Below the pieces are notes generated by a model, which ran no database searches, was not told where the DNA came from, and saw only the letters and a program-made list of their open reading frames with translations. Made by a program: the position numbers and the translations under genes. 64,000 bases of DNA from Asticcacaulis sp. AND118 (GTDB taxonomy: Bacteria; Pseudomonadota; Alphaproteobacteria; Caulobacterales; Caulobacteraceae), in the NCBI RefSeq assembly GCF_020535245.1, contig NZ_CP084910.1, positions 2,704,501 through 2,768,500 of the forward strand. Direction: 5' to 3'. Shown in pieces: positions 1 to 64,000 of this stretch; positions within the stretch are counted from its first letter, which is position 1; every line of letters begins with the position of its first letter.

Positions 1-2730
1 ATAACCCGCCCGGTAGGACGTGGCGACGCGCGCCGAGAGCTTTTCATCTTCATAGTAGAAGGTGACGTTATACGACTCCGGCGATAGGCCCAGCAGGTTC
101 TCGCGGCGATAGGTCGTAGCCGTCGCCGAGGTCGAGACGACGTAGTTGATCTTCGATTCCACGTGCGTGTAGTTGAACACGCCGCCGGTGTGTGACAGGA
201 AGCCCGGCAGGAAGGTGAAGGGCAGTTGCAGCGAAACCTCGTAGCCCTTGAGCTTGCCGCCCGGTGTGTTGACCGGCTGGGTGACGGTGTAAGACGTTGC
301 GCCCGTTTGCCCCGTACCGGCCAGCAGATCTTCGCCGAAGCCGGTTTCCGAGAAAGGAATGACCCGCGCCAGATTCTGGATATAGGACTTGATGTCCTTT
401 TCGAAGAAACCGACGGTGAACAGGGTGTCCTTGTTCGGATACCATTCGAAGCTCAGGTCCATCGTATTGGCCCGTACCGGATCGAGATAGGGGTTGCCGA
501 TCGACAGGGTTTGCGAAGAGGTCGTGATCGAACCGCCCGGCGACAGGCTGGCCAGGGTCGGACGCGCCATGGTCTTGGCTGCAGCAAAGCGGACGAAGAT
601 ATTCTCGACCGGCTCGACGACGACGTTCAACGCCGGCAATGTGTCCGAATAGCTGCGTTCGATCGTGGTAAGGATCGCTTCGGTGCCCTTGCCGATATAA
701 CCCGACACGCGCTGATTGGTATCGGCCTTGCGCACGCCGATATTACCGCGCACCGGGATCGCCCCGAACTCGGTATTGAAATCAAGCTGGATATAGGCGG
801 TTTCGTCACGCTCATGCGCCTCGCGATTGTTAGCGCGCGAGGACGAGTTGGTCGTGTTGACGGTGAAGGTGCCGTACTGGTTGGTGCAGCGGCAATCATA
901 GCCGAAGGTCGAACGGATCAGGTCCAGATTAGGGATCAGGAAGGTGTTGCCTGCGACCGAAACGCTCTGGGCATATTTGCCGAGATCGGCCTGAATGGCA
1001 TTGACCAGGCCCGCCGAATAGCTGGTGCCGGTGGCCGCACGGTGCGCCGCCTCATCGCGCGTATTGGGGTTGGAGGTATAGCGACCCCACTCGATGGACT
1101 GGAAGTCGTACTTTTTGCTCGATGCACCGAACTTGATCTTGAAGACGTCGTTCAGATCGTAGTTGAAGTCGATCTTGGTCGTAGAGAACTTGTTCTCGAC
1201 GCTTTGCGGACGAATGCGGATCAGCGACGCGTCACCCAGAGCCGCGCTGGCGGCCGGGTTGGTGGCCGTGGTGTTGGGCGTATAGCTCCAGTAGCCGGCC
1301 TGATCCGGTGTGAAGCCGTTCTTGGTGCCGTAGTTGAACTTCGGCGCGGTCTTGTCGGTGAAGTCGTAGGAATAGCCCTGAACGTCATAGGCGTCGAAGG
1401 TGAAGGTCGTCTGTTCGGGATTATCCTGCAGCGAGTTTGAGGCACCGACCAGAACCTTCATCTTCAGCTTTTCGCCAATGTCCTGTTCCCAGGTCAGGTT
1501 GAGCTGTTTGAAGGTGGTCTTCAGTTCGTCGAAACGTTGCTCAGCGCGGACGTCAACATCGTTGAACGTACCCTTGACCATCGTGCCCTGGCTGTCGATC
1601 TCGTAATTATAGACGTCGGTCTTGGGCAGGCCCTGGCCGTTGCGGCTGAATGAGATGGCTTCGATTTCGTATTCCTGACGGTTCGACTCGAAGCTCGCAT
1701 ACATGGCGTCGAGCGTGATCAGCGTGCCTTCGAACGGACGCATCTGGAACGCACCGGTGACACCCAGACGCTTTTGATCCTGAATCAGACGCGAATAGCG
1801 CGGAATGCGCGGGTGCATGGCGCGGCTGATCTTCTGCGCCTCGCCGGTGAGGGCCGGGTTGGTCGAATGGGTTTCGGTGGTGTTGCAGGCGGCGTTGGCA
1901 TTGGTGCAGGCCGCGATATTGTTCCAGGTCGTACCGCCGTCAGTCGAGAAGCGTTCGAAACGCCCGACGTTAGACGCTGAATAGGCGTTTTCCCAGCGCG
2001 TGGTGTTCGGGCCTTCTTCATTGACCATGCGTTCGCCATAGGCGACCGAGAGCAGCGCCCCCAGCTTGCCGTCGGCCCAGCGGTTGGATACGAGGAAAGT
2101 GCCGCGCGGCGAGGTGTCTTTCGACAGGTCGTTATAGCCCAACTGGCCCGACCCGGCCATGGTGAAGCCCTTATAGTCGAACGGCCGGGCAGTGCGCAGG
2201 TCAACCGTAGCGCCCAGCGAACCTTCTTCGATCTCAGCCGACAACGACTTGCGGACGGTAAGCGAATTGAACAGTTCCGCTGCGAAAACATTGAAGTCGA
2301 AGCCGCGGCCGCGGTTAGCACCGCCGGACACGTCCTTACCGCCTGCGGTGGCCAGCGCTTCCAGTTCATTGAGACGCACGCGGGTGAATTCGGAGTTCAG
2401 ACCGCGCACCGTGATGGTGCGGCCTTCGCCGCCGTCGCGATCGATGGCCACGCCCGGCACGCGCTGCAGCGACTCGGCCAGGTTCAGGTCCGGAAACTGA
2501 GCGATGTCGTCGGATTTGATGACATCGACCATATCGTTCGAGCGGCGCTTTTCGCTGATCGAGCTTTGCAGCGAGTTGCGAAAGCCCGTCACGACAACGG
2601 TTTCGACATCCTCCTGCGCGGTCGGGGCCGTCTCTTGGGCCATGGCGCCGGTGGCCATGAGCGCCAGCACGGAAACGCTATAGCGGGCGATCGCAGACGC
2701 AGTTCGACTGTGGTTTGACTTGGTTTTCAT
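1..2730 (-). CDS. TonB-dependent oligosaccharide receptor (C-terminus cut by window edge)
   Basis: Open for 910 codons from the ATG at 2730 to the left edge with no stop, so the C-terminus is missing. It begins with a signal peptide (MKTKSNHSRTASAIARYSVS, then a hydrophobic stretch ending AMA-QE). A TonB-box-like DVETVVVTGF follows at about residues 41-50, and then a plug domain with the family motif FPDLNLAESLQRVPGV. The rest is rich in aromatic and Asn residues, as in outer-membrane beta-barrels. Receptors of this Caulobacter/Xanthomonas type are usually about 900-1050 aa, so only a small part is lost. Role: active outer-membrane import of oligosaccharides driven by TonB. The upstream LacI-type palindromes and neighbouring pectin genes suggest pectic oligosaccharides as ligand, which is inference. 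Confidence 0.93.
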   Translation of the reverse strand, partial: MKTKSNHSRTASAIARYSVSVLALMATGAMAQETAPTAQEDVETVVVTGFRNSLQSSISEKRRSNDMVDVIKSDDIAQFPDLNLAESLQRVPGVAIDRDGGEGRTITVRGLNSEFTRVRLNELEALATAGGKDVSGGANRGRGFDFNVFAAELFNSLTVRKSLSAEIEEGSLGATVDLRTARPFDYKGFTMAGSGQLGYNDLSKDTSPRGTFLVSNRWADGKLGALLSVAYGERMVNEEGPNTTRWENAYSASNVGRFERFSTDGGTTWNNIAACTNANAACNTTETHSTNPALTGEAQKISRAMHPRIPRYSRLIQDQKRLGVTGAFQMRPFEGTLITLDAMYASFESNRQEYEIEAISFSRNGQGLPKTDVYNYEIDSQGTMVKGTFNDVDVRAEQRFDELKTTFKQLNLTWEQDIGEKLKMKVLVGASNSLQDNPEQTTFTFDAYDVQGYSYDFTDKTAPKFNYGTKNGFTPDQAGYWSYTPNTTATNPAASAALGDASLIRIRPQSVENKFSTTKIDFNYDLNDVFKIKFGASSKKYDFQSIEWGRYTSNPNTRDEAAHRAATGTSYSAGLVNAIQADLGKYAQSVSVAGNTFLIPNLDLIRSTFGYDCRCTNQYGTFTVNTTNSSSRANNREAHERDETAYIQLDFNTEFGAIPVRGNIGVRKADTNQRVSGYIGKGTEAILTTIERSYSDTLPALNVVVEPVENIFVRFAAAKTMARPTLASLSPGGSITTSSQTLSIGNPYLDPVRANTMDLSFEWYPNKDTLFTVGFFEKDIKSYIQNLARVIPFSETGFGEDLLAGTGQTGATSYTVTQPVNTPGGKLKGYEVSLQLPFTFLPGFLSHTGGVFNYTHVESKINYVVSTSATATTYRRENLLGLSPESYNVTFYYEDEKLSARVATSYRAGY

Positions 2731-2822
2731 AACTTAGCTCCCCGTTCAGCCCGGTCCGCACTCTTGTGGCGCGATACGCAGGCATTGGACGCCCGGTTGC
2801 GGGCATTTTTTCAATTTTGACA

Positions 2823-2859
2823 TGACACCGGTGTCAAAAACGCATGGTAACCGGTGTCA
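2823..2859. promoter_or_regulatory. Paired LacI-type operators upstream of the TonB receptor
   Basis: A perfect 14-bp palindrome TGACACCGGTGTCA lies at 2823-2836. A second, imperfect copy GGTAACCGGTGTCA lies at 2846-2859, with centres 23 bp apart. They are 93-129 bp upstream of the receptor start. Even-length palindromes centred on CG are typical of LacI-family operators. Related sequences lie upstream of the ABC operon and kduI. The remainder of the 363-base gap 2731-3093 holds no convincing gene. Confidence 0.7.
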
Positions 2860-3093
2860 ACGCAACTTAGGTAGACATAACCGCGCCTAAAAGACAAGCG
2901 GCTTCGTTCAGGTTGATAAAAAAGGTGGCAAATCTGCCATAGGTTTCACTCCCCGTTCGTCCTGACGCTCTTTTACAGGCGTCAATGCCGGGATATTCGA
3001 CCCGGGGATTTAAAAAAGCCTGAACGCAGGACGGCGGCGGTCCCAAGTCCATAGCCAAGACCGTCGCCGTGATAAAAACATCACTTGTCAGGT

Positions 3094-3936
3094 TCAACCC
3101 AGTTCGGGGCGCGCCTCGGTCAGGGTAACGGTCTTCAGCGCGATCTGCGTCGTTTCGTGGTGAGGACCCGAATAGGTCACCACCGAGGATTGCCCGGCCA
3201 GAATATCGTGGATGCCGGTCGTCGCACCCGACGAGATCAGTTGCCCGGCCTTCAACGGTCGACCGCGCGCCGCCAGATGCCCGGCCAGCCAGGCAATGGC
3301 CTTCAGCGGGCCGCCCGGCATGGTGAACAGACCGCCCTCGCCGATCACCTGACCGTCGATTTCGGTGACGGCCTTATAGCCTTTCACCCTGGCTTCGCTG
3401 AGGTCTTCGACCGTGCTCGACGCCTCGAACGACGCCAGTTGCGCCCCCAGGATCAGGCCGAAATTATTGCCGAAGTCCGACGCCACGACCGTAGGCCCCA
3501 GCTTGTTGATGGTCGGCAGCGGCGAGCCGGCCATTTCGACGCCGGCGAACAGGGCGTCGATCAGCCCCAGCGCTTCAGCTTCGCTATAGTCGGTCTTGCC
3601 AGGTTCGGCGTCCTTGCCGATGCGGAAGACGAATTCGGCCTCGACGGCGGCAAAGCCGTTTTCGAAGACCGGTATTTCGACCTCGCCCTCGGCGGGCTTG
3701 AACAGGGTGTCGAAGACCGGCCCGGCCAGACGCTCGGTGCCGTGCTCGGCCTGACGCTCAGGGGCCAGACGGCCGATCTTCCAGCCGACGACCGGACGGT
3801 CCCACAGCTTGATCGCCTCTTCCTGAATAGCGTAGGAATCGCTCAGGACCGAAGGGATCTGACCCGGATAGTCGCTCAGGGCGCGCGCGGCGCGGCGGGC
3901 AGAAACAAAGTTTTGCGCAATGTCTTTGAGGCTCAT
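3094..3936 (-). CDS. Fumarylacetoacetate-hydrolase-fold 2-keto-4-pentenoate hydratase-like protein
   Basis: 280 aa, last gene of the operon read leftwards from 10854. The sequence resembles MhpD/2-oxopent-4-enoate hydratases, for example WDRPVVGWKIG near the N-terminus, an acidic FAAVEAEFVFRIG segment and a C-terminal LISSGATTGIHDILAGQ. These enzymes are metal-dependent and act on short 2-keto acids. A longer reading to 3993 is open, but ATG 3936 is preferred because an AAAGGA ribosome site precedes it and it lies 4 bp after the GH105 stop. No signal peptide, so cytosolic. No standard pectin-pathway step needs this enzyme, so the substrate is unknown. It could handle a keto-uronate or a rhamnose-derived keto acid. 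Confidence 0.8.
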   Translation of the reverse strand: MSLKDIAQNFVSARRAARALSDYPGQIPSVLSDSYAIQEEAIKLWDRPVVGWKIGRLAPERQAEHGTERLAGPVFDTLFKPAEGEVEIPVFENGFAAVEAEFVFRIGKDAEPGKTDYSEAEALGLIDALFAGVEMAGSPLPTINKLGPTVVASDFGNNFGLILGAQLASFEASSTVEDLSEARVKGYKAVTEIDGQVIGEGGLFTMPGGPLKAIAWLAGHLAARGRPLKAGQLISSGATTGIHDILAGQSSVVTYSGPHHETTQIALKTVTLTEARPELG

Positions 3937-3940
3937 GGTT

Positions 3941-5113
3941 TTAGTCCTTTGTTCTGATCCCTTCGGACAGCGCCCACATGAGGGCGCCCACACCTTTAGG
4001 ATCGTTGGGGGTAATTTTTTCGGAGAGGTAGTAGTCGTAGGAACCGTCGCGGTACGGCACGTTGCCGAGGCCGGCCACGCCGCAAATGCCGTTCAGCGCG
4101 CCCGGCGTCACGAAGCGCGCACAGACGGCTTTCAGCGATTCCACGCCTGTTGCGACGGCGGATTGCGGCAGGATGCCGAGACGTCCGGCCTTCATCAGGC
4201 CGTAGGCGACCATCAGCGAGGCCGAGGCTTCTTCGTAATTGCCTTGGCGCTGGCCCTGATCGACGACCTGATACCACAGGCCGTTTTCGGAGCGGAATTT
4301 CAACAAGGTGGTCAGCGTGCGTTTGGCGATGTCGGCGATGTCGGCGCGCAGGCTTTCGCTGAACCCTTCCGAAGCCTCATACACATCAACCAGCGCCCCG
4401 ACCCACCAGCCCATGGCCCGGCCCCAGACATTAGCGGACAGACCGGTCTGTTTATCTGCCCAGCGCTCAGCGCGGCTTTCGTCCCAACCGTGGGCGTAAA
4501 GGCCATTGTCCTTTTGCAGGGTGTGATCGACGAAACGGAACTGCGCCACCGTGTCGGCGAACAACGCCTCGTCATTGGTGATGCGGGCGTATTCGGTCTG
4601 GAACGGCTGGGCCATGAACAGCCCGTCGAGCCAGACCTGATGCGGATAGATTTGCTTGTGCCAGTAGTTGCCGGACCGGGTGCGGGGGTGGTCCTTAAGT
4701 TGCGCGAACTGCACGTCCATCGCCTCGCGAAAGCGCGCTTCACCGGTAATGGCGTACAGCGGAAACAAAATCTTCCCGCCATTGACGTTGTCGATATTGT
4801 ACTCGGATGGCCTGAAGGTCGGCATCGTTCCGTCGGGCAGGACGCGGCTCTGCATCTCACCCAGCACATAGTCGAGGAAGGCGCGATCCTGCGTCACCTG
4901 ATAGAGGTCGAGCGCACCCTTCCACACCACGCCGTCCTCATAATTCCAGTGAGGTCGGTAAGGCGTCCAACTCCGGAAATAGCCGGCGATGAAGGCCGGC
5001 ACATCGACGCCGAACCGCGACAGCGCATCCTGCGTTTGCGCCGACAGGTCGAAGGCGCGTTCCACAGGGGCCGCGGCGACATCGACGGGGATGTTGTGTT
5101 TCAGGTCGAGCAT
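3941..5113 (-). CDS. GH105 unsaturated glucuronyl/galacturonyl hydrolase (YesR/YteR-like)
   Basis: 390 aa, the normal length for a single (alpha/alpha)6-barrel GH105 domain. Recognisable family segments are YPHQVWLDGLFMAQPF (its Asp matches the catalytic acid/base of YteR), HGWDESR, NVWGRAMGWW and NYEEASASLMVAYGL. Known GH105 enzymes hydrate the 4,5-unsaturated uronic acid at the non-reducing end of lyase-generated oligosaccharides and release it from galacturonan or RG-I disaccharides. No signal peptide, so it acts in the cytoplasm on imported oligomers. It overlaps the GH28 gene by 13 bp. The exact substrate (galacturonan or rhamnogalacturonan) cannot be fixed from sequence. Confidence 0.9.
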   Translation of the reverse strand: MLDLKHNIPVDVAAAPVERAFDLSAQTQDALSRFGVDVPAFIAGYFRSWTPYRPHWNYEDGVVWKGALDLYQVTQDRAFLDYVLGEMQSRVLPDGTMPTFRPSEYNIDNVNGGKILFPLYAITGEARFREAMDVQFAQLKDHPRTRSGNYWHKQIYPHQVWLDGLFMAQPFQTEYARITNDEALFADTVAQFRFVDHTLQKDNGLYAHGWDESRAERWADKQTGLSANVWGRAMGWWVGALVDVYEASEGFSESLRADIADIAKRTLTTLLKFRSENGLWYQVVDQGQRQGNYEEASASLMVAYGLMKAGRLGILPQSAVATGVESLKAVCARFVTPGALNGICGVAGLGNVPYRDGSYDYYLSEKITPNDPKGVGALMWALSEGIRTKD

Positions 5114-6639
5114 GTGACGTTTTCCAATATCAGGGTTTCGCCGCTCTGGCCCTCGATGTCCAGCGCGTTTACATGAAGATTTCGCACATTGGCGATCAGG
5201 CCGCCCAAGCGCGCGACCGGCACGATGGAGGCAGCCATGTCGGGTTCGCCCGGTTCCGCATGCGGATCGAAGCGCAAACGGATATGATCGAGCGTCAAGC
5301 CATCGACCGGCTGTTCCGGCAGGCCCAGCACATAGAGTCCAGCATGGCGGATTCCGTTCGCTTCGATGTGGCTCAGGGCAATGCCGCCCAGGTTGGGCGT
5401 GCCCTCATCCACCGGACGCGCTTGACGATCGGCCACATGGTCGGTTTTGCCGTCCGGATCGCACCAGTAAAAGCTGTTGATCACAAAGGCCGTGCCGACG
5501 CCTTCCATGCGGATGTACCGGCAATCGAGCCCTTGCACCACAGCGTCACGCCCGCGTCCGCGCCTTGTTTTCAAACGGATGCCGCGATCTGTATTAATGA
5601 ACAGACAGGTCTGTACTAACACGTCATAAACACCTGACGCCATCTCCGAACCGATGACAATGGCGCCATGACCGTCCTGCATCCGGCAGTTGGAAATACG
5701 CACGCGACGCGTTGGACGCACGCCGCGCCGTGCCATGCTGATCTTGCCCGACTTCAACGCGATGCAGTCGTCCCCCACCGCAAAATCGATCCCGCAAATG
5801 GTGACGTCGGAACAGCTTTCCGGATTGAGGCCGTCCGTATTGGGACTGTCGGCCGGGGCTTCGATGCGCAACCCGGCAAAGGTCAGGGAACGCGACATCA
5901 TTGGGTGGACCGTCCAGGACGGACTGTTTTTCAGGGTCAGCCCCTCCAGTATGACCTGCTCGCAATCGACCATAAAGATCAGTCGCGGCCGCCAGCCTTC
6001 GAAACGCGCCTTGGGCCTCCTCCACCAGGTGTCGAACCCGGCCTGACCGTCGATCAGGCCGCGTCCGTAAATCTGAACATTGTGCAGAAACAGCAGATTG
6101 AACAGGGCCGCGTGGCAGGTGTCCGCCTCACCTTCCCATGAACCGAGACAGCTCCGTTCTTCGCCATCCGCATCGGGGAGTATGCCCGGCAATACCGGCC
6201 ATTTCGACACGTCGCGATGACCGAGTATGTCCGCCCCCTCGGCCAGTTCCACCGCCATATCGCTCTTGAGAAACAGCGGGGCCGTCAGATACCGGCCTGC
6301 CGGCACGCGCACCAGCCCGCCGCGCGGACAGGCCGACAGCGCCGCCTGCAAGGCCGCCGTATCGTCGCTGACGCCATCGCCCTTGGCTCCGAAGGCGCGC
6401 GGATCGACCACCACCTTGCACATGGCGGTGCGGACCACCAGAATGTCGTGGCCGATCTGCACTTCGTAATTGGTGTCGGGCCGCAGGTCGTAAAGCGAGA
6501 AGACATTTCTGTCTGTTTGCAGCGCCACCGCGCCGTCGACCCTGATTTCGCGGGGCGTGGCGGCGGTCCAGATCGTCCCGTCGTCCACCTCGAAGGTCAG
6601 GGCCGTCGGCAGGACAGCGATGCAGCGCAGTCCATTCAT
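5101..6639 (-). CDS. GH28 exo-polygalacturonase-like enzyme with N-terminal FN3-like domain
   Basis: 512 aa. Residues 1 to about 72 look like a small beta-sandwich ending NVFSLYDLRPDTNYEVQIG, similar to the FN3 module of PehX-type enzymes. The rest is a right-handed beta-helix beginning VDPRAFGAKGDGVSDDTAAL. All GH28 active-site motifs are visible in order: NTDGLNP, GDDCIALKSG, GHGAIVIGSEM and GIRLKT. Known function: hydrolysis of alpha-1,4-galacturonosyl bonds, with PehX relatives working from chain ends. No signal peptide is seen and the gene overlaps both neighbours in an ABC-transporter operon. That suggests intracellular trimming of imported oligogalacturonides, as proposed for cytoplasmic Thermotoga exo-polygalacturonase. 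Confidence 0.92.
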   Translation of the reverse strand: MNGLRCIAVLPTALTFEVDDGTIWTAATPREIRVDGAVALQTDRNVFSLYDLRPDTNYEVQIGHDILVVRTAMCKVVVDPRAFGAKGDGVSDDTAALQAALSACPRGGLVRVPAGRYLTAPLFLKSDMAVELAEGADILGHRDVSKWPVLPGILPDADGEERSCLGSWEGEADTCHAALFNLLFLHNVQIYGRGLIDGQAGFDTWWRRPKARFEGWRPRLIFMVDCEQVILEGLTLKNSPSWTVHPMMSRSLTFAGLRIEAPADSPNTDGLNPESCSDVTICGIDFAVGDDCIALKSGKISMARRGVRPTRRVRISNCRMQDGHGAIVIGSEMASGVYDVLVQTCLFINTDRGIRLKTRRGRGRDAVVQGLDCRYIRMEGVGTAFVINSFYWCDPDGKTDHVADRQARPVDEGTPNLGGIALSHIEANGIRHAGLYVLGLPEQPVDGLTLDHIRLRFDPHAEPGEPDMAASIVPVARLGGLIANVRNLHVNALDIEGQSGETLILENVTCST

Positions 6640-7937
6640 CTCACCACGCGATGCAGGATGGCATTGATGTCGTCATAAAGCCGGTCGCCCGCCTCGCGCT
6701 CGCTCAGGCGGCCGTAACCCAGCGCTTCCAGAATGTCCTGAAAGCCGTCGCGCACGCGCGGATGCTCGAACCACGGGCTTTCGACCACATTGATCTGCGC
6801 CGCCCCCAGTTGCGCCTCGCTCTGCTGCTGAAGCGGCGTAATCAGGCCTTCATTGCTGAGCAGGGTGCGACCGGCCTGCGATACCGGCACGCCGCGCTTC
6901 AGACCCATGGCCCGGATGCCTTCGGGATCGTTGAGCAGGAAATCGATCAGCATGGCCGCTTCGTCCGGGTACGGAGTCGTGGCGTTCACCGCAAACATCA
7001 TCGACGGGCGATACATCATCCCGGCGTCCTTCGCACCGGGCCGCAGCAGGTATGGTGCCAGCGCGATGGTCTGTTTACCGGCCAGCGTATCGCTGTATTT
7101 ATCGATCGTACTGTTCCACATGAAGACGCCGGCGAATTGCCCGTTGATCCACGGGCGCATTTCCTGTTGCGCGACATTGCCGTAGGAGGCGCGGACCTGA
7201 GCGCTGGGCCAGACATGGTCGCGCGTCATGCGCGCGTACAGCCCGGCGAAATCGTGCATGTCCTTTCGCGAGCAGTTCAGCGATTTGCTGTCTGCATTGA
7301 TCAGCGGCTTGCCCGTACCCTGCACCACATAGGTGCGGGCCATGGCGATGAACTCCAGAAACAGGCCGTCGATCGGGTAATAGCCGTCACCCAGTTTCGC
7401 CTTGAACTGCGGCCCGCGCGCGAACAGCTCGTCCCACGTCGTCGGCAGGCTCAGTCCCGCTTTTTGATAAGTCGTCTGGTTCATATAGAACAGCCGTGCG
7501 GCGTTTGACACGGCGATGGCGTTGAGCACGCCCTTATTGGTGCCCATGCCAAGCGTTCGGGTGTCGAACTGGCTGAGGTCGATCTTGTCGCTCAGTTTGG
7601 CGAGATCGAAGAAACCCGTGCCGTCACGCGAGAACAGGGTCTGCCAGTACCAATTGATCTGCATGACGTCCGGCGCGGTGCCGCCGGCAATCTGCGTCGT
7701 CAGGCGCTCAAGGTGACCGGCAAAGCCCGTATATTCGCCGCGCACGCGGATGCCGTGCTTTTCCTCGAACAGGCGCAGCGCCTCAAGCGTCGCCTTGTGC
7801 GCCGATGACCCGCCCCACCAGCTCATGCGCAACTCACGGCCGCTGGAGGGCGCGGGCCGCGGCTTTGAGCAGGCGGTGAGCGCAGCGGCCGAGGCGCCGA
7901 GAAGCACAAACCGGCGATGATGTCTGTATGCGTCCAT
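6636..7937 (-). CDS. ABC sugar-binding lipoprotein (oligogalacturonide type)
   Basis: 433 aa family-1 extracellular solute-binding protein. The N-terminus has paired arginines (HHRRFVLLG), a hydrophobic stretch and a lipobox LTAC with lipidation Cys at residue 23. It may therefore be a Tat-routed lipoprotein anchored in the periplasm. RELRMSWWGGSSAHKATLEA and QIAGGTAPDVMQINWYW are typical of sugar-binding proteins related to TogB and YtcQ. It should deliver oligosaccharide to the two permeases encoded just upstream. It starts 4 bp after the upstream permease stop and its own stop overlaps the GH28 start. Oligogalacturonide specificity is inferred from context. Confidence 0.9.
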   Translation of the reverse strand: MDAYRHHRRFVLLGASAAALTACSKPRPAPSSGRELRMSWWGGSSAHKATLEALRLFEEKHGIRVRGEYTGFAGHLERLTTQIAGGTAPDVMQINWYWQTLFSRDGTGFFDLAKLSDKIDLSQFDTRTLGMGTNKGVLNAIAVSNAARLFYMNQTTYQKAGLSLPTTWDELFARGPQFKAKLGDGYYPIDGLFLEFIAMARTYVVQGTGKPLINADSKSLNCSRKDMHDFAGLYARMTRDHVWPSAQVRASYGNVAQQEMRPWINGQFAGVFMWNSTIDKYSDTLAGKQTIALAPYLLRPGAKDAGMMYRPSMMFAVNATTPYPDEAAMLIDFLLNDPEGIRAMGLKRGVPVSQAGRTLLSNEGLITPLQQQSEAQLGAAQINVVESPWFEHPRVRDGFQDILEALGYGRLSEREAGDRLYDDINAILHRVVR

Positions 7938-7941
7938 CGCC

Positions 7942-8823
7942 CTACCCCTTCACCGCGCCGGAGGTGACGCCTTCGACGAAGTATTTCTGCGCCAGGAAGA
8001 ACAGGATCAGTGACGGCGCCAAAGCGATGGTCGACATGGCGAGGATTTCGTTCCACGAGGTCGCTTCGGTGACGTCGATCGACATTTTCAGCGCCAGCGC
8101 CACAGGGTATTTTTCCACGGAGGAGAGATAGATCAGCGGCTGAAGGAAGTCGTTCATGGACCACATGAACTGGAACAGGGCGACCGATATGATCGCCGGC
8201 AGGATGACCGGGCAAACGATCAGGGTGAGGACCTGAAACGAGTTGCAGCCATCCATCACCGCCGCCTCTTCCATATCGAGCGGCAGGGAGCGCATGAACT
8301 GGATGATCATGAAGACGAAAAAGCCTTCGGTGGCGAAGGCCTGCGGCGCATAGAGCGGCAGGTAGGTGTCGAGCCAGCCGAATTCACGAAACATTAGGTA
8401 CTGCGGGATAAGCAGGACCGACTTGGGCAGCAGGACCGTCGCCATCAAAAGCGCGAACAGCCACTTGCGGCCAGGGATGGCGAAGCGCGCGAAACCGTAG
8501 GCGACGATGACGGACGATATGACCGTCACGATGACCTTGGGCACCACGATCTTCATGGTATTGAGCAGGTAGGTGGCGAAGCTGTATTCGGTGGAGGTCT
8601 TCCAGCCGTTGACGAAACCGTCCGTCGTTGGATCTTTGGGAATGAAACCGACCGATGAGAAGATTTCGGCGTTGTTTTTGAACGCTCCGCCGATCATCCA
8701 CAACAGCGGATAGATCATCAGGAAGCCGACCAGAATCAACAGGCCGTAACGCACGAAGGCGTTGAGGACCGGCAGGTGCTTGCGCCAGCCATGATCGGCG
8801 GGATTAAGGCTCGTCGCTGACAT
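7942..8823 (-). CDS. ABC sugar permease, MalG/TogN-like
   Basis: 293 aa from ATG 8823, which overlaps the upstream permease stop by one base (TGATG). The open frame extends to 8928, but the extra N-terminus is not hydrophobic and lies inside the neighbouring gene. About six membrane segments are visible (LLILVGFLMIYPLLWMIGG first). The EAA loop near the C-terminal third reads MEEAAVMDGCNSFQVLTLIV. It is the second half of a heterodimeric carbohydrate-uptake permease and works with the adjacent MalF-like subunit, the ATPase and the lipoprotein. Confidence 0.92.
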   Translation of the reverse strand: MSATSLNPADHGWRKHLPVLNAFVRYGLLILVGFLMIYPLLWMIGGAFKNNAEIFSSVGFIPKDPTTDGFVNGWKTSTEYSFATYLLNTMKIVVPKVIVTVISSVIVAYGFARFAIPGRKWLFALLMATVLLPKSVLLIPQYLMFREFGWLDTYLPLYAPQAFATEGFFVFMIIQFMRSLPLDMEEAAVMDGCNSFQVLTLIVCPVILPAIISVALFQFMWSMNDFLQPLIYLSSVEKYPVALALKMSIDVTEATSWNEILAMSTIALAPSLILFFLAQKYFVEGVTSGAVKG

Positions 8824-9722
8824 CAGTGGCCTCCCTTCTCGTCGCGGTCCTGCGCATAAAACACCCAGTGTTTCTGCGACCAGAAGGCCACCGCCGTGAA
8901 GATGGCGATGATGATGAACAGCACCCACGACAGGGCCGAGGAATAGCCGAGATTGAAGTATTTGAACGCTTCTTCGTAGATCATCAGCGGCAGCAGGTAG
9001 CTCGATTTGAGCGGTCCGCCGGCGGTGATGATGTAGGGGCCGTTGAACTCCTGAAACGCCTGCACGATCTGCATGATGAAGTTGAAGAACAGCACCGGCG
9101 TCAGCAGCGGCAGGGTGATCATGAAAAACTGCTTGAGGCGCGACGCTCCGTCGAGATCGGCGGCCTCATAGAGGTCTTCGGGGATGGCCTTGAGGCCTGC
9201 CAGAAACACCACCATGGCCGAGCCGAACTGCCACAGGCGCAGCAGGACGATGGAAAACATGGCCGTGGTCGGCTCGCCCAGCCAGTTGACGCCGCCGAAG
9301 CCGATCCCGGTCAGGGCCTGATTGATCAGACCGTCGCCAGCGAAGACGAAACGCCAGACCACGGCTACGGCCACGCTGCCCCCCAGGATAGACGGCAGGT
9401 AGAAGGCCGTGCGGAACAGGCCGATGCCTTTCAGCTTGAAATTCAGCACCACAGCAATCAGCAGGGCGAAGGCCAGCTTCAGTGGCACGGTGATGAAGAC
9501 ATAAGCAAAGGTCACGCCCAGCGATTGCCGGAAGGTCGAATCCGCGGCCATCTCGGTGTAGTTCGACAGGCCGACCATATGGGCCGCACCCAACTGATCC
9601 TGAAGCCGTGCGTCGGTCAGGCTGAGGACGAAGGAAGCGACGAAGGGAAACGCCGTGAACAGCAAAAAGCCGATCACGAAGGGGGTGACGTAGAGGCTGC
9701 CGATCCACTTGTTGCTATACAT
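8823..9722 (-). CDS. ABC sugar permease, MalF/TogM-like
   Basis: 299 aa inner-membrane permease of the carbohydrate uptake-1 family. The start [20 protein letters not shown] (ATG 9722) gives a standard N-terminal membrane segment and overlaps the ATPase stop by 8 bp. The open frame to 9767 would add 15 residues inside the ATPase gene. The EAA loop is visible as [20 protein letters not shown], the contact site for the ATPase. Six transmembrane segments are expected. It pairs with the permease encoded immediately downstream. Confidence 0.92.
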
Positions 9723-10854
9723 GGACGGACTCGTCTGTCTTATCTTCGAAATCCGGAGATACACCAATGGCCAGACCGTCTTCGCCGAACAAATGCGCGC
9801 GGTTGAGGTCGATTTTCAGCCGCACTTCCTGATGGTTATGCAGGGCCACTTCGCCGTCCAGCTTCATGATCAGCGGTTCGCCTTCCACCTCTTTCAGCGT
9901 CACATAGGCGAAGGTTTCCCCGCCCAGACGCTCGATCAGGATGACGTAGCCATTCAGGTGCGCCTCTTCATCCGCGCCCGCCAGATGCAGGTTTTCCGGG
10001 CGGATGCCGAGGGTCGCGGAGGCTCCGATCGACACCGATGCGCCGACGCGCGGCACGGCAAGAATATTTTGCGGCAGATCGAGCTTCACCATCTCCGGCG
10101 TCACTTCGCGCACGCTGGCCTCGAGCACATTCATGCGTGGCGAACCGATGAAGCCCGCCACGAACAGATTGGCCGGTTTGCGGTACAGGTCGAGCGGCGA
10201 GCCCACCTGTTCGATACGCCCGGCATTGAGCACGACGATCTTGTCGGCCAGAGTCATGGCCTCGACCTGATCGTGGGTGACATAGACCGAGGTGGCGTTG
10301 AGCTTGGTATGCAGGCGCGCGATTTCCACGCGCATCTGACCCCGCAGGGCGGCGTCGAGATTGGACAGCGGTTCGTCGAACAGAAAAACGTCCGGTTCGC
10401 GCACGATGGCGCGGCCGATGGCGACGCGCTGACGCTGGCCACCGGACAGGGCCTTGGGCCGGCGCTTAAGCAGATGCGTCAGTTGCAGCGTCTCGGCGGC
10501 GGCATTGACCTTGTGCTCGATCTCGGCCTTAGCCATGCCCTGAATCTTCAGCGCGAAGGCGATATTGTCGAACACCGTCATGTGCGGATAGAGGGCGTAG
10601 GACTGAAACACCATGGCTACGCCGCGCTTGGACGGATGGGCATAGGTGACATCGCGGCCCGCAATATCGATCTGGCCTGAAGTCGGCGTTTCCAACCCGG
10701 CGATCAGGCGCAGCAGGGTCGATTTTCCGCAGCCCGACGGCCCGACGAAGACCACCAGCTCGCCTTTTTTAACCTCCAGCGAGACGCCCTTGATGACCTC
10801 ATGGCCATTGAACGCCTTGCGCACGTCTGTAAGTCTGACACTGTCGACTGACAC
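9715..10854 (-). CDS. ABC transporter ATPase, UgpC/MsmX/TogA-like
   Basis: 379 aa. Walker A is GPSGCGKST (about residues 36-44), the signature [14 protein letters not shown] is at about 134-147, Walker B is [12 protein letters not shown], and the switch region is [11 protein letters not shown]. The C-terminal third forms the OB/TOBE domain of CUT1-family ATPases. It is the first gene of the operon, so it would energise import by the permease pair. A LacI-like operator lies about 50-60 bp upstream of the start. The operon order ATPase-permease-permease-binding protein followed by GH28 and GH105 supports oligogalacturonide transport. MsmX-like ATPases can serve several transporters, so other permeases may share it. 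Confidence 0.95.
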
Positions 10855-10902
10855 GTTTCCCCGCTTTTGATGGTGTTATTTTTGCTTGATGATATGTGTA
10901 AG

Positions 10903-10916
10903 GGAAACCGGTGTCA
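10903..10916. promoter_or_regulatory. LacI-type operator of the oligogalacturonide ABC operon
   Basis: GGAAACCGGTGTCA. The right half GGTGTCA is identical to the palindrome upstream of the TonB receptor, and the left half GGAAACC is identical to the palindrome upstream of kduI. It lies about 50 bp upstream of the ATPase start in an otherwise non-coding 190-bp gap. Confidence 0.65.
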
Positions 10917-11043
10917 TGATCAACGCCGATTATGCACAAAGGGCACATGAAAAGCATTTCATCCCGCTCCCGTAACGCCGACTTTTCAAATTCGTCATTC
11001 GGGCATAGCCTTCGCTTCGGGCTTTTCTGAAACGGGGGTTATC

Positions 11044-11589
11044 ATGTCCGCTCTTGCACCGACCATCGCGTTCGTACCCAGCGTCATCACCACTTACGGG
11101 GCCATCCACACGGCCATCAGTTGCGTGCCGCTGTTCCTCGGCGGCTACCTCTATCTGACCAAGGGCACCATCCGGCTCGACACCGAACTGGGGCGCATCT
11201 ATTTCTGGACGGCGCTGGCCGGAGCCGTCACCGGCATCACTATCTTTCATCATGGCGGACCAGGCATTCCGCACATCGTCAGCGCCCTGTTCATCATCCT
11301 GCTGCTGGCGGCCGCCGGAGCGAAGGTCCTTACCTTTACCCGGTTAAAGGCGCGCACCATCGAAATCGTCAGCCTCTCCTTCACCTATTTCTTCGTGTGG
11401 TTTTTCACCACGACCGAAGGTCTGACGCGCCTGCCTGCGGGTAAGCCGTTCTCGCCCTCGCCCGAAGCGATCGAGTTGGCGCCCGTGCGCGGCGCGTTGC
11501 TGCTGGTGCTGATCGTGGGCATCTGGTGGCAGTTGCGTGCCGAGAAAAGGCGGGCGGCGTTTCCCGTCGACGCGGCTCCGGCAGAGTGA
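11044..11589 (+). CDS. Small multi-pass membrane protein of unknown function
   Basis: 181 aa with about four transmembrane helices: ITTYGAIHTAISCVPLFLGG, IYFWTALAGAVTGITIF, VSALFIILLLAAAGA and GALLLVLIVGIWWQ. A fifth, SLSFTYFFVWFFTT, is possible. The C-terminus is short, charged and cytosolic. The layout (His near the start, a GITIFHHGG loop) recalls DUF2306-like membrane proteins, but I cannot assign a family securely. It has a single-gene layout: divergent from the ABC operon and closed by a terminator at 11591-11619. No sequence feature links it to pectin use. Confidence 0.75.
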   Translation: MSALAPTIAFVPSVITTYGAIHTAISCVPLFLGGYLYLTKGTIRLDTELGRIYFWTALAGAVTGITIFHHGGPGIPHIVSALFIILLLAAAGAKVLTFTRLKARTIEIVSLSFTYFFVWFFTTTEGLTRLPAGKPFSPSPEAIELAPVRGALLLVLIVGIWWQLRAEKRRAAFPVDAAPAE

Positions 11590-11590
11590 G

Positions 11591-11619
11591 AAAGCCCTCC
11601 GCCGGACTGGAGGGTTTTT
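11591..11619 (+). terminator. Rho-independent terminator
   Basis: CCCTCC, 8-nt loop, GGAGGG, followed by TTTTT, directly after the membrane-protein stop codon at 11589. Confidence 0.85.
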
Positions 11620-11730
11620 AATCGTCTTTCTGCGCATTTGCGGCCTCTCGCGGCTTGCTGAGAGGCCGTTCGGCGGCTATTGAAGCGACTACGCGCACAT
11701 CCACGCAGTAATACGCAGAAAGACATTTTC

Positions 11731-12369
11731 ATGAAAATCGCACTGATCAATGAGAACAGCCAGGCCGCCAAGAACGGCATCATTTTCGACGCGCTGAAGA
11801 CGGTCGCCGAACCGCTCGGTCACACGGTTTTCAACTACGGCATGTACGGCGCCGAAGACAAGGCGTCGCTGACCTATGTCATGAACGGCCTGCTGGCCGG
11901 CATCCTGCTCAACTCAAAGGCCGCCGACTTCGTCGTCACCGGCTGCGGCACCGGCATGGGCGCCATGCTGGCCTGCAACTCGATGCCGGGCGTCTTCTGC
12001 GGTCTGGTGATCGACCCGACCGACGCCTTCCTGTTCGGTCAGATCAATGACGGCAACGCCATCTCCATGCCCTATGCCAAGGGCTTCGGCTGGGCCGCCG
12101 AACTGAACTTGCAGGACGTTTACCGCAAGCTGTTCGACGGCGAGCGCGGCCTGGGCTACCCCAAGGAGCGCGCCGAAATCATGGCCAAGAACCGCGGCAT
12201 CCTGAAGGACCTCAAGGCCGCTTCGTGCAAGGACATGCTGACCGTTCTGAAAACCGTCGATCAGGACCTGCTGAAGGCCGCCGTGGCCGGTGAGAAGTTC
12301 TCGGAATACTTCTTCGCCAACGCGCAGGACGAAGAGATCAAGGCCTACATCAAGGGCCTCGTCGGTTAA
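11731..12369 (+). CDS. RpiB/LacA-family sugar isomerase
   Basis: 212 aa from ATG 11731 (MKIALINENSQAAKNG). The frame is open to 11680 but without a better start. The RpiB/LacAB fold is recognisable from the N-terminal strand and from DFVVTGCGTGMGAMLACNS, the substrate loop with its Cys and Gly-rich turn. Classical RpiB proteins are about 150 aa, so this is a longer subgroup. Streptococcal DhuI, a 4-deoxy-5-hexosulose-uronate isomerase, belongs to this longer subgroup by my recollection. Lying beside kduD and kduI, it may isomerise the same unsaturated-uronate product, but ribose-5-phosphate or another sugar is possible. It is convergent with kduD across a shared terminator. Confidence 0.8.
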   Translation: MKIALINENSQAAKNGIIFDALKTVAEPLGHTVFNYGMYGAEDKASLTYVMNGLLAGILLNSKAADFVVTGCGTGMGAMLACNSMPGVFCGLVIDPTDAFLFGQINDGNAISMPYAKGFGWAAELNLQDVYRKLFDGERGLGYPKERAEIMAKNRGILKDLKAASCKDMLTVLKTVDQDLLKAAVAGEKFSEYFFANAQDEEIKAYIKGLVG

Positions 12370-12375
12370 TCAGTA

Positions 12376-12419
12376 GCGCATTCCGAAAAGTGTGAAGCGG
12401 TTTTCGGGATCAAATGCGC
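12376..12419. repeat. Alphaproteobacterial palindromic repeat (type C)
   Basis: Starts GCGCATTCCGAAAAGTGTGA and ends with TTTTCGGGATCAAATGCGC. The arms TTCCGAAAA / TTTTCGGGA and GCGCAT / ATGCGC are inverted. A second copy begins at 63961. This sequence type is common between genes in alphaproteobacterial genomes. Confidence 0.8.
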
Positions 12420-12475
12420 GTCAAACTATCAGGCTCGCCTGAAAGTTCTGGCTGGCCTTTTCAGTTATCGGAGAC

Positions 12476-12517
12476 AAAAAACCCCTTCCGTTCGCACGGA
12501 AGGGGTTTTTCTTTTTG
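12476..12517. terminator. Bidirectional terminator between the RpiB-like gene and kduD
   Basis: An 11-bp stem (ACCCCTTCCGT / ACGGAAGGGGT) with a 4-nt loop, an A-run on the left and a T-run on the right. It serves both convergent genes. Confidence 0.9.
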
Positions 12518-12535
12518 CTTGGATGTCAGGCCGGA

Positions 12536-13291
12536 TCAGCGAGCCAGCCAGCCGCCGTCAACCGGGATGATCGCGCCATTGACATAGTCCGAAGCCGGAG
12601 CGGCGAGGAAGACCGCCGCGCCGCCCAGATCCGACGGCTCACCCCAGCGCGCGGCCGGGATGCGGTCCAGGATCGACTTGTTGCGGTCGGCGTCGGCGCG
12701 CAGTTGCGCCGTATTGTCAGTGGCCATATAGCCCGGCGCGATGGCGTTGACGGTCACGCCCTTAGCGGCCCATTCGTTGGCCAGCAAGCGGGTGATGCCG
12801 GCAATGCCCGACTTCGACGCCGTGTAGGACGGAACGCGGATGCCGCCCTGGAACGAGAGCATCGAGGCGATGTTGATGATCTTGCCATAGCCCTGAGCGA
12901 TGAAGTGACGGCCCACGGCCTGAGCCATGAAGAAGGCGCCCTTGATGTTGACGTTCATCACGTCGTCCCAGTCTTTTTCCGAAAAGTCCACGGCGTCGGC
13001 GCGGCGGATCAGGCCGGCATTATTGACGAGGATGTGCAGGCCGCCCAGTTCCTCGATGGCGGTCTTCACGACGCGCTCGATCGGCTCCAGCGTGCCGAGG
13101 TTGGCGTCGATATTGACGAACTTGCGGCCCAGCGCCTTTACCTTCTCGCCGGTTTCGTCGGCGGGGACGATGCCCACGGCGGCGATGTCGGCACCGGCTT
13201 CGGCCAGAGCAAGCGCAATGCCCTGGCCCAGGCCCGTATTGGCGCCGGTGACGAGGGCGACCTTACCGGTCAGGTCGAATGGATGGCTCAT
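12536..13291 (-). CDS. kduD: KduD, 2-keto-3-deoxy-D-gluconate (DKI) reductase, SDR family
   Basis: 251 aa from ATG 13291, preceded by GGGAGA. A longer frame to 13366 lacks a ribosome site. Classical short-chain dehydrogenase: TGANTGLGQG near residue 15, LVNNAGLIRR, then catalytic Ser (INIASMLSF) and YTASKSG. The text AVGIVPADET and LGRKFVNIDANLG matches KduD rather than general SDRs. Known reaction: NADH-dependent conversion of 2,5-diketo-3-deoxygluconate to 2-keto-3-deoxygluconate, the step after KduI. kdgK and kdgA, needed to finish the pathway, are not in this window. Confidence 0.92.
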   Translation of the reverse strand: MSHPFDLTGKVALVTGANTGLGQGIALALAEAGADIAAVGIVPADETGEKVKALGRKFVNIDANLGTLEPIERVVKTAIEELGGLHILVNNAGLIRRADAVDFSEKDWDDVMNVNIKGAFFMAQAVGRHFIAQGYGKIINIASMLSFQGGIRVPSYTASKSGIAGITRLLANEWAAKGVTVNAIAPGYMATDNTAQLRADADRNKSILDRIPAARWGEPSDLGGAAVFLAAPASDYVNGAIIPVDGGWLAR

Positions 13292-13371
13292 GAAATATCT
13301 CCCTTTTTCAATCCTTCCCCACACAGCAAGAGCGGAGAAGCGCGAGGCGCAGCCTCGCCAAACCAAAAGCC

Positions 13372-13407
13372 AAAAAATCTCGACGGGCCGCCCCTAGAGA
13401 TTTTTTT
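13372..13407 (-). terminator. Terminator-like hairpin after kduI
   Basis: AAAAAATCTC and GAGATTTTTT form an up to 10-bp stem around a 15-nt loop in the 163-bp gap between kduI and kduD. A further hairpin (CTCGATG / CATCGGGAG) sits at about 13427-13450, just past the kduI stop. Confidence 0.55.
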
Positions 13408-13454
13408 GACCGTTCTGAAACCACCTCTCGATGCGCCAGCATCGGGAGGTGAGA

Positions 13455-14318
13455 TTAAGCGAGCTGGCAGATATCCAGCACGTTCATGTCGGTATAGTCG
13501 AGGTTCTCGCCGCCCATGGCCCAGATGAAGGCGTAGTTCGACGTGCCCGCGCCCATGTGGATCGACCACGGCGGCGAGACGACGGCTTCGTTGTTCTGAA
13601 TGACGATGTGGCGCGCGGCGTCCGGCTGCCCCATGAAGTGGAAGACGCGGTCGTTTTCACCGAGATTGAAGTAGAAATAGACTTCCGAACGGCGGTCGTG
13701 CAGGTGCGGCGGCATGGTGTTCCACACCGAGCCGGGGGCCAGAATGGTCAGGCCCAGCAGAAGCTGGCACGACTTGGCGGTCGTCGGCACGATGTACTGA
13801 TAGATCACGCGCTGGTTCGATTGTTCCAGCGAACCGCGCTCCAGCGGCACGGCCTGGTCGATCGAAATCTTGACCGTCTCATAACGCTGATGCGCCGGGG
13901 TCGAGGTCAGATAGTAGAGCGCCGGATTGGCCGCGTCGTTCGATTTGAAAACGACATCCTTCGTCCCCATCGGGATGTACAGGCCGTCCTTTTGCGCCAG
14001 ATCGTAGGCGACGCCGTCGACGGCCACCACACCTGCGCCGCCGCCGACATTGATCACGCCCAGTTCGCGGCGCTCAAGGAAGGGATGGCCAGCCGCCGAA
14101 GCGGGCTCCGTCTGATCCGGCAGGCGGACCTCGCCGGTGACCGGGGCGACGCCGCCGACCACGAAGCGCTCGAAATGGGTGTAGTTCAGAACCACCGAAT
14201 CCGGCGCGAACAGGCCCTGCATCAGGTACTTGTCGCGCAGGTCGTCCGTATCCGCATAGTCCATCATATCCGGATGGGTGGCGTGATAGATCTTGGCATA
14301 CAAGGAGTTCTGGCACAT
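13455..14318 (-). CDS. kduI: KduI, 5-keto-4-deoxyuronate isomerase
   Basis: 287 aa cupin-fold enzyme, close to the usual 278 aa. The metal site is visible in [17 protein letters not shown] (His, His, Glu) with a later distal His in [30 protein letters not shown] is the family N-terminus and [20 protein letters not shown] is highly typical. It converts 4-deoxy-L-threo-5-hexosulose uronate, formed spontaneously from the unsaturated uronate released by GH105, to 2,5-diketo-3-deoxygluconate, the substrate of KduD. A long palindrome with a LacI-like core sits 127-158 bp upstream. Confidence 0.95.
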
Positions 14319-14444
14319 GTTCGGCAGCTCCGTCTTGTTGTTAAAAAGGCTCCGGCGGAAGGCGCGGAGCCGTATCCCTGCGCAGCCACATATCCCGGTT
14401 TACGGGACATGTCGCCACATAATGAGATTCCTATAGCGATAAAT

Positions 14445-14476
14445 GAAAAGGAAGGAAACCGGTTTCCTTCCTTTTC
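14445..14476. promoter_or_regulatory. 32-bp perfect palindrome: LacI-like operator and/or terminator
   Basis: A loop-free palindrome of 16 bp per arm, centred between 14460 and 14461. Its core GGAAACCGGTTTCC (14454-14467) is the symmetric form of the half-site at 10903. It lies between the end of the rhamnose dehydrogenase gene (11 bp downstream of its stop) and kduI, 137 bp before the kduI start. As RNA on the minus strand it could fold and ends in TTTTC, so termination of the upstream gene is a second reading. Confidence 0.65.
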
Positions 14477-14486
14477 TTATAACCTT

Positions 14487-15266
14487 TTATTGCAGGTTGA
14501 CGAAGGCCCCGCCATCGACCAGAAGCGAAGCGCCGGTGACATAGGCGGCCAGTTCATCCGAGGCCAGGAAGATGACCGGTCCGGCCAGATCTTCCGGCTG
14601 ACCCAGACGGCCGAGCGGGATGCGGCCTTCCATGTAGGTGCGCTTGGCTTCGTCGGCCAGATCGTCCTTGTTGATGTCGGTCAGGATGGTGCCCGGCAGG
14701 ACCGCATTGCAGCGGATGCCGTGCTTGCCCAGCGCAATGGCGGTCGATTGCATCAGCGACAGGACGCCGGCCTTGGTCGGGGTGTAATGGGTCTGGAACT
14801 CACCGCCGACAAGGGCCGAGATCGACGACACGGCGACGATCGAACCGGCGAAGCCGTTGGCCTTCTTGCCCTGCTTGACCATCTGGTTGGCCGCGGCCTG
14901 ACACATGTAATAGGCGCCGTTCAGGTTGACCTTGATCGTGCGATCGACCACGTCCACCGGCATGTCGAGAAAGCCGTGGAAGGGGCAGATGCCGGCATTG
15001 TTGACGAAGGTGTCGATGCGACCATAGGCTTCGACGGCAGCGTTGACAAACGCCGGGGCCGAGGCCGGATCGGACACATCGCCGCGCAGCGCGAAGGCTT
15101 CGCCACCGAAGGCGCGGATTTCCTTGACCGCTGATTCTGCCGCGGCTTCGTCGCCGGCATAGTTGATGCCGACCTTGGCGCCGTGTCGCGCAGCCCCTAC
15201 CGCGATGGCGCGGCCGATGCCCTTCGAGCCGCCGGTGACCAGCAGTACCTTGTCCTTGAGTAGCAT
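14487..15266 (-). CDS. L-rhamnose 1-dehydrogenase (NAD(P)+), SDR family
   Basis: 259 aa from ATG 15266 (MLLKDKVLLVTGGSKGIGRA). An open extension to 15350 reads only a tandem repeat. The text NNAGICPFHGFLDMPVDVVD, IVAVSSISALVGG, FQTHYTPTKAGVLSLMQS and CNAVLPGTILTDINK closely matches Azotobacter and Sphingomonas L-rhamnose 1-dehydrogenase as I remember them. Catalytic Ser, Tyr and Lys are in SSISALVG and YTPTK. It oxidises L-rhamnose to L-rhamnono-1,4-lactone, the first step of the non-phosphorylative pathway. The remaining enzymes are encoded at 15836-19874 on the opposite strand. Confidence 0.9.
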   Translation of the reverse strand: MLLKDKVLLVTGGSKGIGRAIAVGAARHGAKVGINYAGDEAAAESAVKEIRAFGGEAFALRGDVSDPASAPAFVNAAVEAYGRIDTFVNNAGICPFHGFLDMPVDVVDRTIKVNLNGAYYMCQAAANQMVKQGKKANGFAGSIVAVSSISALVGGEFQTHYTPTKAGVLSLMQSTAIALGKHGIRCNAVLPGTILTDINKDDLADEAKRTYMEGRIPLGRLGQPEDLAGPVIFLASDELAAYVTGASLLVDGGAFVNLQ

Positions 15267-15316
15267 GTTCTGTCTCTTCTCTCTGACTGGAAGCGCGAAA
15301 CGCCCCCCGTTTCCAT

Positions 15317-15362
15317 CCAATAATTTTTTGGCCAATAATTTTTTGGCCAATAGTTTTTGGCC
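15317..15362. repeat. Three tandem 15-bp units between the IclR-type gene and rhamnose dehydrogenase
   Basis: Two exact copies of CCAATAATTTTTTGG (15317-15331 and 15332-15346) are followed by a 14-bp variant CCAATAGTTTTTGG. Each unit is itself an inverted repeat, and each junction forms the palindrome TTGGCCAA at 15-bp intervals. The array lies 51-96 bp upstream of the dehydrogenase start and directly after the truncated iclR stop. Confidence 0.85.
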
Positions 15363-15364
15363 GC

Positions 15365-15754
15365 TTATGGGTTTATCGCCTGCTGGGACAGGCGGATGAA
15401 TTTAGGCCCCAGGCGGTAGCCGCCGCCGCTGGCGTCGCGCGGGGCCACGCTCAGATAGCCCTGCTCGACAAGGGTCGAGGCCAGACGATAGGCCGTCGAG
15501 CGCGCCAACCCGGCGGTCTCGGCGATCTCGTTCAACGTGCCGCGTCCGGAGGCCACCGCCTCTACGATCATCAGCCCACGGACAAGGGTCTGGCTGCCGC
15601 CAGGTTTCTCACGCTTGGTATCTGCTGTAATCGTATTTGCGTTCATGCCCGGATTCGACGTTTCTGCGTTCACGTCTGACGTTTTTTGCTTGATAAGCCT
15701 TGGCTTAATTTCATATATTGGAATAAATCGATTGGCAATCGCATTTATGCTCAT
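15365..15754 (-). CDS. IclR-type regulator consisting only of the DNA-binding domain
   Basis: 129 aa. Residues about 54-125 form the IclR winged helix-turn-helix: SQTLVRGLMIVEAVASGRGT, IAETAGLARSTAYRLASTLV, then GYRLGPKFIRLSQQ. The reading frame stops there, exactly where normal IclR proteins (about 250-270 aa) continue into the effector-binding GAF-like domain. Only 98 bp separate the stop from the next gene, so the missing domain is not nearby in another frame. The first 45 or so residues are atypical, and a later start at Met-37 (about 15646) is possible. It is divergent from rhamnonate dehydratase, so it may control rhamnose genes or be a decaying remnant. Confidence 0.7.
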   Translation of the reverse strand: MSINAIANRFIPIYEIKPRLIKQKTSDVNAETSNPGMNANTITADTKREKPGGSQTLVRGLMIVEAVASGRGTLNEIAETAGLARSTAYRLASTLVEQGYLSVAPRDASGGGYRLGPKFIRLSQQAINP

Positions 15755-15757
15755 TAT

Positions 15758-15783
15758 TGATCATTTGCACCACAAATCGATCA
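15758..15783. promoter_or_regulatory. Inverted repeat in the iclR-like / rhamnonate dehydratase intergenic region
   Basis: TGATCATTTG and CAAATCGATCA face each other across a 5-nt spacer, with one extra base in the right arm. It sits in the 81-bp divergent gap and is a candidate operator for either gene. Confidence 0.45.
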
Positions 15784-15835
15784 CCTCCGGGCTTCCGGAC
15801 CGCATTTCGACACGCAGGGTTAAAAAGGCTTCAAC

Positions 15836-17032
15836 ATGGGTTACCCCAAGATCAAGCACGTGCGCGCTTACGTCATCAAAGGTGGCGAGGGCGGCGGCGG
15901 CGCCGATTATCACGATCAGGGCGAAGGTCACTGGATCGACAATCACATCGCCACCTCCATGGGGCGCTATCCGGAATACCGCCAGAGCCGCAAGAGCTTC
16001 GGCATCAACGTGCTGGGCACGCTGGTGGTCGAGATCGAGGCCGATGACGGCACGGTTGGCTTTGCCGTAACCACCGGCGGCGAGCCCGCCTGCTACATGG
16101 TCGAAAAGCACTTCGCCCGCTTCCTCGAAGGCCGCAACCCGTTCGAGTACGAGCGCATCTGGGATCAGATGTATTTCGGCTCGCAATATTACGGCCGCAA
16201 GGGCCTGGTCGTGAACGCCATTTCGGGCGTCGACCTGGCGCTGTGGGACCTGATGGGCAAGCTGCGTCAGGAGCCGGTCTATCACATGCTGGGCGGCGCG
16301 GTGCGCGACGAACTGCAATTCTACGCCACCGGCGCGCGTCCGGACCTCGCCAAGGACATGGGCTTTATCGGCGGCAAGATGCCGCTGTATCACGGCCCGA
16401 TCGAAGGCGACGAAGGCCTCAAGAAGAATGTCGAGCTGGTCGCCGACATGCGCTCGAAGGTCGGCGAAGACTTCTGGCTGATGTACGACTGCTGGATGGC
16501 GCTCGACGTCAACTACGCCACCCGTCTGGCGCACAAGTGCCACGAGTACGGTCTGAAGTGGATCGAAGAAGCCATCAATCCGGACGACTACTGGGGCTAT
16601 CAGCAGCTCAAGAAGAACGTTCCCGCCGGTATGCTGGTCACCACGGGCGAGCACGAATCGACGCGCTGGGGCTTCAAGATGCTGCTCGAAATGGGTTGCT
16701 GCGACATCATCCAGCCGGATGTGGGCTGGTGCGGCGGCGTGACCGAGCTTCTGAAGATCTCGGCTCTGGCTGATGCGCACGGCGCGCTGGTCGTGCCGCA
16801 CGGTTCGTCGGTCTATAGCTATCACTTCGTCATTACGCGTCACAACTCGCCGTTCGCCGAGTTCCTGATGATGGCGCCGAAGGCCGACCACGTCGCGCCG
16901 ATGTTCCATCCGCAGTTGCTGGGCGAGCCGGTGCCGGAAAACGGTCGCCTGAAGGTGACCGCGCTCGACAAGCCGGGCTTCGGTGTGGAACTGAACCCGG
17001 AAGTAAAGCTCTTCCGTCCGTACGAACACTAA
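15836..17032 (+). CDS. rhmD: L-rhamnonate dehydratase
   Basis: 398 aa enolase-superfamily enzyme. The N-terminal signature [20 protein letters not shown] and [17 protein letters not shown] match E. coli RhmD (YfaW). Metal and catalytic sites are visible as [47 protein letters not shown] and [11 protein letters not shown] (catalytic His). It dehydrates L-rhamnonate to 2-keto-3-deoxy-L-rhamnonate. The start at 15836 follows AAAAAGG with 7-nt spacing. It heads a plus-strand run with the next three genes, which supply the following and preceding steps of the pathway. Confidence 0.95.
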
Positions 17033-17040
17033 GAGACAGG

Positions 17041-17142
17041 CCCCCTCACCCCAACCCTCTCCCTCAAGGGAGAGGGGGCTTTTTTATCTACCCTTCTCCC
17101 TTGAGGGAGAAGGTGGCCCGAAAGGGCCGGATGAGGGGGAAT
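17041..17142. repeat. Palindromic intergenic repeat (type B)
   Basis: Two hairpins, CCCTCTCCCTC / GAGGGAGAGGG-like and TTCTCCCTTGAGGGAGAA, are bounded by CCCCTCACCCC and GGATGAGGGG. The first hairpin is followed by TTTTTT and may also end transcription. A related copy lies at 56588-56703. Confidence 0.8.
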
Positions 17143-17162
17143 TTCGCAAAGGAATACTTTAA

Positions 17163-18035
17163 ATGAAACTCGTCCGTTTTGGCCCGAAGGGTCAGGAAAA
17201 ACCCGGCGTGATCGACGCCGAAGGCAAGCTGCGCGACCTGTCCTCGGTCGTTGCCGACATCACCCCCGAAGAAGTCCGCCTGTCGAAGCTGGCCGGCCTG
17301 AAGGCCACCGACGTCGCCGCCCTGCCGGTCGTCGAAGGCGAGCAACGCTTCGGCGTGCCGGTCAACAAGATCGGCAAGATCATCGCCGTCGGCCTCAACT
17401 ATGCCGACCACGCCGCCGAGTCGAACCTGCCGGTGCCGCCTGAGCCCATCTTCTTCACCAAGGCCGTCACCTCGCTGACCGGCCCGAATGACGACGTGAT
17501 GAAGCCGCGCGATGCGACCAAGATGGACTGGGAAGTCGAGTTGGGCCTGATCATCGGTAAGACCTGCCGTTACGTCGAAGAATCCGACGCGCTGAACCAC
17601 GTCGCCGGCTACGTGCTGGTCAACGACGTGTCCGAGCGCGCCTTCCAGAAAGAACGCGGCACGCAGTGGGTCAAGGGTAAGGGCTGCGACACCTTCTGCC
17701 CGACCGGCCCGTGGCTGGTCACGCCGGAAGAGATCGGTGACGTGCATAACCTCGACATGTTCCTCAACGTCAACGGCCAGCGCATGCAGACCGGCAACAC
17801 GAAGACCCTGATTTTCAACGTCGCCCACTGCATCAGCTACATCTCGCGCTTCATCACCCTGCAACCGGGCGATCTGGTCATCACCGGCACGCCTCCGGGC
17901 GTCGGCGAAGGCAAGAAGCCGAACGCCATCTATCTGAATGCCGGTGACACCATGCACCTCGGCATCTCCGGCCTCGGCGAGCAGCGCCAGACCGTCGTGC
18001 CGTTCTCGCTCGAAAATCAGGAGATCATCGACTAA
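17163..18035 (+). CDS. 2,4-diketo-3-deoxy-L-rhamnonate hydrolase, FAH family
   Basis: 290 aa fumarylacetoacetate-hydrolase protein. The N-terminal lid is MKLVRFGPKGQEKPGVIDAE. The catalytic core has VGLNYADHAAESNLPVPPEP, DWEVELGLIIGKTCRYV (metal-binding Glu), VLVNDVSERAFQKERG and LVITGTPPGVGEGKKP. In the LRA pathway the LRA6-type hydrolase splits 2,4-diketo-3-deoxy-L-rhamnonate to pyruvate and L-lactate. Position between rhamnonate dehydratase and the SDR, with a one-base stop/start overlap to the latter, supports that role over the other FAH activities. Confidence 0.88.
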   Translation: MKLVRFGPKGQEKPGVIDAEGKLRDLSSVVADITPEEVRLSKLAGLKATDVAALPVVEGEQRFGVPVNKIGKIIAVGLNYADHAAESNLPVPPEPIFFTKAVTSLTGPNDDVMKPRDATKMDWEVELGLIIGKTCRYVEESDALNHVAGYVLVNDVSERAFQKERGTQWVKGKGCDTFCPTGPWLVTPEEIGDVHNLDMFLNVNGQRMQTGNTKTLIFNVAHCISYISRFITLQPGDLVITGTPPGVGEGKKPNAIYLNAGDTMHLGISGLGEQRQTVVPFSLENQEIID

Positions 18036-18781
18036 TGGCATACGCTGGACGTTTTAACGATCGCTGCGCCGTCATCACCGGCGCCGCCGGTGGCCTCGGT
18101 AAGGCTGCCGCCGCTCGCATCATCGCCGAAGGCGGCAAGGTCGTCCTGTGGGACCTGAACGCCGAAATGCTCGAAGCCACGGCCAAGGAAATCGGCGCCG
18201 CCGGTTTTGTGGCTCTGGACGTGTCGAAGCTGGAAGAGGTTTCGGCCGCGGCTAAGAAGTCGGCTGAAATCCTCGGCAAGATCGACATTCTGGTCGCTTC
18301 GGCGGGCATCACCGGCGCAACCGTGCCGGTGTGGGAATTCCCGGTCGATTCGTGGCTTAAGGTCATGGATATCAATCTCAACGGCCTGTTCTACTGCAAC
18401 CGTGAGATCATCCCCTTCATGCTCGAAAACGGCTATGGCCGCATCGTCAACGTCGCTTCGGTGGCGGGCAAGGAAGGCAATCCCAACGCCTCGGCCTACT
18501 CGGCGTCCAAGGCGGGCGTGATCGGCTTCACCAAGAGCCTCGGCAAGGAACTGGCCACCAAGGGCATCATCGTCAACGCCCTGACCCCGGCTACGTTCGA
18601 GTCGCCGATCCTGGCGCAACTGCCGCAGAGCCAGGTCGACTACATGCGCTCGAAAATCCCGATGGGACGTCTGGGCATTGTCGATGAATCGGCAGCGATG
18701 GTCTGCTTCATGGCGTCGGAAGAGTGCTCGTTCACAACGGCTTCGGTGTTCGATACGTCGGGCGGTCGCACGACCTACTAA
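18035..18781 (+). CDS. 2-keto-3-deoxy-L-rhamnonate 4-dehydrogenase, SDR family
   Basis: 248 aa short-chain dehydrogenase with TGAAGGLGKAAAARI (cofactor loop, about residues 14-28), LVASAGITGATVPVW, NVASVAGKEGNPNAS and the YSASKAG active site at about residues 152-158. NAG of the common motif is changed to SAG. It likely oxidises 2-keto-3-deoxy-L-rhamnonate at C4, feeding the diketo-hydrolase encoded just upstream. The ATG overlaps the previous stop (TAATG). A related SDR acts on L-fucose-derived acid, so fuconate is the main alternative substrate. The rhamnonate dehydratase and rhamnose dehydrogenase nearby favour rhamnose. Confidence 0.87.
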   Translation: MAYAGRFNDRCAVITGAAGGLGKAAAARIIAEGGKVVLWDLNAEMLEATAKEIGAAGFVALDVSKLEEVSAAAKKSAEILGKIDILVASAGITGATVPVWEFPVDSWLKVMDINLNGLFYCNREIIPFMLENGYGRIVNVASVAGKEGNPNASAYSASKAGVIGFTKSLGKELATKGIIVNALTPATFESPILAQLPQSQVDYMRSKIPMGRLGIVDESAAMVCFMASEECSFTTASVFDTSGGRTTY

Positions 18782-18790
18782 ACTAAAAAT

Positions 18791-18947
18791 CCTCCTCCCC
18801 TGCGCAAGCGGGGGAGGTGGCATCGCAAGCCCTTCTTGAGGGCGCGTCGATGACGGAGGGGGCCAACCCTCCAGCCATGCCCCCTCCGTCGCGGACTTCG
18901 CCTTTCGGCGAACGCCGCGCCACCTCCCCCGCTTCGCAAGGGAGGAT
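18791..18947. repeat. Palindromic intergenic repeat (type A)
   Basis: CCTCCTCCCCTGCGCAAGCG at the left and CCCCCGCTTCGCAAGGGAGG at the right form the outer inverted arms, with CGACGGAGGGGG-type inner arms. Copies or relatives lie at 29311-29400, 36088-36233 and 54756-54936. It ends 6 bp before the GGAGGA ribosome site of the lactonase gene. Confidence 0.85.
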
Positions 18948-18965
18948 AAATACGGAGGAATGCTC

Positions 18966-19874
18966 ATGACCAAACTCCCCTTTATCGACGCCCATATCCA
19001 CCTGTGGGATCTCGATCATCTGCGTTACGGCTGGCTCTCGGCTCCGTTCGACGATTCCGGCGTTAACGGCTCGACCGAAGCCATCGCCCAGACCTACCTC
19101 CCCTCGCATTACCAGACCGACGCCACCGGCTTTGACGTGCGCGGCACGGTGCATATCGACGCCGGTGCGCACGCCGATGATGCCCTGGCCGAAACCGAGT
19201 GGCTGCAGAAGCTGCATGAACAGACCGGTCTGCCTACTGCCATCGTCGCCTTTGCCGGCCTGAACGATCCGAAGGTTGAAGCCCTGCTGGAAGCCCACAC
19301 GCGCTACTCCGCCGTGCGCGGCATCCGCCACATTCTCAACTGGCACCCCAACCGCTATTTCAGCTACACGCCCGCCAATCTGCTCGACGACCCGCAGTGG
19401 CAAGCAGGCTATGCGCTGCTGGCCAAGTACGGCCTGTCCTTCGACCTGCAAATCTACGAAAACCAGATGGCGGCCTCGGCGGCGCTGGCGGCAAAGCATC
19501 CGGATATTCCGATAATGCTCAACCACGCGGGTATGCCGGTCGATGACGGTGACGGCCACCTGAGCCGCTGGGAAGCCGGGTTGAGGGCACTCGCGGCTCA
19601 GCCCAATGTCTCGGTCAAGATTTCCGGCATGGGCTTCGCCGATCGCCAATGGACGACGGACTCGATCCGTCCGCTGGTGCTGACTGTCATCGACATCTTC
19701 GGCACCGACCGCGTGATGTTCGCTTCCGACGTGCCGACCGACAAGCTGTTCTCGGACTACAAGACCATCATGGAGTCGTTCGACGCGGTGACGAAGGACT
19801 TTTCCGACGACGAACGCCGGGCCATGTTCGCCGGCAATGCCAACCGCCTCTACCGTCTGGGCCTGACGCTGTAA
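18966..19874 (+). CDS. L-rhamnono-1,4-lactonase, amidohydrolase family
   Basis: 302 aa TIM-barrel amidohydrolase. DAHIHLWDLDHLRYGWL at residues 8-24 is the metal-binding HxH motif of the L-fuconolactonase / rhamnonolactonase group. MLNHAGMPVDDGDG and FASDVPTDKLF carry the later His and Asp. It hydrolyses the lactone made by rhamnose dehydrogenase to L-rhamnonate. Two in-frame ATGs exist (18960 and 18966), and the second is chosen because GGAGGA at 18954 is then at normal spacing. It is the last gene of the plus-strand rhamnose run, separated from the SDR by a type A repeat. Confidence 0.88.
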   Translation: MTKLPFIDAHIHLWDLDHLRYGWLSAPFDDSGVNGSTEAIAQTYLPSHYQTDATGFDVRGTVHIDAGAHADDALAETEWLQKLHEQTGLPTAIVAFAGLNDPKVEALLEAHTRYSAVRGIRHILNWHPNRYFSYTPANLLDDPQWQAGYALLAKYGLSFDLQIYENQMAASAALAAKHPDIPIMLNHAGMPVDDGDGHLSRWEAGLRALAAQPNVSVKISGMGFADRQWTTDSIRPLVLTVIDIFGTDRVMFASDVPTDKLFSDYKTIMESFDAVTKDFSDDERRAMFAGNANRLYRLGLTL

Positions 19875-19903
19875 TGGCCAATGGATATGGTTAATGATTC
19901 CTT

Positions 19904-19945
19904 CACCGGCGCGGCCTAACGTCTGCAAAGACGTCCCCGCCGGTG
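19904..19945 (+). promoter_or_regulatory. Nested hairpin overlapping the ribosome site of the GT41-like gene
   Basis: CACCGGCG (19904-19911) pairs with CGCCGGTG (19938-19945), enclosing a second stem ACGTCT/AGACGT with a GCAA loop. The right arm overlaps the GGTGGAG ribosome site of the following gene (ATG 19955). It could limit translation or mark the end of the rhamnose transcript. Confidence 0.5.
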
Positions 19946-19954
19946 GAGTAAATC

Positions 19955-21688
19955 ATGAGCGCCGTAGATCCCGCCGTTCTGGAACGCGTGACGCACCTGT
20001 TCAATCAGGGCAAGGACGCCTTGCAGGACGGCATCGGCGCCACGGCGCTGAGAGCCTTTCGGACGCTGGCCGACGAAAACCCGCATTCCTTCGAAGTCTG
20101 GTACTGGGTCTACAGCGCCGCACTGTGCGCCGGTGACGACGAAATGGCGCGCAAGGCCATAGACACTGCCGTCCTGCTGCACGGCATCGAACTGATGCCC
20201 GGCATCGAGGTGGATGTCGCCCGCTTCGACCGCGATGCCGCTTACGATCAGCAACTGTTCGAGACCTGCTACGCCAGCCACTATGTGGGTCTGGCCTCGG
20301 TCTTCGGAAAGCGCGCGCGCGACCTCGGTATCCGCACGCCCGACATGCTGGTGCGCTACGCCCTCTCGCTGCAACATCAGGGCCGCGCCGTCGAAGCCAA
20401 CGAAGCCTTCGCCGCCGCCTACAATGCCCACCCCGCCGCCAACGTGGCGCAGTTTTATCTCTATTCGCTGTTCCATGTGCCCAACGGCGTGCAGCGCTAC
20501 GCCTCCGAAGCGCGCGCCTGGGCTAGGAATTTTGCAGATTTCGAAGCGGCTGAGCGCATAGCGCCCCGGTCGCTGGACGGCCGACGCCTGAAGGTTGCAT
20601 ATGTCGCGCCTAACTTCTCGAAAACCCAGCTTTACCAGTTCATCCTGCCGATTTTGAAAAATCACGATCCGGATTTTATCGAAATTACTCTGTACACGGC
20701 AGATACTAATACAGAGACGCCATTGCCGTGTAACCGCATGGTCTCCATCGGGCATCTCAACGACACCGACGCCGCTGAACTGATCCGCAAAGACGCTCAG
20801 GACATATTGATCGACACCTGGGGGCATACGGCCGGCAGCCGTCTCGGTATTTTCGCGCGCCGCGCCGCGCCGGTGCAGGTGGCATGGATAAACTTCGTTC
20901 AGACCACCGGTCTGTCGCAAATGGATTATGTTCTGCACTCGGACTCGATGGACGCGCCCGGCACGGCAGAACTGTTTACCGAAACCGTCTGGTCGATGGG
21001 TGACATCACCATCCCTTATCGTCCGACCATGCAGCGCCTGCCCGATGTGCCGCCCCCCGCTCTTACCAATGGTTTCGTTACCTTCGGATGCTTCAATCAC
21101 CCCGCCAAAATCAGCAACGAAAGCGTCGCCGCCTGGGCGCGCATCCTGATCAGTAAGCCAGACGCGGTGCTGCTCATGAAGTACAACTACTTCCTGGACC
21201 CCATCGTACAACGCACGTTCCGCGCCCGCTTCGCGGCCTATGGCGTGGACGACGGGCGGATCCTTTTCGAAGGTCATTCAAAGGGTATAGAATACGCCGA
21301 GTCGTACCAGCGTATCGACCTGATGCTCGACCCGTCGCCCTGCCCCGGAGGCACGACCAGTTGCGACGCTGTGGCCAATGGCGTGCCGGTCCTCACTCTG
21401 GCGGGCGACGACTTCTATTCGCGCGTCGGTATTCAGGTCGTGGCCGTTTCGGGCCTGCCTGAACTGGTGGCCAGAAGCTGGGACGACTATGTGGCGCGTG
21501 CCGTGGCGCTGGCGCATAATATCGAGGCGTTGACGGAAATCCGGGCGCGCACCCGGCCGGGCTTCGAAGCCTCGGCGCTTCGCGACGAAGCGGGCTTTAC
21601 CCGCAGGCTGGAAGAGGTCTTCCGCAAAATGCACGAACGCGCGCAGTGGGCGTTCGCAGACAGAGCGCTGGGCAGCCTGGCGTCATGA
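19955..21688 (+). CDS. TPR-containing GT41-like (OGT/SPINDLY-type) glycosyltransferase
   Basis: 577 aa, no signal peptide. Residues 1 to about 190 are helical TPR-like repeats (LFNQGKDALQDGIGATALRA, LVRYALSLQHQGRAVEANEA). From about residue 205 the C-terminal part matches the GT-B catalytic region of OGT-like proteins: LKVAYVAPNFSKTQLYQF, DILIDTWGHTAGSRLGIFAR, VQVAWINFVQTTGL, FVTFGCFNHPAKISNE and LMLDPSPCPGGTTSCDAVAN. Relatives include Caulobacter FlmG, which sugars flagellin, and HMW1C-type N-glycosyltransferases. It overlaps the GNAT gene and leads a four-gene run. The acceptor protein and donor sugar are unknown. Confidence 0.85.
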   Translation: MSAVDPAVLERVTHLFNQGKDALQDGIGATALRAFRTLADENPHSFEVWYWVYSAALCAGDDEMARKAIDTAVLLHGIELMPGIEVDVARFDRDAAYDQQLFETCYASHYVGLASVFGKRARDLGIRTPDMLVRYALSLQHQGRAVEANEAFAAAYNAHPAANVAQFYLYSLFHVPNGVQRYASEARAWARNFADFEAAERIAPRSLDGRRLKVAYVAPNFSKTQLYQFILPILKNHDPDFIEITLYTADTNTETPLPCNRMVSIGHLNDTDAAELIRKDAQDILIDTWGHTAGSRLGIFARRAAPVQVAWINFVQTTGLSQMDYVLHSDSMDAPGTAELFTETVWSMGDITIPYRPTMQRLPDVPPPALTNGFVTFGCFNHPAKISNESVAAWARILISKPDAVLLMKYNYFLDPIVQRTFRARFAAYGVDDGRILFEGHSKGIEYAESYQRIDLMLDPSPCPGGTTSCDAVANGVPVLTLAGDDFYSRVGIQVVAVSGLPELVARSWDDYVARAVALAHNIEALTEIRARTRPGFEASALRDEAGFTRRLEEVFRKMHERAQWAFADRALGSLAS

Positions 21689-22245
21689 ACGGGATCGGAC
21701 CAGTTCTGGAAAGCCCGCGCCTGATCCTGCGCCCGCCTGCAGCCGAAGATTTCGAGGGATTCAAAACCTTCCATGCGGATGCGCGCGTTATGACCTATCT
21801 CGGTGGGCCTTCCGGGCCGGCCATAGCCTGGCGCTCGATGCGCTACATGGCCGGGTTGTGGCAGATGGACGGCTTCGCCATGTTCAGCATCATCGAGAAG
21901 GCTTCCGGACAATGGATCGGCCGTGGCGGCCCTATTCGGCCTTATGACTGGCCCGGCGTCGAGGTCGGCTGGGGCCTGTTGCCGGACTGGTGGGGCAAGG
22001 GGCTGGCGTTGGAAGCCACGGCAATGGCCACAGAGTTTGCGTTCACCCAACTGGGGCTGGACGCAGTGGTGCACACTATCGATCCGCGTAACGACGAATC
22101 GGCGCGTCTGGCGACGCGGCTGGGCTCGCGCCGCGAAGGCCCCGTCAAGCTACCGGAACCCTATGTCGATACGACGGTCGATCTGTGGAGACAGACGGCT
22201 GAGGAATGGCGCGTAAACCGCACGCGCTTCGATTTTATACTGTAA
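21685..22245 (+). CDS. GNAT acetyltransferase, RimJ/RimL type
   Basis: 186 aa from ATG 21685, overlapping the glycosyltransferase stop by 4 bp (ATGA). Family text: ESPRLILRPPAAEDFEGFKT at the start, VEVGWGLLPDWWGKGLALEA as the acetyl-CoA loop, and HTIDPRNDESARLATRLGS at the end. These enzymes acetylate N-termini of proteins or amino groups of sugars. Being translationally coupled to the GT41-like gene, it may acetylate the same glycan or target, comparable with FlmH in Caulobacter flagellin modification. That link is inference. Confidence 0.85.
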   Translation: MNGIGPVLESPRLILRPPAAEDFEGFKTFHADARVMTYLGGPSGPAIAWRSMRYMAGLWQMDGFAMFSIIEKASGQWIGRGGPIRPYDWPGVEVGWGLLPDWWGKGLALEATAMATEFAFTQLGLDAVVHTIDPRNDESARLATRLGSRREGPVKLPEPYVDTTVDLWRQTAEEWRVNRTRFDFIL

Positions 22246-22275
22246 TGTCAACCCTGTGATTCGCCGAAACCCCGT

Positions 22276-23067
22276 ATGACTGGTCTCAAACCCGCAGACA
22301 TTTTCGCTACCGAACTGGACGAACAGGGGTGGTCGCTATTTCCGGATCTGCTGCCGGTCGAGACGGTGCAGGCCCTGCGCGAAGACTGCCTGAAATGGGT
22401 CGATATCTGCCGTGGTTATCAGATGCGCAACGGCATAAATGCCGATGGCGACGGCACGGCCCACCACTCGATCGGCGCGGGCGATTCCATCGACGCCTTC
22501 ATCGACAGCCACCTATTCGATGCCCATTTCCAACAGTTCTTCTCAGGTGCGCCCTATATTCTCCACGCCTGCAATCCGGTCGGCGGTTTCCCGGCGCGAC
22601 GCAACTATGTGCACAATATTCACCGCGACGTGCGCACTTTCATTCCCGCCTACAATATGCGCATGAACGTACTGGTCATGCTGGATGACTTCACCGAAGA
22701 GAACGGTGCGACACACGTGCTGTCGGGTTCGCACCGCCGGGCGGAAATGCCATCCGAGGCTGAATTCGACGCCGGTTTCGAGCGCCTGACGGGCAAGGCC
22801 GGCAGCGTGGTCCTATTCAACTCCTACCTCTGGCATCGCGGCGGGCTGAACCGCACAGAGAGCCCGCGCGTGGCCTTGACACTCAGCTATGGCCCCGCCT
22901 TCATCAAGCCGCAGATGGACTATGCCCGTCTGCTTGGCGAAGACCACGGCCGGACCTTGAGCGAACAGACAAGGCAGGTCCTGGGTTATAATTCACGGGT
23001 GCCGACGACGCTGGACGAATGGTACAGACCGGCGCCGGACCGCCTCTATCACGGAAATCAGGGATAA
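22276..23067 (+). CDS. PhyH-family Fe(II)/2-oxoglutarate dioxygenase
   Basis: 263 aa double-stranded beta-helix protein. The iron triad is visible: His116-x-Asp118 in NIHRDVRTF and His187 in SYLWHRGGLN, with the 2-oxoglutarate Arg198 in TESPRVAL. NVLVMLDDFTEENGATHVLS is typical of phytanoyl-CoA dioxygenase relatives that hydroxylate small molecules or glycans. It lies 30 bp after the GNAT gene and 5 bp before the methyltransferase. It probably hydroxylates a sugar or lipid made or transferred by the same cluster. The substrate cannot be read from sequence. Confidence 0.88.
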   Translation: MTGLKPADIFATELDEQGWSLFPDLLPVETVQALREDCLKWVDICRGYQMRNGINADGDGTAHHSIGAGDSIDAFIDSHLFDAHFQQFFSGAPYILHACNPVGGFPARRNYVHNIHRDVRTFIPAYNMRMNVLVMLDDFTEENGATHVLSGSHRRAEMPSEAEFDAGFERLTGKAGSVVLFNSYLWHRGGLNRTESPRVALTLSYGPAFIKPQMDYARLLGEDHGRTLSEQTRQVLGYNSRVPTTLDEWYRPAPDRLYHGNQG

Positions 23068-23072
23068 CCGAC

Positions 23073-23801
23073 ATGCCGACACGCGACTTCAATCAGGAAG
23101 CCCGATCTCTGACCGATAAGAAGTACAATTATGATTTCGACGGCATCGTGCGCCAGTACATGATGCGCGCATTCGAGCCGTTTTTCGGGCCCGGGCCGGC
23201 ACTGGAGCTGGGGTGTTATGAAGGCGATTCGACGCTGGAACTGGTGCGTTATTTCGATGATCTGACGGTCGTCGAGGCCTCTTCCGAAGCGCTGGATGTC
23301 GCGCGGTCACGCGTACAGGGCAATGTGCGTTTCATTCAGTCGGTATTCGAAGACCTGGAACCCGGACAGCTTTACGACACCATCTTCCTGATCAATACGC
23401 TGGAGCATATCGACAATTCGGTCGAGGTGCTGGCGCGTATTCGCGAATGGCTGACCGCCGAGGGGCGGCTATTTGTCCTTGTGCCCAATGCCGACGCCCC
23501 GTCGCGTCAGATTGCCGTCTATATGGGGCTGATCACGCACAACAATGCCGTCACGCCGGGCGAATGGACCCACGGCCATCGTCGCACCTATTCGTTTGAC
23601 ACGCTGAACCGCGACCTGCGCGATGCCGGCCTGAGCGTGCTGCACGCCGGCGGCATCCTGTTCAAGGGCCTGGCCAACTTCCAGATGGATAAGGCTCTGG
23701 AAGCCGGGATCATCGACATGAACTATATCGAGGGCTGCTACAAGCTGGGGCAGATTCAACCGACCCTGTGTTCCAGTATCTTCGCGGTCTGCACCCGATA
23801 G
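23073..23801 (+). CDS. SAM-dependent methyltransferase, class I
   Basis: 242 aa from ATG 23073. The frame continues upstream to 23019, but that would overlap the dioxygenase. SAM-binding motif I is ALELGCYEGDSTLELV, acidic motif II is LTVVEASSEAL, and motif post-I is LYDTIFLINTLEHIDNSVEV. The C-terminal part (THGHRRTYSFDTLNRDLRDA) resembles methyltransferases found in polysaccharide or sugar-modification clusters. It ends the plus-strand run of the putative glycan module and is convergent with the FemAB-like gene, whose stop lies 1 bp away. Confidence 0.87.
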   Translation: MPTRDFNQEARSLTDKKYNYDFDGIVRQYMMRAFEPFFGPGPALELGCYEGDSTLELVRYFDDLTVVEASSEALDVARSRVQGNVRFIQSVFEDLEPGQLYDTIFLINTLEHIDNSVEVLARIREWLTAEGRLFVLVPNADAPSRQIAVYMGLITHNNAVTPGEWTHGHRRTYSFDTLNRDLRDAGLSVLHAGGILFKGLANFQMDKALEAGIIDMNYIEGCYKLGQIQPTLCSSIFAVCTR

Positions 23802-23802
23802 C

Positions 23803-24690
23803 CTAACCGCGATAAGCGGGGAAAAAACCCGGCGGTTTGCCGGCGCTAAGGCGGGCATAGGCTTCGGCATCGAGGATTTGGCCGCAAATATGCGCCGTGA
23901 TCTCGGCATTGGCAAAGCCCTGCTTGAAGGCAAACAGCCCGCCGCCGTCCGCCCCGGAAGCGCCTGAGCCTCCGCCCAGATTTATCACGCCCTGCCCGGC
24001 AAAGGCCGTGATGGCGGCGTCGTAAAGCGCGAAGGCGGCACTGTTGGCGTAGCCCGTTTCATCGCAGGCCGTCAGGTGGTTATAGACCACGCCGTCCTGC
24101 GCAAACCACAGTGTCATGCCGACGATTTGTCCGTCCACGGAAGCGGTAAAAGCCGACAGGCCCGGTATGGCCGCCAGTCGGTCGAAGTAGGGTGCGCGAA
24201 AATCGGCCATACCCGTAATGCCGCGGTGCGCGACCAACCTCGCATAGAGACGTTTCCAATCGTCGAGCCAGGGCGACAGCCGGCCCTGCATTATCTGGCA
24301 ACGACGATAACCCCGGCGAATGCGCTCGCGATGGTGACGGCTGGGGGCATAGGGCCCGTCAATCAGCAGATGCGTTTTGAATTCGGTCCAATGCGAAAAA
24401 TGCCGCGACAGGACCTGCAGTGGCAGCCGATGCAAAGGATCGGGCACCATAACGACACTGATCAGGCCCTCTGCCTGCAATTGCGTCAGACCGGCTGCCA
24501 GATCGGCTGAGACGCTCAAAGGGGTGAGAGGATAGCTGCCGACCGCATCATATCCACCGCCCGCTATCGGACGTTTCAGGCACGCCGAGCCCCAGTCCGG
24601 CACCCATAGCGCCTGTCCCTCCGTCGGGCCTAGCGCTTCGACGTAGAAGGGATCGGCATAAGGATGTACTCCGGGCAAAAACCCGCTCAT
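23803..24690 (-). CDS. FemAB/GNAT-like (BioF2-type) acyltransferase
   Basis: 295 aa from ATG 24690 (MSGFLPGVHPYADPFYVEAL). The ATG overlaps the DegT stop (ATGA), while the longer frame to 24942 lies within that gene. LIDGPYAPSRHHRERIRRGY and FTASVDGQIVGMTLWFAQDG are typical of the double-GNAT fold of FemAB or CelD-like transferases. GVINLGGGSGASGADGGGLF followed by FKQGFAN is the usual end motif. Such proteins transfer amino-acyl or acyl groups to envelope glycans. It is translationally coupled to the DegT aminotransferase, suggesting acylation of the amino sugar that enzyme makes. Confidence 0.75.
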   Translation of the reverse strand: MSGFLPGVHPYADPFYVEALGPTEGQALWVPDWGSACLKRPIAGGGYDAVGSYPLTPLSVSADLAAGLTQLQAEGLISVVMVPDPLHRLPLQVLSRHFSHWTEFKTHLLIDGPYAPSRHHRERIRRGYRRCQIMQGRLSPWLDDWKRLYARLVAHRGITGMADFRAPYFDRLAAIPGLSAFTASVDGQIVGMTLWFAQDGVVYNHLTACDETGYANSAAFALYDAAITAFAGQGVINLGGGSGASGADGGGLFAFKQGFANAEITAHICGQILDAEAYARLSAGKPPGFFPAYRG

Positions 24691-25853
24691 GCGTCTTGGA
24701 AAAACGACTGCAGCAGGCCGGTCAGGCGCGCCACCTGAGCGTCGTCCATGGTCGCGCAATAGGGCAAACCAAGAGTGGTGGCCGCCAGATGCTCCGTGTT
24801 CGGAAGGGTGTCGCGTAGAATATCCGTAAACGCTCGCGAAGTGTGACAACCATCGCCCCACCATTGGCGGCTGTCGATATGATGGCTTTTCAGGAAAGCA
24901 ATCAGCGGCATCAGGGCCTCTTGAGGCACCCGCACCACGCAAACGCTCGACACCCAGCGCAGGCCCCAGCCCTCCTGGAACTGAACCTGCGGCACATCCT
25001 TCAGCGCGATGCGCAGCTTGAACGCCGTCTGCTGATACAGAAGCCGCGTCGAAGCCCAGTTGTCCATAGCCGACAGGGCCACAGCCGCCGCGTATTCGCT
25101 CATCTTGGCGTTCAGCGCGACCATCTGCGATTCGCGCGTGCCGTTAAAACCGAAGCTCGACAACATGCGCACCCTCAGCGCGAAATCCGCATTCGGGCAG
25201 ACGATATAACCGCCCTCGCCCACCCCCAGCGACTTGGTGGCGTGCACACTGACGGCCATGGGAAACGGCGCTTCGGTCAGGCTGTCATGCGCGGCGGCGG
25301 CATCGACGACGACCCTGACGCCGGTCCGGGCCTGAAACTGAGCCCATCCCTCGACATCCAGCGGCGCGCCGTGCGCGCAGACCGGGATAAGGGCGCGTAC
25401 CTCGCCGGGGGCACGAGACAGAACGGTCTGACACATCTGCGGATCGAGCATGGCCGTTTCCGCATCGACATCGATAAACCACGGCGTCAGACCCGCCGCC
25501 AGCACCGCATGAGCCGTGGCCACGAAGGTCCAGGACGGTAGGGCGCAGACCGAGCCCTTGGGCAGGTTCAGCGCCATCAAAGCCAGCAGCAGCGCCGACG
25601 TGCCGCTCGACGCGGTCACCGCATGGGCGTCAGGACCGAGACGCTCGGCCAGCCGCTTTTCCAGTTCGCACACCAGCGGGCCGAAATTGGAATAGTGCCG
25701 CGAGGCATCGATGTGATCGAGATAGGGGGCGATGGCCGAAGCCGGCGGCATATGCGGCCGCGCGACGGGGAGCCAGTCGTGCGCAGGCGCGGGCGGGGTG
25801 AACTGAACTCTGGCGGTGCTGCGCATGGACGTGTCCTCGGCGAAGGCCTTCAC
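24687..25853 (-). CDS. DegT/DnrJ/EryC1-type PLP-dependent sugar aminotransferase
   Basis: 388 aa, normal length for the family. PLP-site residues are visible: ASSGTSALLLALMAL (about 81-95), Asp184 in VVVDAAAAHD and Lys207 in SVHATKSLGVGEGG. SSFGFNGTRESQMVALNAKM matches the NGK segment of NDP-sugar aminotransferases. It would install an amino group on a keto-sugar nucleotide. A second start at 25826 is possible. With the coupled FemAB-like gene it faces the GT41-like run, so the two mini-operons may build and attach one modified amino sugar. That is inference. Confidence 0.85.
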   Translation of the reverse strand: MKAFAEDTSMRSTARVQFTPPAPAHDWLPVARPHMPPASAIAPYLDHIDASRHYSNFGPLVCELEKRLAERLGPDAHAVTASSGTSALLLALMALNLPKGSVCALPSWTFVATAHAVLAAGLTPWFIDVDAETAMLDPQMCQTVLSRAPGEVRALIPVCAHGAPLDVEGWAQFQARTGVRVVVDAAAAHDSLTEAPFPMAVSVHATKSLGVGEGGYIVCPNADFALRVRMLSSFGFNGTRESQMVALNAKMSEYAAAVALSAMDNWASTRLLYQQTAFKLRIALKDVPQVQFQEGWGLRWVSSVCVVRVPQEALMPLIAFLKSHHIDSRQWWGDGCHTSRAFTDILRDTLPNTEHLAATTLGLPYCATMDDAQVARLTGLLQSFFQDA

Positions 25854-26018
25854 TGTGTCTAAACATGGTTAACAAACCGTATTAGGCGCTCCCTCGTCGG
25901 GGCCGCGCATTTGGTTTGGATCGCAACGAAATGTGTCTTTTCAGGTATTTAGAGCTATGCCCATCATCGGTATACGGGAATTTTATTGACGCCGCCGGGG
26001 GCAGGCTATAGCTGAGCC

Positions 26019-27611
26019 ATGGCCGAGCGTATCTATCTTTATGACTCCACCCTGCGCGATGGGTCGCAGGCTCAGGGAATCGACTTCACCGTTGCCGACA
26101 AGCTGGCGATCGCCCAGGCGCTCGACGCTTTCGGCATCGACTATATCGAAGGCGGCTGGCCGGGCGCCAACCCCACGGATGACGCTTTTTTCGCGCAGGC
26201 GCCAAAGACGCGCTTCGCCCGCGTCTCGGCCTTCGGCATGACGCGGCGCGCCGGGCGGTCGGCATCGAACGATCCGGGCCTTCAGGACATCCTCAACGCC
26301 AATACGCCCGCGGTCTGCCTCGTTGGCAAGAGCTGGGACTGGCAGGTCGAAACGGCGCTGAAGATCAGCACTGCCGAAAACCTCAAGATGATCGGCGACT
26401 CGCTGACGCACATGATCGCGCAGGGTCGCGAGGCGCATTTCGACGCCGAACACTTCTTCGACGGTTACAAGGCCAACCCCGCCTACGCGCTGGAGGCCGT
26501 CAAGGCCGCCCATGAGGCCGGGGCCGAATGGATTATCCTGTGCGACACCAATGGCGGCTCGATGCCGTCGGAAATCTATCGCATCGTCTCAGACGTGAAG
26601 GCCGCCCTGCCCGACGCCAAGCTGGGCATCCACTGCCATAACGACACCGAGCAGGCCGTAGCCAATTCGCTGGCCGCTGTCGAAGCCGGGGTGCGTCAGA
26701 TCCAGGGCACGATCAACGGCATCGGCGAACGCTGCGGCAATGCCAATCTGATCGCGCTGATCCCGACCCTGATGCTCAAAATGGGCTATGAGACCGGCGT
26801 GTCGATGGAACAGCTTAAAGAGATCGGCTCGCTGTCGCGCCTGATCGACGACCGGCTGAACCGCGTGCCGAACCGCCACGCCGCCTATGTCGGAAAAAGC
26901 GCCTTCGCGCACAAGGGCGGGCTGCATGTGTCAGCGATGGCGCGCGACAGCCGGTCGTACGAACATATCGACCCGGCTCTGGTCGGCAATACGCGCCTGA
27001 TCCTCGTCTCGGACAAGGCAGGCCGCGCCAATGTCCTCAACCGTCTGGAGCAGATGGGTATCGAGGTTGCCGCCGACGATGAACGCGTCAGTGACCTTGT
27101 GCGTATCGTCAAGGATCGCGAGGCCATGGGCTATGCCTATGAAGACGCCAGCGCCTCGTTCGAGCTTCTGGCCCGCGGGCTTCTGGGGCAGTTGCCGCGC
27201 TATTACGAACTGCTGAGCTACCGCGCGCTGAACGAATGCCGCGTCGAGGCCTCTGGCGCTCAGGACACGATGGCGGAAGCCACGGTCAAGCTGTCGGTCG
27301 CTGGCGAAACCGTGATGACGGTGGCCGAAGGCAACGGTCCAGTCAATGCGCTGGACGAAGCCCTGCGCAAGGCCCTGACGCCGCACTATCCGGAACTCAA
27401 GGCCATGCACCTGTCGGACTATAAGGTGCGCATCCTGACGCCGTCGGACGCCACAGCCGCCCTGACGCGGGTGGTGATCGAGAGCCGCGATGCGGAGGGT
27501 CACGCCTGGCACACGCTGGGAGTCAGCCCCAATGTCATCGACGCGTCGAACGCCGCCCTGTTCGATGCGGTGACGTGGTTCCTGCTCAGGCAAAAGGTGG
27601 CGGTGCGCTAG
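26019..27611 (+). CDS. cimA: (R)-citramalate synthase
   Basis: 530 aa, the normal CimA length. DSTLRDGSQAQGIDFTVADK is the catalytic N-terminus of the isopropylmalate/citramalate synthase superfamily, and IEGGWPGANPTDDAFF is specific to CimA. LGIHCHNDTEQAVANSLAAV carries metal-binding His residues and GTINGIGERCGNANL completes the barrel. The C-terminal LeuA-type regulatory domain spans about residues 395-530. It condenses pyruvate and acetyl-CoA to citramalate for threonine-independent isoleucine synthesis. No obvious tie to the surrounding sugar genes. The ribosome site upstream of 26019 is weak. Confidence 0.93.
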   Translation: MAERIYLYDSTLRDGSQAQGIDFTVADKLAIAQALDAFGIDYIEGGWPGANPTDDAFFAQAPKTRFARVSAFGMTRRAGRSASNDPGLQDILNANTPAVCLVGKSWDWQVETALKISTAENLKMIGDSLTHMIAQGREAHFDAEHFFDGYKANPAYALEAVKAAHEAGAEWIILCDTNGGSMPSEIYRIVSDVKAALPDAKLGIHCHNDTEQAVANSLAAVEAGVRQIQGTINGIGERCGNANLIALIPTLMLKMGYETGVSMEQLKEIGSLSRLIDDRLNRVPNRHAAYVGKSAFAHKGGLHVSAMARDSRSYEHIDPALVGNTRLILVSDKAGRANVLNRLEQMGIEVAADDERVSDLVRIVKDREAMGYAYEDASASFELLARGLLGQLPRYYELLSYRALNECRVEASGAQDTMAEATVKLSVAGETVMTVAEGNGPVNALDEALRKALTPHYPELKAMHLSDYKVRILTPSDATAALTRVVIESRDAEGHAWHTLGVSPNVIDASNAALFDAVTWFLLRQKVAVR

Positions 27612-27628
27612 GCCAATATCTTAAAAAT

Positions 27629-27659
27629 GAAACCCCGCTTCCTCAAAGCGGGGTTTTTT
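27629..27659. terminator. Bidirectional terminator between cimA and the GPH symporter
   Basis: AACCCCGCTT and AAGCGGGGTT form the stem around a short loop, followed by TTTTT on the plus side and preceded by an A-rich run on the other. Confidence 0.9.
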
Positions 27660-27677
27660 GTGGCGTCCGTATGCAGA

Positions 27678-29291
27678 TCAGCGCTTGTAGCGGCCCCACA
27701 GGTTTTCGAAGCTGAAGCCGGTGAGGTCTTCGACCACCTTGCGGCTCTCTTCGGATTCCGGCTGAGTTTCGCCGGCACGCAGACGCTCGACCTCGTGCAC
27801 CAGAACGCCGTGCGATTTGACGTTCAGACCGAAGCGCCACGAGATAATCATGCCCAGCACCATGACGAGGATCGGGCCGCCGACCAGCAGCATAACGATC
27901 GTATGGATGGCTTCCGGCGTCTGCTGGATCAGATCGGCCTGATCCTTGGGCTGCGGCACGTAACCGCCCTGGTTGATGACCCAACCGGTGACGACGATGG
28001 CGCCCGATTGCGCCACCTTGCGCACCAGCGTCATGACCCCGGCGAAGATGCCTTCGCGACGCTGACCGGTAACGGCTTCGTCGATGTCAGGCAGATAGTT
28101 ATAGACCGACCACGGCACGAAGTTCAGCGTCCCGCGACCGAGACCGGCGAGAATGATCGGCACAAACAGCCAGAAAATCAGGCCGAGACTAGACTGACTG
28201 AAGGCGGCAAACAGATCGCCATTGATGCCGTTCAGGCCAGAGGCAAACCCGGCGGGGGCGGTGAAGTAGAAAGCCAGAAACAGGATCAGCGCAGCGATGA
28301 CGAAACTGATGGCGATGCGATAAGCCAGAGTCGGACCGGTCTTGATCACCACCTGAATAGCTACGATCACAGAAACGAGTTGGGCAATGTACATCAGCGT
28401 CATCATGCCCGATATCAGGGTCGTCGTTTCATTCTTGGTGAAGACGGTGCCCGCCGCCAGAACCGTGGCAACGAAGATCGGAAAAGCCGTATTGAAGATG
28501 TCCTGCGACAGGTAGCCCCCCAGATAGATCGACAGGTGCTGACGAAAGGCGCGCAGCTTGAGCGTAGAGAACAGGTCACGGAACATGTTGACCGGAATCA
28601 TCAGCGCGGCGGCGGCATTGAAGGGCTGCGGCTGGATCAGCTTTTCGTCTTCCGTATACGGACGCTCCCACGAGAAAATGACCACCAGAATAACCACCAG
28701 CGAGAACAGCACGCCGAAGATAGCCGCCATGATGAAAAAGGTGTGCGGCGAATCCTTCCCACCCAGCAGGTTGATCAGAATAGCCGGAAGCGCTGAGGCC
28801 GCGATGGCCGATGATTGCGCGATGATCATGCGCGCGCCGGCAAACTTGGCTTTCTCCTTGTAATCCTTGGTCATTTCCGCCGCGAGAGTTTCCCACGGGA
28901 TCAGGAACATAGTGTAGAGAAGCTCGAAGAAGATGAAGACCGCCAGATAGTACCAGAAGGTCTGGCCCGTTACAAAGATCAGCGCGAAGGACGGAAGCAG
29001 CGGTATGGTGATCAGCAGGAATATCTTGCGACGGCCGATCTTACGCCCCACCCAGGTATGGCGCAGATTGTCAGAAATATAGCCGATCAACGGGCAGGTA
29101 ATGGCCTCCAGCAGACGCGGCAGGCCGAGGATCAGACCCGCTTCCACCGCCGTCAGGCTGCAGAAGGTGGTGAAGAAATAGAACAGCCAGCCGGTGATCA
29201 CCGCCTGAGCCCCGGCGCCGAGCATGTCGCCCGAACCCCACCCCCAGTAGTTGATCCAGCTTGGTTTACGCACCTGAGCCGCTTCGGCCAT
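27678..29291 (-). CDS. GPH-family (MFS) sugar:cation symporter
   Basis: 537 aa with about 12 hydrophobic segments. WGWGSGDMLGAGAQAVITGW at the N-terminus and ALIFVTGQTFWYYLAVFIFF are characteristic of glycoside-pentoside-hexuronide symporters, and LIGYISDNLRHTWVGRKIGR is the conserved loop-2 motif. The cytosolic tail of about 50 residues is charged. It is encoded last in a leftward operon after the GH43-GH35 fusion and a GH105. The likely cargo is therefore an RG-I-derived oligosaccharide, galactoside or rhamnose-uronate disaccharide, but this is inference. A type A repeat separates it from the GH105 gene. Confidence 0.9.
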   Translation of the reverse strand: MAEAAQVRKPSWINYWGWGSGDMLGAGAQAVITGWLFYFFTTFCSLTAVEAGLILGLPRLLEAITCPLIGYISDNLRHTWVGRKIGRRKIFLLITIPLLPSFALIFVTGQTFWYYLAVFIFFELLYTMFLIPWETLAAEMTKDYKEKAKFAGARMIIAQSSAIAASALPAILINLLGGKDSPHTFFIMAAIFGVLFSLVVILVVIFSWERPYTEDEKLIQPQPFNAAAALMIPVNMFRDLFSTLKLRAFRQHLSIYLGGYLSQDIFNTAFPIFVATVLAAGTVFTKNETTTLISGMMTLMYIAQLVSVIVAIQVVIKTGPTLAYRIAISFVIAALILFLAFYFTAPAGFASGLNGINGDLFAAFSQSSLGLIFWLFVPIILAGLGRGTLNFVPWSVYNYLPDIDEAVTGQRREGIFAGVMTLVRKVAQSGAIVVTGWVINQGGYVPQPKDQADLIQQTPEAIHTIVMLLVGGPILVMVLGMIISWRFGLNVKSHGVLVHEVERLRAGETQPESEESRKVVEDLTGFSFENLWGRYKR

Positions 29292-29310
29292 ATCGTTTCA
29301 CTCCCAAAAT

Positions 29311-29400
29311 CCTCCTCCCCTGCGCAGCGGGGGAGGTGTCGCGGCAAGTCATTCAGACTTGTCACTTCGTGGTCCCCCCTCCCCGATATGCAGGGAGGGA
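29311..29400. repeat. Palindromic intergenic repeat (type A, short)
   Basis: CCTCCTCCCCTGCGCAGCGG and GGTCCCCCCTCCCCG-GCAGGGAGGG-type arms lie between two genes of one operon (GH105 and symporter). It is shorter in the middle than the copies at 18791 and 36088. Confidence 0.75.
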
Positions 29401-29406
29401 TGATCC

Positions 29407-30603
29407 TTAAATAAACCGGTACAGAAACTCGCCCATGGTCAGCAGCGCCATGGCCTGACCGAACGGCATCGAGGTCAGCGGAATGTCCTTGTATTCCTGA
29501 ATGGAATTGAACACCGGCGTACCGAACGACACCTGGGTCAGTTCGCCCGCGCCGTTGATGTGCGCGCGGACGGCCTTGGCGCCCTTAATGCCCACGGCCT
29601 CGTATTCCTTCGAGATGTAGCCCTTGCGCACGGCCTTGAGGATGCCGTAGGCGAAACCGGCCGAAGCGGCGGCTTCTTCATAAGACGTCTCGTCGTCGAG
29701 GATGGTGCGCCACAGGCCCGACGGAGCCTGAACTTTCGCAAGGGCTTTGACCTGCGCTTCCAGCGTCTCGACGAGGAACATGCGGAAGGCGTCGTCCTTG
29801 GGCAGGTTCAGCAGTTCGATGAATTCCGGAATAACGATCGTCACCCACGAATTGCCGCGGCCCCACAGGGCGTTGGCGAAGTTGTGACGGCCGTCGAAGG
29901 TCCAGCCGTGGAACCACAGGCCGGTTTTGCGGTCGGTCAGGTACTTGATGTGGATAAGGAACTGGCGCTTGGCTTCTTCGACATAGTGCGGGCGGTTGAG
30001 CAACAGGCCGATCTTGGCCAGCGGCACCACCGACATCATCAGCGTATCGTCCCAGAGCTGCTGGTTGTTGACGCTGTTATAGACGATGTGCTGGAAGCCG
30101 CCTTCTTCCGTACGCGGAAGTTCGTTGTAGACCCACTCGGCCCACACATCCAGATACGGCAGATAGCGGCGGTCGCCCGTGCGCTCGAACAAATAGGCCA
30201 GCGTCAGGAACGGCGCGACCGTATTGATATTACGCGACGGCGAGCCTTCCTTGAACCGGTCCTCGAACCAGTTGATCATGATGTCCCAGGCTTTTTTATC
30301 GCCGGTCATCTCCCAGACCTTGTACATGCCGTACAGGCCGACGCCCTGCGTCCATTCAAAGCCGTGCCAGGCCTTGGTATCGATTACACGACCGTCCGTC
30401 AGACGCAGCAGAAACTCCCCCGACGTGTCCTCGATATTGATCAGATTGTCGATCAGCAGGTCGATGGCGTGACGATAATCATCGCGGTCGGCATCCAGCG
30501 CCGCCGACTGATGCTGCAGCAGCGGGTGGATGTTGAACGGGTCCGTCGGCTTCAGAATCTGGTTCTGCGTATTGACGGGTTTCTTGAAGAACTGTGCGGT
30601 CAT
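29407..30603 (-). CDS. GH105 unsaturated rhamnogalacturonyl hydrolase
   Basis: 398 aa single-domain (alpha/alpha)6 barrel. Diagnostic segments: KAWHGFEWTQGVGLYGMYKV, SVNNQQLWDDTLMMSVVPLA (Asp matching the YteR catalytic acid), WFHGWTFDGRHNFANALWGR and DDETSYEEAAASAGFAYGIL. It differs strongly from the other GH105 at 3941, suggesting a different substrate, probably the unsaturated galacturonyl-rhamnose unit of RG-I. No signal peptide, so cytoplasmic. It follows the GH43-GH35 gene by 26 bp and precedes the symporter, fitting uptake of disaccharides and intracellular cleavage to rhamnose plus uronate. Confidence 0.9.
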   Translation of the reverse strand: MTAQFFKKPVNTQNQILKPTDPFNIHPLLQHQSAALDADRDDYRHAIDLLIDNLINIEDTSGEFLLRLTDGRVIDTKAWHGFEWTQGVGLYGMYKVWEMTGDKKAWDIMINWFEDRFKEGSPSRNINTVAPFLTLAYLFERTGDRRYLPYLDVWAEWVYNELPRTEEGGFQHIVYNSVNNQQLWDDTLMMSVVPLAKIGLLLNRPHYVEEAKRQFLIHIKYLTDRKTGLWFHGWTFDGRHNFANALWGRGNSWVTIVIPEFIELLNLPKDDAFRMFLVETLEAQVKALAKVQAPSGLWRTILDDETSYEEAAASAGFAYGILKAVRKGYISKEYEAVGIKGAKAVRAHINGAGELTQVSFGTPVFNSIQEYKDIPLTSMPFGQAMALLTMGEFLYRFI

Positions 30604-30629
30604 GGATGGAAGACTCTCGGGGAGGACGC

Positions 30630-33600
30630 TTATCTTTGCAGCTTGTTCGGTGCCGGCATGATTTCCAGCGGGACGCCGCCCCGCGCGGTGCGCAGGTTGA
30701 CGAGTTGTACGGCTTCTAGGGCATTTTCCGGCTTTCCGTCAGTGGTGACGGCCAGCGCGATGGTGTTTTCCCCGTTGGGGTTGAGGATACCCGGCGGGAT
30801 GACGAAGGTACGCTGCGGGCCGATATGGGCGATAAACTGCCCCATATTCCAGCCGTTGACGAAGATCAGGGCGCGGTTTTCGCGATCCGAACGCGGCTTG
30901 GTCGCATCGCCGAAGCTCAGGCCCAGTTGCACATCGTGGCCCTTTGGCAGGTCGAGCTTGAACTGGGTGCGCAGCCAGTAGGTGCCGGCGGCGGGCGGCG
31001 CGGCGGTCGGACTCGCGGCTTCCCAGCCCTCCTGCTTGCCGGGCAGATACCAGCCTTCGCGTTCGCCGTAGAGGCCGCCATTGTTCATCGGACCGCGGAC
31101 GAGGTCGGCGATCTGTTCGCCGCCCTTGTTGCCCTGAATGCGCCAGTCGATCGGCACGGCGAAGCGGCGGCCGGCGCGCGTGGTCAGCGAGGCGGCGATC
31201 AGGCCGCGCGCTTCACGGTGGGCGTCGTCGGCCATCAGGTCCCAGTTGTGCGAATTGTTGCGCACCATGACCGAGATGACGTGCTTGCCCGGCGTCAGCT
31301 TGTCGATCTTCACCTTATAGCTGTCGGTGGTTTCCGGGAACTGGCGGCCCGTATCGTGCTCGTGCTGGCCGACATATTTGCCGTCGACCCACACCTGAAT
31401 CATGCCCGCACCACCGGCGCCATAGAACAGTTCAAGCTGATCGGCGTTCTGGTCGGTGATCTCGACATGGCCGCGATACCAGACGTCGCCGTGGTGGAAG
31501 CCGTAGTCGCTCATGCTCAGCGTAGGCTGGCCGCGCTCGGTCGTCGTCCAGGTCTGGGCGGCGGTCGGGCGGTTGTCGGCCTTGATCCACCTGGAATCGT
31601 CGAAGCCCGGTTGCGCTTCGGGCGAGTCGCTGCGGCGGGTCCACTGGATCGCGCCGAGGTCCGGCAGGGTGACCTTTTCCGGACGCGGCAGCGGCTGGGT
31701 GCTGAACAGGCTGCCGTCGGGCTGCGCCGTCATGGCGATGGCTTCACCGTTGAAGGTAACGGCATTCACCGACTTCGGGCCCCAGACGGTCAGGGCCGAT
31801 TCCGTCATGGTATCGCCAAGCAGGTCCAGCTTGCCGCTGACGATCTTCGCTTCACGCACCAGAGCCGCGCTCATTTGCAGCACCGGGCCTTCGGCCGTGT
31901 CCTGACGCCAGAAATTATAGCTGGTCGGTTCGTCGGCGATCAGCAGCAACAACGGCGCGCGTCCGCCGTCGGTGATGCGCAGACGGATCAGGCCGCTGTG
32001 GGTGTAGCTGATCTTGAGGTCGCCGGTCCTGGCGTCGTATTTCGACGTCGCCTGACCCGAAAGGACCTCGACCTTCGGCGCATTGGCGAAGCGCAGGACG
32101 GTCTCGCCGGTTTCGCCGACGCGGCCATGCAGCAAGGCAATGTCCTGATCGCCGTTCTGGAAGTGGGTCTGGATTTCCGAATTGGAATAGACGAGGTGCT
32201 GACGGTCCATTTGATAGGAGGCAACCAGCATCTTGGCGTCCTGACCGTTGACGCGCACCGGGATCTTATAGGCGCCGTCCTTGGTCGTCACCTCAAAGGT
32301 GGCGCTGTCGTCGGTAATGGCGTCCGACGGGTTATGAACCGCGAACAGGATGTGCGTCTTCAGCGTCGGATTGATGTTGTGATAGACCTTGATCCTGTCG
32401 TTCGAGGTCTTGAGCACCGGCCCCTTGTCCATCTCGGCCAGGACGGCTTCCGCCGCCTGAACGAACATGCCCTGCTGCTTGACGGCATAGGCCTTTTCAC
32501 GCAGGCCGCGGTCTTCGGAAATCGCCGCGCCGTAGTCGTAGGAGGTGTACACCACGGGCCCGGACAGCCAGCCCCACGACGTGCCGCCGAACGTCATATA
32601 GACGTTGTGGATAGTGATGCGGTTGATCAGGTTGGTGCCGTAGAAGACGCGCTGATAGCCCTTGCCCTGACGCTGCGCCGTGCACTCATAGGTGCCGTTC
32701 GAGCCCCAGTAGTCGAACCAGCCGCCGCCCAGTTCCGCCGCGAAACCGGGCGTTTTGGGCGAAGACAGCGAGCCGATCTTGGGGGGCGTCGTACCGTAAA
32801 TGCCCCAGTCAGGCGCTTTGTTCGGGCCCGACGGATCGGCGTGGACGTTGCAGGTGCCGCCCGGATAACCGTCGAAGGCGTATATGTCCGTGGGCCCCGG
32901 ATTGGCCCAAGGGGCGGTCGAATCCTTTGGCGTCCAATCAGGCAGACGGCCGGCGGCGTTGTGGAAGAAGGGCACGGTGATGCCGTCCGCGCGCGCCTTT
33001 TTGGCCAGATGCTCCATCTGACGCACGTGCTTGGGCTCGACCTTGCCCAGCTCGTTTTCGAGCTGATAGGCGATGATGTTGCCGGTGCCGTTGGTGACCT
33101 GATGGCGCGCGATGATAGCGTTGATCTGGGTCATCCACTCGTCGGTGGCGGCCAGGAACAGCGGATCGTCGGTGCGGGCTTCGGCGCGCTGACGCAGCAT
33201 CCAGCCGGGGAAACCGCCGCCGGTCAGTTCGGCGTTCACATAGGGGCCGGTGCGGGCAATGATATACATGCCCTCCTCTTCGGCGATCTCGATGGCCCGC
33301 TCGATATTGCGCACGCCGGTGAAATCATAGACGCCCTGCGCCGGCGAATGATAGCCCCAGTCGAAATAGAAGGCCACGCCGTTGAAGCCCGACGCCTTCA
33401 TCTTCTGCAGCACGTCGCGCCACAGGGACGGGTTCGGCAGGCGGAAGGGGTGGACTTCGCCCGACCACACCATGATGCGCTTGCCGTCGATCATCAGAGA
33501 GTGTTCGTCCCAGGTGATCTTTTTCGGCGGGTTCTTCGGCCTGGTGGCCTCGGCAAAGGTGTTGGGGTCTTCCGACAGGACGGTGAAGTGACGCACCACG

Positions 33601-34535
33601 CCCGACACGCCGCCGATTTCCTTCTTTTCCGTCCAGGTCCTGAAGTTGTCGTGGCTGTCGGAATACCAGTAGCGCTTGGTGATATAGTCGTCGAAATAGA
33701 TGCGCCAGCCGCCGTCGGGGAGTTTGACAAGCGCCTGACCTTCGCGCCAGTCGCCCCAGCCGGCCCAGTCGCCCTTCTTCTCGATCTTCCACGGACCGTA
33801 GAGCGATTTGGCGGTGGCCAGTTCGATATATTTGGTCGTCTCGTTCTTGATGAAGGCGGTGTAGCCCTTATCGGTCGAGACGACAAAGGTGTCGATATAG
33901 TTGCCCTGCAGACCCTGCATCGGCTTGGGCGCGGACCACTGAGTGAAATCGGCGTTCGGCTCAAGGATATACGCGCCGAACGGGCCCTTGGTGCCGCCCT
34001 TCGACAGCGAGACGATCACCTTCAGCGAGCCGTCCTTGTCGCGGAACCACTCCGGGGCCCAGGTATTGGTCACGCCCGGCAGGTCGATCCTGACCTCGCG
34101 CACGAACTCCCAGGTCTTCAGGTCCTTCGAGCGGGTGATGCCAAAGTTCGCGCCGTCCCAGTTGGTCGTGTAGACGACGTAATAATAGCCGTCGGTGTGG
34201 CGGATGATCGACGGGTCGCGCAGCAGGCCTTTTTCGGGCGTATAGACTTCGGAACCGAGCGTCTTGAAGGTGACGCCATCGGCCGAGGTGAACAGGCTCA
34301 GCGTGTTCTGCGACGTGGCCATGAAGGCCGACATGAGGAAGACGTTCTGCGACTTGGTGGCGTCGGCGGTCTGGGCCTGACGCTGGGCGTCCGAGCCCTG
34401 AGGAATGCCCAGCTCCTGAGCGAAGCTGCCGAAGGCCAGCGCCGCGCCGGCGGCAGCGATGAGACCGATTTGCGAAACGCGCGAAAGGGCTGCCATGCGG
34501 AACACATTCCGTAGCAGCGGTTTCTGGTTGGGCAT
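30630..34535 (-). CDS. Giant two-enzyme fusion: GH43-like propeller plus GH35 beta-galactosidase
   Basis: 1301 aa with an N-terminal signal peptide (about residues 1-40, ending SFA-QE). Residues about 60-330 read as a GH43/GH117-type five-bladed propeller: GLLRDPSIIRHTDGYYYVVY (putative catalytic Asp), TWAPEWFRDKDGSLKVIVSL and WREGQALVKLPDGGWRIYFD. From about residue 340 a GH35 TIM barrel begins: GKRIMVWSGEVHPFRLPNP, AYQLENELGKVEP (acid/base Glu) and PGFAAELGGGWFD (nucleophile Glu). The last 500 residues are beta-sandwich domains typical of large GH35 enzymes. It probably strips galactose and arabinose side chains from RG-I outside the cytoplasm. Most GH35 enzymes lack such an N-terminal propeller. 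Confidence 0.88.
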   Translation of the reverse strand: MPNQKPLLRNVFRMAALSRVSQIGLIAAAGAALAFGSFAQELGIPQGSDAQRQAQTADATKSQNVFLMSAFMATSQNTLSLFTSADGVTFKTLGSEVYTPEKGLLRDPSIIRHTDGYYYVVYTTNWDGANFGITRSKDLKTWEFVREVRIDLPGVTNTWAPEWFRDKDGSLKVIVSLSKGGTKGPFGAYILEPNADFTQWSAPKPMQGLQGNYIDTFVVSTDKGYTAFIKNETTKYIELATAKSLYGPWKIEKKGDWAGWGDWREGQALVKLPDGGWRIYFDDYITKRYWYSDSHDNFRTWTEKKEIGGVSGVVRHFTVLSEDPNTFAEATRPKNPPKKITWDEHSLMIDGKRIMVWSGEVHPFRLPNPSLWRDVLQKMKASGFNGVAFYFDWGYHSPAQGVYDFTGVRNIERAIEIAEEEGMYIIARTGPYVNAELTGGGFPGWMLRQRAEARTDDPLFLAATDEWMTQINAIIARHQVTNGTGNIIAYQLENELGKVEPKHVRQMEHLAKKARADGITVPFFHNAAGRLPDWTPKDSTAPWANPGPTDIYAFDGYPGGTCNVHADPSGPNKAPDWGIYGTTPPKIGSLSSPKTPGFAAELGGGWFDYWGSNGTYECTAQRQGKGYQRVFYGTNLINRITIHNVYMTFGGTSWGWLSGPVVYTSYDYGAAISEDRGLREKAYAVKQQGMFVQAAEAVLAEMDKGPVLKTSNDRIKVYHNINPTLKTHILFAVHNPSDAITDDSATFEVTTKDGAYKIPVRVNGQDAKMLVASYQMDRQHLVYSNSEIQTHFQNGDQDIALLHGRVGETGETVLRFANAPKVEVLSGQATSKYDARTGDLKISYTHSGLIRLRITDGGRAPLLLLIADEPTSYNFWRQDTAEGPVLQMSAALVREAKIVSGKLDLLGDTMTESALTVWGPKSVNAVTFNGEAIAMTAQPDGSLFSTQPLPRPEKVTLPDLGAIQWTRRSDSPEAQPGFDDSRWIKADNRPTAAQTWTTTERGQPTLSMSDYGFHHGDVWYRGHVEITDQNADQLELFYGAGGAGMIQVWVDGKYVGQHEHDTGRQFPETTDSYKVKIDKLTPGKHVISVMVRNNSHNWDLMADDAHREARGLIAASLTTRAGRRFAVPIDWRIQGNKGGEQIADLVRGPMNNGGLYGEREGWYLPGKQEGWEAASPTAAPPAAGTYWLRTQFKLDLPKGHDVQLGLSFGDATKPRSDRENRALIFVNGWNMGQFIAHIGPQRTFVIPPGILNPNGENTIALAVTTDGKPENALEAVQLVNLRTARGGVPLEIMPAPNKLQR

Positions 34536-34706
34536 TTGGGGTCCTCTGTTGGGGTTCCTCTGTGCAGCGCCGGCCGGGGATCGATAGATCGGCGGGTCTT
34601 ATACGCCCGCGCACAGACGGCCAGCGGCTGTAGCGGCGTTAAGATGACATTGACGAGGGGGCATATCAATGAAAAAATATCACAAACGAGCACATAAAGG
34701 CCAATT

Positions 34707-36083
34707 ATGATCAGGAAAAACGCCATTATGATCACGAACAATCAGAAAAATGAGACTCGCAAGGCGGTATCCGTCGCCGTTCTTGCGCTGGTTTTCAGCC
34801 TCGGCGCGGCTCCGGTTCTGGCCCAGACAGCCGCGCAGACTACGCCTTCGGAGACGACCGCTGCCGTGACCACCGCCCCTCAGCGTTTCCTTCTGGACGG
34901 CACCGCCAAAGCCGACGCCAGCGCTGTGCGCTTGACGCCCGACATGGCCTATGACGCGGCGCGCGGTTACGGTTTCACCAATACCCGCGGCGGCAATGAA
35001 ACCGCCCTCGCCGTCAAGGCCGCGCCCGGCGATTACCGGGTGCGCGTGACCCTCGGCTCTAAAATCGCCGCCAGCCGCACCTCGGTCTGGGCCGAGGACC
35101 GCCGCCTGATGCTGGCCCCCGTGGTGCTGAAAAAGGGCGAGACGAAGACGATCGAATTCCTTGTCAATGTGCGCGACCCGTCGGTCGTCACCTCGGAACA
35201 GGACGCCAAAGGCAAGGCGCCGCGCGTCGGCCTGCGCGGCGACGAAGACACCAGCCGCACCTGGGACGACCGCCTGACCATCGCCTTTTCCGGCCCCACG
35301 CCCGCCGTGCAAAGCGTAGAAATCACGCCGGTCAAAGCGCGCCGCGTCCTGATCGCCGGAGACTCCACCGTCACCGATCAGGGCGGCACCGACTACGCCT
35401 CATGGGGCCAGATGCTGCCGCGCTTCCTGTCGAACGACGTGGCCGTGGCCAATCATGCGCGCTCCGGCGAGACGATGAAGTCGTTCGTCACCTCGCTGCG
35501 GTGGGACAAGCTGCTCAGCGACCTGCGCGCCGGCGACGTGGTGCTGATCCAGTTCGGCCACAACGATCAGAAGAAGCAATGGCCGCGCACCTATGTCGAT
35601 GCCGAGCACTCTTATCCGGCCTGGCTGCGGGCCTTTGCCGCCGACGTGCAGACGCGCGGGGGCAAGGTGGTGCTGATCTCGCCCGTATCGCGCCGCTTCT
35701 TCAATACGCAGGGCACGATCGACAATTCGCTGGCCGGTTATGACGACGCTGTGCGTAAGGTGGCAGCGGAACTGAACGTGCCTTTCATCGATCTGACGGC
35801 GAAGACGAAGACCATGTACGAGGCGCTGGGGCCGGACGTCAGCCCGCTGGCTTTCGGCAATGGCGGTCAGGACAAGACGCACCATAACGCCTATGGCGCG
35901 TATCAGATCGCCAACTATGTGGCCCAGACGATTGTGGCCCCGCAGAGCGGCCTCGACCTGAAGGCCGCCCCGGACTTCAAGACCTTCGATCCGGCGCACC
36001 CGGCGGACCCGAAGGCTTACGATCTTACCCCTGCCGACTGGCCCGTCATGCGCGAAGTCGCCGGTAAGATTTCGGGGAACTAA
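34707..36083 (+). CDS. Secreted SGNH/GDSL esterase, rhamnogalacturonan acetylesterase type (CE12-like)
   Basis: 458 aa with a signal peptide ending about APVLA-Q at residue 40. Start 34707 follows AAAGG, and ATG 34728 is an alternative. A beta-sandwich N-terminal domain (residues about 60-210) precedes the catalytic SGNH domain: VLIAGDSTVTDQGGTDYASW (Ser block I), ANHARSGETMKSF (Gly block), LIQFGHNDQKKQW (Asn block) and GQDKTHHNAYGAYQI (Asp-His). These are the blocks of CE12 enzymes such as RhgT, which remove acetyl groups from galacturonate in RG-I. It is divergent from the GH43-GH35 operon, and deacetylation would aid the other enzymes. Confidence 0.9.
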   Translation: MIRKNAIMITNNQKNETRKAVSVAVLALVFSLGAAPVLAQTAAQTTPSETTAAVTTAPQRFLLDGTAKADASAVRLTPDMAYDAARGYGFTNTRGGNETALAVKAAPGDYRVRVTLGSKIAASRTSVWAEDRRLMLAPVVLKKGETKTIEFLVNVRDPSVVTSEQDAKGKAPRVGLRGDEDTSRTWDDRLTIAFSGPTPAVQSVEITPVKARRVLIAGDSTVTDQGGTDYASWGQMLPRFLSNDVAVANHARSGETMKSFVTSLRWDKLLSDLRAGDVVLIQFGHNDQKKQWPRTYVDAEHSYPAWLRAFAADVQTRGGKVVLISPVSRRFFNTQGTIDNSLAGYDDAVRKVAAELNVPFIDLTAKTKTMYEALGPDVSPLAFGNGGQDKTHHNAYGAYQIANYVAQTIVAPQSGLDLKAAPDFKTFDPAHPADPKAYDLTPADWPVMREVAGKISGN

Positions 36084-36087
36084 GGAA

Positions 36088-36233
36088 CCTCCTCCCCTGT
36101 AGCGCAGCGTACGGGGGAGGTGGATTTTGTTGCGAAGCGACAAAAGACGGAGGGGCCATAACCAACAGATTTGCCCCCTCCGTCGCGACGCGCTTCGCTT
36201 GCTCGACACCTCCCGGCTAAGCAGGGGAGGAGG
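36088..36233. repeat. Palindromic intergenic repeat (type A)
   Basis: Left arm CCTCCTCCCCTGTAGCGCAG and right arm CGGCTAAGCAGGGGAGGAGG, with inner AGACGGAGGGG / CCCCTCCGTCG arms. It lies between the esterase stop and rhaM, ending 18 bp before the rhaM start. Confidence 0.85.
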
Positions 36234-36251
36234 ATAAAAGGAAGCCAACAT

Positions 36252-36569
36252 ATGACGCAAATCCACGCCTTCAAGATGCAGCTCAAGCCGGGCTTCGAGG
36301 CCGAATATCAGAAGCGCCACGACGAGATCTGGCCGGAGCTGGGCGCGTTGCTGCACGAAGCCGGGGTCTCGGACTATTCGATATTTCTCGACCCCGAAAC
36401 CCTGACCCTGTTCGGTGTCCTGCGCCGCACGGATACTCACACCATGGCCGACCTGCCCGCGCATCCGATTATGCAGAAGTGGTGGGCCTATATGGCCGAC
36501 ATCATGGATACCAACCCGGACAATTCGCCGGTGGCCAAGGACCTCAAGTCCGTCTTCTACATGGCCTGA
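36252..36569 (+). CDS. rhaM: L-rhamnose mutarotase
   Basis: 105 aa, the standard RhaM length. [52 protein letters not shown] and [20 protein letters not shown] are all typical, with the active-site His22 and the Trp pair visible. It interconverts alpha and beta L-rhamnopyranose, speeding entry of freshly released rhamnose into either the isomerase or the dehydrogenase route. It is a single gene after a type A repeat, and a hairpin at 36578 probably ends its transcript. Confidence 0.95.
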
Positions 36570-36577
36570 TGATAGGA

Positions 36578-36607
36578 CGGCGGGCGATGCGACATTGCCC
36601 GCCGTTT
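36578..36607 (+). terminator. Hairpin terminator after rhaM
   Basis: CGGCGGGC and GCCCGCCG form a perfect 8-bp stem with an 11-nt loop, followed by a weak TTTAG tail. The AT-rich stretch 36610-36780 that follows probably holds the promoter of the next gene. Confidence 0.6.
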
Positions 36608-36781
36608 AGATTCACCCCCCAAATCGAAAGTAATTATACAGCATATAAACCACATTAACTTTCCATTAATCGTCTTTATTCTTATTTCATTAATATCAAT
36701 TTCAATTCTGCATTCGCAGATACGCGAATTGGCCTGAATTATGCAGCAATATGGCGCAAAGACACTGAAAAGGCGCCCCGC

Positions 36782-38344
36782 ATGCTACAGTCCTTCAGAC
36801 ACAAACTGATCGCCTTTTTCGCGAATAGACGCGGAAATACAATCCTTTCGTTTGGACTGATCGCCCTGGTTCTGGTCGGCGCGACCGGCGGCGCGGTCGA
36901 TATGCTGCGCTATAATGAGACACAATCCCTGCTTCAGGGCGCCAATGACGCGGCCGTGCTCAAGGCGACGCAGAAAATCGAGACATCCGAAGACGCCGCC
37001 AGAGCCGCGGCCAGGATCGCCTTCGAGGCCAATCTGATCGACCGGCCCGACCTCAAAGCCGCCACCCATACCTTCAGGATCGACAAGAACGATAACACCA
37101 CGATCCTGCACTATACGAGTGAGGTCACCCAGACCCCCTATTTTCTTCAGTTGTTCGGCCTCACCCAGCAGACCATCGGCGTCACCTCGTCGGCCCAGAC
37201 CGAATCCGATCCGTTCGAGATGCTGTTCGTCCTCGATACGACCGGCTCGATGGCGTCGAACAGCAAGATGAGCCATCTGAAAAAGAGCGTCTCTTCGGTT
37301 CTGACGTCGCTGATCTCGACCTATGGCAATGGAAATGAGGACGTGAAGGTCGGCATGGTGGCCTTCAATACGCAGGTGCGCCTGCCGCCATCGACCGACT
37401 ACGACTTTGTCGACTATACCCAGTGCTACCTGCGGACCTCGGTCAACTATTACGCCTGCCGCACCGTGTGGAAGGCCTACGACGCCTTGTGCGATCAGGT
37501 CGGCAGCACCATCTGCGCGACGGCGACCAGCAAGGCCTTCTATCGCGTCTATTCCAGCGGCGGCATCACCTACTATGCCGCCAGCCTGATGGGCTACGCC
37601 AAGAGCGGCAGCAAGTACACCCTCTACACCTATAATCTGACGACGACGGTCAATGCGTCCTCTTTGGTCATGTCCGAGGTGTCCGGCGGACTGACCACCT
37701 CCAGCAGCTCTTCAACCGCCTATAGCCCCAGCGGCTACACGGCCTTTGCGTCGAGCTATTTCTCCAGCCTCACCAACAGCAGTTGGGGCGGGTGCCTGAC
37801 CGACCGCAATCAGCTCTTCGACGTGTCGGTGACGGGTTACGCCAAGGACGTAGTCGACAGCCAATATATCGCCGCCACCTGCACCACCAGCGCGCTGGCC
37901 AGGGTGCTGGACCTGACCAACGATTTCTCCAGCGCCAACACCTATCTCGACACCCTTTCGCCGGGCGGAAACACAAACATCACCGCCGGCGTGCAGTTCG
38001 GCCTGGAGATGCTGTCGCCCGCCGCGCCCTACACCAAGGCCACGGCGTTCACCGATCCCGATGTAAAGAAATACATGATCATCGTCACCGACGGCGCCAA
38101 CACGCAAAACCGCTGGAGCACGTCCACAAGTACGATCAACGCCCGCTCGGCGCTGGCCTGCACCGCCGCCAAGGCCCAGGGCGTCACCCTGTTCGTCGTG
38201 CGTGTGGAGGAAGGCGACAGCAGCCTGCTGCAAGCCTGCGCCAGCCAGTCGAGCTACTATTACGACCTGAGCCAGGCGTCGGACCTGACGAAGACGATGC
38301 AGGACATCTTCGCCACCATCAACAAGCTGCGGCTGGTGCAGTAG
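36782..38344 (+). CDS. TadG-like Flp pilus-assembly protein with von Willebrand A domain
   Basis: 520 aa. The N-terminus RRGNTILSFGLIALVLVGAT is the single membrane segment of TadE/TadG pseudopilin-like proteins. The vWA domain has Asp152 in VLDTTGSMASN, a MIDAS metal site with Thr in place of Ser, and YMIIVTDGANTQN near residue 430. A Ser/Thr/Tyr-rich insert with several Cys (about residues 215-340) sits within the vWA domain. TadG proteins normally lie in a tad locus, but no other tad gene is present here and the flanks are rhamnose genes. It is an orphan copy, perhaps a surface adhesin component. Confidence 0.83.
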   Translation: MLQSFRHKLIAFFANRRGNTILSFGLIALVLVGATGGAVDMLRYNETQSLLQGANDAAVLKATQKIETSEDAARAAARIAFEANLIDRPDLKAATHTFRIDKNDNTTILHYTSEVTQTPYFLQLFGLTQQTIGVTSSAQTESDPFEMLFVLDTTGSMASNSKMSHLKKSVSSVLTSLISTYGNGNEDVKVGMVAFNTQVRLPPSTDYDFVDYTQCYLRTSVNYYACRTVWKAYDALCDQVGSTICATATSKAFYRVYSSGGITYYAASLMGYAKSGSKYTLYTYNLTTTVNASSLVMSEVSGGLTTSSSSSTAYSPSGYTAFASSYFSSLTNSSWGGCLTDRNQLFDVSVTGYAKDVVDSQYIAATCTTSALARVLDLTNDFSSANTYLDTLSPGGNTNITAGVQFGLEMLSPAAPYTKATAFTDPDVKKYMIIVTDGANTQNRWSTSTSTINARSALACTAAKAQGVTLFVVRVEEGDSSLLQACASQSSYYYDLSQASDLTKTMQDIFATINKLRLVQ

Positions 38345-38347
38345 GGA

Positions 38348-39196
38348 TCAGACGACTTCCGACGCCTTGCGGTCTTCGGCGGTGACGTGGGCGATGCGCA
38401 CCTCGATGCCGGCGTGCTCCAGCCATTCGCGCGCCGCATCGGTCAGGCCTTCATCGGTGATGACCACATCGATCGCCGTCAGCGGGCAGACCGAGAGCGA
38501 GGCCGGGGCATCGATCTTGGACGAGTCGGCCAGCAGTATGACCTGATCGGCGCGCTCCATCAGGCGGCGCTCGGACTGCACCAGCAAGGTATCGGACTGC
38601 ATCAGCCCGTTGCGCGTCAGGGCCTGACAGCCGATGAACATCTTGGCCGCCGAGAAGTTCTGCAACATGCCGTCCTCATAGGGATTGAGGATGATGCGCT
38701 GCTCGCGGAACAGTTCGCCCCCCGGCAGGGTCACCTTGACCTTCGACCGGTCAAGCAGGCACTGCAGGATGGGTATGGAGGTGGTGAGCACGTGATAGGG
38801 CTCATTGGCCATCATATTGGCCATGGTGTAGGTGGTTGACCCGCCGTCGATGATCATCGAAATGCCGGGACGCAGGAAATCGAGCGCAGCGCGGGCGATG
38901 GCGCGCTTGACCGGGGCATTGACGATGGTCGAGGCCAGAAAACTCGACTGCCCCGTCAGGCTGTCGGTCTGAAATTCCGGGGTCTTCGGCTCGGCCTTGG
39001 CGGTGAAATGCTTGCCTTCGATGCGCATGGCCCCGCCGCGCACGCGCAGCAGATGCCCCAGTTCGTGCAGTTCGTTAAGGTCGCGCCTGATCGTCGCCGG
39101 GGACACGCCCAGACGGGCCGTCAGCTCATCGACCGAGGTCACCCGGTCCGGATTGAGTTCGTCGATGATCAGCTTCCAGCGATCCTGAAGGTGCAT
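38348..39196 (-). CDS. DeoR-family transcriptional regulator, probably of rhamnose genes
   Basis: 282 aa. The N-terminal winged helix (RVTSVDELTARLGVSPATIR, RDLNELHELGHLLRVRGG) is classical DeoR. The C-terminal sensor domain has IDGGSTTYTMANMM and DTLLVQSERRLMERADQVIL, which bind phosphorylated sugars in this family. It neighbours the FGGY kinase and the rhamnose isomerase, so it likely responds to L-rhamnulose-1-phosphate or a similar product. A motif TGATCGAAWAT occurs both upstream of this gene and in front of the isomerase. Confidence 0.9.
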   Translation of the reverse strand: MHLQDRWKLIIDELNPDRVTSVDELTARLGVSPATIRRDLNELHELGHLLRVRGGAMRIEGKHFTAKAEPKTPEFQTDSLTGQSSFLASTIVNAPVKRAIARAALDFLRPGISMIIDGGSTTYTMANMMANEPYHVLTTSIPILQCLLDRSKVKVTLPGGELFREQRIILNPYEDGMLQNFSAAKMFIGCQALTRNGLMQSDTLLVQSERRLMERADQVILLADSSKIDAPASLSVCPLTAIDVVITDEGLTDAAREWLEHAGIEVRIAHVTAEDRKASEVV

Positions 39197-39267
39197 ACCA
39201 AATCCGCCCTGACTATATGTGTCACGATCCTTTTACGCCAGGTCGCATACACACCCCGCGCACATCA

Positions 39268-39280
39268 TGATCGAATATGA
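39268..39280. promoter_or_regulatory. Candidate DeoR-regulator site upstream of its own gene
   Basis: TGATCGAATATGA, sharing TGATCGAAWAT with the sequence at 40949-40961. It lies about 72-84 bp upstream of the regulator start. Confidence 0.4.
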
Positions 39281-39347
39281 TTGATTCTTATAGGGTGCAT
39301 TCCACATACTGGGAAGCACCTTTTTTGGGTAGGGCGGTCGGGCGCGT

Positions 39348-40865
39348 TTAATCGTTTTCCATCGCCTTCAGCCAGGCGGCGCGATAGGCGCGAATTTCGC
39401 CCACGCGCTGCGGCTCGACCGGCTTATAGGCCGGAACGGGCGGCACATGATCGCCGAAAAAGGCCATGGCTCCGGCCCCGCGCGTCACGCCCGACGGCGT
39501 TTCGCAGACCAGCACCGGCCCGTCGCGCATCGACGCCAGCAGCGTGCAGAAGGCGGCATTGTGCGCCGCCGGTCCTTCGATCAGCAGCGGCCGGTTCGAG
39601 GGGGCAATCATATCGAGCGAGGTCACAGCGATGAGGGCGACATAGATCAGGCCCAGCGCCGCGCGCGTTTCGGGCGTGTCGGTTTCCAGCCCGACGATTT
39701 CGCCGCGCCGACCGGGAAAGGGACCACCGGCGTCGACGAAGCTGGGCAGGGCCATGGCGCCCGATTGGATCACATCGGCTATCGTGTCGAGCGTCACCGG
39801 CACATCGACCTGACCGTTGGTGATCAGTTCCAGCGCCCGCCCGCCCATGAAGCGCGCGCACGGCACGGCGCGGCCATAGACGTCGATATTGACGAGGCAG
39901 TCGCGGTCAGGACGCAGGCTGTCGGACACGGCGGCGGGTGCGATGCCCGGCGCCATGGCGACATACCATGTGCCGGTGGTCAGTATGACCGGCAATACCG
40001 CGGTCTCGTCATGCTGATGGCGCGCAATGACCAGCGCCAGCGCGGCGTTGGAATCGTGCAGGCCGACATGGACCTGACAGTCGTAGGTCAGACCGATGGC
40101 CTCGGCGATTTCCGGCCGCAACGGCCCGGCCTTTTCCCAGGCGGGGCGCAAGGGGGCAAAGCGCTGGGCCCAGCCCTCGGCTTTGGCCAGGCTCGAAAAC
40201 TCGCCGCGGGTCGGGTTCCACAGGTCAGTGTGGCAGCCGAGCGACGTCACTTCCGAACACAGCACGCCCGACAGCCGCCACGTCCAGTACTGGGCGTAGG
40301 AAAGGATATAGCGTACGCGCTCGAAGAACTTGGGGTCGCGCCGCGCGTGCCAGAAGATTTGCGCCCCAAGGTTCAGCCCGTTGGGCAGGAGCGGCGACAA
40401 GGTTTCCTCAAAGGCCGGACGCACCGCCTGATAGGCGCGCTCATAGGGCAGCGGGATCGAGGCTTCGTAATCCTGAATGGGTTGCAGCAATTGCTCGTCG
40501 GCGCTGAGGAAGGCGCAGCCCGCCCCGTGCGCCACCGGCATGATGCGATCGATGCGATAACGCGCCGAGACGCGCTTCAGTTCGCTGAGGAACCACGCAA
40601 ACAAGGTATCGACGTCGAACGCCGCATAGAGGCGCGTATGCAGATGCGGCGTCTTGATAGCCGTGCGGCTGAGGATATGCCCCTGCGGATCGATAACGCT
40701 GAGCTTGGCGTTGGTCTTGCCGACATCGAACACGACGCAGACGCCTTCGCCCACCGCTTTCGAACGCAGATCGAAGTCCGAGGCGTCCGGCGCAGCGAAG
40801 CCATCCGAAAACGACCGGTCGTTCGCGACCGTCGTCACCGATAGGTCTCTCAGGCTATTGCGCAC
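39348..40865 (-). CDS. FGGY-family carbohydrate kinase, probable L-rhamnulokinase
   Basis: 505 aa with GTG start at 40865. VCVVFDVGKTNAKLSVIDPQ at about residues 43-62 is the FGGY phosphate-1 motif. VGLHDSNAALALV carries the catalytic Asp, LTTGTWYVAM is phosphate-2, and LLIEGPAAHNAAFCTLLASM the adenosine motif. The type without the classical RhaB start resembles the kinases of rhizobial rhamnose loci. Context (isomerase, mutarotase, DeoR regulator) points to phosphorylation of L-rhamnulose. L-fuculose is an alternative. The matching rhamnulose-phosphate aldolase is not in the window. Confidence 0.87.
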   Translation of the reverse strand: MRNSLRDLSVTTVANDRSFSDGFAAPDASDFDLRSKAVGEGVCVVFDVGKTNAKLSVIDPQGHILSRTAIKTPHLHTRLYAAFDVDTLFAWFLSELKRVSARYRIDRIMPVAHGAGCAFLSADEQLLQPIQDYEASIPLPYERAYQAVRPAFEETLSPLLPNGLNLGAQIFWHARRDPKFFERVRYILSYAQYWTWRLSGVLCSEVTSLGCHTDLWNPTRGEFSSLAKAEGWAQRFAPLRPAWEKAGPLRPEIAEAIGLTYDCQVHVGLHDSNAALALVIARHQHDETAVLPVILTTGTWYVAMAPGIAPAAVSDSLRPDRDCLVNIDVYGRAVPCARFMGGRALELITNGQVDVPVTLDTIADVIQSGAMALPSFVDAGGPFPGRRGEIVGLETDTPETRAALGLIYVALIAVTSLDMIAPSNRPLLIEGPAAHNAAFCTLLASMRDGPVLVCETPSGVTRGAGAMAFFGDHVPPVPAYKPVEPQRVGEIRAYRAAWLKAMEND

Positions 40866-40938
40866 CCTTCACTCCCGCCACCGGTCTGCTCGTTTATAAG
40901 CACACAGGCTCCGAACACCCGGACACCCTGCGTTTTAC

Positions 40939-40961
40939 CGATCATTTTTGATCGAAAATTA
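40939..40961. promoter_or_regulatory. Candidate DeoR-regulator operator between kinase and rhamnose isomerase
   Basis: A perfect inverted repeat CGATCA-TTTT-TGATCG at 40939-40954 overlaps the motif TGATCGAAAATTA. It sits in the 303-base divergent gap 40866-41168, which otherwise holds no gene. The gap ends with a TGGAGG ribosome site for the isomerase. Confidence 0.5.
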
Positions 40962-41168
40962 GCGACGCAGATTGTTTTTTGCCGCCACTTCCGTTATCCT
41001 TTCACAATAAAGAAAAAGTGTGGCCAAGCCCACTAAAAACAGGTTGAGGGCCGATTCGAGCGCCCTGTGTCATATTTCGTGGCTGCCGCGCCACAGACGG
41101 ACCGTTCCGCATTCAAACGGTCTGTTGATTTGACTCTGCCCGCCATTTAACTCTATCTGGAGGCCCGC

Positions 41169-42509
41169 GTGCTGAAGGAATGGACACCCCGAATGGGCTA
41201 TGTCGCCGTCAAAAAGACTCTGTCGGCCCTGCCACAGGACATCATCGATCGTGAAAACGAGAGGCTGATGGCGGCGCATCTGGCCGACTACGAGGCTCTG
41301 GGCGTGCGGATGGCGCGGATCGGCATCGACATCGAACACGTGGTCGATCGTCTGATGACGCTGGAAGTCGGCATCCCCAGTTGGGGCATGGTTTCCGGCG
41401 GTACGCGCTTCGCGCGCTTCCCCATGCCGGGAGAACCGACCAATATTCTGGAAAAGATCGAGGACTGCGCCGCCGTGCATCAGGTATCGGGCCTGACGCC
41501 GCGCATCTCGCTGCATTTTCCGTGGGACAAGGCCAACGACATCCAAGAGGTGCGCGACTTCGCCTTCGCCCACGGCATGGGCTTCGATGCGGTCAATTCC
41601 AACACCTTTCAGGATCAGCCGGGCCAGCGCCTGTCGTACAAGTACGGTTCGCTGACCCATTCAGACTCCGCCACCCGCGCCCAGGCCATCGAGCATAATC
41701 TGGAGTGTATCGAGATCGGCGACCGGCTGGGGGCCAAGGCCCTGACCGTATGGATCGGCGACGGCTCCAACTTCGCCGGTCAGAACGAATTTGCCGATAC
41801 GCTGGAGCGTTATCTGGAAAGCATGAAGGCGATCTATGCCGCCCTGCCCCACGACTGGCGCCTGTTCATCGAGCACAAGCTGTACGAGCCGGCCTTCTAC
41901 GCCACGGTCATTCAGGATTGGGGCACCTCGATCCTGTGCGCCCAGATACTGGGCCCCAAGGCGCAGTGCCTGGTCGATCTGGGCCACCACGCGCCAACGG
42001 TGAATATCGAGCTGATCGTGGCGCGGCTGGCGCAGTTCGGCAAGCTGGGCGGCTTCCATTTCAACGACTCGAAATACGGCGACGACGATCTGGACGCCGG
42101 TTCGCTCAACCCGTTCCAGCTCTTCCTGATCTTCAACGAACTGGTCTATGCCGAGACGCGCGCCAAGGGGCAGTTCAACCCGGCCTATATGATGGATCAG
42201 TCGCATAACGTCACCGATCCCATCGAAAGCCTGCTCAACTCGGCCCGCGCCATCGCCGGGGCCTATGTCAAGGCGCTGATCGTCGATCGCAAGGCGTTGA
42301 AGGCATATCAGGCCAGTAATGACGTGATGATGGCCCATCATTGTCTGCGCATGGCCTATGAAACCGACGTGCGTCCGGCCCTGGCCATGGCCCGCCTGCG
42401 CAAGGGGGGGGCCATCGATCCCATGCTGGCCTTCCGCGCTTCGGGTTATCGCGCGGAAAAGGCCAAGGTGCGTAAGATGCGGTCGTCTCAGGGCGGCGGA
42501 ATTATCTGA
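41169..42509 (+). CDS. rhaI: L-rhamnose isomerase, rhizobial/Pseudomonas type
   Basis: 446 aa, GTG start at 41169 with TGGAGG 6 nt upstream. It belongs to the xylose-isomerase-like TIM barrels: SLHFPWDKANDIQEVRDFAF, VWIGDGSNFAGQNEFADTLE, LFIEHKLYEPAFYATVIQDW (metal Glu), CLVDLGHHAPTVNIE (metal Asp and His) and FHFNDSKYGDDDLDAG. It converts L-rhamnose to L-rhamnulose for the phosphorylative route and is unrelated to the short E. coli-type RhaA in details. It starts a plus-strand pair with the DUF1961 gene and is divergent from the kinase. Confidence 0.92.
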   Translation: MLKEWTPRMGYVAVKKTLSALPQDIIDRENERLMAAHLADYEALGVRMARIGIDIEHVVDRLMTLEVGIPSWGMVSGGTRFARFPMPGEPTNILEKIEDCAAVHQVSGLTPRISLHFPWDKANDIQEVRDFAFAHGMGFDAVNSNTFQDQPGQRLSYKYGSLTHSDSATRAQAIEHNLECIEIGDRLGAKALTVWIGDGSNFAGQNEFADTLERYLESMKAIYAALPHDWRLFIEHKLYEPAFYATVIQDWGTSILCAQILGPKAQCLVDLGHHAPTVNIELIVARLAQFGKLGGFHFNDSKYGDDDLDAGSLNPFQLFLIFNELVYAETRAKGQFNPAYMMDQSHNVTDPIESLLNSARAIAGAYVKALIVDRKALKAYQASNDVMMAHHCLRMAYETDVRPALAMARLRKGGAIDPMLAFRASGYRAEKAKVRKMRSSQGGGII

Positions 42510-42550
42510 TTTCCGCGTATATCCAGACAAAGCAAATCTCAGGTTTTCGC

Positions 42551-43300
42551 ATGATCTTGACCCGCCGTCAGTGGCTGGCCTCCGGGCTTGCTGCCTCCGC
42601 CTCTTCCTCGCTCATGGCCCCCTCGCTGTTCGCCGCGGAAACCGGCGATCTGGTCTACGCCAATCCGCTGAAATCGCAGGCGGACGTGGCGAAGTTCAAA
42701 ATGGAAGGCGACGCGAAGGTCGATTTCCCCAATGGCCGCATGCAACTCAGCGCCCTGCGCGACGCCGCCGAAGGGCAGGCGTCGAACTTCGTCTACTGGT
42801 GCCCGGAGGTCTTTCCGGACCACGTCGAAATCAGTTGGAACTTCTGGCCGCTGAAGGAACCGGGCCTGTGCATCCTGTTCTTCGCCGCGGGCGGAGTGAA
42901 CGGCGAGCACATCCTGTCGCCCAAGCTCAAACCGCGCGCCGGCATCTACGATCAGTACACCAAGAGCGACGTCAAGGCGCTGCAGATCTCCTATTACCGC
43001 CGCCGCTGGGAGGAGGAACGCGCCTTCCATCTGGCCAATCTGCGCTATGCGCCGGGTTTCGAGATGCTGGCGCAGGGCGCCGACCCCCTTCCCGACGTCG
43101 AGGACGCCAAACCGCCCTACCGCATCAAGATCCGCAAGGCCGGCGCGACGGTGGCCTTCACCATCAACGACCTCCCTGTGGTCAACTGGACCGGCGCCAC
43201 CGAGCGCCAATGGCCCACCACCGGCAGCATCGGCTTTCGTCAGATGGCCCCGCTGGTCGCCGAATATGCCGACCTCGAAGTGCGACGGATCAAGGTTTAA
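42551..43300 (+). CDS. Tat-exported DUF1961 (YesU-like) protein
   Basis: 249 aa. The N-terminus TRRQWLASGLAASASSSLMA with AA-rich end is a twin-arginine signal. The mature part is a beta-jelly-roll of the DUF1961 family: VYWCPEVFPDHVEISWNFWP, KEPGLCILFFAAGGVNGEHI and SYYRRRWEEERAFHLANLRY. Bacillus subtilis YesU, of the same family, is encoded in the rhamnogalacturonan cluster yes/rhg, so this match supports an RG-I role for the locus. No enzyme activity is established in my knowledge. It may bind or cleave a sugar in the periplasm. It follows rhaI by 41 bp and overlaps cutA tail to tail by 11 bp. Confidence 0.85.
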   Translation: MILTRRQWLASGLAASASSSLMAPSLFAAETGDLVYANPLKSQADVAKFKMEGDAKVDFPNGRMQLSALRDAAEGQASNFVYWCPEVFPDHVEISWNFWPLKEPGLCILFFAAGGVNGEHILSPKLKPRAGIYDQYTKSDVKALQISYYRRRWEEERAFHLANLRYAPGFEMLAQGADPLPDVEDAKPPYRIKIRKAGATVAFTINDLPVVNWTGATERQWPTTGSIGFRQMAPLVAEYADLEVRRIKV

Positions 43301-43607
43301 GAGAATCTCTGAGCCAGTTTTCGTAATCGGTGCTGACCCAGTCGATACGGGTCGCGATAATCTCCGGCACCTCGTAACTATGGGCGGCCTTCACCGCCGC
43401 CTCCAGCGCCTCAAGCCGGCCGCGCAGGGTCTTGGCCGTCAGCCTGACCTCATCCGCCGTTTCGACGCCCCCTTGCCACACATAGGTCGAGCGAATCGGC
43501 GCGCTCTGCACGCAGGCGGCCAGGTTCTGCCCAACCAGCAGATCAGCGATGCGCCCGGCCTCATCGGTATCGGCGCAGGCAATGGAAACAGTCATAACTT
43601 CAAGCAT
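43290..43607 (-). CDS. cutA: CutA1-family divalent-ion tolerance protein
   Basis: 105 aa, the usual size. TVSIACADTDEAGRIADLLV, NLAACVQSAPIRSTYVWQGG (copper-binding Cys region), EVRLTAKTLRGRLEALEAAV and AHSYEVPEIIATRID are all standard CutA1 text. It forms stable trimers in other bacteria. The role in metal tolerance is not well defined. Start at 43607, or Met-5 at 43595. It marks the end of the rhamnose region. Confidence 0.93.
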   Translation of the reverse strand: MLEVMTVSIACADTDEAGRIADLLVGQNLAACVQSAPIRSTYVWQGGVETADEVRLTAKTLRGRLEALEAAVKAAHSYEVPEIIATRIDWVSTDYENWLRDSLKP

Positions 43608-43720
43608 GATTGCTGATTTCAGCCTCCGGGCGTTTGCTGTGCTATTCCGTAGTTGACAATTGAAAGCTTGTGATATCTGCTGTTTTCAGCAGTTCATAAA
43701 AAATTTATACTAAACACACC

Positions 43721-43975
43721 ATGACGACCAAACGTAATAAACCGGCCATGGCACTTTTGCGAAATGCGGAAAGTGTGTTCAGACATCTGCCTGTTTCTAT
43801 TTCGGATATTTCCCATAGAAGCGGTAAGGATCGTGGCAGCATTACCCGTATCCGCAATTCGGTTCCCGTACGTTGGGCGACAGCCGTTGCCGTCATCGAG
43901 GCCATCAATGACCTGTGTGGCACGACCCTGACTCCCACCCAGGATTTGCACGAACCGCAGGAAGACGTGCATTAA
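43721..43975 (+). CDS. Small basic protein, possibly an XRE-like helix-turn-helix
   Basis: 84 aa. ISDISHRSGKDRGSITRIRN followed by PVRWATAVAVIEAINDLCG has the spacing of a Cro/C1-type DNA-binding unit, but no certain family can be named. No good ribosome site precedes the ATG, and the upstream region is AT-rich. It stands alone between cutA and the polysaccharide region. It may be a real small regulator or a chance frame. Confidence 0.4.
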   Translation: MTTKRNKPAMALLRNAESVFRHLPVSISDISHRSGKDRGSITRIRNSVPVRWATAVAVIEAINDLCGTTLTPTQDLHEPQEDVH

Positions 43976-44238
43976 CGGCGGAGAACCGCATATTTCCGCA
44001 ATATGCCACATGAATCGGTGTCAAACTGACGTTATACGCTGAAATGAGCCGATAAAATCTCTATATTTTTCAATGTTTTAATAAATATTTCACGTGCATT
44101 TCTCCTGCGGCAATATATTATATGACCATGCCGCCACGCACCTATTGAGTACGTGCTACCTGCTACACTGAGGTTGGCGCTGCAACAAAAACCTTAGCAG
44201 GCAGGTAAATTCCGCGGCAGGAAAGGAGACTGCTGCTA

Positions 44239-44340
44239 ATGGTGAAAAGGATTTTCAGATACGTCGTTTCATCGTGCCTGTTTTTCTGCACGGTGATCCC
44301 GGGTGTCATAGAAATCTATAAATTCCTGCAGGAATTTTAA
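44239..44340 (+). CDS. 33-aa membrane peptide
   Basis: A very short gene with a strong ribosome site (GGAAAGGAGAC, 8 nt before ATG). The product begins MVKRIFRYVVSSCLFFCTV, then IPGVIEIYKFLQEF: a basic start, one hydrophobic span with two Cys, and an amphipathic end. A perfect 12-bp hairpin lies 18 bp after the stop. No family recognised. Similar tiny membrane proteins occur further right in this region. Upstream, 43976-44238 is AT-rich and otherwise empty. Confidence 0.55.
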   Translation: MVKRIFRYVVSSCLFFCTVIPGVIEIYKFLQEF

Positions 44341-44358
44341 CACCCGCACATAACAAGT

Positions 44359-44388
44359 GGCCCTCAAAGGCTGCAACCTTTGAGGGCC
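44359..44388. terminator. Strong 12-bp hairpin after the 33-aa gene
   Basis: GGCCCTCAAAGG and CCTTTGAGGGCC pair perfectly around CTGCAA. There is no T-run, so it may stabilise the RNA end rather than terminate by itself. Confidence 0.55.
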
Positions 44389-44411
44389 GATATTGAGCTG
44401 AGACTGCTGCT

Positions 44412-44725
44412 ATGCATCTCAGTGAGCAACCATACGCTCTATTCCTGAAAAATCAACTCAAACCCATATGCCGCAGTGATTGGGACCAGGCTAATCTCCG
44501 GCACAAACCGGAACCGCGCGTGAGCCTGACCGCCAAACTCGCCTGGTATATCGAAAGCCGCCCGACCCAGCCTCCTGGCCTGTCTCAGGTCGCGCGGGCG
44601 CACGGTGTTTCGGCCTGCGGTTGCGACCAACCGTTGATACCGATGTCAAGGTGCGGCGGTTAAGCGAAGCTGCCAAAGCGATATGGACAGGCGGCATCAT
44701 CGAAATCCGGGTGCTGGTGGAATAA
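44412..44725 (+). pseudogene. Possible frameshifted small gene
   Basis: The frame from ATG 44412 reads MHLSEQPYALFLKNQLKPIC and then a plausible TAKLAWYIESRPTQPPGLSQ, but ends in an unnatural Cys/Gly-rich tail at 44663. From about 44610 another frame reads GLRLRPTVDTDVKVRRLSEA, then AKAIWTGGIIEIRVLVE, and stops at 44725, two bases before a strong terminator. This suggests one protein of about 105 aa broken by a shift near 44605-44615. No family recognised and no ribosome site at 44412. Confidence 0.35.
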
Positions 44726-44726
44726 A

Positions 44727-44758
44727 AAACGCCCGGAGTGAACTCCGGGCGTTTTTTA
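44727..44758. terminator. Bidirectional terminator
   Basis: ACGCCCGGAGT and ACTCCGGGCGT with a GA loop, A-run before and TTTTTT after. It serves the preceding plus-strand reading frame and the leftward sugar transferase ending at 44778. Confidence 0.92.
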
Positions 44759-44777
44759 TTCCGTTTGATCCGAAAGA

Positions 44778-45446
44778 TCAGTAGGCGTTGCGGTCGCCGA
44801 AAACCACCTTCACCGTGCCGAAGAAAATACCGATGTCCTTGGTAAAGCTCCAGGTGTCGATATATTCGATATCGGCTTCAATGCGCTGGGTCAGGTCGCT
44901 GGTTTCGCGGATTTCACCGCGGAAGCCACGCACCTGCGCCAGACCGGTCAGGCCCGGCTTGGCTTCGAAGCGGCGGTCGTAATCGGCCACCTGACCGGCA
45001 AACACCTTATCGTGGCTCAGCGCGTGCGGACGCGGGCCGACGAAGGACATATCGCCGTTGAGGATGTTGAAGATCTGCGGCAGTTCATCAAGGCTGGTGC
45101 GGCGCAGGATGCGGCCCACGCGCGTCACGCGCATGTCGCCGGCCTGAGCTTGACGTACGCTGTCGCCGTCTTCCATGCAGGTCATGGAGCGAAACTTAAA
45201 AATGTGGAACAGCTCGCCGTTCAGGCCGCTGCGCTTCTGACGGAAAATGACCGGCCCCTTGCTGTCGAGCTTGACCAGCAGGGCGATGACCAGAAGGGCG
45301 GGCAGGAGGAACGCGATCAGGAGGAAAGCAAAGGTAATGTCGAAGGCGCGCTTGGCGCGGCTGGACGAGGCTTTGGACTTCACCTTGGCGGCGGCAAAGG
45401 ACTTGGCTTGGGGAACCGGTCCACGGATGACTTCGGCGGTCTGCAT
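44778..45446 (-). CDS. Initiating phosphoglycosyl transferase (bacterial sugar transferase)
   Basis: 222 aa, the short monotopic form. A single N-terminal re-entrant membrane helix ([20 protein letters not shown]) is followed by the catalytic block: [55 protein letters not shown] and [13 protein letters not shown]. It transfers a sugar-1-phosphate to undecaprenyl phosphate and starts assembly of a repeat unit. Relatives in Caulobacter include PssY/PssZ/HfsE of holdfast synthesis. The GDP-fucose, GDP-mannose and UDP-glucuronate genes further right may supply sugars for the same polymer. No polymerase or flippase is in the window. Confidence 0.92.
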
Positions 45447-45580
45447 GGTGTATCCCTGTCGGCGGGGTTAAAGTGGGGAGGCCTTAACTCTACGTTCGCA
45501 TGGACATCATACCGCAACGCAACATTTCCACAACCCCGTTCATATAAGTTGTGATGAGATGCGGCGGCAGCCGTGTCCGG

Positions 45581-45736
45581 CTAATCACAATGCACTTTTG
45601 CAGGCTGCAGGCAATTCGGAGTAAAATACCGGTAAGCGACCGCGTAAACGAGTAACAACGGCGACAGGAAAGCCAAAATGATTATTGCCGGAATAAGATA
45701 AATGTAATCGACAGAACGATAGGATAACTTTTTCAT
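45581..45736 (-). CDS. 51-aa single-span membrane protein
   Basis: Chosen start ATG 45736 with AGAGGTGG 5 nt upstream. The same frame is open to 45988, but that part has no hydrophobic or family character. The product starts MKKLSYRSVDYIYLIPAIII and continues LAFLSPLLLVYAVAYRYFTP, giving one long membrane helix and a short outer tail with one Cys. No family recognised. It sits between the sugar transferase and VanZ-like gene with other tiny membrane proteins. Confidence 0.55.
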   Translation of the reverse strand: MKKLSYRSVDYIYLIPAIIILAFLSPLLLVYAVAYRYFTPNCLQPAKVHCD

Positions 45737-45852
45737 CTTACCACCTCTGGCCACGATTTCTAAAGTCCGACACCCCTCCCTATTCTTACACATTATTAGT
45801 AAACAAAGATTAACCACGCCGTTGACACTTTTTGCAAACGCGGTAATATCTG

Positions 45853-45869
45853 TGTTACGCTCTGTAACA
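45853..45869. promoter_or_regulatory. TGTTAC / GTAACA inverted repeat
   Basis: TGTTAC and GTAACA are separated by 5 nt. The same TGTAACA text recurs twice at 46081-46109. It lies in the 395-base non-coding stretch 45737-46131 between two divergent small membrane-protein genes. Confidence 0.4.
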
Positions 45870-46080
45870 TTGGTCGCACACTGAACTCCGGTGCATAAGC
45901 GATCCAGCGCTTCGCCCCTCGCTTGTGCAAAAAAGCCATAAGGATGCGCGCTTAGCCGCCGCTTACCGCACCTGCGTAACGCGCGCATTTTCGATCAAGT
46001 CCACGCATTGTAAAACGACACAATTTTGACGAAACCCGTCTGCTGCAGCGCATCTACACACGTTGGTGAATTGAAATAGT

Positions 46081-46109
46081 CTGTAACATGCCCAATGTAG
46101 GCTGTAACA
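46081..46109. promoter_or_regulatory. Direct repeat CTGTAACA, 21 bp apart
   Basis: CTGTAACA at 46081-46088 and 46102-46109. The 21-bp period is two turns of the helix, as for response-regulator or similar activator sites. The second copy ends 22 bp before the ATG at 46132. Confidence 0.5.
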
Positions 46110-46131
46110 ACATGACACAGGCTGGAATCGT

Positions 46132-46317
46132 ATGCGCACCCTAAGAGACGACGTCACCCTCATCACCCTGAAAGACATTCGCGAGACGCGTCAGAATACT
46201 GACGACCGCAAGTTGTCCTTGGGTGGGCGCGTCGGCGTCATTCTGACCGTCGGGTGCCTTGGGTGGGGTCTGGTTGCTGCGATCGTGTTCGCCATTTCAG
46301 CGCTGATCGGCGGCTGA
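46132..46317 (+). CDS. 61-aa single-span membrane protein
   Basis: The N-terminal half is charged (MRTLRDDVTLITLKDIRETR), the second half is one Gly-rich membrane helix (GVILTVGCLGWGLVAAIVFA, then ISALIGG) and there is no tail. The ribosome site AGGCTGGA is moderate. No family recognised. Divergent from the 51-aa gene and convergent with the VanZ-like gene. It may be an accessory factor for polysaccharide export or regulation, but nothing in the sequence proves that. Confidence 0.55.
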   Translation: MRTLRDDVTLITLKDIRETRQNTDDRKLSLGGRVGVILTVGCLGWGLVAAIVFAISALIGG

Positions 46318-46372
46318 TTCCAAATCTGAGGCTCGCCCTTTCAGGAACCAAGTTCGGCGCCGCCCAATGCGC

Positions 46373-46410
46373 AAAAAAAATCTGCCTGATCACCGATCCG
46401 GCAGATTTTG
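46373..46410 (-). terminator. Terminator of the VanZ-like gene
   Basis: AAAATCTGCC and GGCAGATTTT form a 10-bp stem. On the minus strand the stem is followed by eight T residues. It can also act on the plus strand for the 61-aa gene. Confidence 0.85.
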
Positions 46411-46433
46411 TCGTTTTGAACACGGACCTTTTA

Positions 46434-46907
46434 TCAGGCGCGTGGCGGATGATGCGGGGTATGAGGGGGCACAGGGTGACGTGCGACCCGATGCGGAACC
46501 CGCGCCAACGCGGCATCCGCCGGCCGACGGCGCGGCATGTTCACGCCCAAACGCGCGAAGTGGCGGAAGGTTTCGGCATAGGAAGGAATAGTGGCCACGG
46601 ATACGCCGATCAGATCGGCCAGCCAGTCGCCGACGCTGGCGCTGCGCCCCGTAAACAGTTGTACCACTTCGATCAAAGCCCCCAACAGCAGTACGCCCAG
46701 CGCCATATCCATACGTCTTACACGCGGAAAGGCCAGTTGCAGCATCAGGGTCAGGCTGAAGAAGGCAATAATGTGCGCCTCTTTATCCGTCAGGCCGAAA
46801 GATTCTTCGGCGTGCGCAAAGGGCCCCAGAACAAGTATACCGATGGCAAGGGATAAAAGAACGAGACAAACGCGAATATATAGAACGGCTTTCTGCGCAC
46901 GGGACAT
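46434..46907 (-). CDS. VanZ-like membrane protein
   Basis: 157 aa from ATG 46907, with AGGAGA 8-9 nt upstream. Four hydrophobic spans: VLYIRVCLVLLSLAIGILVL, EAHIIAFFSLTLMLQLAF, MDMALGVLLLGALIEVVQLF and LADLIGVSVATI. DKEAHIIAFFSL and GALIEVVQLFTGRSASVGDW are the signature of the VanZ family. The C-terminal 35 residues are Pro/Arg/His-rich. VanZ relatives often lie in polysaccharide clusters, including holdfast or exopolysaccharide loci. The molecular role is not known. Confidence 0.85.
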   Translation of the reverse strand: MSRAQKAVLYIRVCLVLLSLAIGILVLGPFAHAEESFGLTDKEAHIIAFFSLTLMLQLAFPRVRRMDMALGVLLLGALIEVVQLFTGRSASVGDWLADLIGVSVATIPSYAETFRHFARLGVNMPRRRPADAALARVPHRVARHPVPPHTPHHPPRA

Positions 46908-47155
46908 TGAGAGTTCTCCTTGTCCTTGCACCTTAAATCCATATGGTAAAGAAAGGCGGCTAGAAACACGGTTAGCAAAGCCTTACTTCGCACTCGCACA
47001 TGCTGATTATGTATAGGACCCGGCTCCGGCGCACTGTGCCAGAACAGCCCCATTACGCAGATGCAGAAAATAAAGATTTCATTAGGCGTGTTTATCGACG
47101 CTCGTTTAACTGCACCCGCCTATAGTCCGGTGATACACAAACCCGGAGTAGTCTT

Positions 47156-47413
47156 ATGCGTACCCAAGCTGCGATTAAACCGCAAACCCCGTCGACCACC
47201 CCGACTGAAGTGTCGCGTCCGCAAATCGCTGACCTCGCCGCGGATTCGTCTGTTCCCTCGCCTGCGCATGCGCTGCAACTGCGCCTCCTGAGCGCGCTGG
47301 ACGAACACCCCGCCGTCGAAAAGAAGCTGCCTCAGCGGTGGACCCTGATGGGCCTGTTTGTCACCTGTGCCGCCTTCTGGGCGCTGGTGTCGCAACTGGT
47401 ATTCGCGCACTGA
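47156..47413 (+). CDS. 85-aa tail-anchored membrane protein
   Basis: GGAG precedes the ATG by 7 nt. The first 60 residues are hydrophilic and Pro/Thr/Ala-rich (IKPQTPSTTPTEVSRPQIAD), then LPQRWTLMGLFVTCAAFWAL and VSQLVFAH form a C-terminal membrane helix. A terminator follows at 47430. No family recognised. It resembles the 61-aa protein in layout, with a soluble N-terminus and a terminal helix containing a Cys. Confidence 0.6.
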   Translation: MRTQAAIKPQTPSTTPTEVSRPQIADLAADSSVPSPAHALQLRLLSALDEHPAVEKKLPQRWTLMGLFVTCAAFWALVSQLVFAH

Positions 47414-47429
47414 TCTGGTTTTTCTCCCA

Positions 47430-47469
47430 GGAAACCGAAACCCCGGCGTTTCCTCCGGTTTTTTTTTTG
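47430..47469 (+). terminator. Terminator after the 85-aa gene
   Basis: GGAAAC / GTTTCC and AACCG / CGGTT can form alternative stems, followed by a run of ten T residues. Confidence 0.75.
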
Positions 47470-47492
47470 TCGCGACAAACCCATTGGGCGGC

Positions 47493-48431
47493 CTAACGAT
47501 CAACCTTTTCCAGAAACCACTTATAGGTTTCTTCGATACCTTTATGCAACTCGATCCTGGGGCTCCACCCCATGCCCCTGAGCTTATCTGCGCTCATGAG
47601 TTTTCGAGGGGTGCCATCGGGCTTTGAAAGGTCGTGAACGATCTCACCTTTGAAGCCAACCACATCGCACACGATCTGTGTCAGTTCGAGGATGGTCACG
47701 TCCTCGCCCGAGCCCACATTGACATGCTCGAAACCCGAATAGCCCTTCAGTAAAAAAACCAAAGCGTCCGCACAGTCGTCACAGTGCAGGAACTCCCGAC
47801 GCGGGGTGCCGGTGCCCCAGACGACGATCTGCGGATCGCCCCTCAACCTGGCCTCATGCGCCTTGCGAATAATAGCCGGCATGACATGGCTGGAGTTCAA
47901 ATCGAAGTTATCACCCGGTCCATACAGATTTGTAGGCATGGCTGAGATAAAATCACGTCCATACTGCTTGCGGTAAGCCTGCCCCAACTTGATACCGGCG
48001 ATCTTTGCAATGGCATACCACTCATTGGTGGGCTCAAGAGGGCCGGTCAGCAGGGAGGCTTCCTGGATCGGCTGATCGGCAAACTTCGGATAAATGCACG
48101 ACGAGCCTAAAAACAAGAACTTCTGAACATCGGTCTCGAATGCCGCGTGCGTGATATTGGCCTCGATCATGAGGTTGTCGTAAAGGAAGTCCGCCGGCAG
48201 GGTATCGTTGGCCAGAATGCCCCCGACCTTGGCCGCCGCCATCACGACCGCATCAGGTCTGGCATCACGAAAGAAGGCTTCAACCTCAGCCTGACGCTTC
48301 AGGTTAACCGCTTTGCGGTCCGCTGTAATCACCTCGCAACCTTCACCGGCCAAACGACGTACCACGGCGGACCCCACCATCCCGCGATGCCCGGCTACGT
48401 ATACGCGCTTTCCGTTCAGCTCAAAGGTCAT
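47493..48431 (-). CDS. fcl: GDP-L-fucose synthase
   Basis: 312 aa SDR-type epimerase/reductase. NADP loop VYVAGHRGMVGSAVVRRL, active-site LFLGSSCIYPKFADQP with the catalytic Cys/Ser, NEWYAIAKIAGIKLGQAYRK (Tyr-Lys) and AMPTNLYGPGDNFDLNSSHV. It makes GDP-L-fucose from GDP-4-keto-6-deoxymannose, the product of gmd, whose stop lies 2 bp upstream of this start. The two genes plainly form one transcript. GDP-L-fucose would feed the polysaccharide begun by the sugar transferase at 44778. Confidence 0.95.
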   Translation of the reverse strand: MTFELNGKRVYVAGHRGMVGSAVVRRLAGEGCEVITADRKAVNLKRQAEVEAFFRDARPDAVVMAAAKVGGILANDTLPADFLYDNLMIEANITHAAFETDVQKFLFLGSSCIYPKFADQPIQEASLLTGPLEPTNEWYAIAKIAGIKLGQAYRKQYGRDFISAMPTNLYGPGDNFDLNSSHVMPAIIRKAHEARLRGDPQIVVWGTGTPRREFLHCDDCADALVFLLKGYSGFEHVNVGSGEDVTILELTQIVCDVVGFKGEIVHDLSKPDGTPRKLMSADKLRGMGWSPRIELHKGIEETYKWFLEKVDR

Positions 48432-48433
48432 GA

Positions 48434-49573
48434 TCAGCCCTCGACGCTTACGGGCAACTCAAGCCCGTGCGCTTTGAGGATAGCGAAGCGACGCGCCGCC
48501 TTATAATCCTCAGCCACCATTTCAGCGCACATTTCCTGAACCGTGATTTCCGGCGTCCAGCCAAGCTTTTCCTTGGCCTTTGTGGGATCGCCCAACAGCG
48601 TATCCACCTCGGCAGGGCGGAAATAACGCGGATCGATACGGACGACCACGTCACCGACCTTCAGGGCCGGGGCCTTATCCCCCGCTACGGCAACGACCGT
48701 TCCGACTTCATCGACCCCCTGACCGCTAAATTCGACGGTGACGCCCAGTTCCTTCGCCGACCATTTGATGAATTCACGAACCGAATATTGAACACCGGTT
48801 GCGATAACAAAATCCTCAGCTTGCTCCTGTTGCAGCATCATCCACTGCATGCGCACATAGTCCTTGGCATGGCCCCAGTCTCGCAAAGAATCGATATTGC
48901 CCATATAGAGGCACTTCTCGAGACCCAATGAAATATTGGCCAAACCGCGCGTAATTTTGCGCGTGACAAAGGTTTCGCCGCGACGAGGAGACTCGTGGTT
49001 GAACAGTATGCCGTTACAGGCATACATACCGTAGGCTTCGCGGTAGTTGACCGTTATCCAATAGGCATAGAGCTTGGCGACCGCGTAGGGCGAGCGGGGA
49101 TAAAATGGCGTGGTTTCCCGCTGTGGAGTCTCCTGGACCAGGCCGTACAGCTCCGAAGTAGACGCCTGATAAAAGCGCGTCTTCTTGTCCAAACCCAGAA
49201 AACGTATGGCTTCCAAAAGGCGAAGAGTGCCGGTGCCGTCGACATCGGCGGTATATTCAGGGGCTTCGAAACTTACAGCGACGTGCGACTGCGCACCCAG
49301 ATTATAGATTTCATCCGGTTCGATATCCCGAACGAGACGGGTCAAATTGGATGTGTCTGTCAGATCCCCGTAATGCAGCTTGAACTGCGTATTACCGACA
49401 TGCTGGTCTTCGTAAATGTGATCGACACGCGCCGTATTGAACAAAGAGGCCCTGCGCTTTATGCCATGAACCTCGTAACCCTTCTCAAGCAAAAACTCGG
49501 CCAGATAAGAACCATCCTGGCCGGTGACCCCCGTTATCAATGCGACTTTTTTTTCAGAGTTACGTTCGGTCAT
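48434..49573 (-). CDS. gmd: GDP-mannose 4,6-dehydratase
   Basis: 379 aa. [20 protein letters not shown] holds the Rossmann loop, [20 protein letters not shown] the catalytic Thr and Glu, [20 protein letters not shown] the Tyr-Lys pair, and [18 protein letters not shown] the GDP-binding part. It converts GDP-D-mannose to GDP-4-keto-6-deoxy-D-mannose for Fcl. GDP-mannose would come from the ManC encoded 195 bp upstream. No GDP-perosamine synthase follows, so fucose or rhamnose-type deoxysugars are the expected end products. Confidence 0.96.
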
Positions 49574-49664
49574 AAAAGATTCCGGTTTGCAGCTTGAGAT
49601 TTTGTTTTGGATTAACGTCCGGAGAAGACTATTTCAATAGGCCGCCGCCCACCAGCTATACAAA

Positions 49665-49699
49665 CGGCCTCTAGCGCAAATTCTGGTGCGCAGAGGCCG
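49665..49699. terminator. Hairpin between manC and gmd
   Basis: CGGCCTCT and AGAGGCCG (8 bp), extended by GCGCA / TGCGC after a one-base bulge. No strong T-run, so termination is uncertain. The gap 49574-49768 holds no gene. Confidence 0.45.
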
Positions 49700-49768
49700 C
49701 TCTATAATAGCCCGACAGAAGATCCAACCTGTTTCATCACAGTCCGGAAGCGGACATAAGTGCTTTAA

Positions 49769-50842
49769 TTATGCGCTTTCTGCGTCACGTATTTCACGAA
49801 GCTTCTTGGCCGCTTCTGCCGCCAACTTTACGTCCTGGGCGCGGGAAATCGGCGCCACCACTATGCCAGAAGGCGTAGATACCACCATGATGTCGTCCAG
49901 GCCGATAATGGCGACCGGCGGGCCGTCGGCGCGGATGAGACAGTTATGCGCGTCAATCAGGATGGTATTACCTTGTGCGTGATTGCCAACATCATCCTTA
50001 GCGCCGAGCCGCCACAGTTCGCTGAAGCCCCCCACGTCCGCCCAACCGATGTCGCATGGAGCCGTTGCGGCACGTGACGTACGCTCCATGACCGCATAAT
50101 CGATGGAGATGGACGGGCACAGGATGAAGCTTTCAGGGTCGAGCGTATGGGTAACACCCTGTATGTCGGCCTTTTCGAATGCTTCACGGGTTGTTGTGAG
50201 GACCTCGGGTTCGTGCGCCGCCAACTCCTGCAGCATAACCTCCGGCGAAAACAGGAAGATGCCGGCGTTCCAGTCGTAGCCACCGTCAGCCACATAGCTT
50301 TGAGCTGTTTCGAAATTCGGCTTCTCAAGGAACCGGCGAATGCCATAAACGCCCTCGGCCAGTTGTTCCCCACGCTGAATATAGCCAAAGCCTGTTTCAG
50401 GCGCGGTAGGTGTGATCCCGAAGGTGACAATCCGGTCAGCCGCCACAGGCGCAGCACGACGGAGAGCCTCACGGAACACGTCCGGTTTGGAGATCATGTG
50501 GTCTGCCGGCACCAGCAGTACCAGCGCGTCCGGATCGATCTTTTGCCCTATCAAAGCGGCAACCGCAGCCACCGCCGCAGTGTTGCGGGCAAAAGGCTCA
50601 AGCACCACCGCCTGAGGCGTAAGGTCGATAGCCTCGAGCTGAGCCTTAGCCAACACTTCATGACTTCTGCCGCAAATGACGATAGGCTTCAGGAACTCGT
50701 CGCCAGACAGGCGCAGCGCCGTTTCCTGGATCATGGTGTGCTGCGTCGCCAGAGCATGAAACTGCTTGGGTTGCTCCGGCGTGGATAGAGGCCAAAGACG
50801 CGTGCCGGATCCACCCGACATAATTACCGGCAAAATCTTCAT
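49769..50842 (-). CDS. manC: Mannose-1-phosphate guanylyltransferase (short form)
   Basis: 357 aa from ATG 50842 (MKILPVIMSGGSGTRLWPLS). The reading frame to 50890 lacks support. LVLLVPADHMISKPDVFREA, ETGFGYIQRGEQL and RRFLEKPNFETAQSYVADGG are nucleotidyltransferase motifs. The C-terminal phosphomannose-isomerase half of bifunctional ManC/AlgA proteins is absent, so this is a single-function enzyme making GDP-mannose for Gmd. No phosphomannomutase is in the window. It is followed by a hairpin, then gmd and fcl on the same strand. Confidence 0.93.
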   Translation of the reverse strand: MKILPVIMSGGSGTRLWPLSTPEQPKQFHALATQHTMIQETALRLSGDEFLKPIVICGRSHEVLAKAQLEAIDLTPQAVVLEPFARNTAAVAAVAALIGQKIDPDALVLLVPADHMISKPDVFREALRRAAPVAADRIVTFGITPTAPETGFGYIQRGEQLAEGVYGIRRFLEKPNFETAQSYVADGGYDWNAGIFLFSPEVMLQELAAHEPEVLTTTREAFEKADIQGVTHTLDPESFILCPSISIDYAVMERTSRAATAPCDIGWADVGGFSELWRLGAKDDVGNHAQGNTILIDAHNCLIRADGPPVAIIGLDDIMVVSTPSGIVVAPISRAQDVKLAAEAAKKLREIRDAESA

Positions 50843-50981
50843 CTGAAATTCCTTAAAAAACCCGCCCTGCACGGTAATGCGGTGCGGCACCTCATATTAT
50901 GCGGCTACTGTGCTCGAATTTGCAACTTCGGTTTTAACAAGATCACGCCGATATCCCTTCGAGGAGGCGAAGGCTGATCAA

Positions 50982-52148
50982 TCAATCTGCGCCGAAGAGG
51001 TCTCGGCTGTAGACCTTTTCGAGCACGTCGGACAGTTCTTCGGAGACGCGGTTGGCGACGATGACGTCCGAGACGCGCTTGAACTCTTCGATGTCGCGGA
51101 TGATGGCTGAGTTGAAGAAGCTGTCGCCCTCAAAGGCCGGTTCGAAGATAACGACATTGACGCCCTTGGCGCGGATGCGCTTCATCACGCCCTGCACCGA
51201 AGAGTCGCGGAAATTATCCGAATTGGTCTTCATGGTCAGGCGATAGATGCCGACCGTTTTCGGTTTGCGGCTGAGGATGGAGTCGGCGACGAAGTCCTTG
51301 CGCGTGGTGTTGGCGTCGACAATGGCCTTGATGATGTTCTGCGGCACCGACGAATAGTTGGCCAGCAACTGCTTGGTGTCTTTTGGCAAGCAGTAGCCGC
51401 CGTAGCCGAAGGAGGGGTTGTTGTAGCCCTTGCCAATGCGCGGATCGAGCGACACGCCCTCGATGATCTGCTTGCTGTCGAGACCCAGCGCTTCGGCGTA
51501 GGAATCCAGTTCGTTGAAATAGGAGACGCGCAGGGCGAGATAGGTGTTGGCGAACAGTTTGATCGCCTCGGCTTCGCTCGAATTGGTGTAGAGGACCTCG
51601 ACATCCTTTTTCTCCGCGCCCTGCAGCAGGAGGCCGCCGAAAATACGCGCGCGCTCCGACTGTTCGCCGACGATGATGCGCGAGGGGTGCAGGTTGTCGT
51701 ACAGCGCCTTGCCTTCACGCAGGAATTCCGGCGAGAAGATCACCCGGTCGATACCGAACTCTTTGTTCAGGCGCGCCGTGTACCCCACGGGGATGGTCGA
51801 TTTGATGACGATGGTGGCGGTCGAATTGAGCGGCAGGACCTGACGCACGACCGCTTCGATCGACGAGGTGTCGAACTGGTTGGTCACCGTGTCGTAGTTG
51901 GTCGGCGTCGAGATGATGATATATTCGGCGTCGCGGAAAGCCTCTTCGGCGTCGAGCGTGGCCTTGAAGTCGAGTTTTTCTTCCTTCAGGAAGCGTTCGA
52001 TCTCGGCATCGACGATCGGCGATTGCCCCTTGTTGAGCATCTCGACCTTGGCCGGCACGACGTCGAAGGCGACGACGGTGTTGTGGCGCGCCAGCAGCAT
52101 GGCGTTGGAAAGGCCGACATAGCCCAGGCCCGCGATCGCTATTTTCAT
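50982..52148 (-). CDS. ugd: UDP-glucose 6-dehydrogenase
   Basis: 388 aa, similar in size to E. coli Ugd. NAD loop [60 protein letters not shown] with the substrate Arg, and the catalytic Cys in [17 protein letters not shown]. It oxidises UDP-glucose to UDP-glucuronate, a likely acidic building block for the exopolysaccharide. GDP-mannose dehydrogenase is a less likely reading because the SPEFLREG text favours the UDP-glucose type. It lies 139 bp upstream of manC on the same strand and probably has its own promoter in 52149-52464. Confidence 0.93.
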
Positions 52149-52464
52149 TTCGAATATATACCCAGAAAGAAGTTGTGCCGCCGGGCGGCCAATGAATTTT
52201 TACGGCAATAGGTGTCGGTTTCGACCGCGGTTACCGGAGGGTGGGGGCTTGTGCGCCGCCTGCGCACCGGGGTGCATCGTCGGGCCAACAAGCGGAATAA
52301 CATCGCCTTTTCCGATACCACAGACACACGTGACGCTATAATGCTGCGCCGCACATATCAAGTGAAATATCGTTTGCAATTGTGAGCAGTGAAAAGGGTT
52401 CGTGGGGAATGTATAGGTCAGAAGTCACGCCGTTTCTTCACAATCAATGCCGTGTCCCGCAATA
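52149..52464. other. Non-coding gap upstream of ugd
   Basis: No supported gene. A minus-strand frame of 69 codons at 52145-52354 is Arg-rich without ribosome site or family character. The gap most likely holds the ugd promoter, and I see no clear operator. Confidence 0.5.
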
Positions 52465-52497
52465 TAAAAAACCCCGGAGTTTCCTCCGGGGTTTTTA
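52465..52497 (-). terminator. Terminator of ahcY
   Basis: AAAACCCCGGAG and CTCCGGGGTTTT with a TTTC loop. On the minus strand it follows the ahcY stop by 14 bp and ends in a T-run. Confidence 0.92.
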
Positions 52498-52511
52498 TGT
52501 GTTTCCGTTGA

Positions 52512-53921
52512 TCAGTAGCGGTAATGCTCGGGCTTGAACGGCCCTTCGACCGCAACGCCGATATAGTCGGCCTGTTCGGAATTGAGCGTGGTCAGCTTGG
52601 CGCCCAGCTTTTCCAGGTGCAGCAGAGCGACCTTTTCATCCAGCTTCTTCGGCAGGGTGTAGACCTGCTTGTCATAGGCCTTGTTGTTGGTCCACAGCTC
52701 GATCTGAGCCAGGGTCTGGTTGGTGAACGAGGCCGACATCACGAAGGACGGGTGCCCCGTGGCGTTGCCGAGGTTGACCAGACGGCCTTCCGACAGGACG
52801 ATGATCTTCTTGCCGTCCGGGAATTCGACGTGGTGGACCTGCGGCTTGATTTCGTCCCACTTGTAGTTGCGCAGGGCCGCGACCTGAATTTCCGAGTCGA
52901 AGTGACCGATATTGCACACGATGGCGTTGTGCTTCATCTCGCGCATGTGCTCCAGGCGCAGAACGTCCTTGTTGCCAGTGCAGGTGACGAAGATGTCGCC
53001 CTGCCTGGCCACTTCCTCGACCGTGCGGACTTCGTAACCTTCCATAGCGGCCTGAAGCGCGCAGATCGGGTCGATTTCCGTGACGATGACGCGGGCGCCG
53101 CCGTTACGCAAGCTTGCGGCCGAACCCTTGCCCACATCGCCATAGCCCAGCACGACCGCGACCTTGCCGGCCAGCATGACGTCGGTGGCGCGGCGGATGG
53201 CGTCGACCAGCGATTCACGGCAACCATAGAGATTGTCGAACTTCGACTTGGTCACCGAGTCGTTGACGTTGATCGCCGGGAAGGGCAACTCGCCCTTTTG
53301 CGCCATGGCGTAAAGACGGTGAACGCCGGTGGTGGTTTCTTCGGACACGCCGATGATGGCGTCGCGGATAGCCGAATAGAAGCCCGGCTTTTCCTTCAGG
53401 TAGCGCTTCATGACCTTGTAGAGGGCTTCTTCTTCCTCATTGGTCGGGTTGTCGAGGATCGAAGCGTCCTGTTCGGCCTTCGGACCCAGCACGGTCAGGA
53501 GCGTCGCGTCGCCGCCGTCGTCGAGGATGAGGTTCGGATAACCACCATCATGCCACTCGAATATCTTGTGCGCGTAGTCCCAGTATTCTTCCAGCGTCTC
53601 GCCCTTGATGGCGAAGACCGGCGTGCCGCGCTCGGCAATGGCGGCGGCGGCGTGGTCCTGCGTCGAGAAGATATTGCACGAGGCCCAGCGCACTTCGGCG
53701 CCGAGTGCTTGCAGGGTTTCGATCAGCACACCCGTCTGGATCGTCATATGCAGCGAACCGGCGATGCGCGCGCCCTTGAGCGGCTGCGACGGACCGTATT
53801 CGGCGCGGGTCGCCATCAGGCCCGGCATTTCGCCTTCGGCGATGTCGAGTTCCTTGCGGCCCCAAGCGGCGAGGGAAAGGTCTTTTACGATGTAGTCTGC
53901 TTGAGGTGTATTCGGGGCCAT
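52512..53921 (-). CDS. ahcY: S-adenosylhomocysteine hydrolase
   Basis: 469 aa, the longer bacterial form. [30 protein letters not shown] region and [20 protein letters not shown] at the N-terminus, [38 protein letters not shown] site [20 protein letters not shown] and the end motif KPEHYRY are all diagnostic. It splits S-adenosylhomocysteine to adenosine and homocysteine, restoring methylation capacity. A palindrome upstream (53988-54007) probably binds the ArsR-type SAH-responsive repressor. Confidence 0.97.
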
Positions 53922-53982
53922 GACGGTGCATCCATAGTTTCAAATGTTGCCGCCTTATAGCGGGACAACGCAGCGGATGCAA

Positions 53983-54648
53983 TCAAGATATAAAGATGTC
54001 TTTATATGGTAGAAACCAGCCTTCGACATAGGCCCAGGCCCATAGGGCGAAATCGACGACGTAGCGCGCCCCGTAGTAGACCCAGGTAACCGCACCTGCC
54101 GCAACCGGCACCGACAACAGCAGGCACAACCCATCCCTTTGCAACAGCCCCAGTCCGGTCAGCACCACGGCGATACCCGGAATGACATTAGCGCCCGGCA
54201 TGGGCAAAAGCAGGATCAGCGCCATCAGCAGGGTTTGCAGACCGGCATAGAACAGCCAAATGCCGCGCGTCATGAAGACCAGCCGCGGCCGCGTCAGGAA
54301 CTCCACCTTGCGCAGCACGACGCCACAGGCGCGAAACGCGCCGCGCAGGGTTTCGCCTTTAAACGCCCAGCGCTTGATAAAACCGGGCATCCACAGGGCC
54401 TTGTGCGCCAATATCATCTGGATCGACGGCCCGATCAGCAGCAGGCCGAAGATGGTCGAAATACCTGGTATGTTGGGAATGCAGATCGGCAGGGCCAGAA
54501 TGATCAGCAGCAGGCCGAGCCCGCGCCCTTCGAGGTTTTTCAGCAGCTCACCGACGCTGACCTTTGGCGCATCGCCGAAAGAGTCGGCCAGATCGTCCAC
54601 CAGTTGCGAGGCCGGCACCCGGTTGGGGTGAACGGTGGCGTCGGTCAT
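53983..54648 (-). CDS. ExoD-family exopolysaccharide protein
   Basis: 221 aa. SVGELLKNLEGRGLGLLLII is the family N-terminus, followed by hydrophobic spans (LALPICIPNIPGISTIFGLL, AGLQTLLMALILLLPMPGAN, VIPGIAVVLTGLGLL, VPVAAGAVTWVYYGARYVVD). ExoD of Sinorhizobium affects exopolysaccharide production and alkali tolerance, but its mechanism is unknown. The gene ends 61 bp before ahcY on the same strand, and its last bases overlap the proposed ahcY operator. Confidence 0.9.
   Translation of the reverse strand: MTDATVHPNRVPASQLVDDLADSFGDAPKVSVGELLKNLEGRGLGLLLIILALPICIPNIPGISTIFGLLLIGPSIQMILAHKALWMPGFIKRWAFKGETLRGAFRACGVVLRKVEFLTRPRLVFMTRGIWLFYAGLQTLLMALILLLPMPGANVIPGIAVVLTGLGLLQRDGLCLLLSVPVAAGAVTWVYYGARYVVDFALWAWAYVEGWFLPYKDIFIS
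53988..54007. promoter_or_regulatory. SAH-regulator operator candidate upstream of ahcY
   Basis: ATATAAAGATGTCTTTATAT: two 9-bp arms around TG. It ends 67 bp upstream of the ahcY start. This resembles operators reported for SahR/SamR ArsR-type repressors of methionine-cycle genes in Proteobacteria, from memory. Confidence 0.65.
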
Positions 54649-54755
54649 GGCGAATCTCCTGCGTGAAGGACAACGCCGTTACCATAACCTGCCGCCTGTG
54701 GGCTGTCATGCGCCGGGTTTGACCTGCTTCTCCGATCGCGCTAGACGAGGCTGAA

Positions 54756-54936
54756 CCTCTCCTCCCTGTCGCGTAGCGATGGGGAGGGGGACCATCGAGC
54801 GTAGCGATGATGGTGGAGGGGGATGACGCCGCAATTTCAAGGGCCGCTGCCTTGGTAAGCTTTTGCGCCATCCCCCTCCGTCATTTTCACTTTCGCTGAA
54901 ATGCCACCTCTCCATCGCTACGCGACAGGGAGGAGA
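54756..54936. repeat. Palindromic intergenic repeat (type A variant)
   Basis: The outer arms CTCTCCTCCCTGTCGCGTAG and CTACGCGACAGGGAGGAGA are inverted copies about 140 bp apart, with inner GGAGGGGGATG / CATCCCCCTCC arms. The right arm GGGAGGAG forms the only ribosome site of bioB. It fills most of the gap 54649-54947. Confidence 0.88.
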
Positions 54937-54947
54937 AAGTGAACGAC

Positions 54948-55940
54948 ATGCCCGACACCGCTGCCAGCTTCGCCACCGTGCGCCACGACTGGACGAAGAC
55001 GGAGATCGCCGCCCTGTTCGATCTGCCGTTCATGGAACTGGTCTATCGCGCGGCCACGGTGCACCGGCAATTCTTCGATCCTTCCGAGGTGCAACTGTCG
55101 CAGTTGCTGTCGATCAAGACCGGCGGCTGCGCGGAGAACTGCGGCTACTGCTCGCAATCGGCGCACCACAAGACCGGTCTTAAGGCGTCGAAGCTGATGC
55201 CGGTCGATGAGGTATTGGCCGCAGCCAAATCAGCGAAAGAGGGCGGCGCGCAGCGCTTCTGCATGGGCGCCGCCTGGCGCGACCTCAAGGACCGCGACGT
55301 CCCGGCTCTGGCCGAAATGATCTCGGAAGTGAAGGCGCTGGGGCTGGAAACCTGTGCCACGCTGGGGATGATCACGGCGGATCAGGCCAAATCGCTGAAA
55401 GAGGCCGGGCTCGACTATTACAACCACAACCTCGACACCTCGCCGGAATATTACGACAGCGTGGTCACCACCCGCACCTATCAAGAGCGCCTCGATACGC
55501 TGGAGGCCGTGCGCGAGGTCGGCATGAAGACCTGCTGCGGCGGCATTGTCGGCATGGGCGAAACGCGCGCGGACCGGGTGTCCTTCCTGCACCAACTGGC
55601 GACCCTGCCCGCCCATCCGGACAGCCTGCCGATCAACAATCTGGTGCCGGTGTCGAATACGCCGCTGGGCGAACTATCGAAGATTAAAGGCGGCGTCACG
55701 CCGGTCGAATTCGTGCGCACGGTCGCCGTGGCGCGTATCCTTTGCCCCAAATCGATGGTGCGCCTGTCGGCCGGCCGTAACGAGATGAGCGAGGAACTTC
55801 AGGCCCTGTGCTTCCTGGCCGGCGCCAATTCGGTCTTCGTCGGCAATCAACTCCTGACCACGCCCAACCCGGAGCGCGGTTCGGATGCCTACCTGCTGCA
55901 ATCACTGGGCCTACGTCCGATGGGCGGCGCGGCCCTGTAA
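54948..55940 (+). CDS. bioB: Biotin synthase
   Basis: 330 aa from ATG 54948. A GTG at 54939 is in frame but lies only 3 nt after the GGAGGAG ribosome site, too close, so the ATG is preferred. Radical SAM motif [16 protein letters not shown] has the three cluster Cys residues. [30 protein letters not shown] and [16 protein letters not shown] are standard BioB text. It inserts sulfur into dethiobiotin using two iron-sulfur clusters. No other bio gene is nearby. It overlaps the end of the DUF4130 gene by 30 bp. Confidence 0.96.
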
Positions 55941-56837
55941 TTTTTCCTGTAATCTTTCATGGAATTTGGGCGCGGTGTCTGAGGCACCGCGCTCGGCCAT
56001 ATCGCGCACGCGCTGTTCGGCATTGCGGATCAGGTCGGGGATCAATTCGGCCTCCGGCAGATTCTTCCAGTATTTCTTCGGCATTTCCGACTGCATGGCC
56101 TGTACCTTCAGCCGCGCCGGATTGAAGATATGCGCGAAATAGATCCGCCACAGATCGTCGGTCTCGTCTGTGATGTCCGGCTTGTGCGCAGGTTCGTCGC
56201 TGAGTCGCAGGTCCTTGCCGTCCCACGCCGCCGACCCCTTGGGCGTAGCGATCAGCCAGTCCATATCGTTGAAGCGCCTCTGAAAGAAACCGGCGGCGCG
56301 GGCGACGATGAAATGTTCCGGCTCGAACCACGCCACAAAGGCACGGCGCGGGCCTTTGGCGGGCACTTCGCGAAAGCGCACGAACGCTTTCATCTTATGC
56401 GTATCGCGCCCAACCGATTTGGCGAAGGCGCGGGCGAGAGCCACATCTGGATCGGTCACGACATCCAGCAGATGTTTGTCACGCTGAAGCCGCCACAGCA
56501 GGCGGTAGCAAAGGTCGAATCGGCGCGGATCGCAATGGCAGATAACGGATTTCGATAATTCTATAAAAGAAGAATTAACCGTTATTTTCTCTCTCCCTGC
56601 TTGCGGGGAGAGGGTGGAGCGAAGCGCCGGGTGAGAGGGAAAGTTACTAACTCCGTGTTTCACCCCCTCACCCCTACCCTCTCCCCGCAGGGGAGAGGGG
56701 GCTTCATCAAACAGCCCCGTCTCACGCCCTTGCCCGCCCCATTCAACCTCCCTCGGCGACACGCCTGCGCGCAACGCTTCGCGCGCAGCATTGCGCCATT
56801 CGGCGAAGTCACCTCTTCCGCGCAATTCAAACCGCAT
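55911..56837 (-). CDS. DUF4130 (TIGR03915-type) probable DNA metabolism protein with in-frame repeat insertion
   Basis: 308 aa from ATG 56837, overlapping the radical SAM stop (TGATG). Family text: [20 protein letters not shown] at the start, [53 protein letters not shown] and [20 protein letters not shown] at the end. Residues about 45-84 ([12 protein letters not shown]...[15 protein letters not shown]) are encoded by a type B palindromic repeat, making the protein longer than the usual 250-270 aa without breaking the frame. The family is paired with a radical SAM protein in many genomes and is fused to a uracil-DNA glycosylase domain in UdgX-like proteins. The function is thought to be DNA repair or modification. 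Confidence 0.88.
56588..56703. repeat. Palindromic repeat (type B) inside a coding sequence
   Basis: CTCTCCCTGCTTGCGGGGAG and CCTCTCCCCGCAGGGGAGAG hairpins, with GGGTGAGAGGG and CCCCTCACCCC boundaries as in the copy at 17041. It lies wholly within the DUF4130 gene. Length is compatible with an insert that keeps the frame (about 39 codons). Confidence 0.88.
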
Positions 56838-58063
56838 CACAGCAACACTAGTTGCTGCGGCTCCGGCGCGAACAGGCTTCGTAAATCCGCCCTATCGATC
56901 AGCCGCACCGGCGTCCAATCATCCGCCACGACGAACGGCTTGACCTTGCGCAACGACACTTTAAGCCGTTGCAAATCCTCCAGCTTCAGCCGCCGAAAGC
57001 GCCGTACGCTGAGGATCGACTGCACGGCCTTGACCCCGAAGCCCGGCACCCGCAGCAGCATCTCCCTGTCGGCGTGATTGACGTCCACAGGGAAGCGCGC
57101 CCGGTTTTCCAACGCCCAGGACAGTTTAGGGTCCAGTTCCAGATCGAGCATCCCGTCCGGCCGCGCGGCGGTGATTTCGCCGATGTCGAACCCGTAGAAA
57201 CGATAGAGCCAGTCGGCCTGATAAAGACGGTGTTCGCGCACCAGCGGCGGCCGGATCAGCGGCAAGACTTTCGACGCATCCGGTATGGGCGAGAAGGCCG
57301 AATAGTACACGCGGCGCAAACGGAACCGGCTGTAGAGCCCGGCGCTGGAGCCCAGAATGGTCGCGTCGGTCGACTGATCGGCGCCGATAATCATCTGGGT
57401 CGACTGCCCTGCCGGCACGAAACGCTTGCGGCGCCTTTTGAAGGTCGACTCCGACGCAGCGTCGATCTTCTGTTTCAGTTCGCCCATCGAACGGCGGATA
57501 TTGGCCGGGTGCTTCTGCGGCGCGAAGGCTTCGACCCCGGCGTCGGTGGGCAGCTCGATATTGATCGACAGGCGGTCGGCATAGAGGCCCGCCCCTTCGA
57601 TCAGCGCCCCGGAAGCATCCGGGATGGTCTTGAGATGGATATAGCCGCGAAAATCGTGCTTCAAGCGCAGGTCTTTGGCGATACGGACCATCTGTTCCAT
57701 CGTATAGTCGGAATTGCGGATGATGCCCGACGACAGAAACAGACCCTCAATGTAATTGCGGCGATAGAATTCCAGCGTCAGCCACACCACCTCGTCAGGC
57801 GTAAACCGCGCGCGCTCGACATTTGACGATGACCGATTGATGCAGTAGGCGCAGTCGTAGATACAGAAGTTGGTCATCAGGATCTTGAGCAAGGAGATGC
57901 ATCGCCCGTCCGGCGCATAGGCGTGGCAGATGCCCGATCCTTCAGTAGAACCTAACCCGCCTGACGATGAGTCACGCTTCGACGTGCCTGATGACGCACA
58001 CGACGCATCGTACTTCGCGGCGTCAGAGAGGATAGCGAGGCGTTCCTTAAGCGTCTTCTTCAT
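56837..58063 (-). CDS. Putative DNA modification/repair radical SAM protein (TIGR03916-type)
   Basis: 408 aa. CIYDCAYC supplies Cys67, Cys71 and Cys74 for the 4Fe-4S cluster. GICHAYAPDGRCISLLKILM precedes it, and FTPDEVVWLTLEFYRRNYIE, YIHLKTIPDA and GQSTQMIIGADQSTDATIL are family-specific. A helix-hairpin-helix DNA-binding motif LLRVPGFGVKAVQSILSVRR lies at about residues 340-360. It is coupled by overlap to the DUF4130 gene. The pair has been proposed to act in DNA repair or modification, but no substrate is established. The uracil-glycosylase partner often found with it is absent here. Confidence 0.93.
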   Translation of the reverse strand: MKKTLKERLAILSDAAKYDASCASSGTSKRDSSSGGLGSTEGSGICHAYAPDGRCISLLKILMTNFCIYDCAYCINRSSSNVERARFTPDEVVWLTLEFYRRNYIEGLFLSSGIIRNSDYTMEQMVRIAKDLRLKHDFRGYIHLKTIPDASGALIEGAGLYADRLSINIELPTDAGVEAFAPQKHPANIRRSMGELKQKIDAASESTFKRRRKRFVPAGQSTQMIIGADQSTDATILGSSAGLYSRFRLRRVYYSAFSPIPDASKVLPLIRPPLVREHRLYQADWLYRFYGFDIGEITAARPDGMLDLELDPKLSWALENRARFPVDVNHADREMLLRVPGFGVKAVQSILSVRRFRRLKLEDLQRLKVSLRKVKPFVVADDWTPVRLIDRADLRSLFAPEPQQLVLL

Positions 58064-58096
58064 AAAAGTTCATGATATGTTCCAAAATGGAGGCCG

Positions 58097-58192
58097 TCAA
58101 TACGGGATAGCAACATAAAAGGCCGCCACCAGTCCGGCGCAGAAGCCGAACGCCATGATCATAACTGTCGCTGTGGATTTGAATTCGCGCAT
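58097..58192 (-). CDS. 31-aa membrane peptide
   Basis: Ribosome site GGAGG 5-6 nt before the ATG at 58192. The product starts MREFKSTATVMIMAFGFCAG and ends LVAAFYVAIPY: a charged start and one membrane helix. It lies between rfbA and the radical SAM gene, which starts 34 bp further on the same strand. No family recognised. Size and shape recall small subunits of membrane complexes. Confidence 0.5.
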   Translation of the reverse strand: MREFKSTATVMIMAFGFCAGLVAAFYVAIPY

Positions 58193-58287
58193 AAGTGCCT
58201 CCGTTGCTGAGACCATTCATGCGCGCTGATCCTGCAAGGCGAAATGCGGACATCGGGTCTGCATTGTAATCAAAGCGCAAATCGCCT

Positions 58288-59160
58288 TTAGCTACCTTGG
58301 GCAAGAACGCGGAAGAGGTATTTGCCGTATTCACTCTTACCGAGGTTCCGGGCGCTGGTTTCAAGCTGCGCCGCGTCTATAAAGCCCTGCCGCCAGGCAA
58401 CCTCTTCGGGGCAGCAGATCTTCATACCCTGCCGCTTTTCCAGCACGCGTACGAATTCAGCGGCGTCGAGCAGGCTGTCGGGCGTGCCGGTATCAAGCCA
58501 GGCATAGCCGCGCCCAATCGGCAGGACGCTCAGTTGTCCCCGCTCCAGATAGACGCGGTTGACGTCGGTGATCTCGAACTCGCCGCGCGCCGAAGGCTTG
58601 AGATTGGCGGCGATATCGACCACCTGATGATCGTAGAAATAAAGCCCGGTAATCGCCCAGTTCGACTTGGGCCGGATGGGCTTTTCCTCAACGGACAGGG
58701 CCTTGAAATTATTGTCGAATTCCACAACGCCATAGCGTTCCGGATCGGAAACCTGATAGGCGAAAACCGACGCACCGGCCGTGATCTGCGAAGCCTGCGC
58801 GAGGGTTTCCGTCAGATTGGACCCATAATAGATATTGTCACCAAGGATCAGGCACGAGGGCTGCGAGCCGACGAAGTCCGCCCCGATCATATAGGCCTGC
58901 GCCAGACCGTCCGGGCTTGGTTGCTCAGCGTAAGAGAGCGAGATGCCCCACTTCTGACCATCTCCCAGCAACTTCTGGAACAGCGGCAGATCGTGCGGCG
59001 TGGAAATGATCAATATCTCGCGAATGCCCGCCATCATCAGGGTCGATAGCGGATAATAAATCATCGGCTTATCGTAGACCGGCATCATCTGCTTGGAGAT
59101 GCCTATGGTCATAGGGTTCAGTCGCGTGCCGCTGCCGCCCGCCAGAATAATACCCTTCAT
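58288..59160 (-). CDS. rfbA: Glucose-1-phosphate thymidylyltransferase
   Basis: 290 aa from ATG 59160, with AAGGAG upstream. [57 protein letters not shown] and [20 protein letters not shown] are diagnostic. It makes dTDP-glucose, the first step to dTDP-L-rhamnose. It is the last gene of the leftward operon rfbC-rfbB-rfbD-rfbA, starting 4 bp after rfbD. An open extension to 59268 lies inside rfbD. Confidence 0.96.
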
Positions 59161-59164
59161 TCTT

Positions 59165-60061
59165 TTACTCCTTGCCCACCGGGGCGCCCAGCAGGCGCGC
59201 CAGGCAGTCCTCCAGAGACACATGCCACGGATCGAGACGCAGGTCATAGATTTTCGCCAGTTTCTCACCGCTCAGACGCGAATTGGCCGGACGTTTGGCC
59301 GGCGTCGGATAGGCCTCGGTCGGGATCGGATTGACCTTCACCGCCTTGCCGCCGCGCCGCACGCTACCGTCAAAAACCGCTTCGGCAAAGCCGGCCCAGG
59401 TGGTTTCCCCCTGACCCGTCAGGTGGAAGACACCGCGCAGGGCCGGGTCGGCATCGGTGACAACGCGCTGCGCGACGATCAGCAGAGCGCGAGCGATTTC
59501 CGGCGCATAGGTCGGACAGCCGCGCTGATCGGCAACGACATTGATCTCGTCCCGAGACTCACCCAAGCGCAGCATGGTCTTCACGAAATTATTACCATAG
59601 GGCGAATAGACCCAAGCCGTGCGCACTATGACGTGGTTCGGCGTCGCCGTCGCAATCTGAAGCTCACCCGACAGCTTGGTCCGACCATAGACGCTCACCG
59701 GCGCCGGCACGTCAGACTCTTCATAGACCCCCTCCTTGCCACCGGCGAAGACATAGTCGGTCGACAGGTGGAGGATGGGAATATTCAGATCGGCGGCGAT
59801 GCGCGCCAGTTCTCCCGGTGCGTCGCCATTGATAGCCTGAGCCAGACTGGCCTCGCTCTCCGCCTTGTCGACCGCCGTATAGGCCGCTGAGGAGATGATC
59901 ACATCGGGCTTCGCGGCCCTGATCGGCCCGGCCAGAGTTTCGGGAGCCGACAGATCGACTTCGGGCAGGCCTACACGAATGACCTCAATGCCCATCGCTT
60001 CACCCAACACCTGAAGCGAGGTATCGACCTGCCCCTCCCTACCCGTCACCACAATGCGCAT
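59165..60061 (-). CDS. rfbD: dTDP-4-dehydrorhamnose reductase
   Basis: 298 aa from ATG 60061, 2 bp after the rfbB stop. [20 protein letters not shown] (cofactor loop, with GREGQ in place of GxxGQLG), [40 protein letters not shown], and [11 protein letters not shown] with the catalytic Tyr and Lys. It reduces dTDP-4-keto-L-rhamnose to dTDP-L-rhamnose, the last step of the pathway. Confidence 0.95.
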
Positions 60062-60063
60062 GA

Positions 60064-61125
60064 TCAGGCCTTCGCTTCGCTGAGCACGCCCAGACGCTCG
60101 CCGGTGTAGACGCCGCCGCGCAATGGTCGCCACCAGTGCGCATTGTCGAGATACCAGCGCACGGTCTTTTCGATGCCGGTGTCGAAGGTCTCGTGTGCCT
60201 TCCAGCCGAGCTCGGTTTCGAGCTTGGTGGCGTCGATGGCGTAGCGATGATCGTGCCCCGGGCGGTCGGTAACGAAGCTGATAAAGCGATCATGCGGCGC
60301 GCCTTGCGGACGAAGTTCGTCCATCAAGGCGCAGATGCGGCGCACCACATCGATATTCTTGCGCTCGTTACGACCGCCGACATTGTAGGTTTCACCCAGA
60401 CGCCCCTTCGAAGCGATCAGGTGCAGAGCGCGGGCGTGATCGTCGACATAGAGCCAGTCGCGGATGTTCGAGCCATCGCCATAGACCGGCAGCGGCTTGC
60501 CTTCCAATGCGTTGAGGATGTTGAGCGGGATCAGCTTTTCCGGGAAATGGAAGGGACCATAATTGTTCGAGCAGTTCGACACCACGACCGGCAGGCCATA
60601 GGTGCGATGCCACGCCTTGGCCAGATGGTCCGACGCCGCCTTCGAGGCCGAATAGGGCGAAGACGGGTCATAGGGGGTGACTTCTTCGAAAAGGCCGGTT
60701 TCCCCAAGACTGCCGTACACTTCGTCGGTCGACACATGCAGGAAGCGGAAGTTCGTCTTGTCCTCGCCGGACAGACCGTTCCAATAGTGGCGCGCAGCTT
60801 CGAGCAGGGTGAAGGTGCCCATGACATTGGTCTGGACGAACTCACCCGCGCCAGTGATCGAGCGATCAACATGGCTTTCGGCGGCAAGGTGCATGATGTG
60901 ATCCGGCTTAAAGCCATTGATCGCCGTGACAACAGCCTCACGATCGCAAATATCCGCCTGCACGAAACTGTAATTGTTAGCGCCTGCGATCGGCTCCAGC
61001 GAGGCCAGATTGCCGGCATAGGTCAGCTTGTCCAGATTGAGCACTTCCGCGCCCACTTCCGACACCAGATAGCGCACCAGAGCCGAGCCGATAAAACCGG
61101 CGCCGCCGGTAACCAGAATACGCAT
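60064..61125 (-). CDS. rfbB: dTDP-glucose 4,6-dehydratase
   Basis: 353 aa. [60 protein letters not shown] (catalytic Thr-Asp-Glu), [20 protein letters not shown] and [18 protein letters not shown] are standard RmlB text. It converts dTDP-glucose to dTDP-4-keto-6-deoxyglucose using bound NAD. It follows rfbC by 31 bp on the same strand. Confidence 0.97.
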
Positions 61126-61156
61126 AGTCCATCCCTGTCTCGGTTACGGCAACGCT

Positions 61157-61699
61157 TTAGCGCAGACCTGAAAGTTTAGGCTGCACCTTGTCCTTGTCGG
61201 AAAGGACAGCCTGCGCGGTATCCATCGGCCAGTCTATACCGATTTCAGGGTCGTCGAAGGCGACGCCGCGATCGTGTTCGGGGCTGTAGGGGTTGGTAAC
61301 CTTATAGAACACCTCGGTATCGGGCTCCAGCGTACAGAAACCGTGTGCGAAGCCTTCAGGCACCCACAACTGTTGTGCGTTTTCCGAAGTCAGCGTAACG
61401 CCGATCCATTGGCCGAAGGTGGACGAACCTTTGCGGATATCCACCGCCACGTCGAAAATAGCGCCCCGCAGACAGCGGACAAGCTTGCCCTGTCCCATCG
61501 GGGCCAATTGATAATGCAGGCCCCGGATGGTGCCGATTTGCGCCGACAAAGACTGATTGTCCTGAACGAAAGTTACGTCCGCCACGTTTTCACGAAACCA
61601 GGCATCCTTGAACGCCTCCATGAAATAACCGCGCGAATCCCCGAATATTTTCGGCGTGATAAGGACCGGCCCCTCAATCTCGTATGTACTGATCTGCAT
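61157..61699 (-). CDS. rfbC: dTDP-4-dehydrorhamnose 3,5-epimerase
   Basis: 180 aa from ATG 61699 (MQISTYEIEGPVLITPKIFG). The frame is open to 62035, but that part lies over the peptidase gene. GDSRGYFMEAFKDAWF, FVQDNQSLSAQIGTIRGLHY (catalytic His) and IFDVAVDIRKGSSTFGQWIG are RmlC motifs. First gene of the dTDP-rhamnose operon. The supply of dTDP-L-rhamnose for surface glycans contrasts with rhamnose breakdown encoded 20-40 kb away. Confidence 0.96.
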   Translation of the reverse strand: MQISTYEIEGPVLITPKIFGDSRGYFMEAFKDAWFRENVADVTFVQDNQSLSAQIGTIRGLHYQLAPMGQGKLVRCLRGAIFDVAVDIRKGSSTFGQWIGVTLTSENAQQLWVPEGFAHGFCTLEPDTEVFYKVTNPYSPEHDRGVAFDDPEIGIDWPMDTAQAVLSDKDKVQPKLSGLR

Positions 61700-61777
61700 G
61701 GCACCGCTTCGCTGGAACCAGCAGGGGATACCCAGTTTTACAGCAAGGTACAATCCCAAATTGACCCCAAAATTGAC

Positions 61778-61808
61778 AAAGGCCAGAGCCCTTAAGGTCC
61801 CGGCCTTT
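61778..61808 (-). terminator. Hairpin after the M3 peptidase gene
   Basis: AAAGGCC and GGCCTTT, 7-bp stem with a 17-nt loop, between the peptidase stop (61834) and rfbC start. On the minus strand the stem ends in TTTGTC. Confidence 0.45.
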
Positions 61809-61833
61809 GAACGGTTTCGTCTTTCAGCAGGCG

Positions 61834-63945
61834 TTACGCAAACCCGCGCGCGCGCATCAGCGCCTTCGGGTCGGCATCGCGACCGCGGAACTGACGATAG
61901 GCGTCCGCCGGATCGATCGTGTTGCCGACGCTGAGGATGTATTTCATCATCTTGCCGGCCACCGACTGATCGTAGAAGCCCTTGGGCGCTTCGGCGAAGG
62001 CTTCGGAGCAGTCCGCCGCCACCACATCGGCCCACAGATAGCTGTAATAGCCCGCTGAATAGCCGTCCGACGAGAAGACGTGTGCGAACTGCGGCGTGCG
62101 ATGGCGCATGACGATCTCTTTCGGCATACCGAGCCTGGTCAGTTCGTCGCGCTCGAAGGCGTCCGGATCGATGTCGGCATTACCGGCGAGGTGCAACTTC
62201 ATGTCGATCAGGGCCGAAGACAGATACTCGACCGTGGCGAAGCCCTGATTGAACGTGTCGGCCTTTTTGATCTTTTCCAGCAGCGCCGCCGGCATGGGTT
62301 CGCCCGTCTTGTAGTGCAGGGCGAAACGCGACAGCACTTCCGGGGTCGACAGCCAGCGCTCGTTGACCTGCGACGGGAACTCGACATAGTCGCGTGCCAC
62401 CGAAGTGCCCGATAGCGAGGCATAGGTCACGTCAGACGACAGGCCGTGGATGGCGTGGCCGAATTCATGGAAGAGGGTCGAGGCGTCGTCCCAGGAGATA
62501 AGAATAGGCTCTCCCGGCGCCGCTTCGATAAAGTTGGAATTATTCGAAACAATCGGAAGTATCGCCTTGCCGCCTCCTTTCGACTGGCTGCGATAGGCGT
62601 TCATCCACGCGCCCGAACGCTTGCCTTTACGGGCGAACGGATCGAAGTAGAACAGACCCGTCACCTTACCCTCGCGCAGCACTTCGTAAGTCGTCACATC
62701 GTCGTGGAAGACGGGCAGACCGGTCACCTTCCTGAAGTCAAACCCGTAGGACTGGCTGGCGGCCCAGAACATACCCTCGACCAGCTTTTCGAGTTGCAGG
62801 TAGGGCTTGATTTCATTCTCGTCGAGATCGTATCGCGCCTTGCGCACCTTCTCCGCGTAGAATCGGTAATCCCAGGGTTCGATGGTAATACCGGCTTTTT
62901 CCGCATCGGCGACCTTTTGCATGTCGGCCACTTCTTCGTGGACGCGCTTGACCGCCGCCGGCCATACCGACTCCATCAGTTCCATAGCGTTTTCAGGCGT
63001 TTTGGCCATCGCATTTTCAACGCGCCAGTGAGCGTGCGTCTTGTAGCCGCGCAGGGTCGCGCGCTCATAACGCAGCTTGAGTATCTTTTTGATCAGTTCG
63101 TTATTGTCCCACTGATCGCCGTTGTCGCCGCGGTTGACATACTGACGCCACACCTTTTCGCGCGTCGCGCGGTTGGTGCAGAAGGTGGTCACCGGCTCCA
63201 TGGCCGAACGGGTGTTCGGAATGGCATAAAGACCGTCCTTGCCCGCTTCCCTGGCAGAGGCCGCGGCCGAAGCGAGGAAGCCGTCCGACAGACCCGGCAG
63301 TTCGTCCTTGCTCAGGTACAATACCTGCTCTTCGTCGTGCAGCAGGTTGTCGGAGAACTGGTTGAACAGGGTTGACAGCTCCTTGTTGATCTCCGCCACG
63401 CGGGTCTTGGCCTGCGGCGAGATCGCCGCGCCCGAACGCACGAAGCCGTTATAGGTCACCCACAACAGACGGTCCTGTTCTGGCGTCAGCTTGAACTCGG
63501 CGCGGCGCTCGTAAACGTTTCTGATTTTTTGGAATAGTTGTTCGTTCTGATTGATCTCATCGCCGAAGGCCGCCAGTTTGGGCGAGAGACGCTTGGCGAT
63601 GGCCTGAAGCTCCGGCGTCGACAGTCCGCCGCTCCACACACCGTAAAGCGTCGAGACGCGCTCCATTTCCGCGCCCGATTTTTCCAACGCGACGACAGTG
63701 TTTTCGAAGGTCGGCATGGATTTGACCAGGGTGATCGCCGCGATTTCCTTGCGCTGGGCGTTTATCGCCGCATCGAAGGCCGCTTCGAAATCGCTGATCC
63801 TCACCTTGTCGAAGGGCGGGATGCCGCCATAGGGGCCGGTCCATTCGGCGGTCAGCGCCGTTGCACCCGTGGCCGCCAAAGCCACGCCCGGCAGCAAGCC
63901 CGCCGAAGTCATCAGACCCATCACCATGCGACGATCCATTTCCAT
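61834..63945 (-). CDS. Exported M3-family zinc metallopeptidase (peptidyl-dipeptidase Dcp type)
   Basis: 703 aa. The N-terminus MDRRMVMGLMTSAGLLPGVA with an ALA end is a signal peptide with paired arginines, possibly Tat-dependent. The zinc site is TLFHEFGHAIHGLSSDVTYA near residue 490, with the third ligand Glu expected in SGTSVARDYVEFPSQVNERW. GTYK-like and PRSGAWMNAYRSQSKGGGKA text matches Dcp/oligopeptidase A relatives. It would trim peptides in the periplasm from their C-termini. Starts at 63945 or 63939. A type C repeat begins 16 bp upstream. Confidence 0.93.
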   Translation of the reverse strand: MEMDRRMVMGLMTSAGLLPGVALAATGATALTAEWTGPYGGIPPFDKVRISDFEAAFDAAINAQRKEIAAITLVKSMPTFENTVVALEKSGAEMERVSTLYGVWSGGLSTPELQAIAKRLSPKLAAFGDEINQNEQLFQKIRNVYERRAEFKLTPEQDRLLWVTYNGFVRSGAAISPQAKTRVAEINKELSTLFNQFSDNLLHDEEQVLYLSKDELPGLSDGFLASAAASAREAGKDGLYAIPNTRSAMEPVTTFCTNRATREKVWRQYVNRGDNGDQWDNNELIKKILKLRYERATLRGYKTHAHWRVENAMAKTPENAMELMESVWPAAVKRVHEEVADMQKVADAEKAGITIEPWDYRFYAEKVRKARYDLDENEIKPYLQLEKLVEGMFWAASQSYGFDFRKVTGLPVFHDDVTTYEVLREGKVTGLFYFDPFARKGKRSGAWMNAYRSQSKGGGKAILPIVSNNSNFIEAAPGEPILISWDDASTLFHEFGHAIHGLSSDVTYASLSGTSVARDYVEFPSQVNERWLSTPEVLSRFALHYKTGEPMPAALLEKIKKADTFNQGFATVEYLSSALIDMKLHLAGNADIDPDAFERDELTRLGMPKEIVMRHRTPQFAHVFSSDGYSAGYYSYLWADVVAADCSEAFAEAPKGFYDQSVAGKMMKYILSVGNTIDPADAYRQFRGRDADPKALMRARGFA

Positions 63946-63960
63946 TCTTTACTCCTCCGA

Positions 63961-64000
63961 GCGCATTCCGAAAAGTGTGTAACGGTTTTCGGAATCAATG
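63961..64000. repeat. Palindromic repeat (type C), cut by window edge
   Basis: GCGCATTCCGAAAAGTGTGT, then AACGGTTTTCGGAATCA. It differs from the copy at 12376 by a few bases and lies just upstream of the peptidase gene. The right outer arm may run past the window. Confidence 0.8.

What the first reader, a model, noticed from the sequence alone, without database searches (positions are those of the whole stretch)
19904..25853. Possible new protein- or glycan-modification module built around a GT41-like transferase
Two coupled mini-operons meet tail to tail (1-bp gap). One is a GT41-like TPR glycosyltransferase + GNAT + PhyH dioxygenase + methyltransferase, the other a FemAB-like transferase + DegT aminotransferase. 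Together they could make, hydroxylate, acylate, methylate and attach an amino sugar. The group lacks obvious flagellin or dehydratase genes and splits a catabolic region, suggesting a self-contained accessory module. I know of no described system with this exact set.
Basis: inference. Interest (0 to 1): 0.72.

Follow-up and report, generated by a model that had tools for sequence, protein, structure and literature searches.

The report
Swappable protein-glycosylation module in Asticcacaulis
Six neighbouring bacterial genes form a real, recurring kit that probably builds a decorated amino sugar and attaches it to a protein, most likely the flagellum protein; it resembles known flagellin-glycosylation islands but adds an enzyme shaped like those that add amino acids to cell-wall precursors.

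The parts
19955..21688 (+). TPR-GT41 (SPINDLY/OGT-type) glycosyltransferase, 577 aa
   Evidence: PF13844 127.7 bits; family profile closest to SPINDLY 305 bits, 5djs (T. terrenum OGT, named from memory) 285, human OGT 190; N381, K385, T467 invariant in 17 of 17 aligned relatives
21685..22245 (+). GNAT acetyltransferase (Acetyltransf_3), start overlaps GT41 stop (ATGA)
   Evidence: PF13302 109 bits; junction read
22276..23067 (+). PhyH-type Fe(II)/2OG dioxygenase, 263 aa
   Evidence: PF05721 67 bits; HRD 116-118, WHRGG 186-190, R198; 66% identical to the PhyH of the fliC-linked cassette L096
23073..23801 (+). class I SAM-dependent methyltransferase, 242 aa
   Evidence: PF13489; PDB 2p7h 255 bits; relatives at E<=1e-20 in 13 of 398 genomes sampled across the phylum, own genome included
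23802..23802 (.). 1-bp gap between the two convergent mini-operons
   Evidence: sequence
23803..24690 (-). FemX-fold transferase (Fem), 295 aa
24687..25826 (-). DegT/DnrJ/EryC1/StrS sugar aminotransferase, 379 aa (GTG start at 25853 also possible), stop overlaps Fem start (ATGA)
   Evidence: PF01041 188 bits; best NCBIfam DesI 158 bits, below its cut-off of 650; PLP-lysine motif ATKSLG
58288..61125 (-). rmlA, rmlD, rmlB (dTDP-4-keto-6-deoxyglucose/rhamnose); possible precursor supply, not part of the module
   Evidence: TIGR01207, TIGR01214 and TIGR01181 over their cut-offs
47493..49573 (-). fcl and gmd (GDP-4-keto-6-deoxymannose/fucose); alternative precursor supply
   Evidence: NF047922 and TIGR01472 over their cut-offs
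18960..19874 (+). left border of the swap slot: lactonase-like amidohydrolase at the end of the L-rhamnose catabolic operon
   Evidence: PF04909; NF052480 120 bits, below its cut-off of 400; same border in L034, L124, L125, L126
26019..27611 (+). right border of the swap slot: citramalate synthase cimA
   Evidence: TIGR00977 657 bits, over its cut-off; E<=1e-150 in 16 of 25 genus genomes

Best explanation
The six genes are an accessory protein-glycosylation cassette of the flagellin-glycosylation-island kind. Inferred steps: (1) an NDP-4-keto-6-deoxyhexose from RmlA/RmlB (or GMD) is the substrate; (2) DegT puts an amino group on C4; (3) Fem and GNAT acylate that nitrogen (with an acyl or an aminoacyl group); (4) PhyH hydroxylates and the methyltransferase methylates the sugar or its acyl group; (5) GT41, whose TPR domain would pick the acceptor, attaches the sugar to a cytoplasmic protein, most likely flagellin before export, beside the FlmG-type/pseudaminic-acid route the genome already seems to have. 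The site is a swap slot for such genes in this clade. Shown by sequence: gene content, intact motifs, clustering, flagellar linkage of related cassettes in other genomes, different slot contents in relatives. Not shown: substrates, order of steps, acceptor.
For: GT41 and Fem relatives share 17 contig lengths of 90 and 79 (null mean 0.32, max 3 in 2000 draws). Of 25 named GT41 loci: a DegT-family gene in 20 (one a broken remnant), a PhyH-type gene in 18, a methyltransferase in 13, a Fem-type gene in 8, NeuB or PseG in 10. Among 16 loci read outside the family: G306 has TPR-GT41, DegT, GNAT, PhyH, MT, WbqC, then fliC and fliD; G417 has fliC and fliD 5-15 kb from a cassette with TPR-GT41; G282 has DegT and MT beside two flagellins; in C. 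metallidurans CH34 fliC lies about 13 kb from the cassette's MT. In G032, same family, another TPR-GT41 protein lies about 1.3 kb from two flagellins. The slot holds PseF, PseG, a PseH-like GNAT and a PhyH in G006. Precedents: PMC4875605, PMC3927599 (passages).
Against: The genome has a FlmG-like TPR protein (two fused halves, 45% identical) beside three flagellins and pseudaminic-acid genes. No flagellin lies in the DNA held for any of the 25 named GT41 loci. 13 of the 16 outside loci show no flagellin in the stretch first fetched; Rhizobium and Tateyamaria plasmids carry the MT cassette with GT2 or GT61, so the sugar is not flagellin-specific. A. currens keeps an intact GT41 without the other genes. 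The window GT41 core is only 30% identical to the fliC-linked one. The Fem query was found in only 4 of 61 relatives' genomes, GT41 in 20 of 61.
Confidence: 0.55

Rival explanations
1. Same chemistry, but the acceptor is a protein other than flagellin (surface, adhesin or cytoplasmic protein); the FlmG-type enzyme alone serves flagellin.
For: FlmG-like gene in 23 of 23 same-genus genomes of the sample; no flagellin in the DNA held for 25 of 25 named GT41 loci; a protein with RTX-like repeats (my reading of the sequence) is encoded in 7 of the loci; GT41 stands without the kit in A. currens.
Against: fliC-linked copies of related kits in other genomes; slot shared with pseudaminic-acid genes; I found no acceptor candidate common to the loci.
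Confidence: 0.25
2. The sugar enters an envelope polysaccharide or tailors pseudaminic acid, and GT41 acts on a glycan rather than a protein.
For: Rhizobium plasmids carry the cassette with GT2, Tateyamaria with GT61; 10 of 25 GT41 loci hold NeuB or PseG.
Against: The GT41 relatives with solved structures (SPINDLY, OGT, HMW1C-like NGT) are protein transferases (for the matches, function from established knowledge); none of the six genes is a flippase, polymerase or priming transferase.
Confidence: 0.14
3. Small-molecule (natural product) tailoring cluster.
For: DesI is the best NCBIfam model for DegT; the Fem fold matches streptothricin-type enzymes.
Against: No scaffold-forming enzyme among the six genes; TPR-GT41; flagellar linkage in other genomes.
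Confidence: 0.04
4. Chance neighbours of unrelated function.
For: Genes on two strands; most lost in A. currens while GT41 stays.
Against: Co-occurrence far above the null, ATGA overlaps, recurrence in other genera.
Confidence: 0.02

Closest known systems
Enterobacterial flagellin glycosylation islands (PMC4875605, passages read)
   Same: GT41 (SPINDLY-type), DegT aminotransferases, SAM methyltransferases, acetyltransferases; variable islands
   Different: Those lie at fliDC/AZ; the window copy is far from the flagellin genes; the terms dioxygenase, phytanoyl and acyltransferase have 0 occurrences in that paper's main text; no FemX-type gene in the passages read
Viosamine island of Pseudomonas syringae (PMC3927599, passages read)
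   Same: DegT aminotransferase VioA, methyltransferase VioM (241 aa), acyltransferase VioB; lies between conserved gs and hk genes, variable among strains; acts on flagellin
   Different: VioT is a 1173-aa transferase that caps a rhamnosyl glycan; acyl made with VioS/VioR/ACP; no GT41, PhyH or FemX-type gene in its Table 1. VioA and VioM themselves were not aligned here
FlmG / pseudaminic acid flagellin glycosylation of Caulobacter crescentus (PMC7591256, passages read)
   Same: TPR domain plus GT-B transferase acting on flagellins
   Different: The window genome has a separate FlmG-like gene at its flagellins; window GT41 is another protein with its own sugar kit. C. crescentus FlmG itself was not aligned here
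SPINDLY and OGT (GT41)
   Same: Catalytic core, essential Lys (SPY K665 = K385), T748 = T467
   Different: SPY H495 position is Thr/Ser/Leu/Ala in the clade (0 of 17 His); SPY Y744 position is Cys (16 of 17)
FemX and Sbb17/Sba18 aminoacyl-tRNA-dependent transferases
   Different: Only 14-16% identity; aminoacyl-tRNA use untested

Membership tests
GT41 glycosyltransferases | Glyco_transf_41 domain over cut-off | tested here: met
   PF13844 127.7 bits, cut-off 25
GT41 glycosyltransferases | Essential phosphate-binding Lys (SPY K665) | tested here: met
   K385, 17 of 17 (K665 role from passages of PMC9715652)
GT41 glycosyltransferases | His at the SPY H495 position | tested here: not met
   T224; 0 of 17 His. 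PMC9715652 (passages) gives this His a probably structural role, so I do not treat it as defining
Flagellin glycosylation island | Glycosyltransferase plus sugar synthesis and modification genes | tested here: met
Flagellin glycosylation island | Located at the flagellin/fliD genes | tested here: not met
   Flagellins lie at C1:1.303-1.306 Mb and on C2; module at C1:2.724 Mb. Related cassettes in L096, L100 and L105 do meet it. So the window module is called island-type, not filed as a member
Flagellin glycosylation island | Flagellin carries the sugar | not testable with these tools
   needs mass spectrometry
Viosamine island | Aminotransferase of dTDP-4-keto-6-deoxyglucose type | tested here: inconclusive
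   DesI is the best NCBIfam model at 158 bits, below its cut-off of 650
FlmG orthologue | Gene beside the flagellins | tested here: not met
   A different gene (C1:1298409-1301930) has this position and TPR layout
FemABX transferases | Tandem-GNAT FemX fold | tested here: met
FemABX transferases | FemAB Pfam family (PF02388) | tested here: not met
   Not matched by the window protein; matched by 3 of 54 relatives, PF13480 by 52 of 54. So filed as FemX-fold, not as a FemAB member
FemABX transferases | Aminoacyl-tRNA donor | not testable with these tools
   biochemistry needed
PhyH 2OG dioxygenases | HxD...H iron ligands | tested here: met
   HRD 116-118, H187 in WHRGG

The most novel reading that the evidence does not exclude
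Fem is an aminoacyl-tRNA-dependent enzyme that puts an amino acid on the C4 amine of a deoxysugar; GNAT, PhyH and the methyltransferase then acetylate, hydroxylate and methylate that aminoacyl group, and GT41 attaches the aminoacyl-sugar to protein. This would be a protein glycan built partly from the translation machinery's charged tRNA.
Probability: 0.17. Interest if true: 0.78.

Novelty: new variant of a known kind. Interest (0 to 1): 0.5.

Why it matters
It offers a compact, tractable case of how bacteria exchange whole sugar-modification kits at one chromosomal slot and couple them to an OGT/SPINDLY-type transferase. If Fem uses aminoacyl-tRNA, protein glycosylation and translation would share a substrate in a way that did not turn up in the paper searches made (open-licence PMC only). 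It also gives a testable second flagellin, or non-flagellin, glycosylation route in Caulobacteraceae beside FlmG.

Tried and rejected
Rejected: chance adjacency; 'no dehydratase available'; clearly foreign recent DNA (GC like the flanks; GC3 0.68-0.78 in the module against 0.77-0.87 in six neighbours; no end repeats of note). Promoter- and terminator-like sites were no more than in shuffles. No Rfam hit in the window. PHROGs gave only general acetyltransferase, methyltransferase and aminotransferase matches and one weak odd one for PhyH. Considered and dropped: GT41 replacing FlmG, because a FlmG-like gene is present; the module replacing the pseudaminic-acid genes, because PseF, PseG and NeuB are elsewhere in the genome. 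A search with a TPR-GT41 protein from G032 as a stand-in for FlmG hit TPR proteins in 60 of 61 genomes and did not discriminate. Recalled, from no call: that PDB 2p7h is Pectobacterium ECA1738 of a flagellar island (the output says 'Hypothetical protein'; no paper held ECA1738); the role of human OGT C917; the role of FemX K305; that 5djs is the T. terrenum OGT. PseB, PseC, fliS, fliE, fliF and RTX labels without a domain call are my reading of sequences.
Full report
What is there. The six genes exist at the stated place and are intact. Plus strand: TPR-GT41 19955-21688, GNAT 21685-22245, PhyH 22276-23067, methyltransferase (MT) 23073-23801. Minus strand: DegT 25826 (or 25853) to 24687, then Fem 24690 to 23803. 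GT41/GNAT and DegT/Fem overlap by ATGA, and MT and Fem end 1 bp apart. Motifs are intact: GT41 N381, K385 and T467 align with SPINDLY N661, K665 and T748 (SPINDLY residues from passages of PMC9715652), PhyH has HRD and WHRGG, DegT has ATKSLG.

Surroundings. Upstream is an L-rhamnose catabolic operon (L-rhamnonate dehydratase and 2,4-didehydro-3-deoxy-L-rhamnonate hydrolase over their cut-offs, an SDR and a lactonase-like gene); downstream are cimA and a GPH-type transporter. The module has no sugar dehydratase, but rmlA, rmlB, rmlD, gmd and fcl are in the same window. So it is not self-contained, and a 4-keto-6-deoxy precursor is available.

More than chance. I compared longest-contig lengths of at least 4 kb among the 120 listed best relatives of each protein. 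GT41 and Fem share 17 (of 90 and 79), GT41 and MT 5 (of 90 and 59), Fem and MT 7 (of 79 and 59); jittered lengths gave means of 0.32, 0.16 and 0.14. The window's own contig is one of the 17. In the 25 named loci that encode a GT41 relative, tblastn found a DegT-family gene in 20, a PhyH-type gene in 18, an MT-type gene in 13, a Fem-type gene in 8, and NeuB or PseG in 10; GT41, DegT, PhyH, MT and Fem occur together in 3 (L035, L037, L038); L040 has GT41 only. Several loci end at contig ends, and the A. currens DegT counted there is a broken remnant. The kit is rare among near relatives: GT41 in 20 of 61 genomes and Fem in 4 of 61 at E<=0.001.

What kind of thing it is. MT relatives at E<=1e-20 occur in 13 of 398 genomes sampled across the phylum, own genome included, and in 20 plasmid records. 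I fetched surroundings for the 11 of these 13 genomes that lie outside the family and for 5 of the 20 plasmid records, 16 loci in all. Most show a portable cassette: DegT, WbqC, PhyH or two glycosylase-like genes, GNAT and MT, with different transferases (GT41, GT2, GT61). In G306 (L096) the order is TPR-GT41, DegT, GNAT, PhyH (66% identical to the window's), MT (59%), WbqC, then fliC and fliD, confirmed by Pfam. In G417 (L100) fliC and fliD lie on the same 20-kb stretch as a cassette with a 930-aa TPR-GT41 frame; by my reading fliS-like genes on one side and fliE/fliF-like genes on the other frame the cassette. In G282 (L105) DegT and MT follow two flagellins, without GT41 or PhyH found. In C. 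metallidurans CH34 fliC lies about 13 kb from the cassette's MT, seen only after extending that locus. So 3 of 16 loci hold flagellin in the stretch first fetched and 13 do not; of the 5 with GT41 (L091, L094, L096, L100, L101) 2 do, 3 with the CH34 extension. At an assumed 1% chance per locus, 3 of 16 has probability 5e-4; the loci are not fully independent. Within the family, G032 has another TPR-GT41 protein (24% identical to the window's) about 1.3 kb from two flagellins.

The swap slot. In G006 (cimA 95% identical) the space between the lactonase-like gene and cimA holds PseF (319 bits, over cut-off), a PhyH, KAS III, a Rieske oxygenase, an SDR, PseG (182 bits, over cut-off) and a PseH-like GNAT (below cut-off). 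G001 (95%) and G011 (90%) have PseF and PseG at the same site, G011 with extra genes; G023 (96%) shows part of it at a contig end. A. currens has GT41 and a broken DegT there. Six more distant Asticcacaulis loci show cimA without the lactonase in the stretch read. The own genome keeps PseG, a PhyH, a PseH-like gene and PseF 37-41 kb upstream of GT41, and NeuB with PseB- and PseC-like genes at C1:350-354 kb. Thus the slot holds different glycan-modification genes in close relatives, one set belonging to the pseudaminic-acid pathway that feeds flagellin in Caulobacter (PMC7591256, passages).

Against flagellin as acceptor. A 1174-aa TPR protein beside three flagellins has two halves 45% identical. 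Relatives of it occur in all 23 same-genus genomes of the sample and in 26 of 37 overall. It fits the position and TPR layout published for FlmG (passages of PMC7591256), though no GT domain was named by Pfam and C. crescentus FlmG was not aligned. None of the 25 named GT41 loci shows a flagellin in the DNA held. GT41 of A. currens looks constrained without the kit (omega 0.06, but dS is saturated at 2.6). Flagellin is therefore the likeliest acceptor, not a shown one.

Literature. Enterobacterial flagellin glycosylation islands contain GT41, DegT, methyltransferases and acetyltransferases (PMC4875605, passages). The P. syringae viosamine island (DegT, methyltransferase, acyltransferase; between the gs and hk genes) decorates flagellin (PMC3927599, passages). 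PMC12310338 (passages) mentions a seven-gene island in Pectobacterium. No paper in the library held flagellin, phytanoyl-CoA dioxygenase and glycosylation together. The kind is known; this gene set, with a FemX-fold enzyme, in an exchange slot of Caulobacteraceae, is a new variant.

Noticed in passing
window 19875-26018; L124, L125, L126: The site between the lactonase-like gene and cimA holds pseudaminic-acid genes (PseF, PseG, PseH-like) in close relatives: an exchange slot.
   Followed up: yes
L064:4407-7931 (own genome C1:1298409-1301930): FlmG-like TPR protein beside the flagellins is a fused tandem (about 1170-1190 aa) in seven of 23 Asticcacaulis genomes sampled; in most others the main frame is about 616-709 aa, often with a second matching frame nearby.
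   Followed up: partly
L092, L093, L095, L097-L103: A DegT-WbqC-glycosylase-like-GNAT-MT cassette recurs, also on Rhizobium and roseobacter plasmids, with varying glycosyltransferases; function unknown to me.
   Followed up: partly
L034:11723-12459: A. currens keeps an intact GT41 but only a broken DegT remnant.
   Followed up: partly
L073:12010-14289 (G032): A different TPR-GT41 protein lies about 1.3 kb from two flagellin genes in a genome of the same family.
   Followed up: partly
window 43000-51000: Region of lower GC (0.53-0.56 against about 0.60 around it) holding gmd, fcl and a mannose-1-phosphate guanylyltransferase, probably a polysaccharide locus.
   Followed up: no
L038:8312-11650: One frame of 1112 aa holds two GT41 copies in tandem in a Phenylobacterium MAG.
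   Followed up: no
window 15836-19874: Complete-looking L-rhamnose catabolic operon.
   Followed up: no
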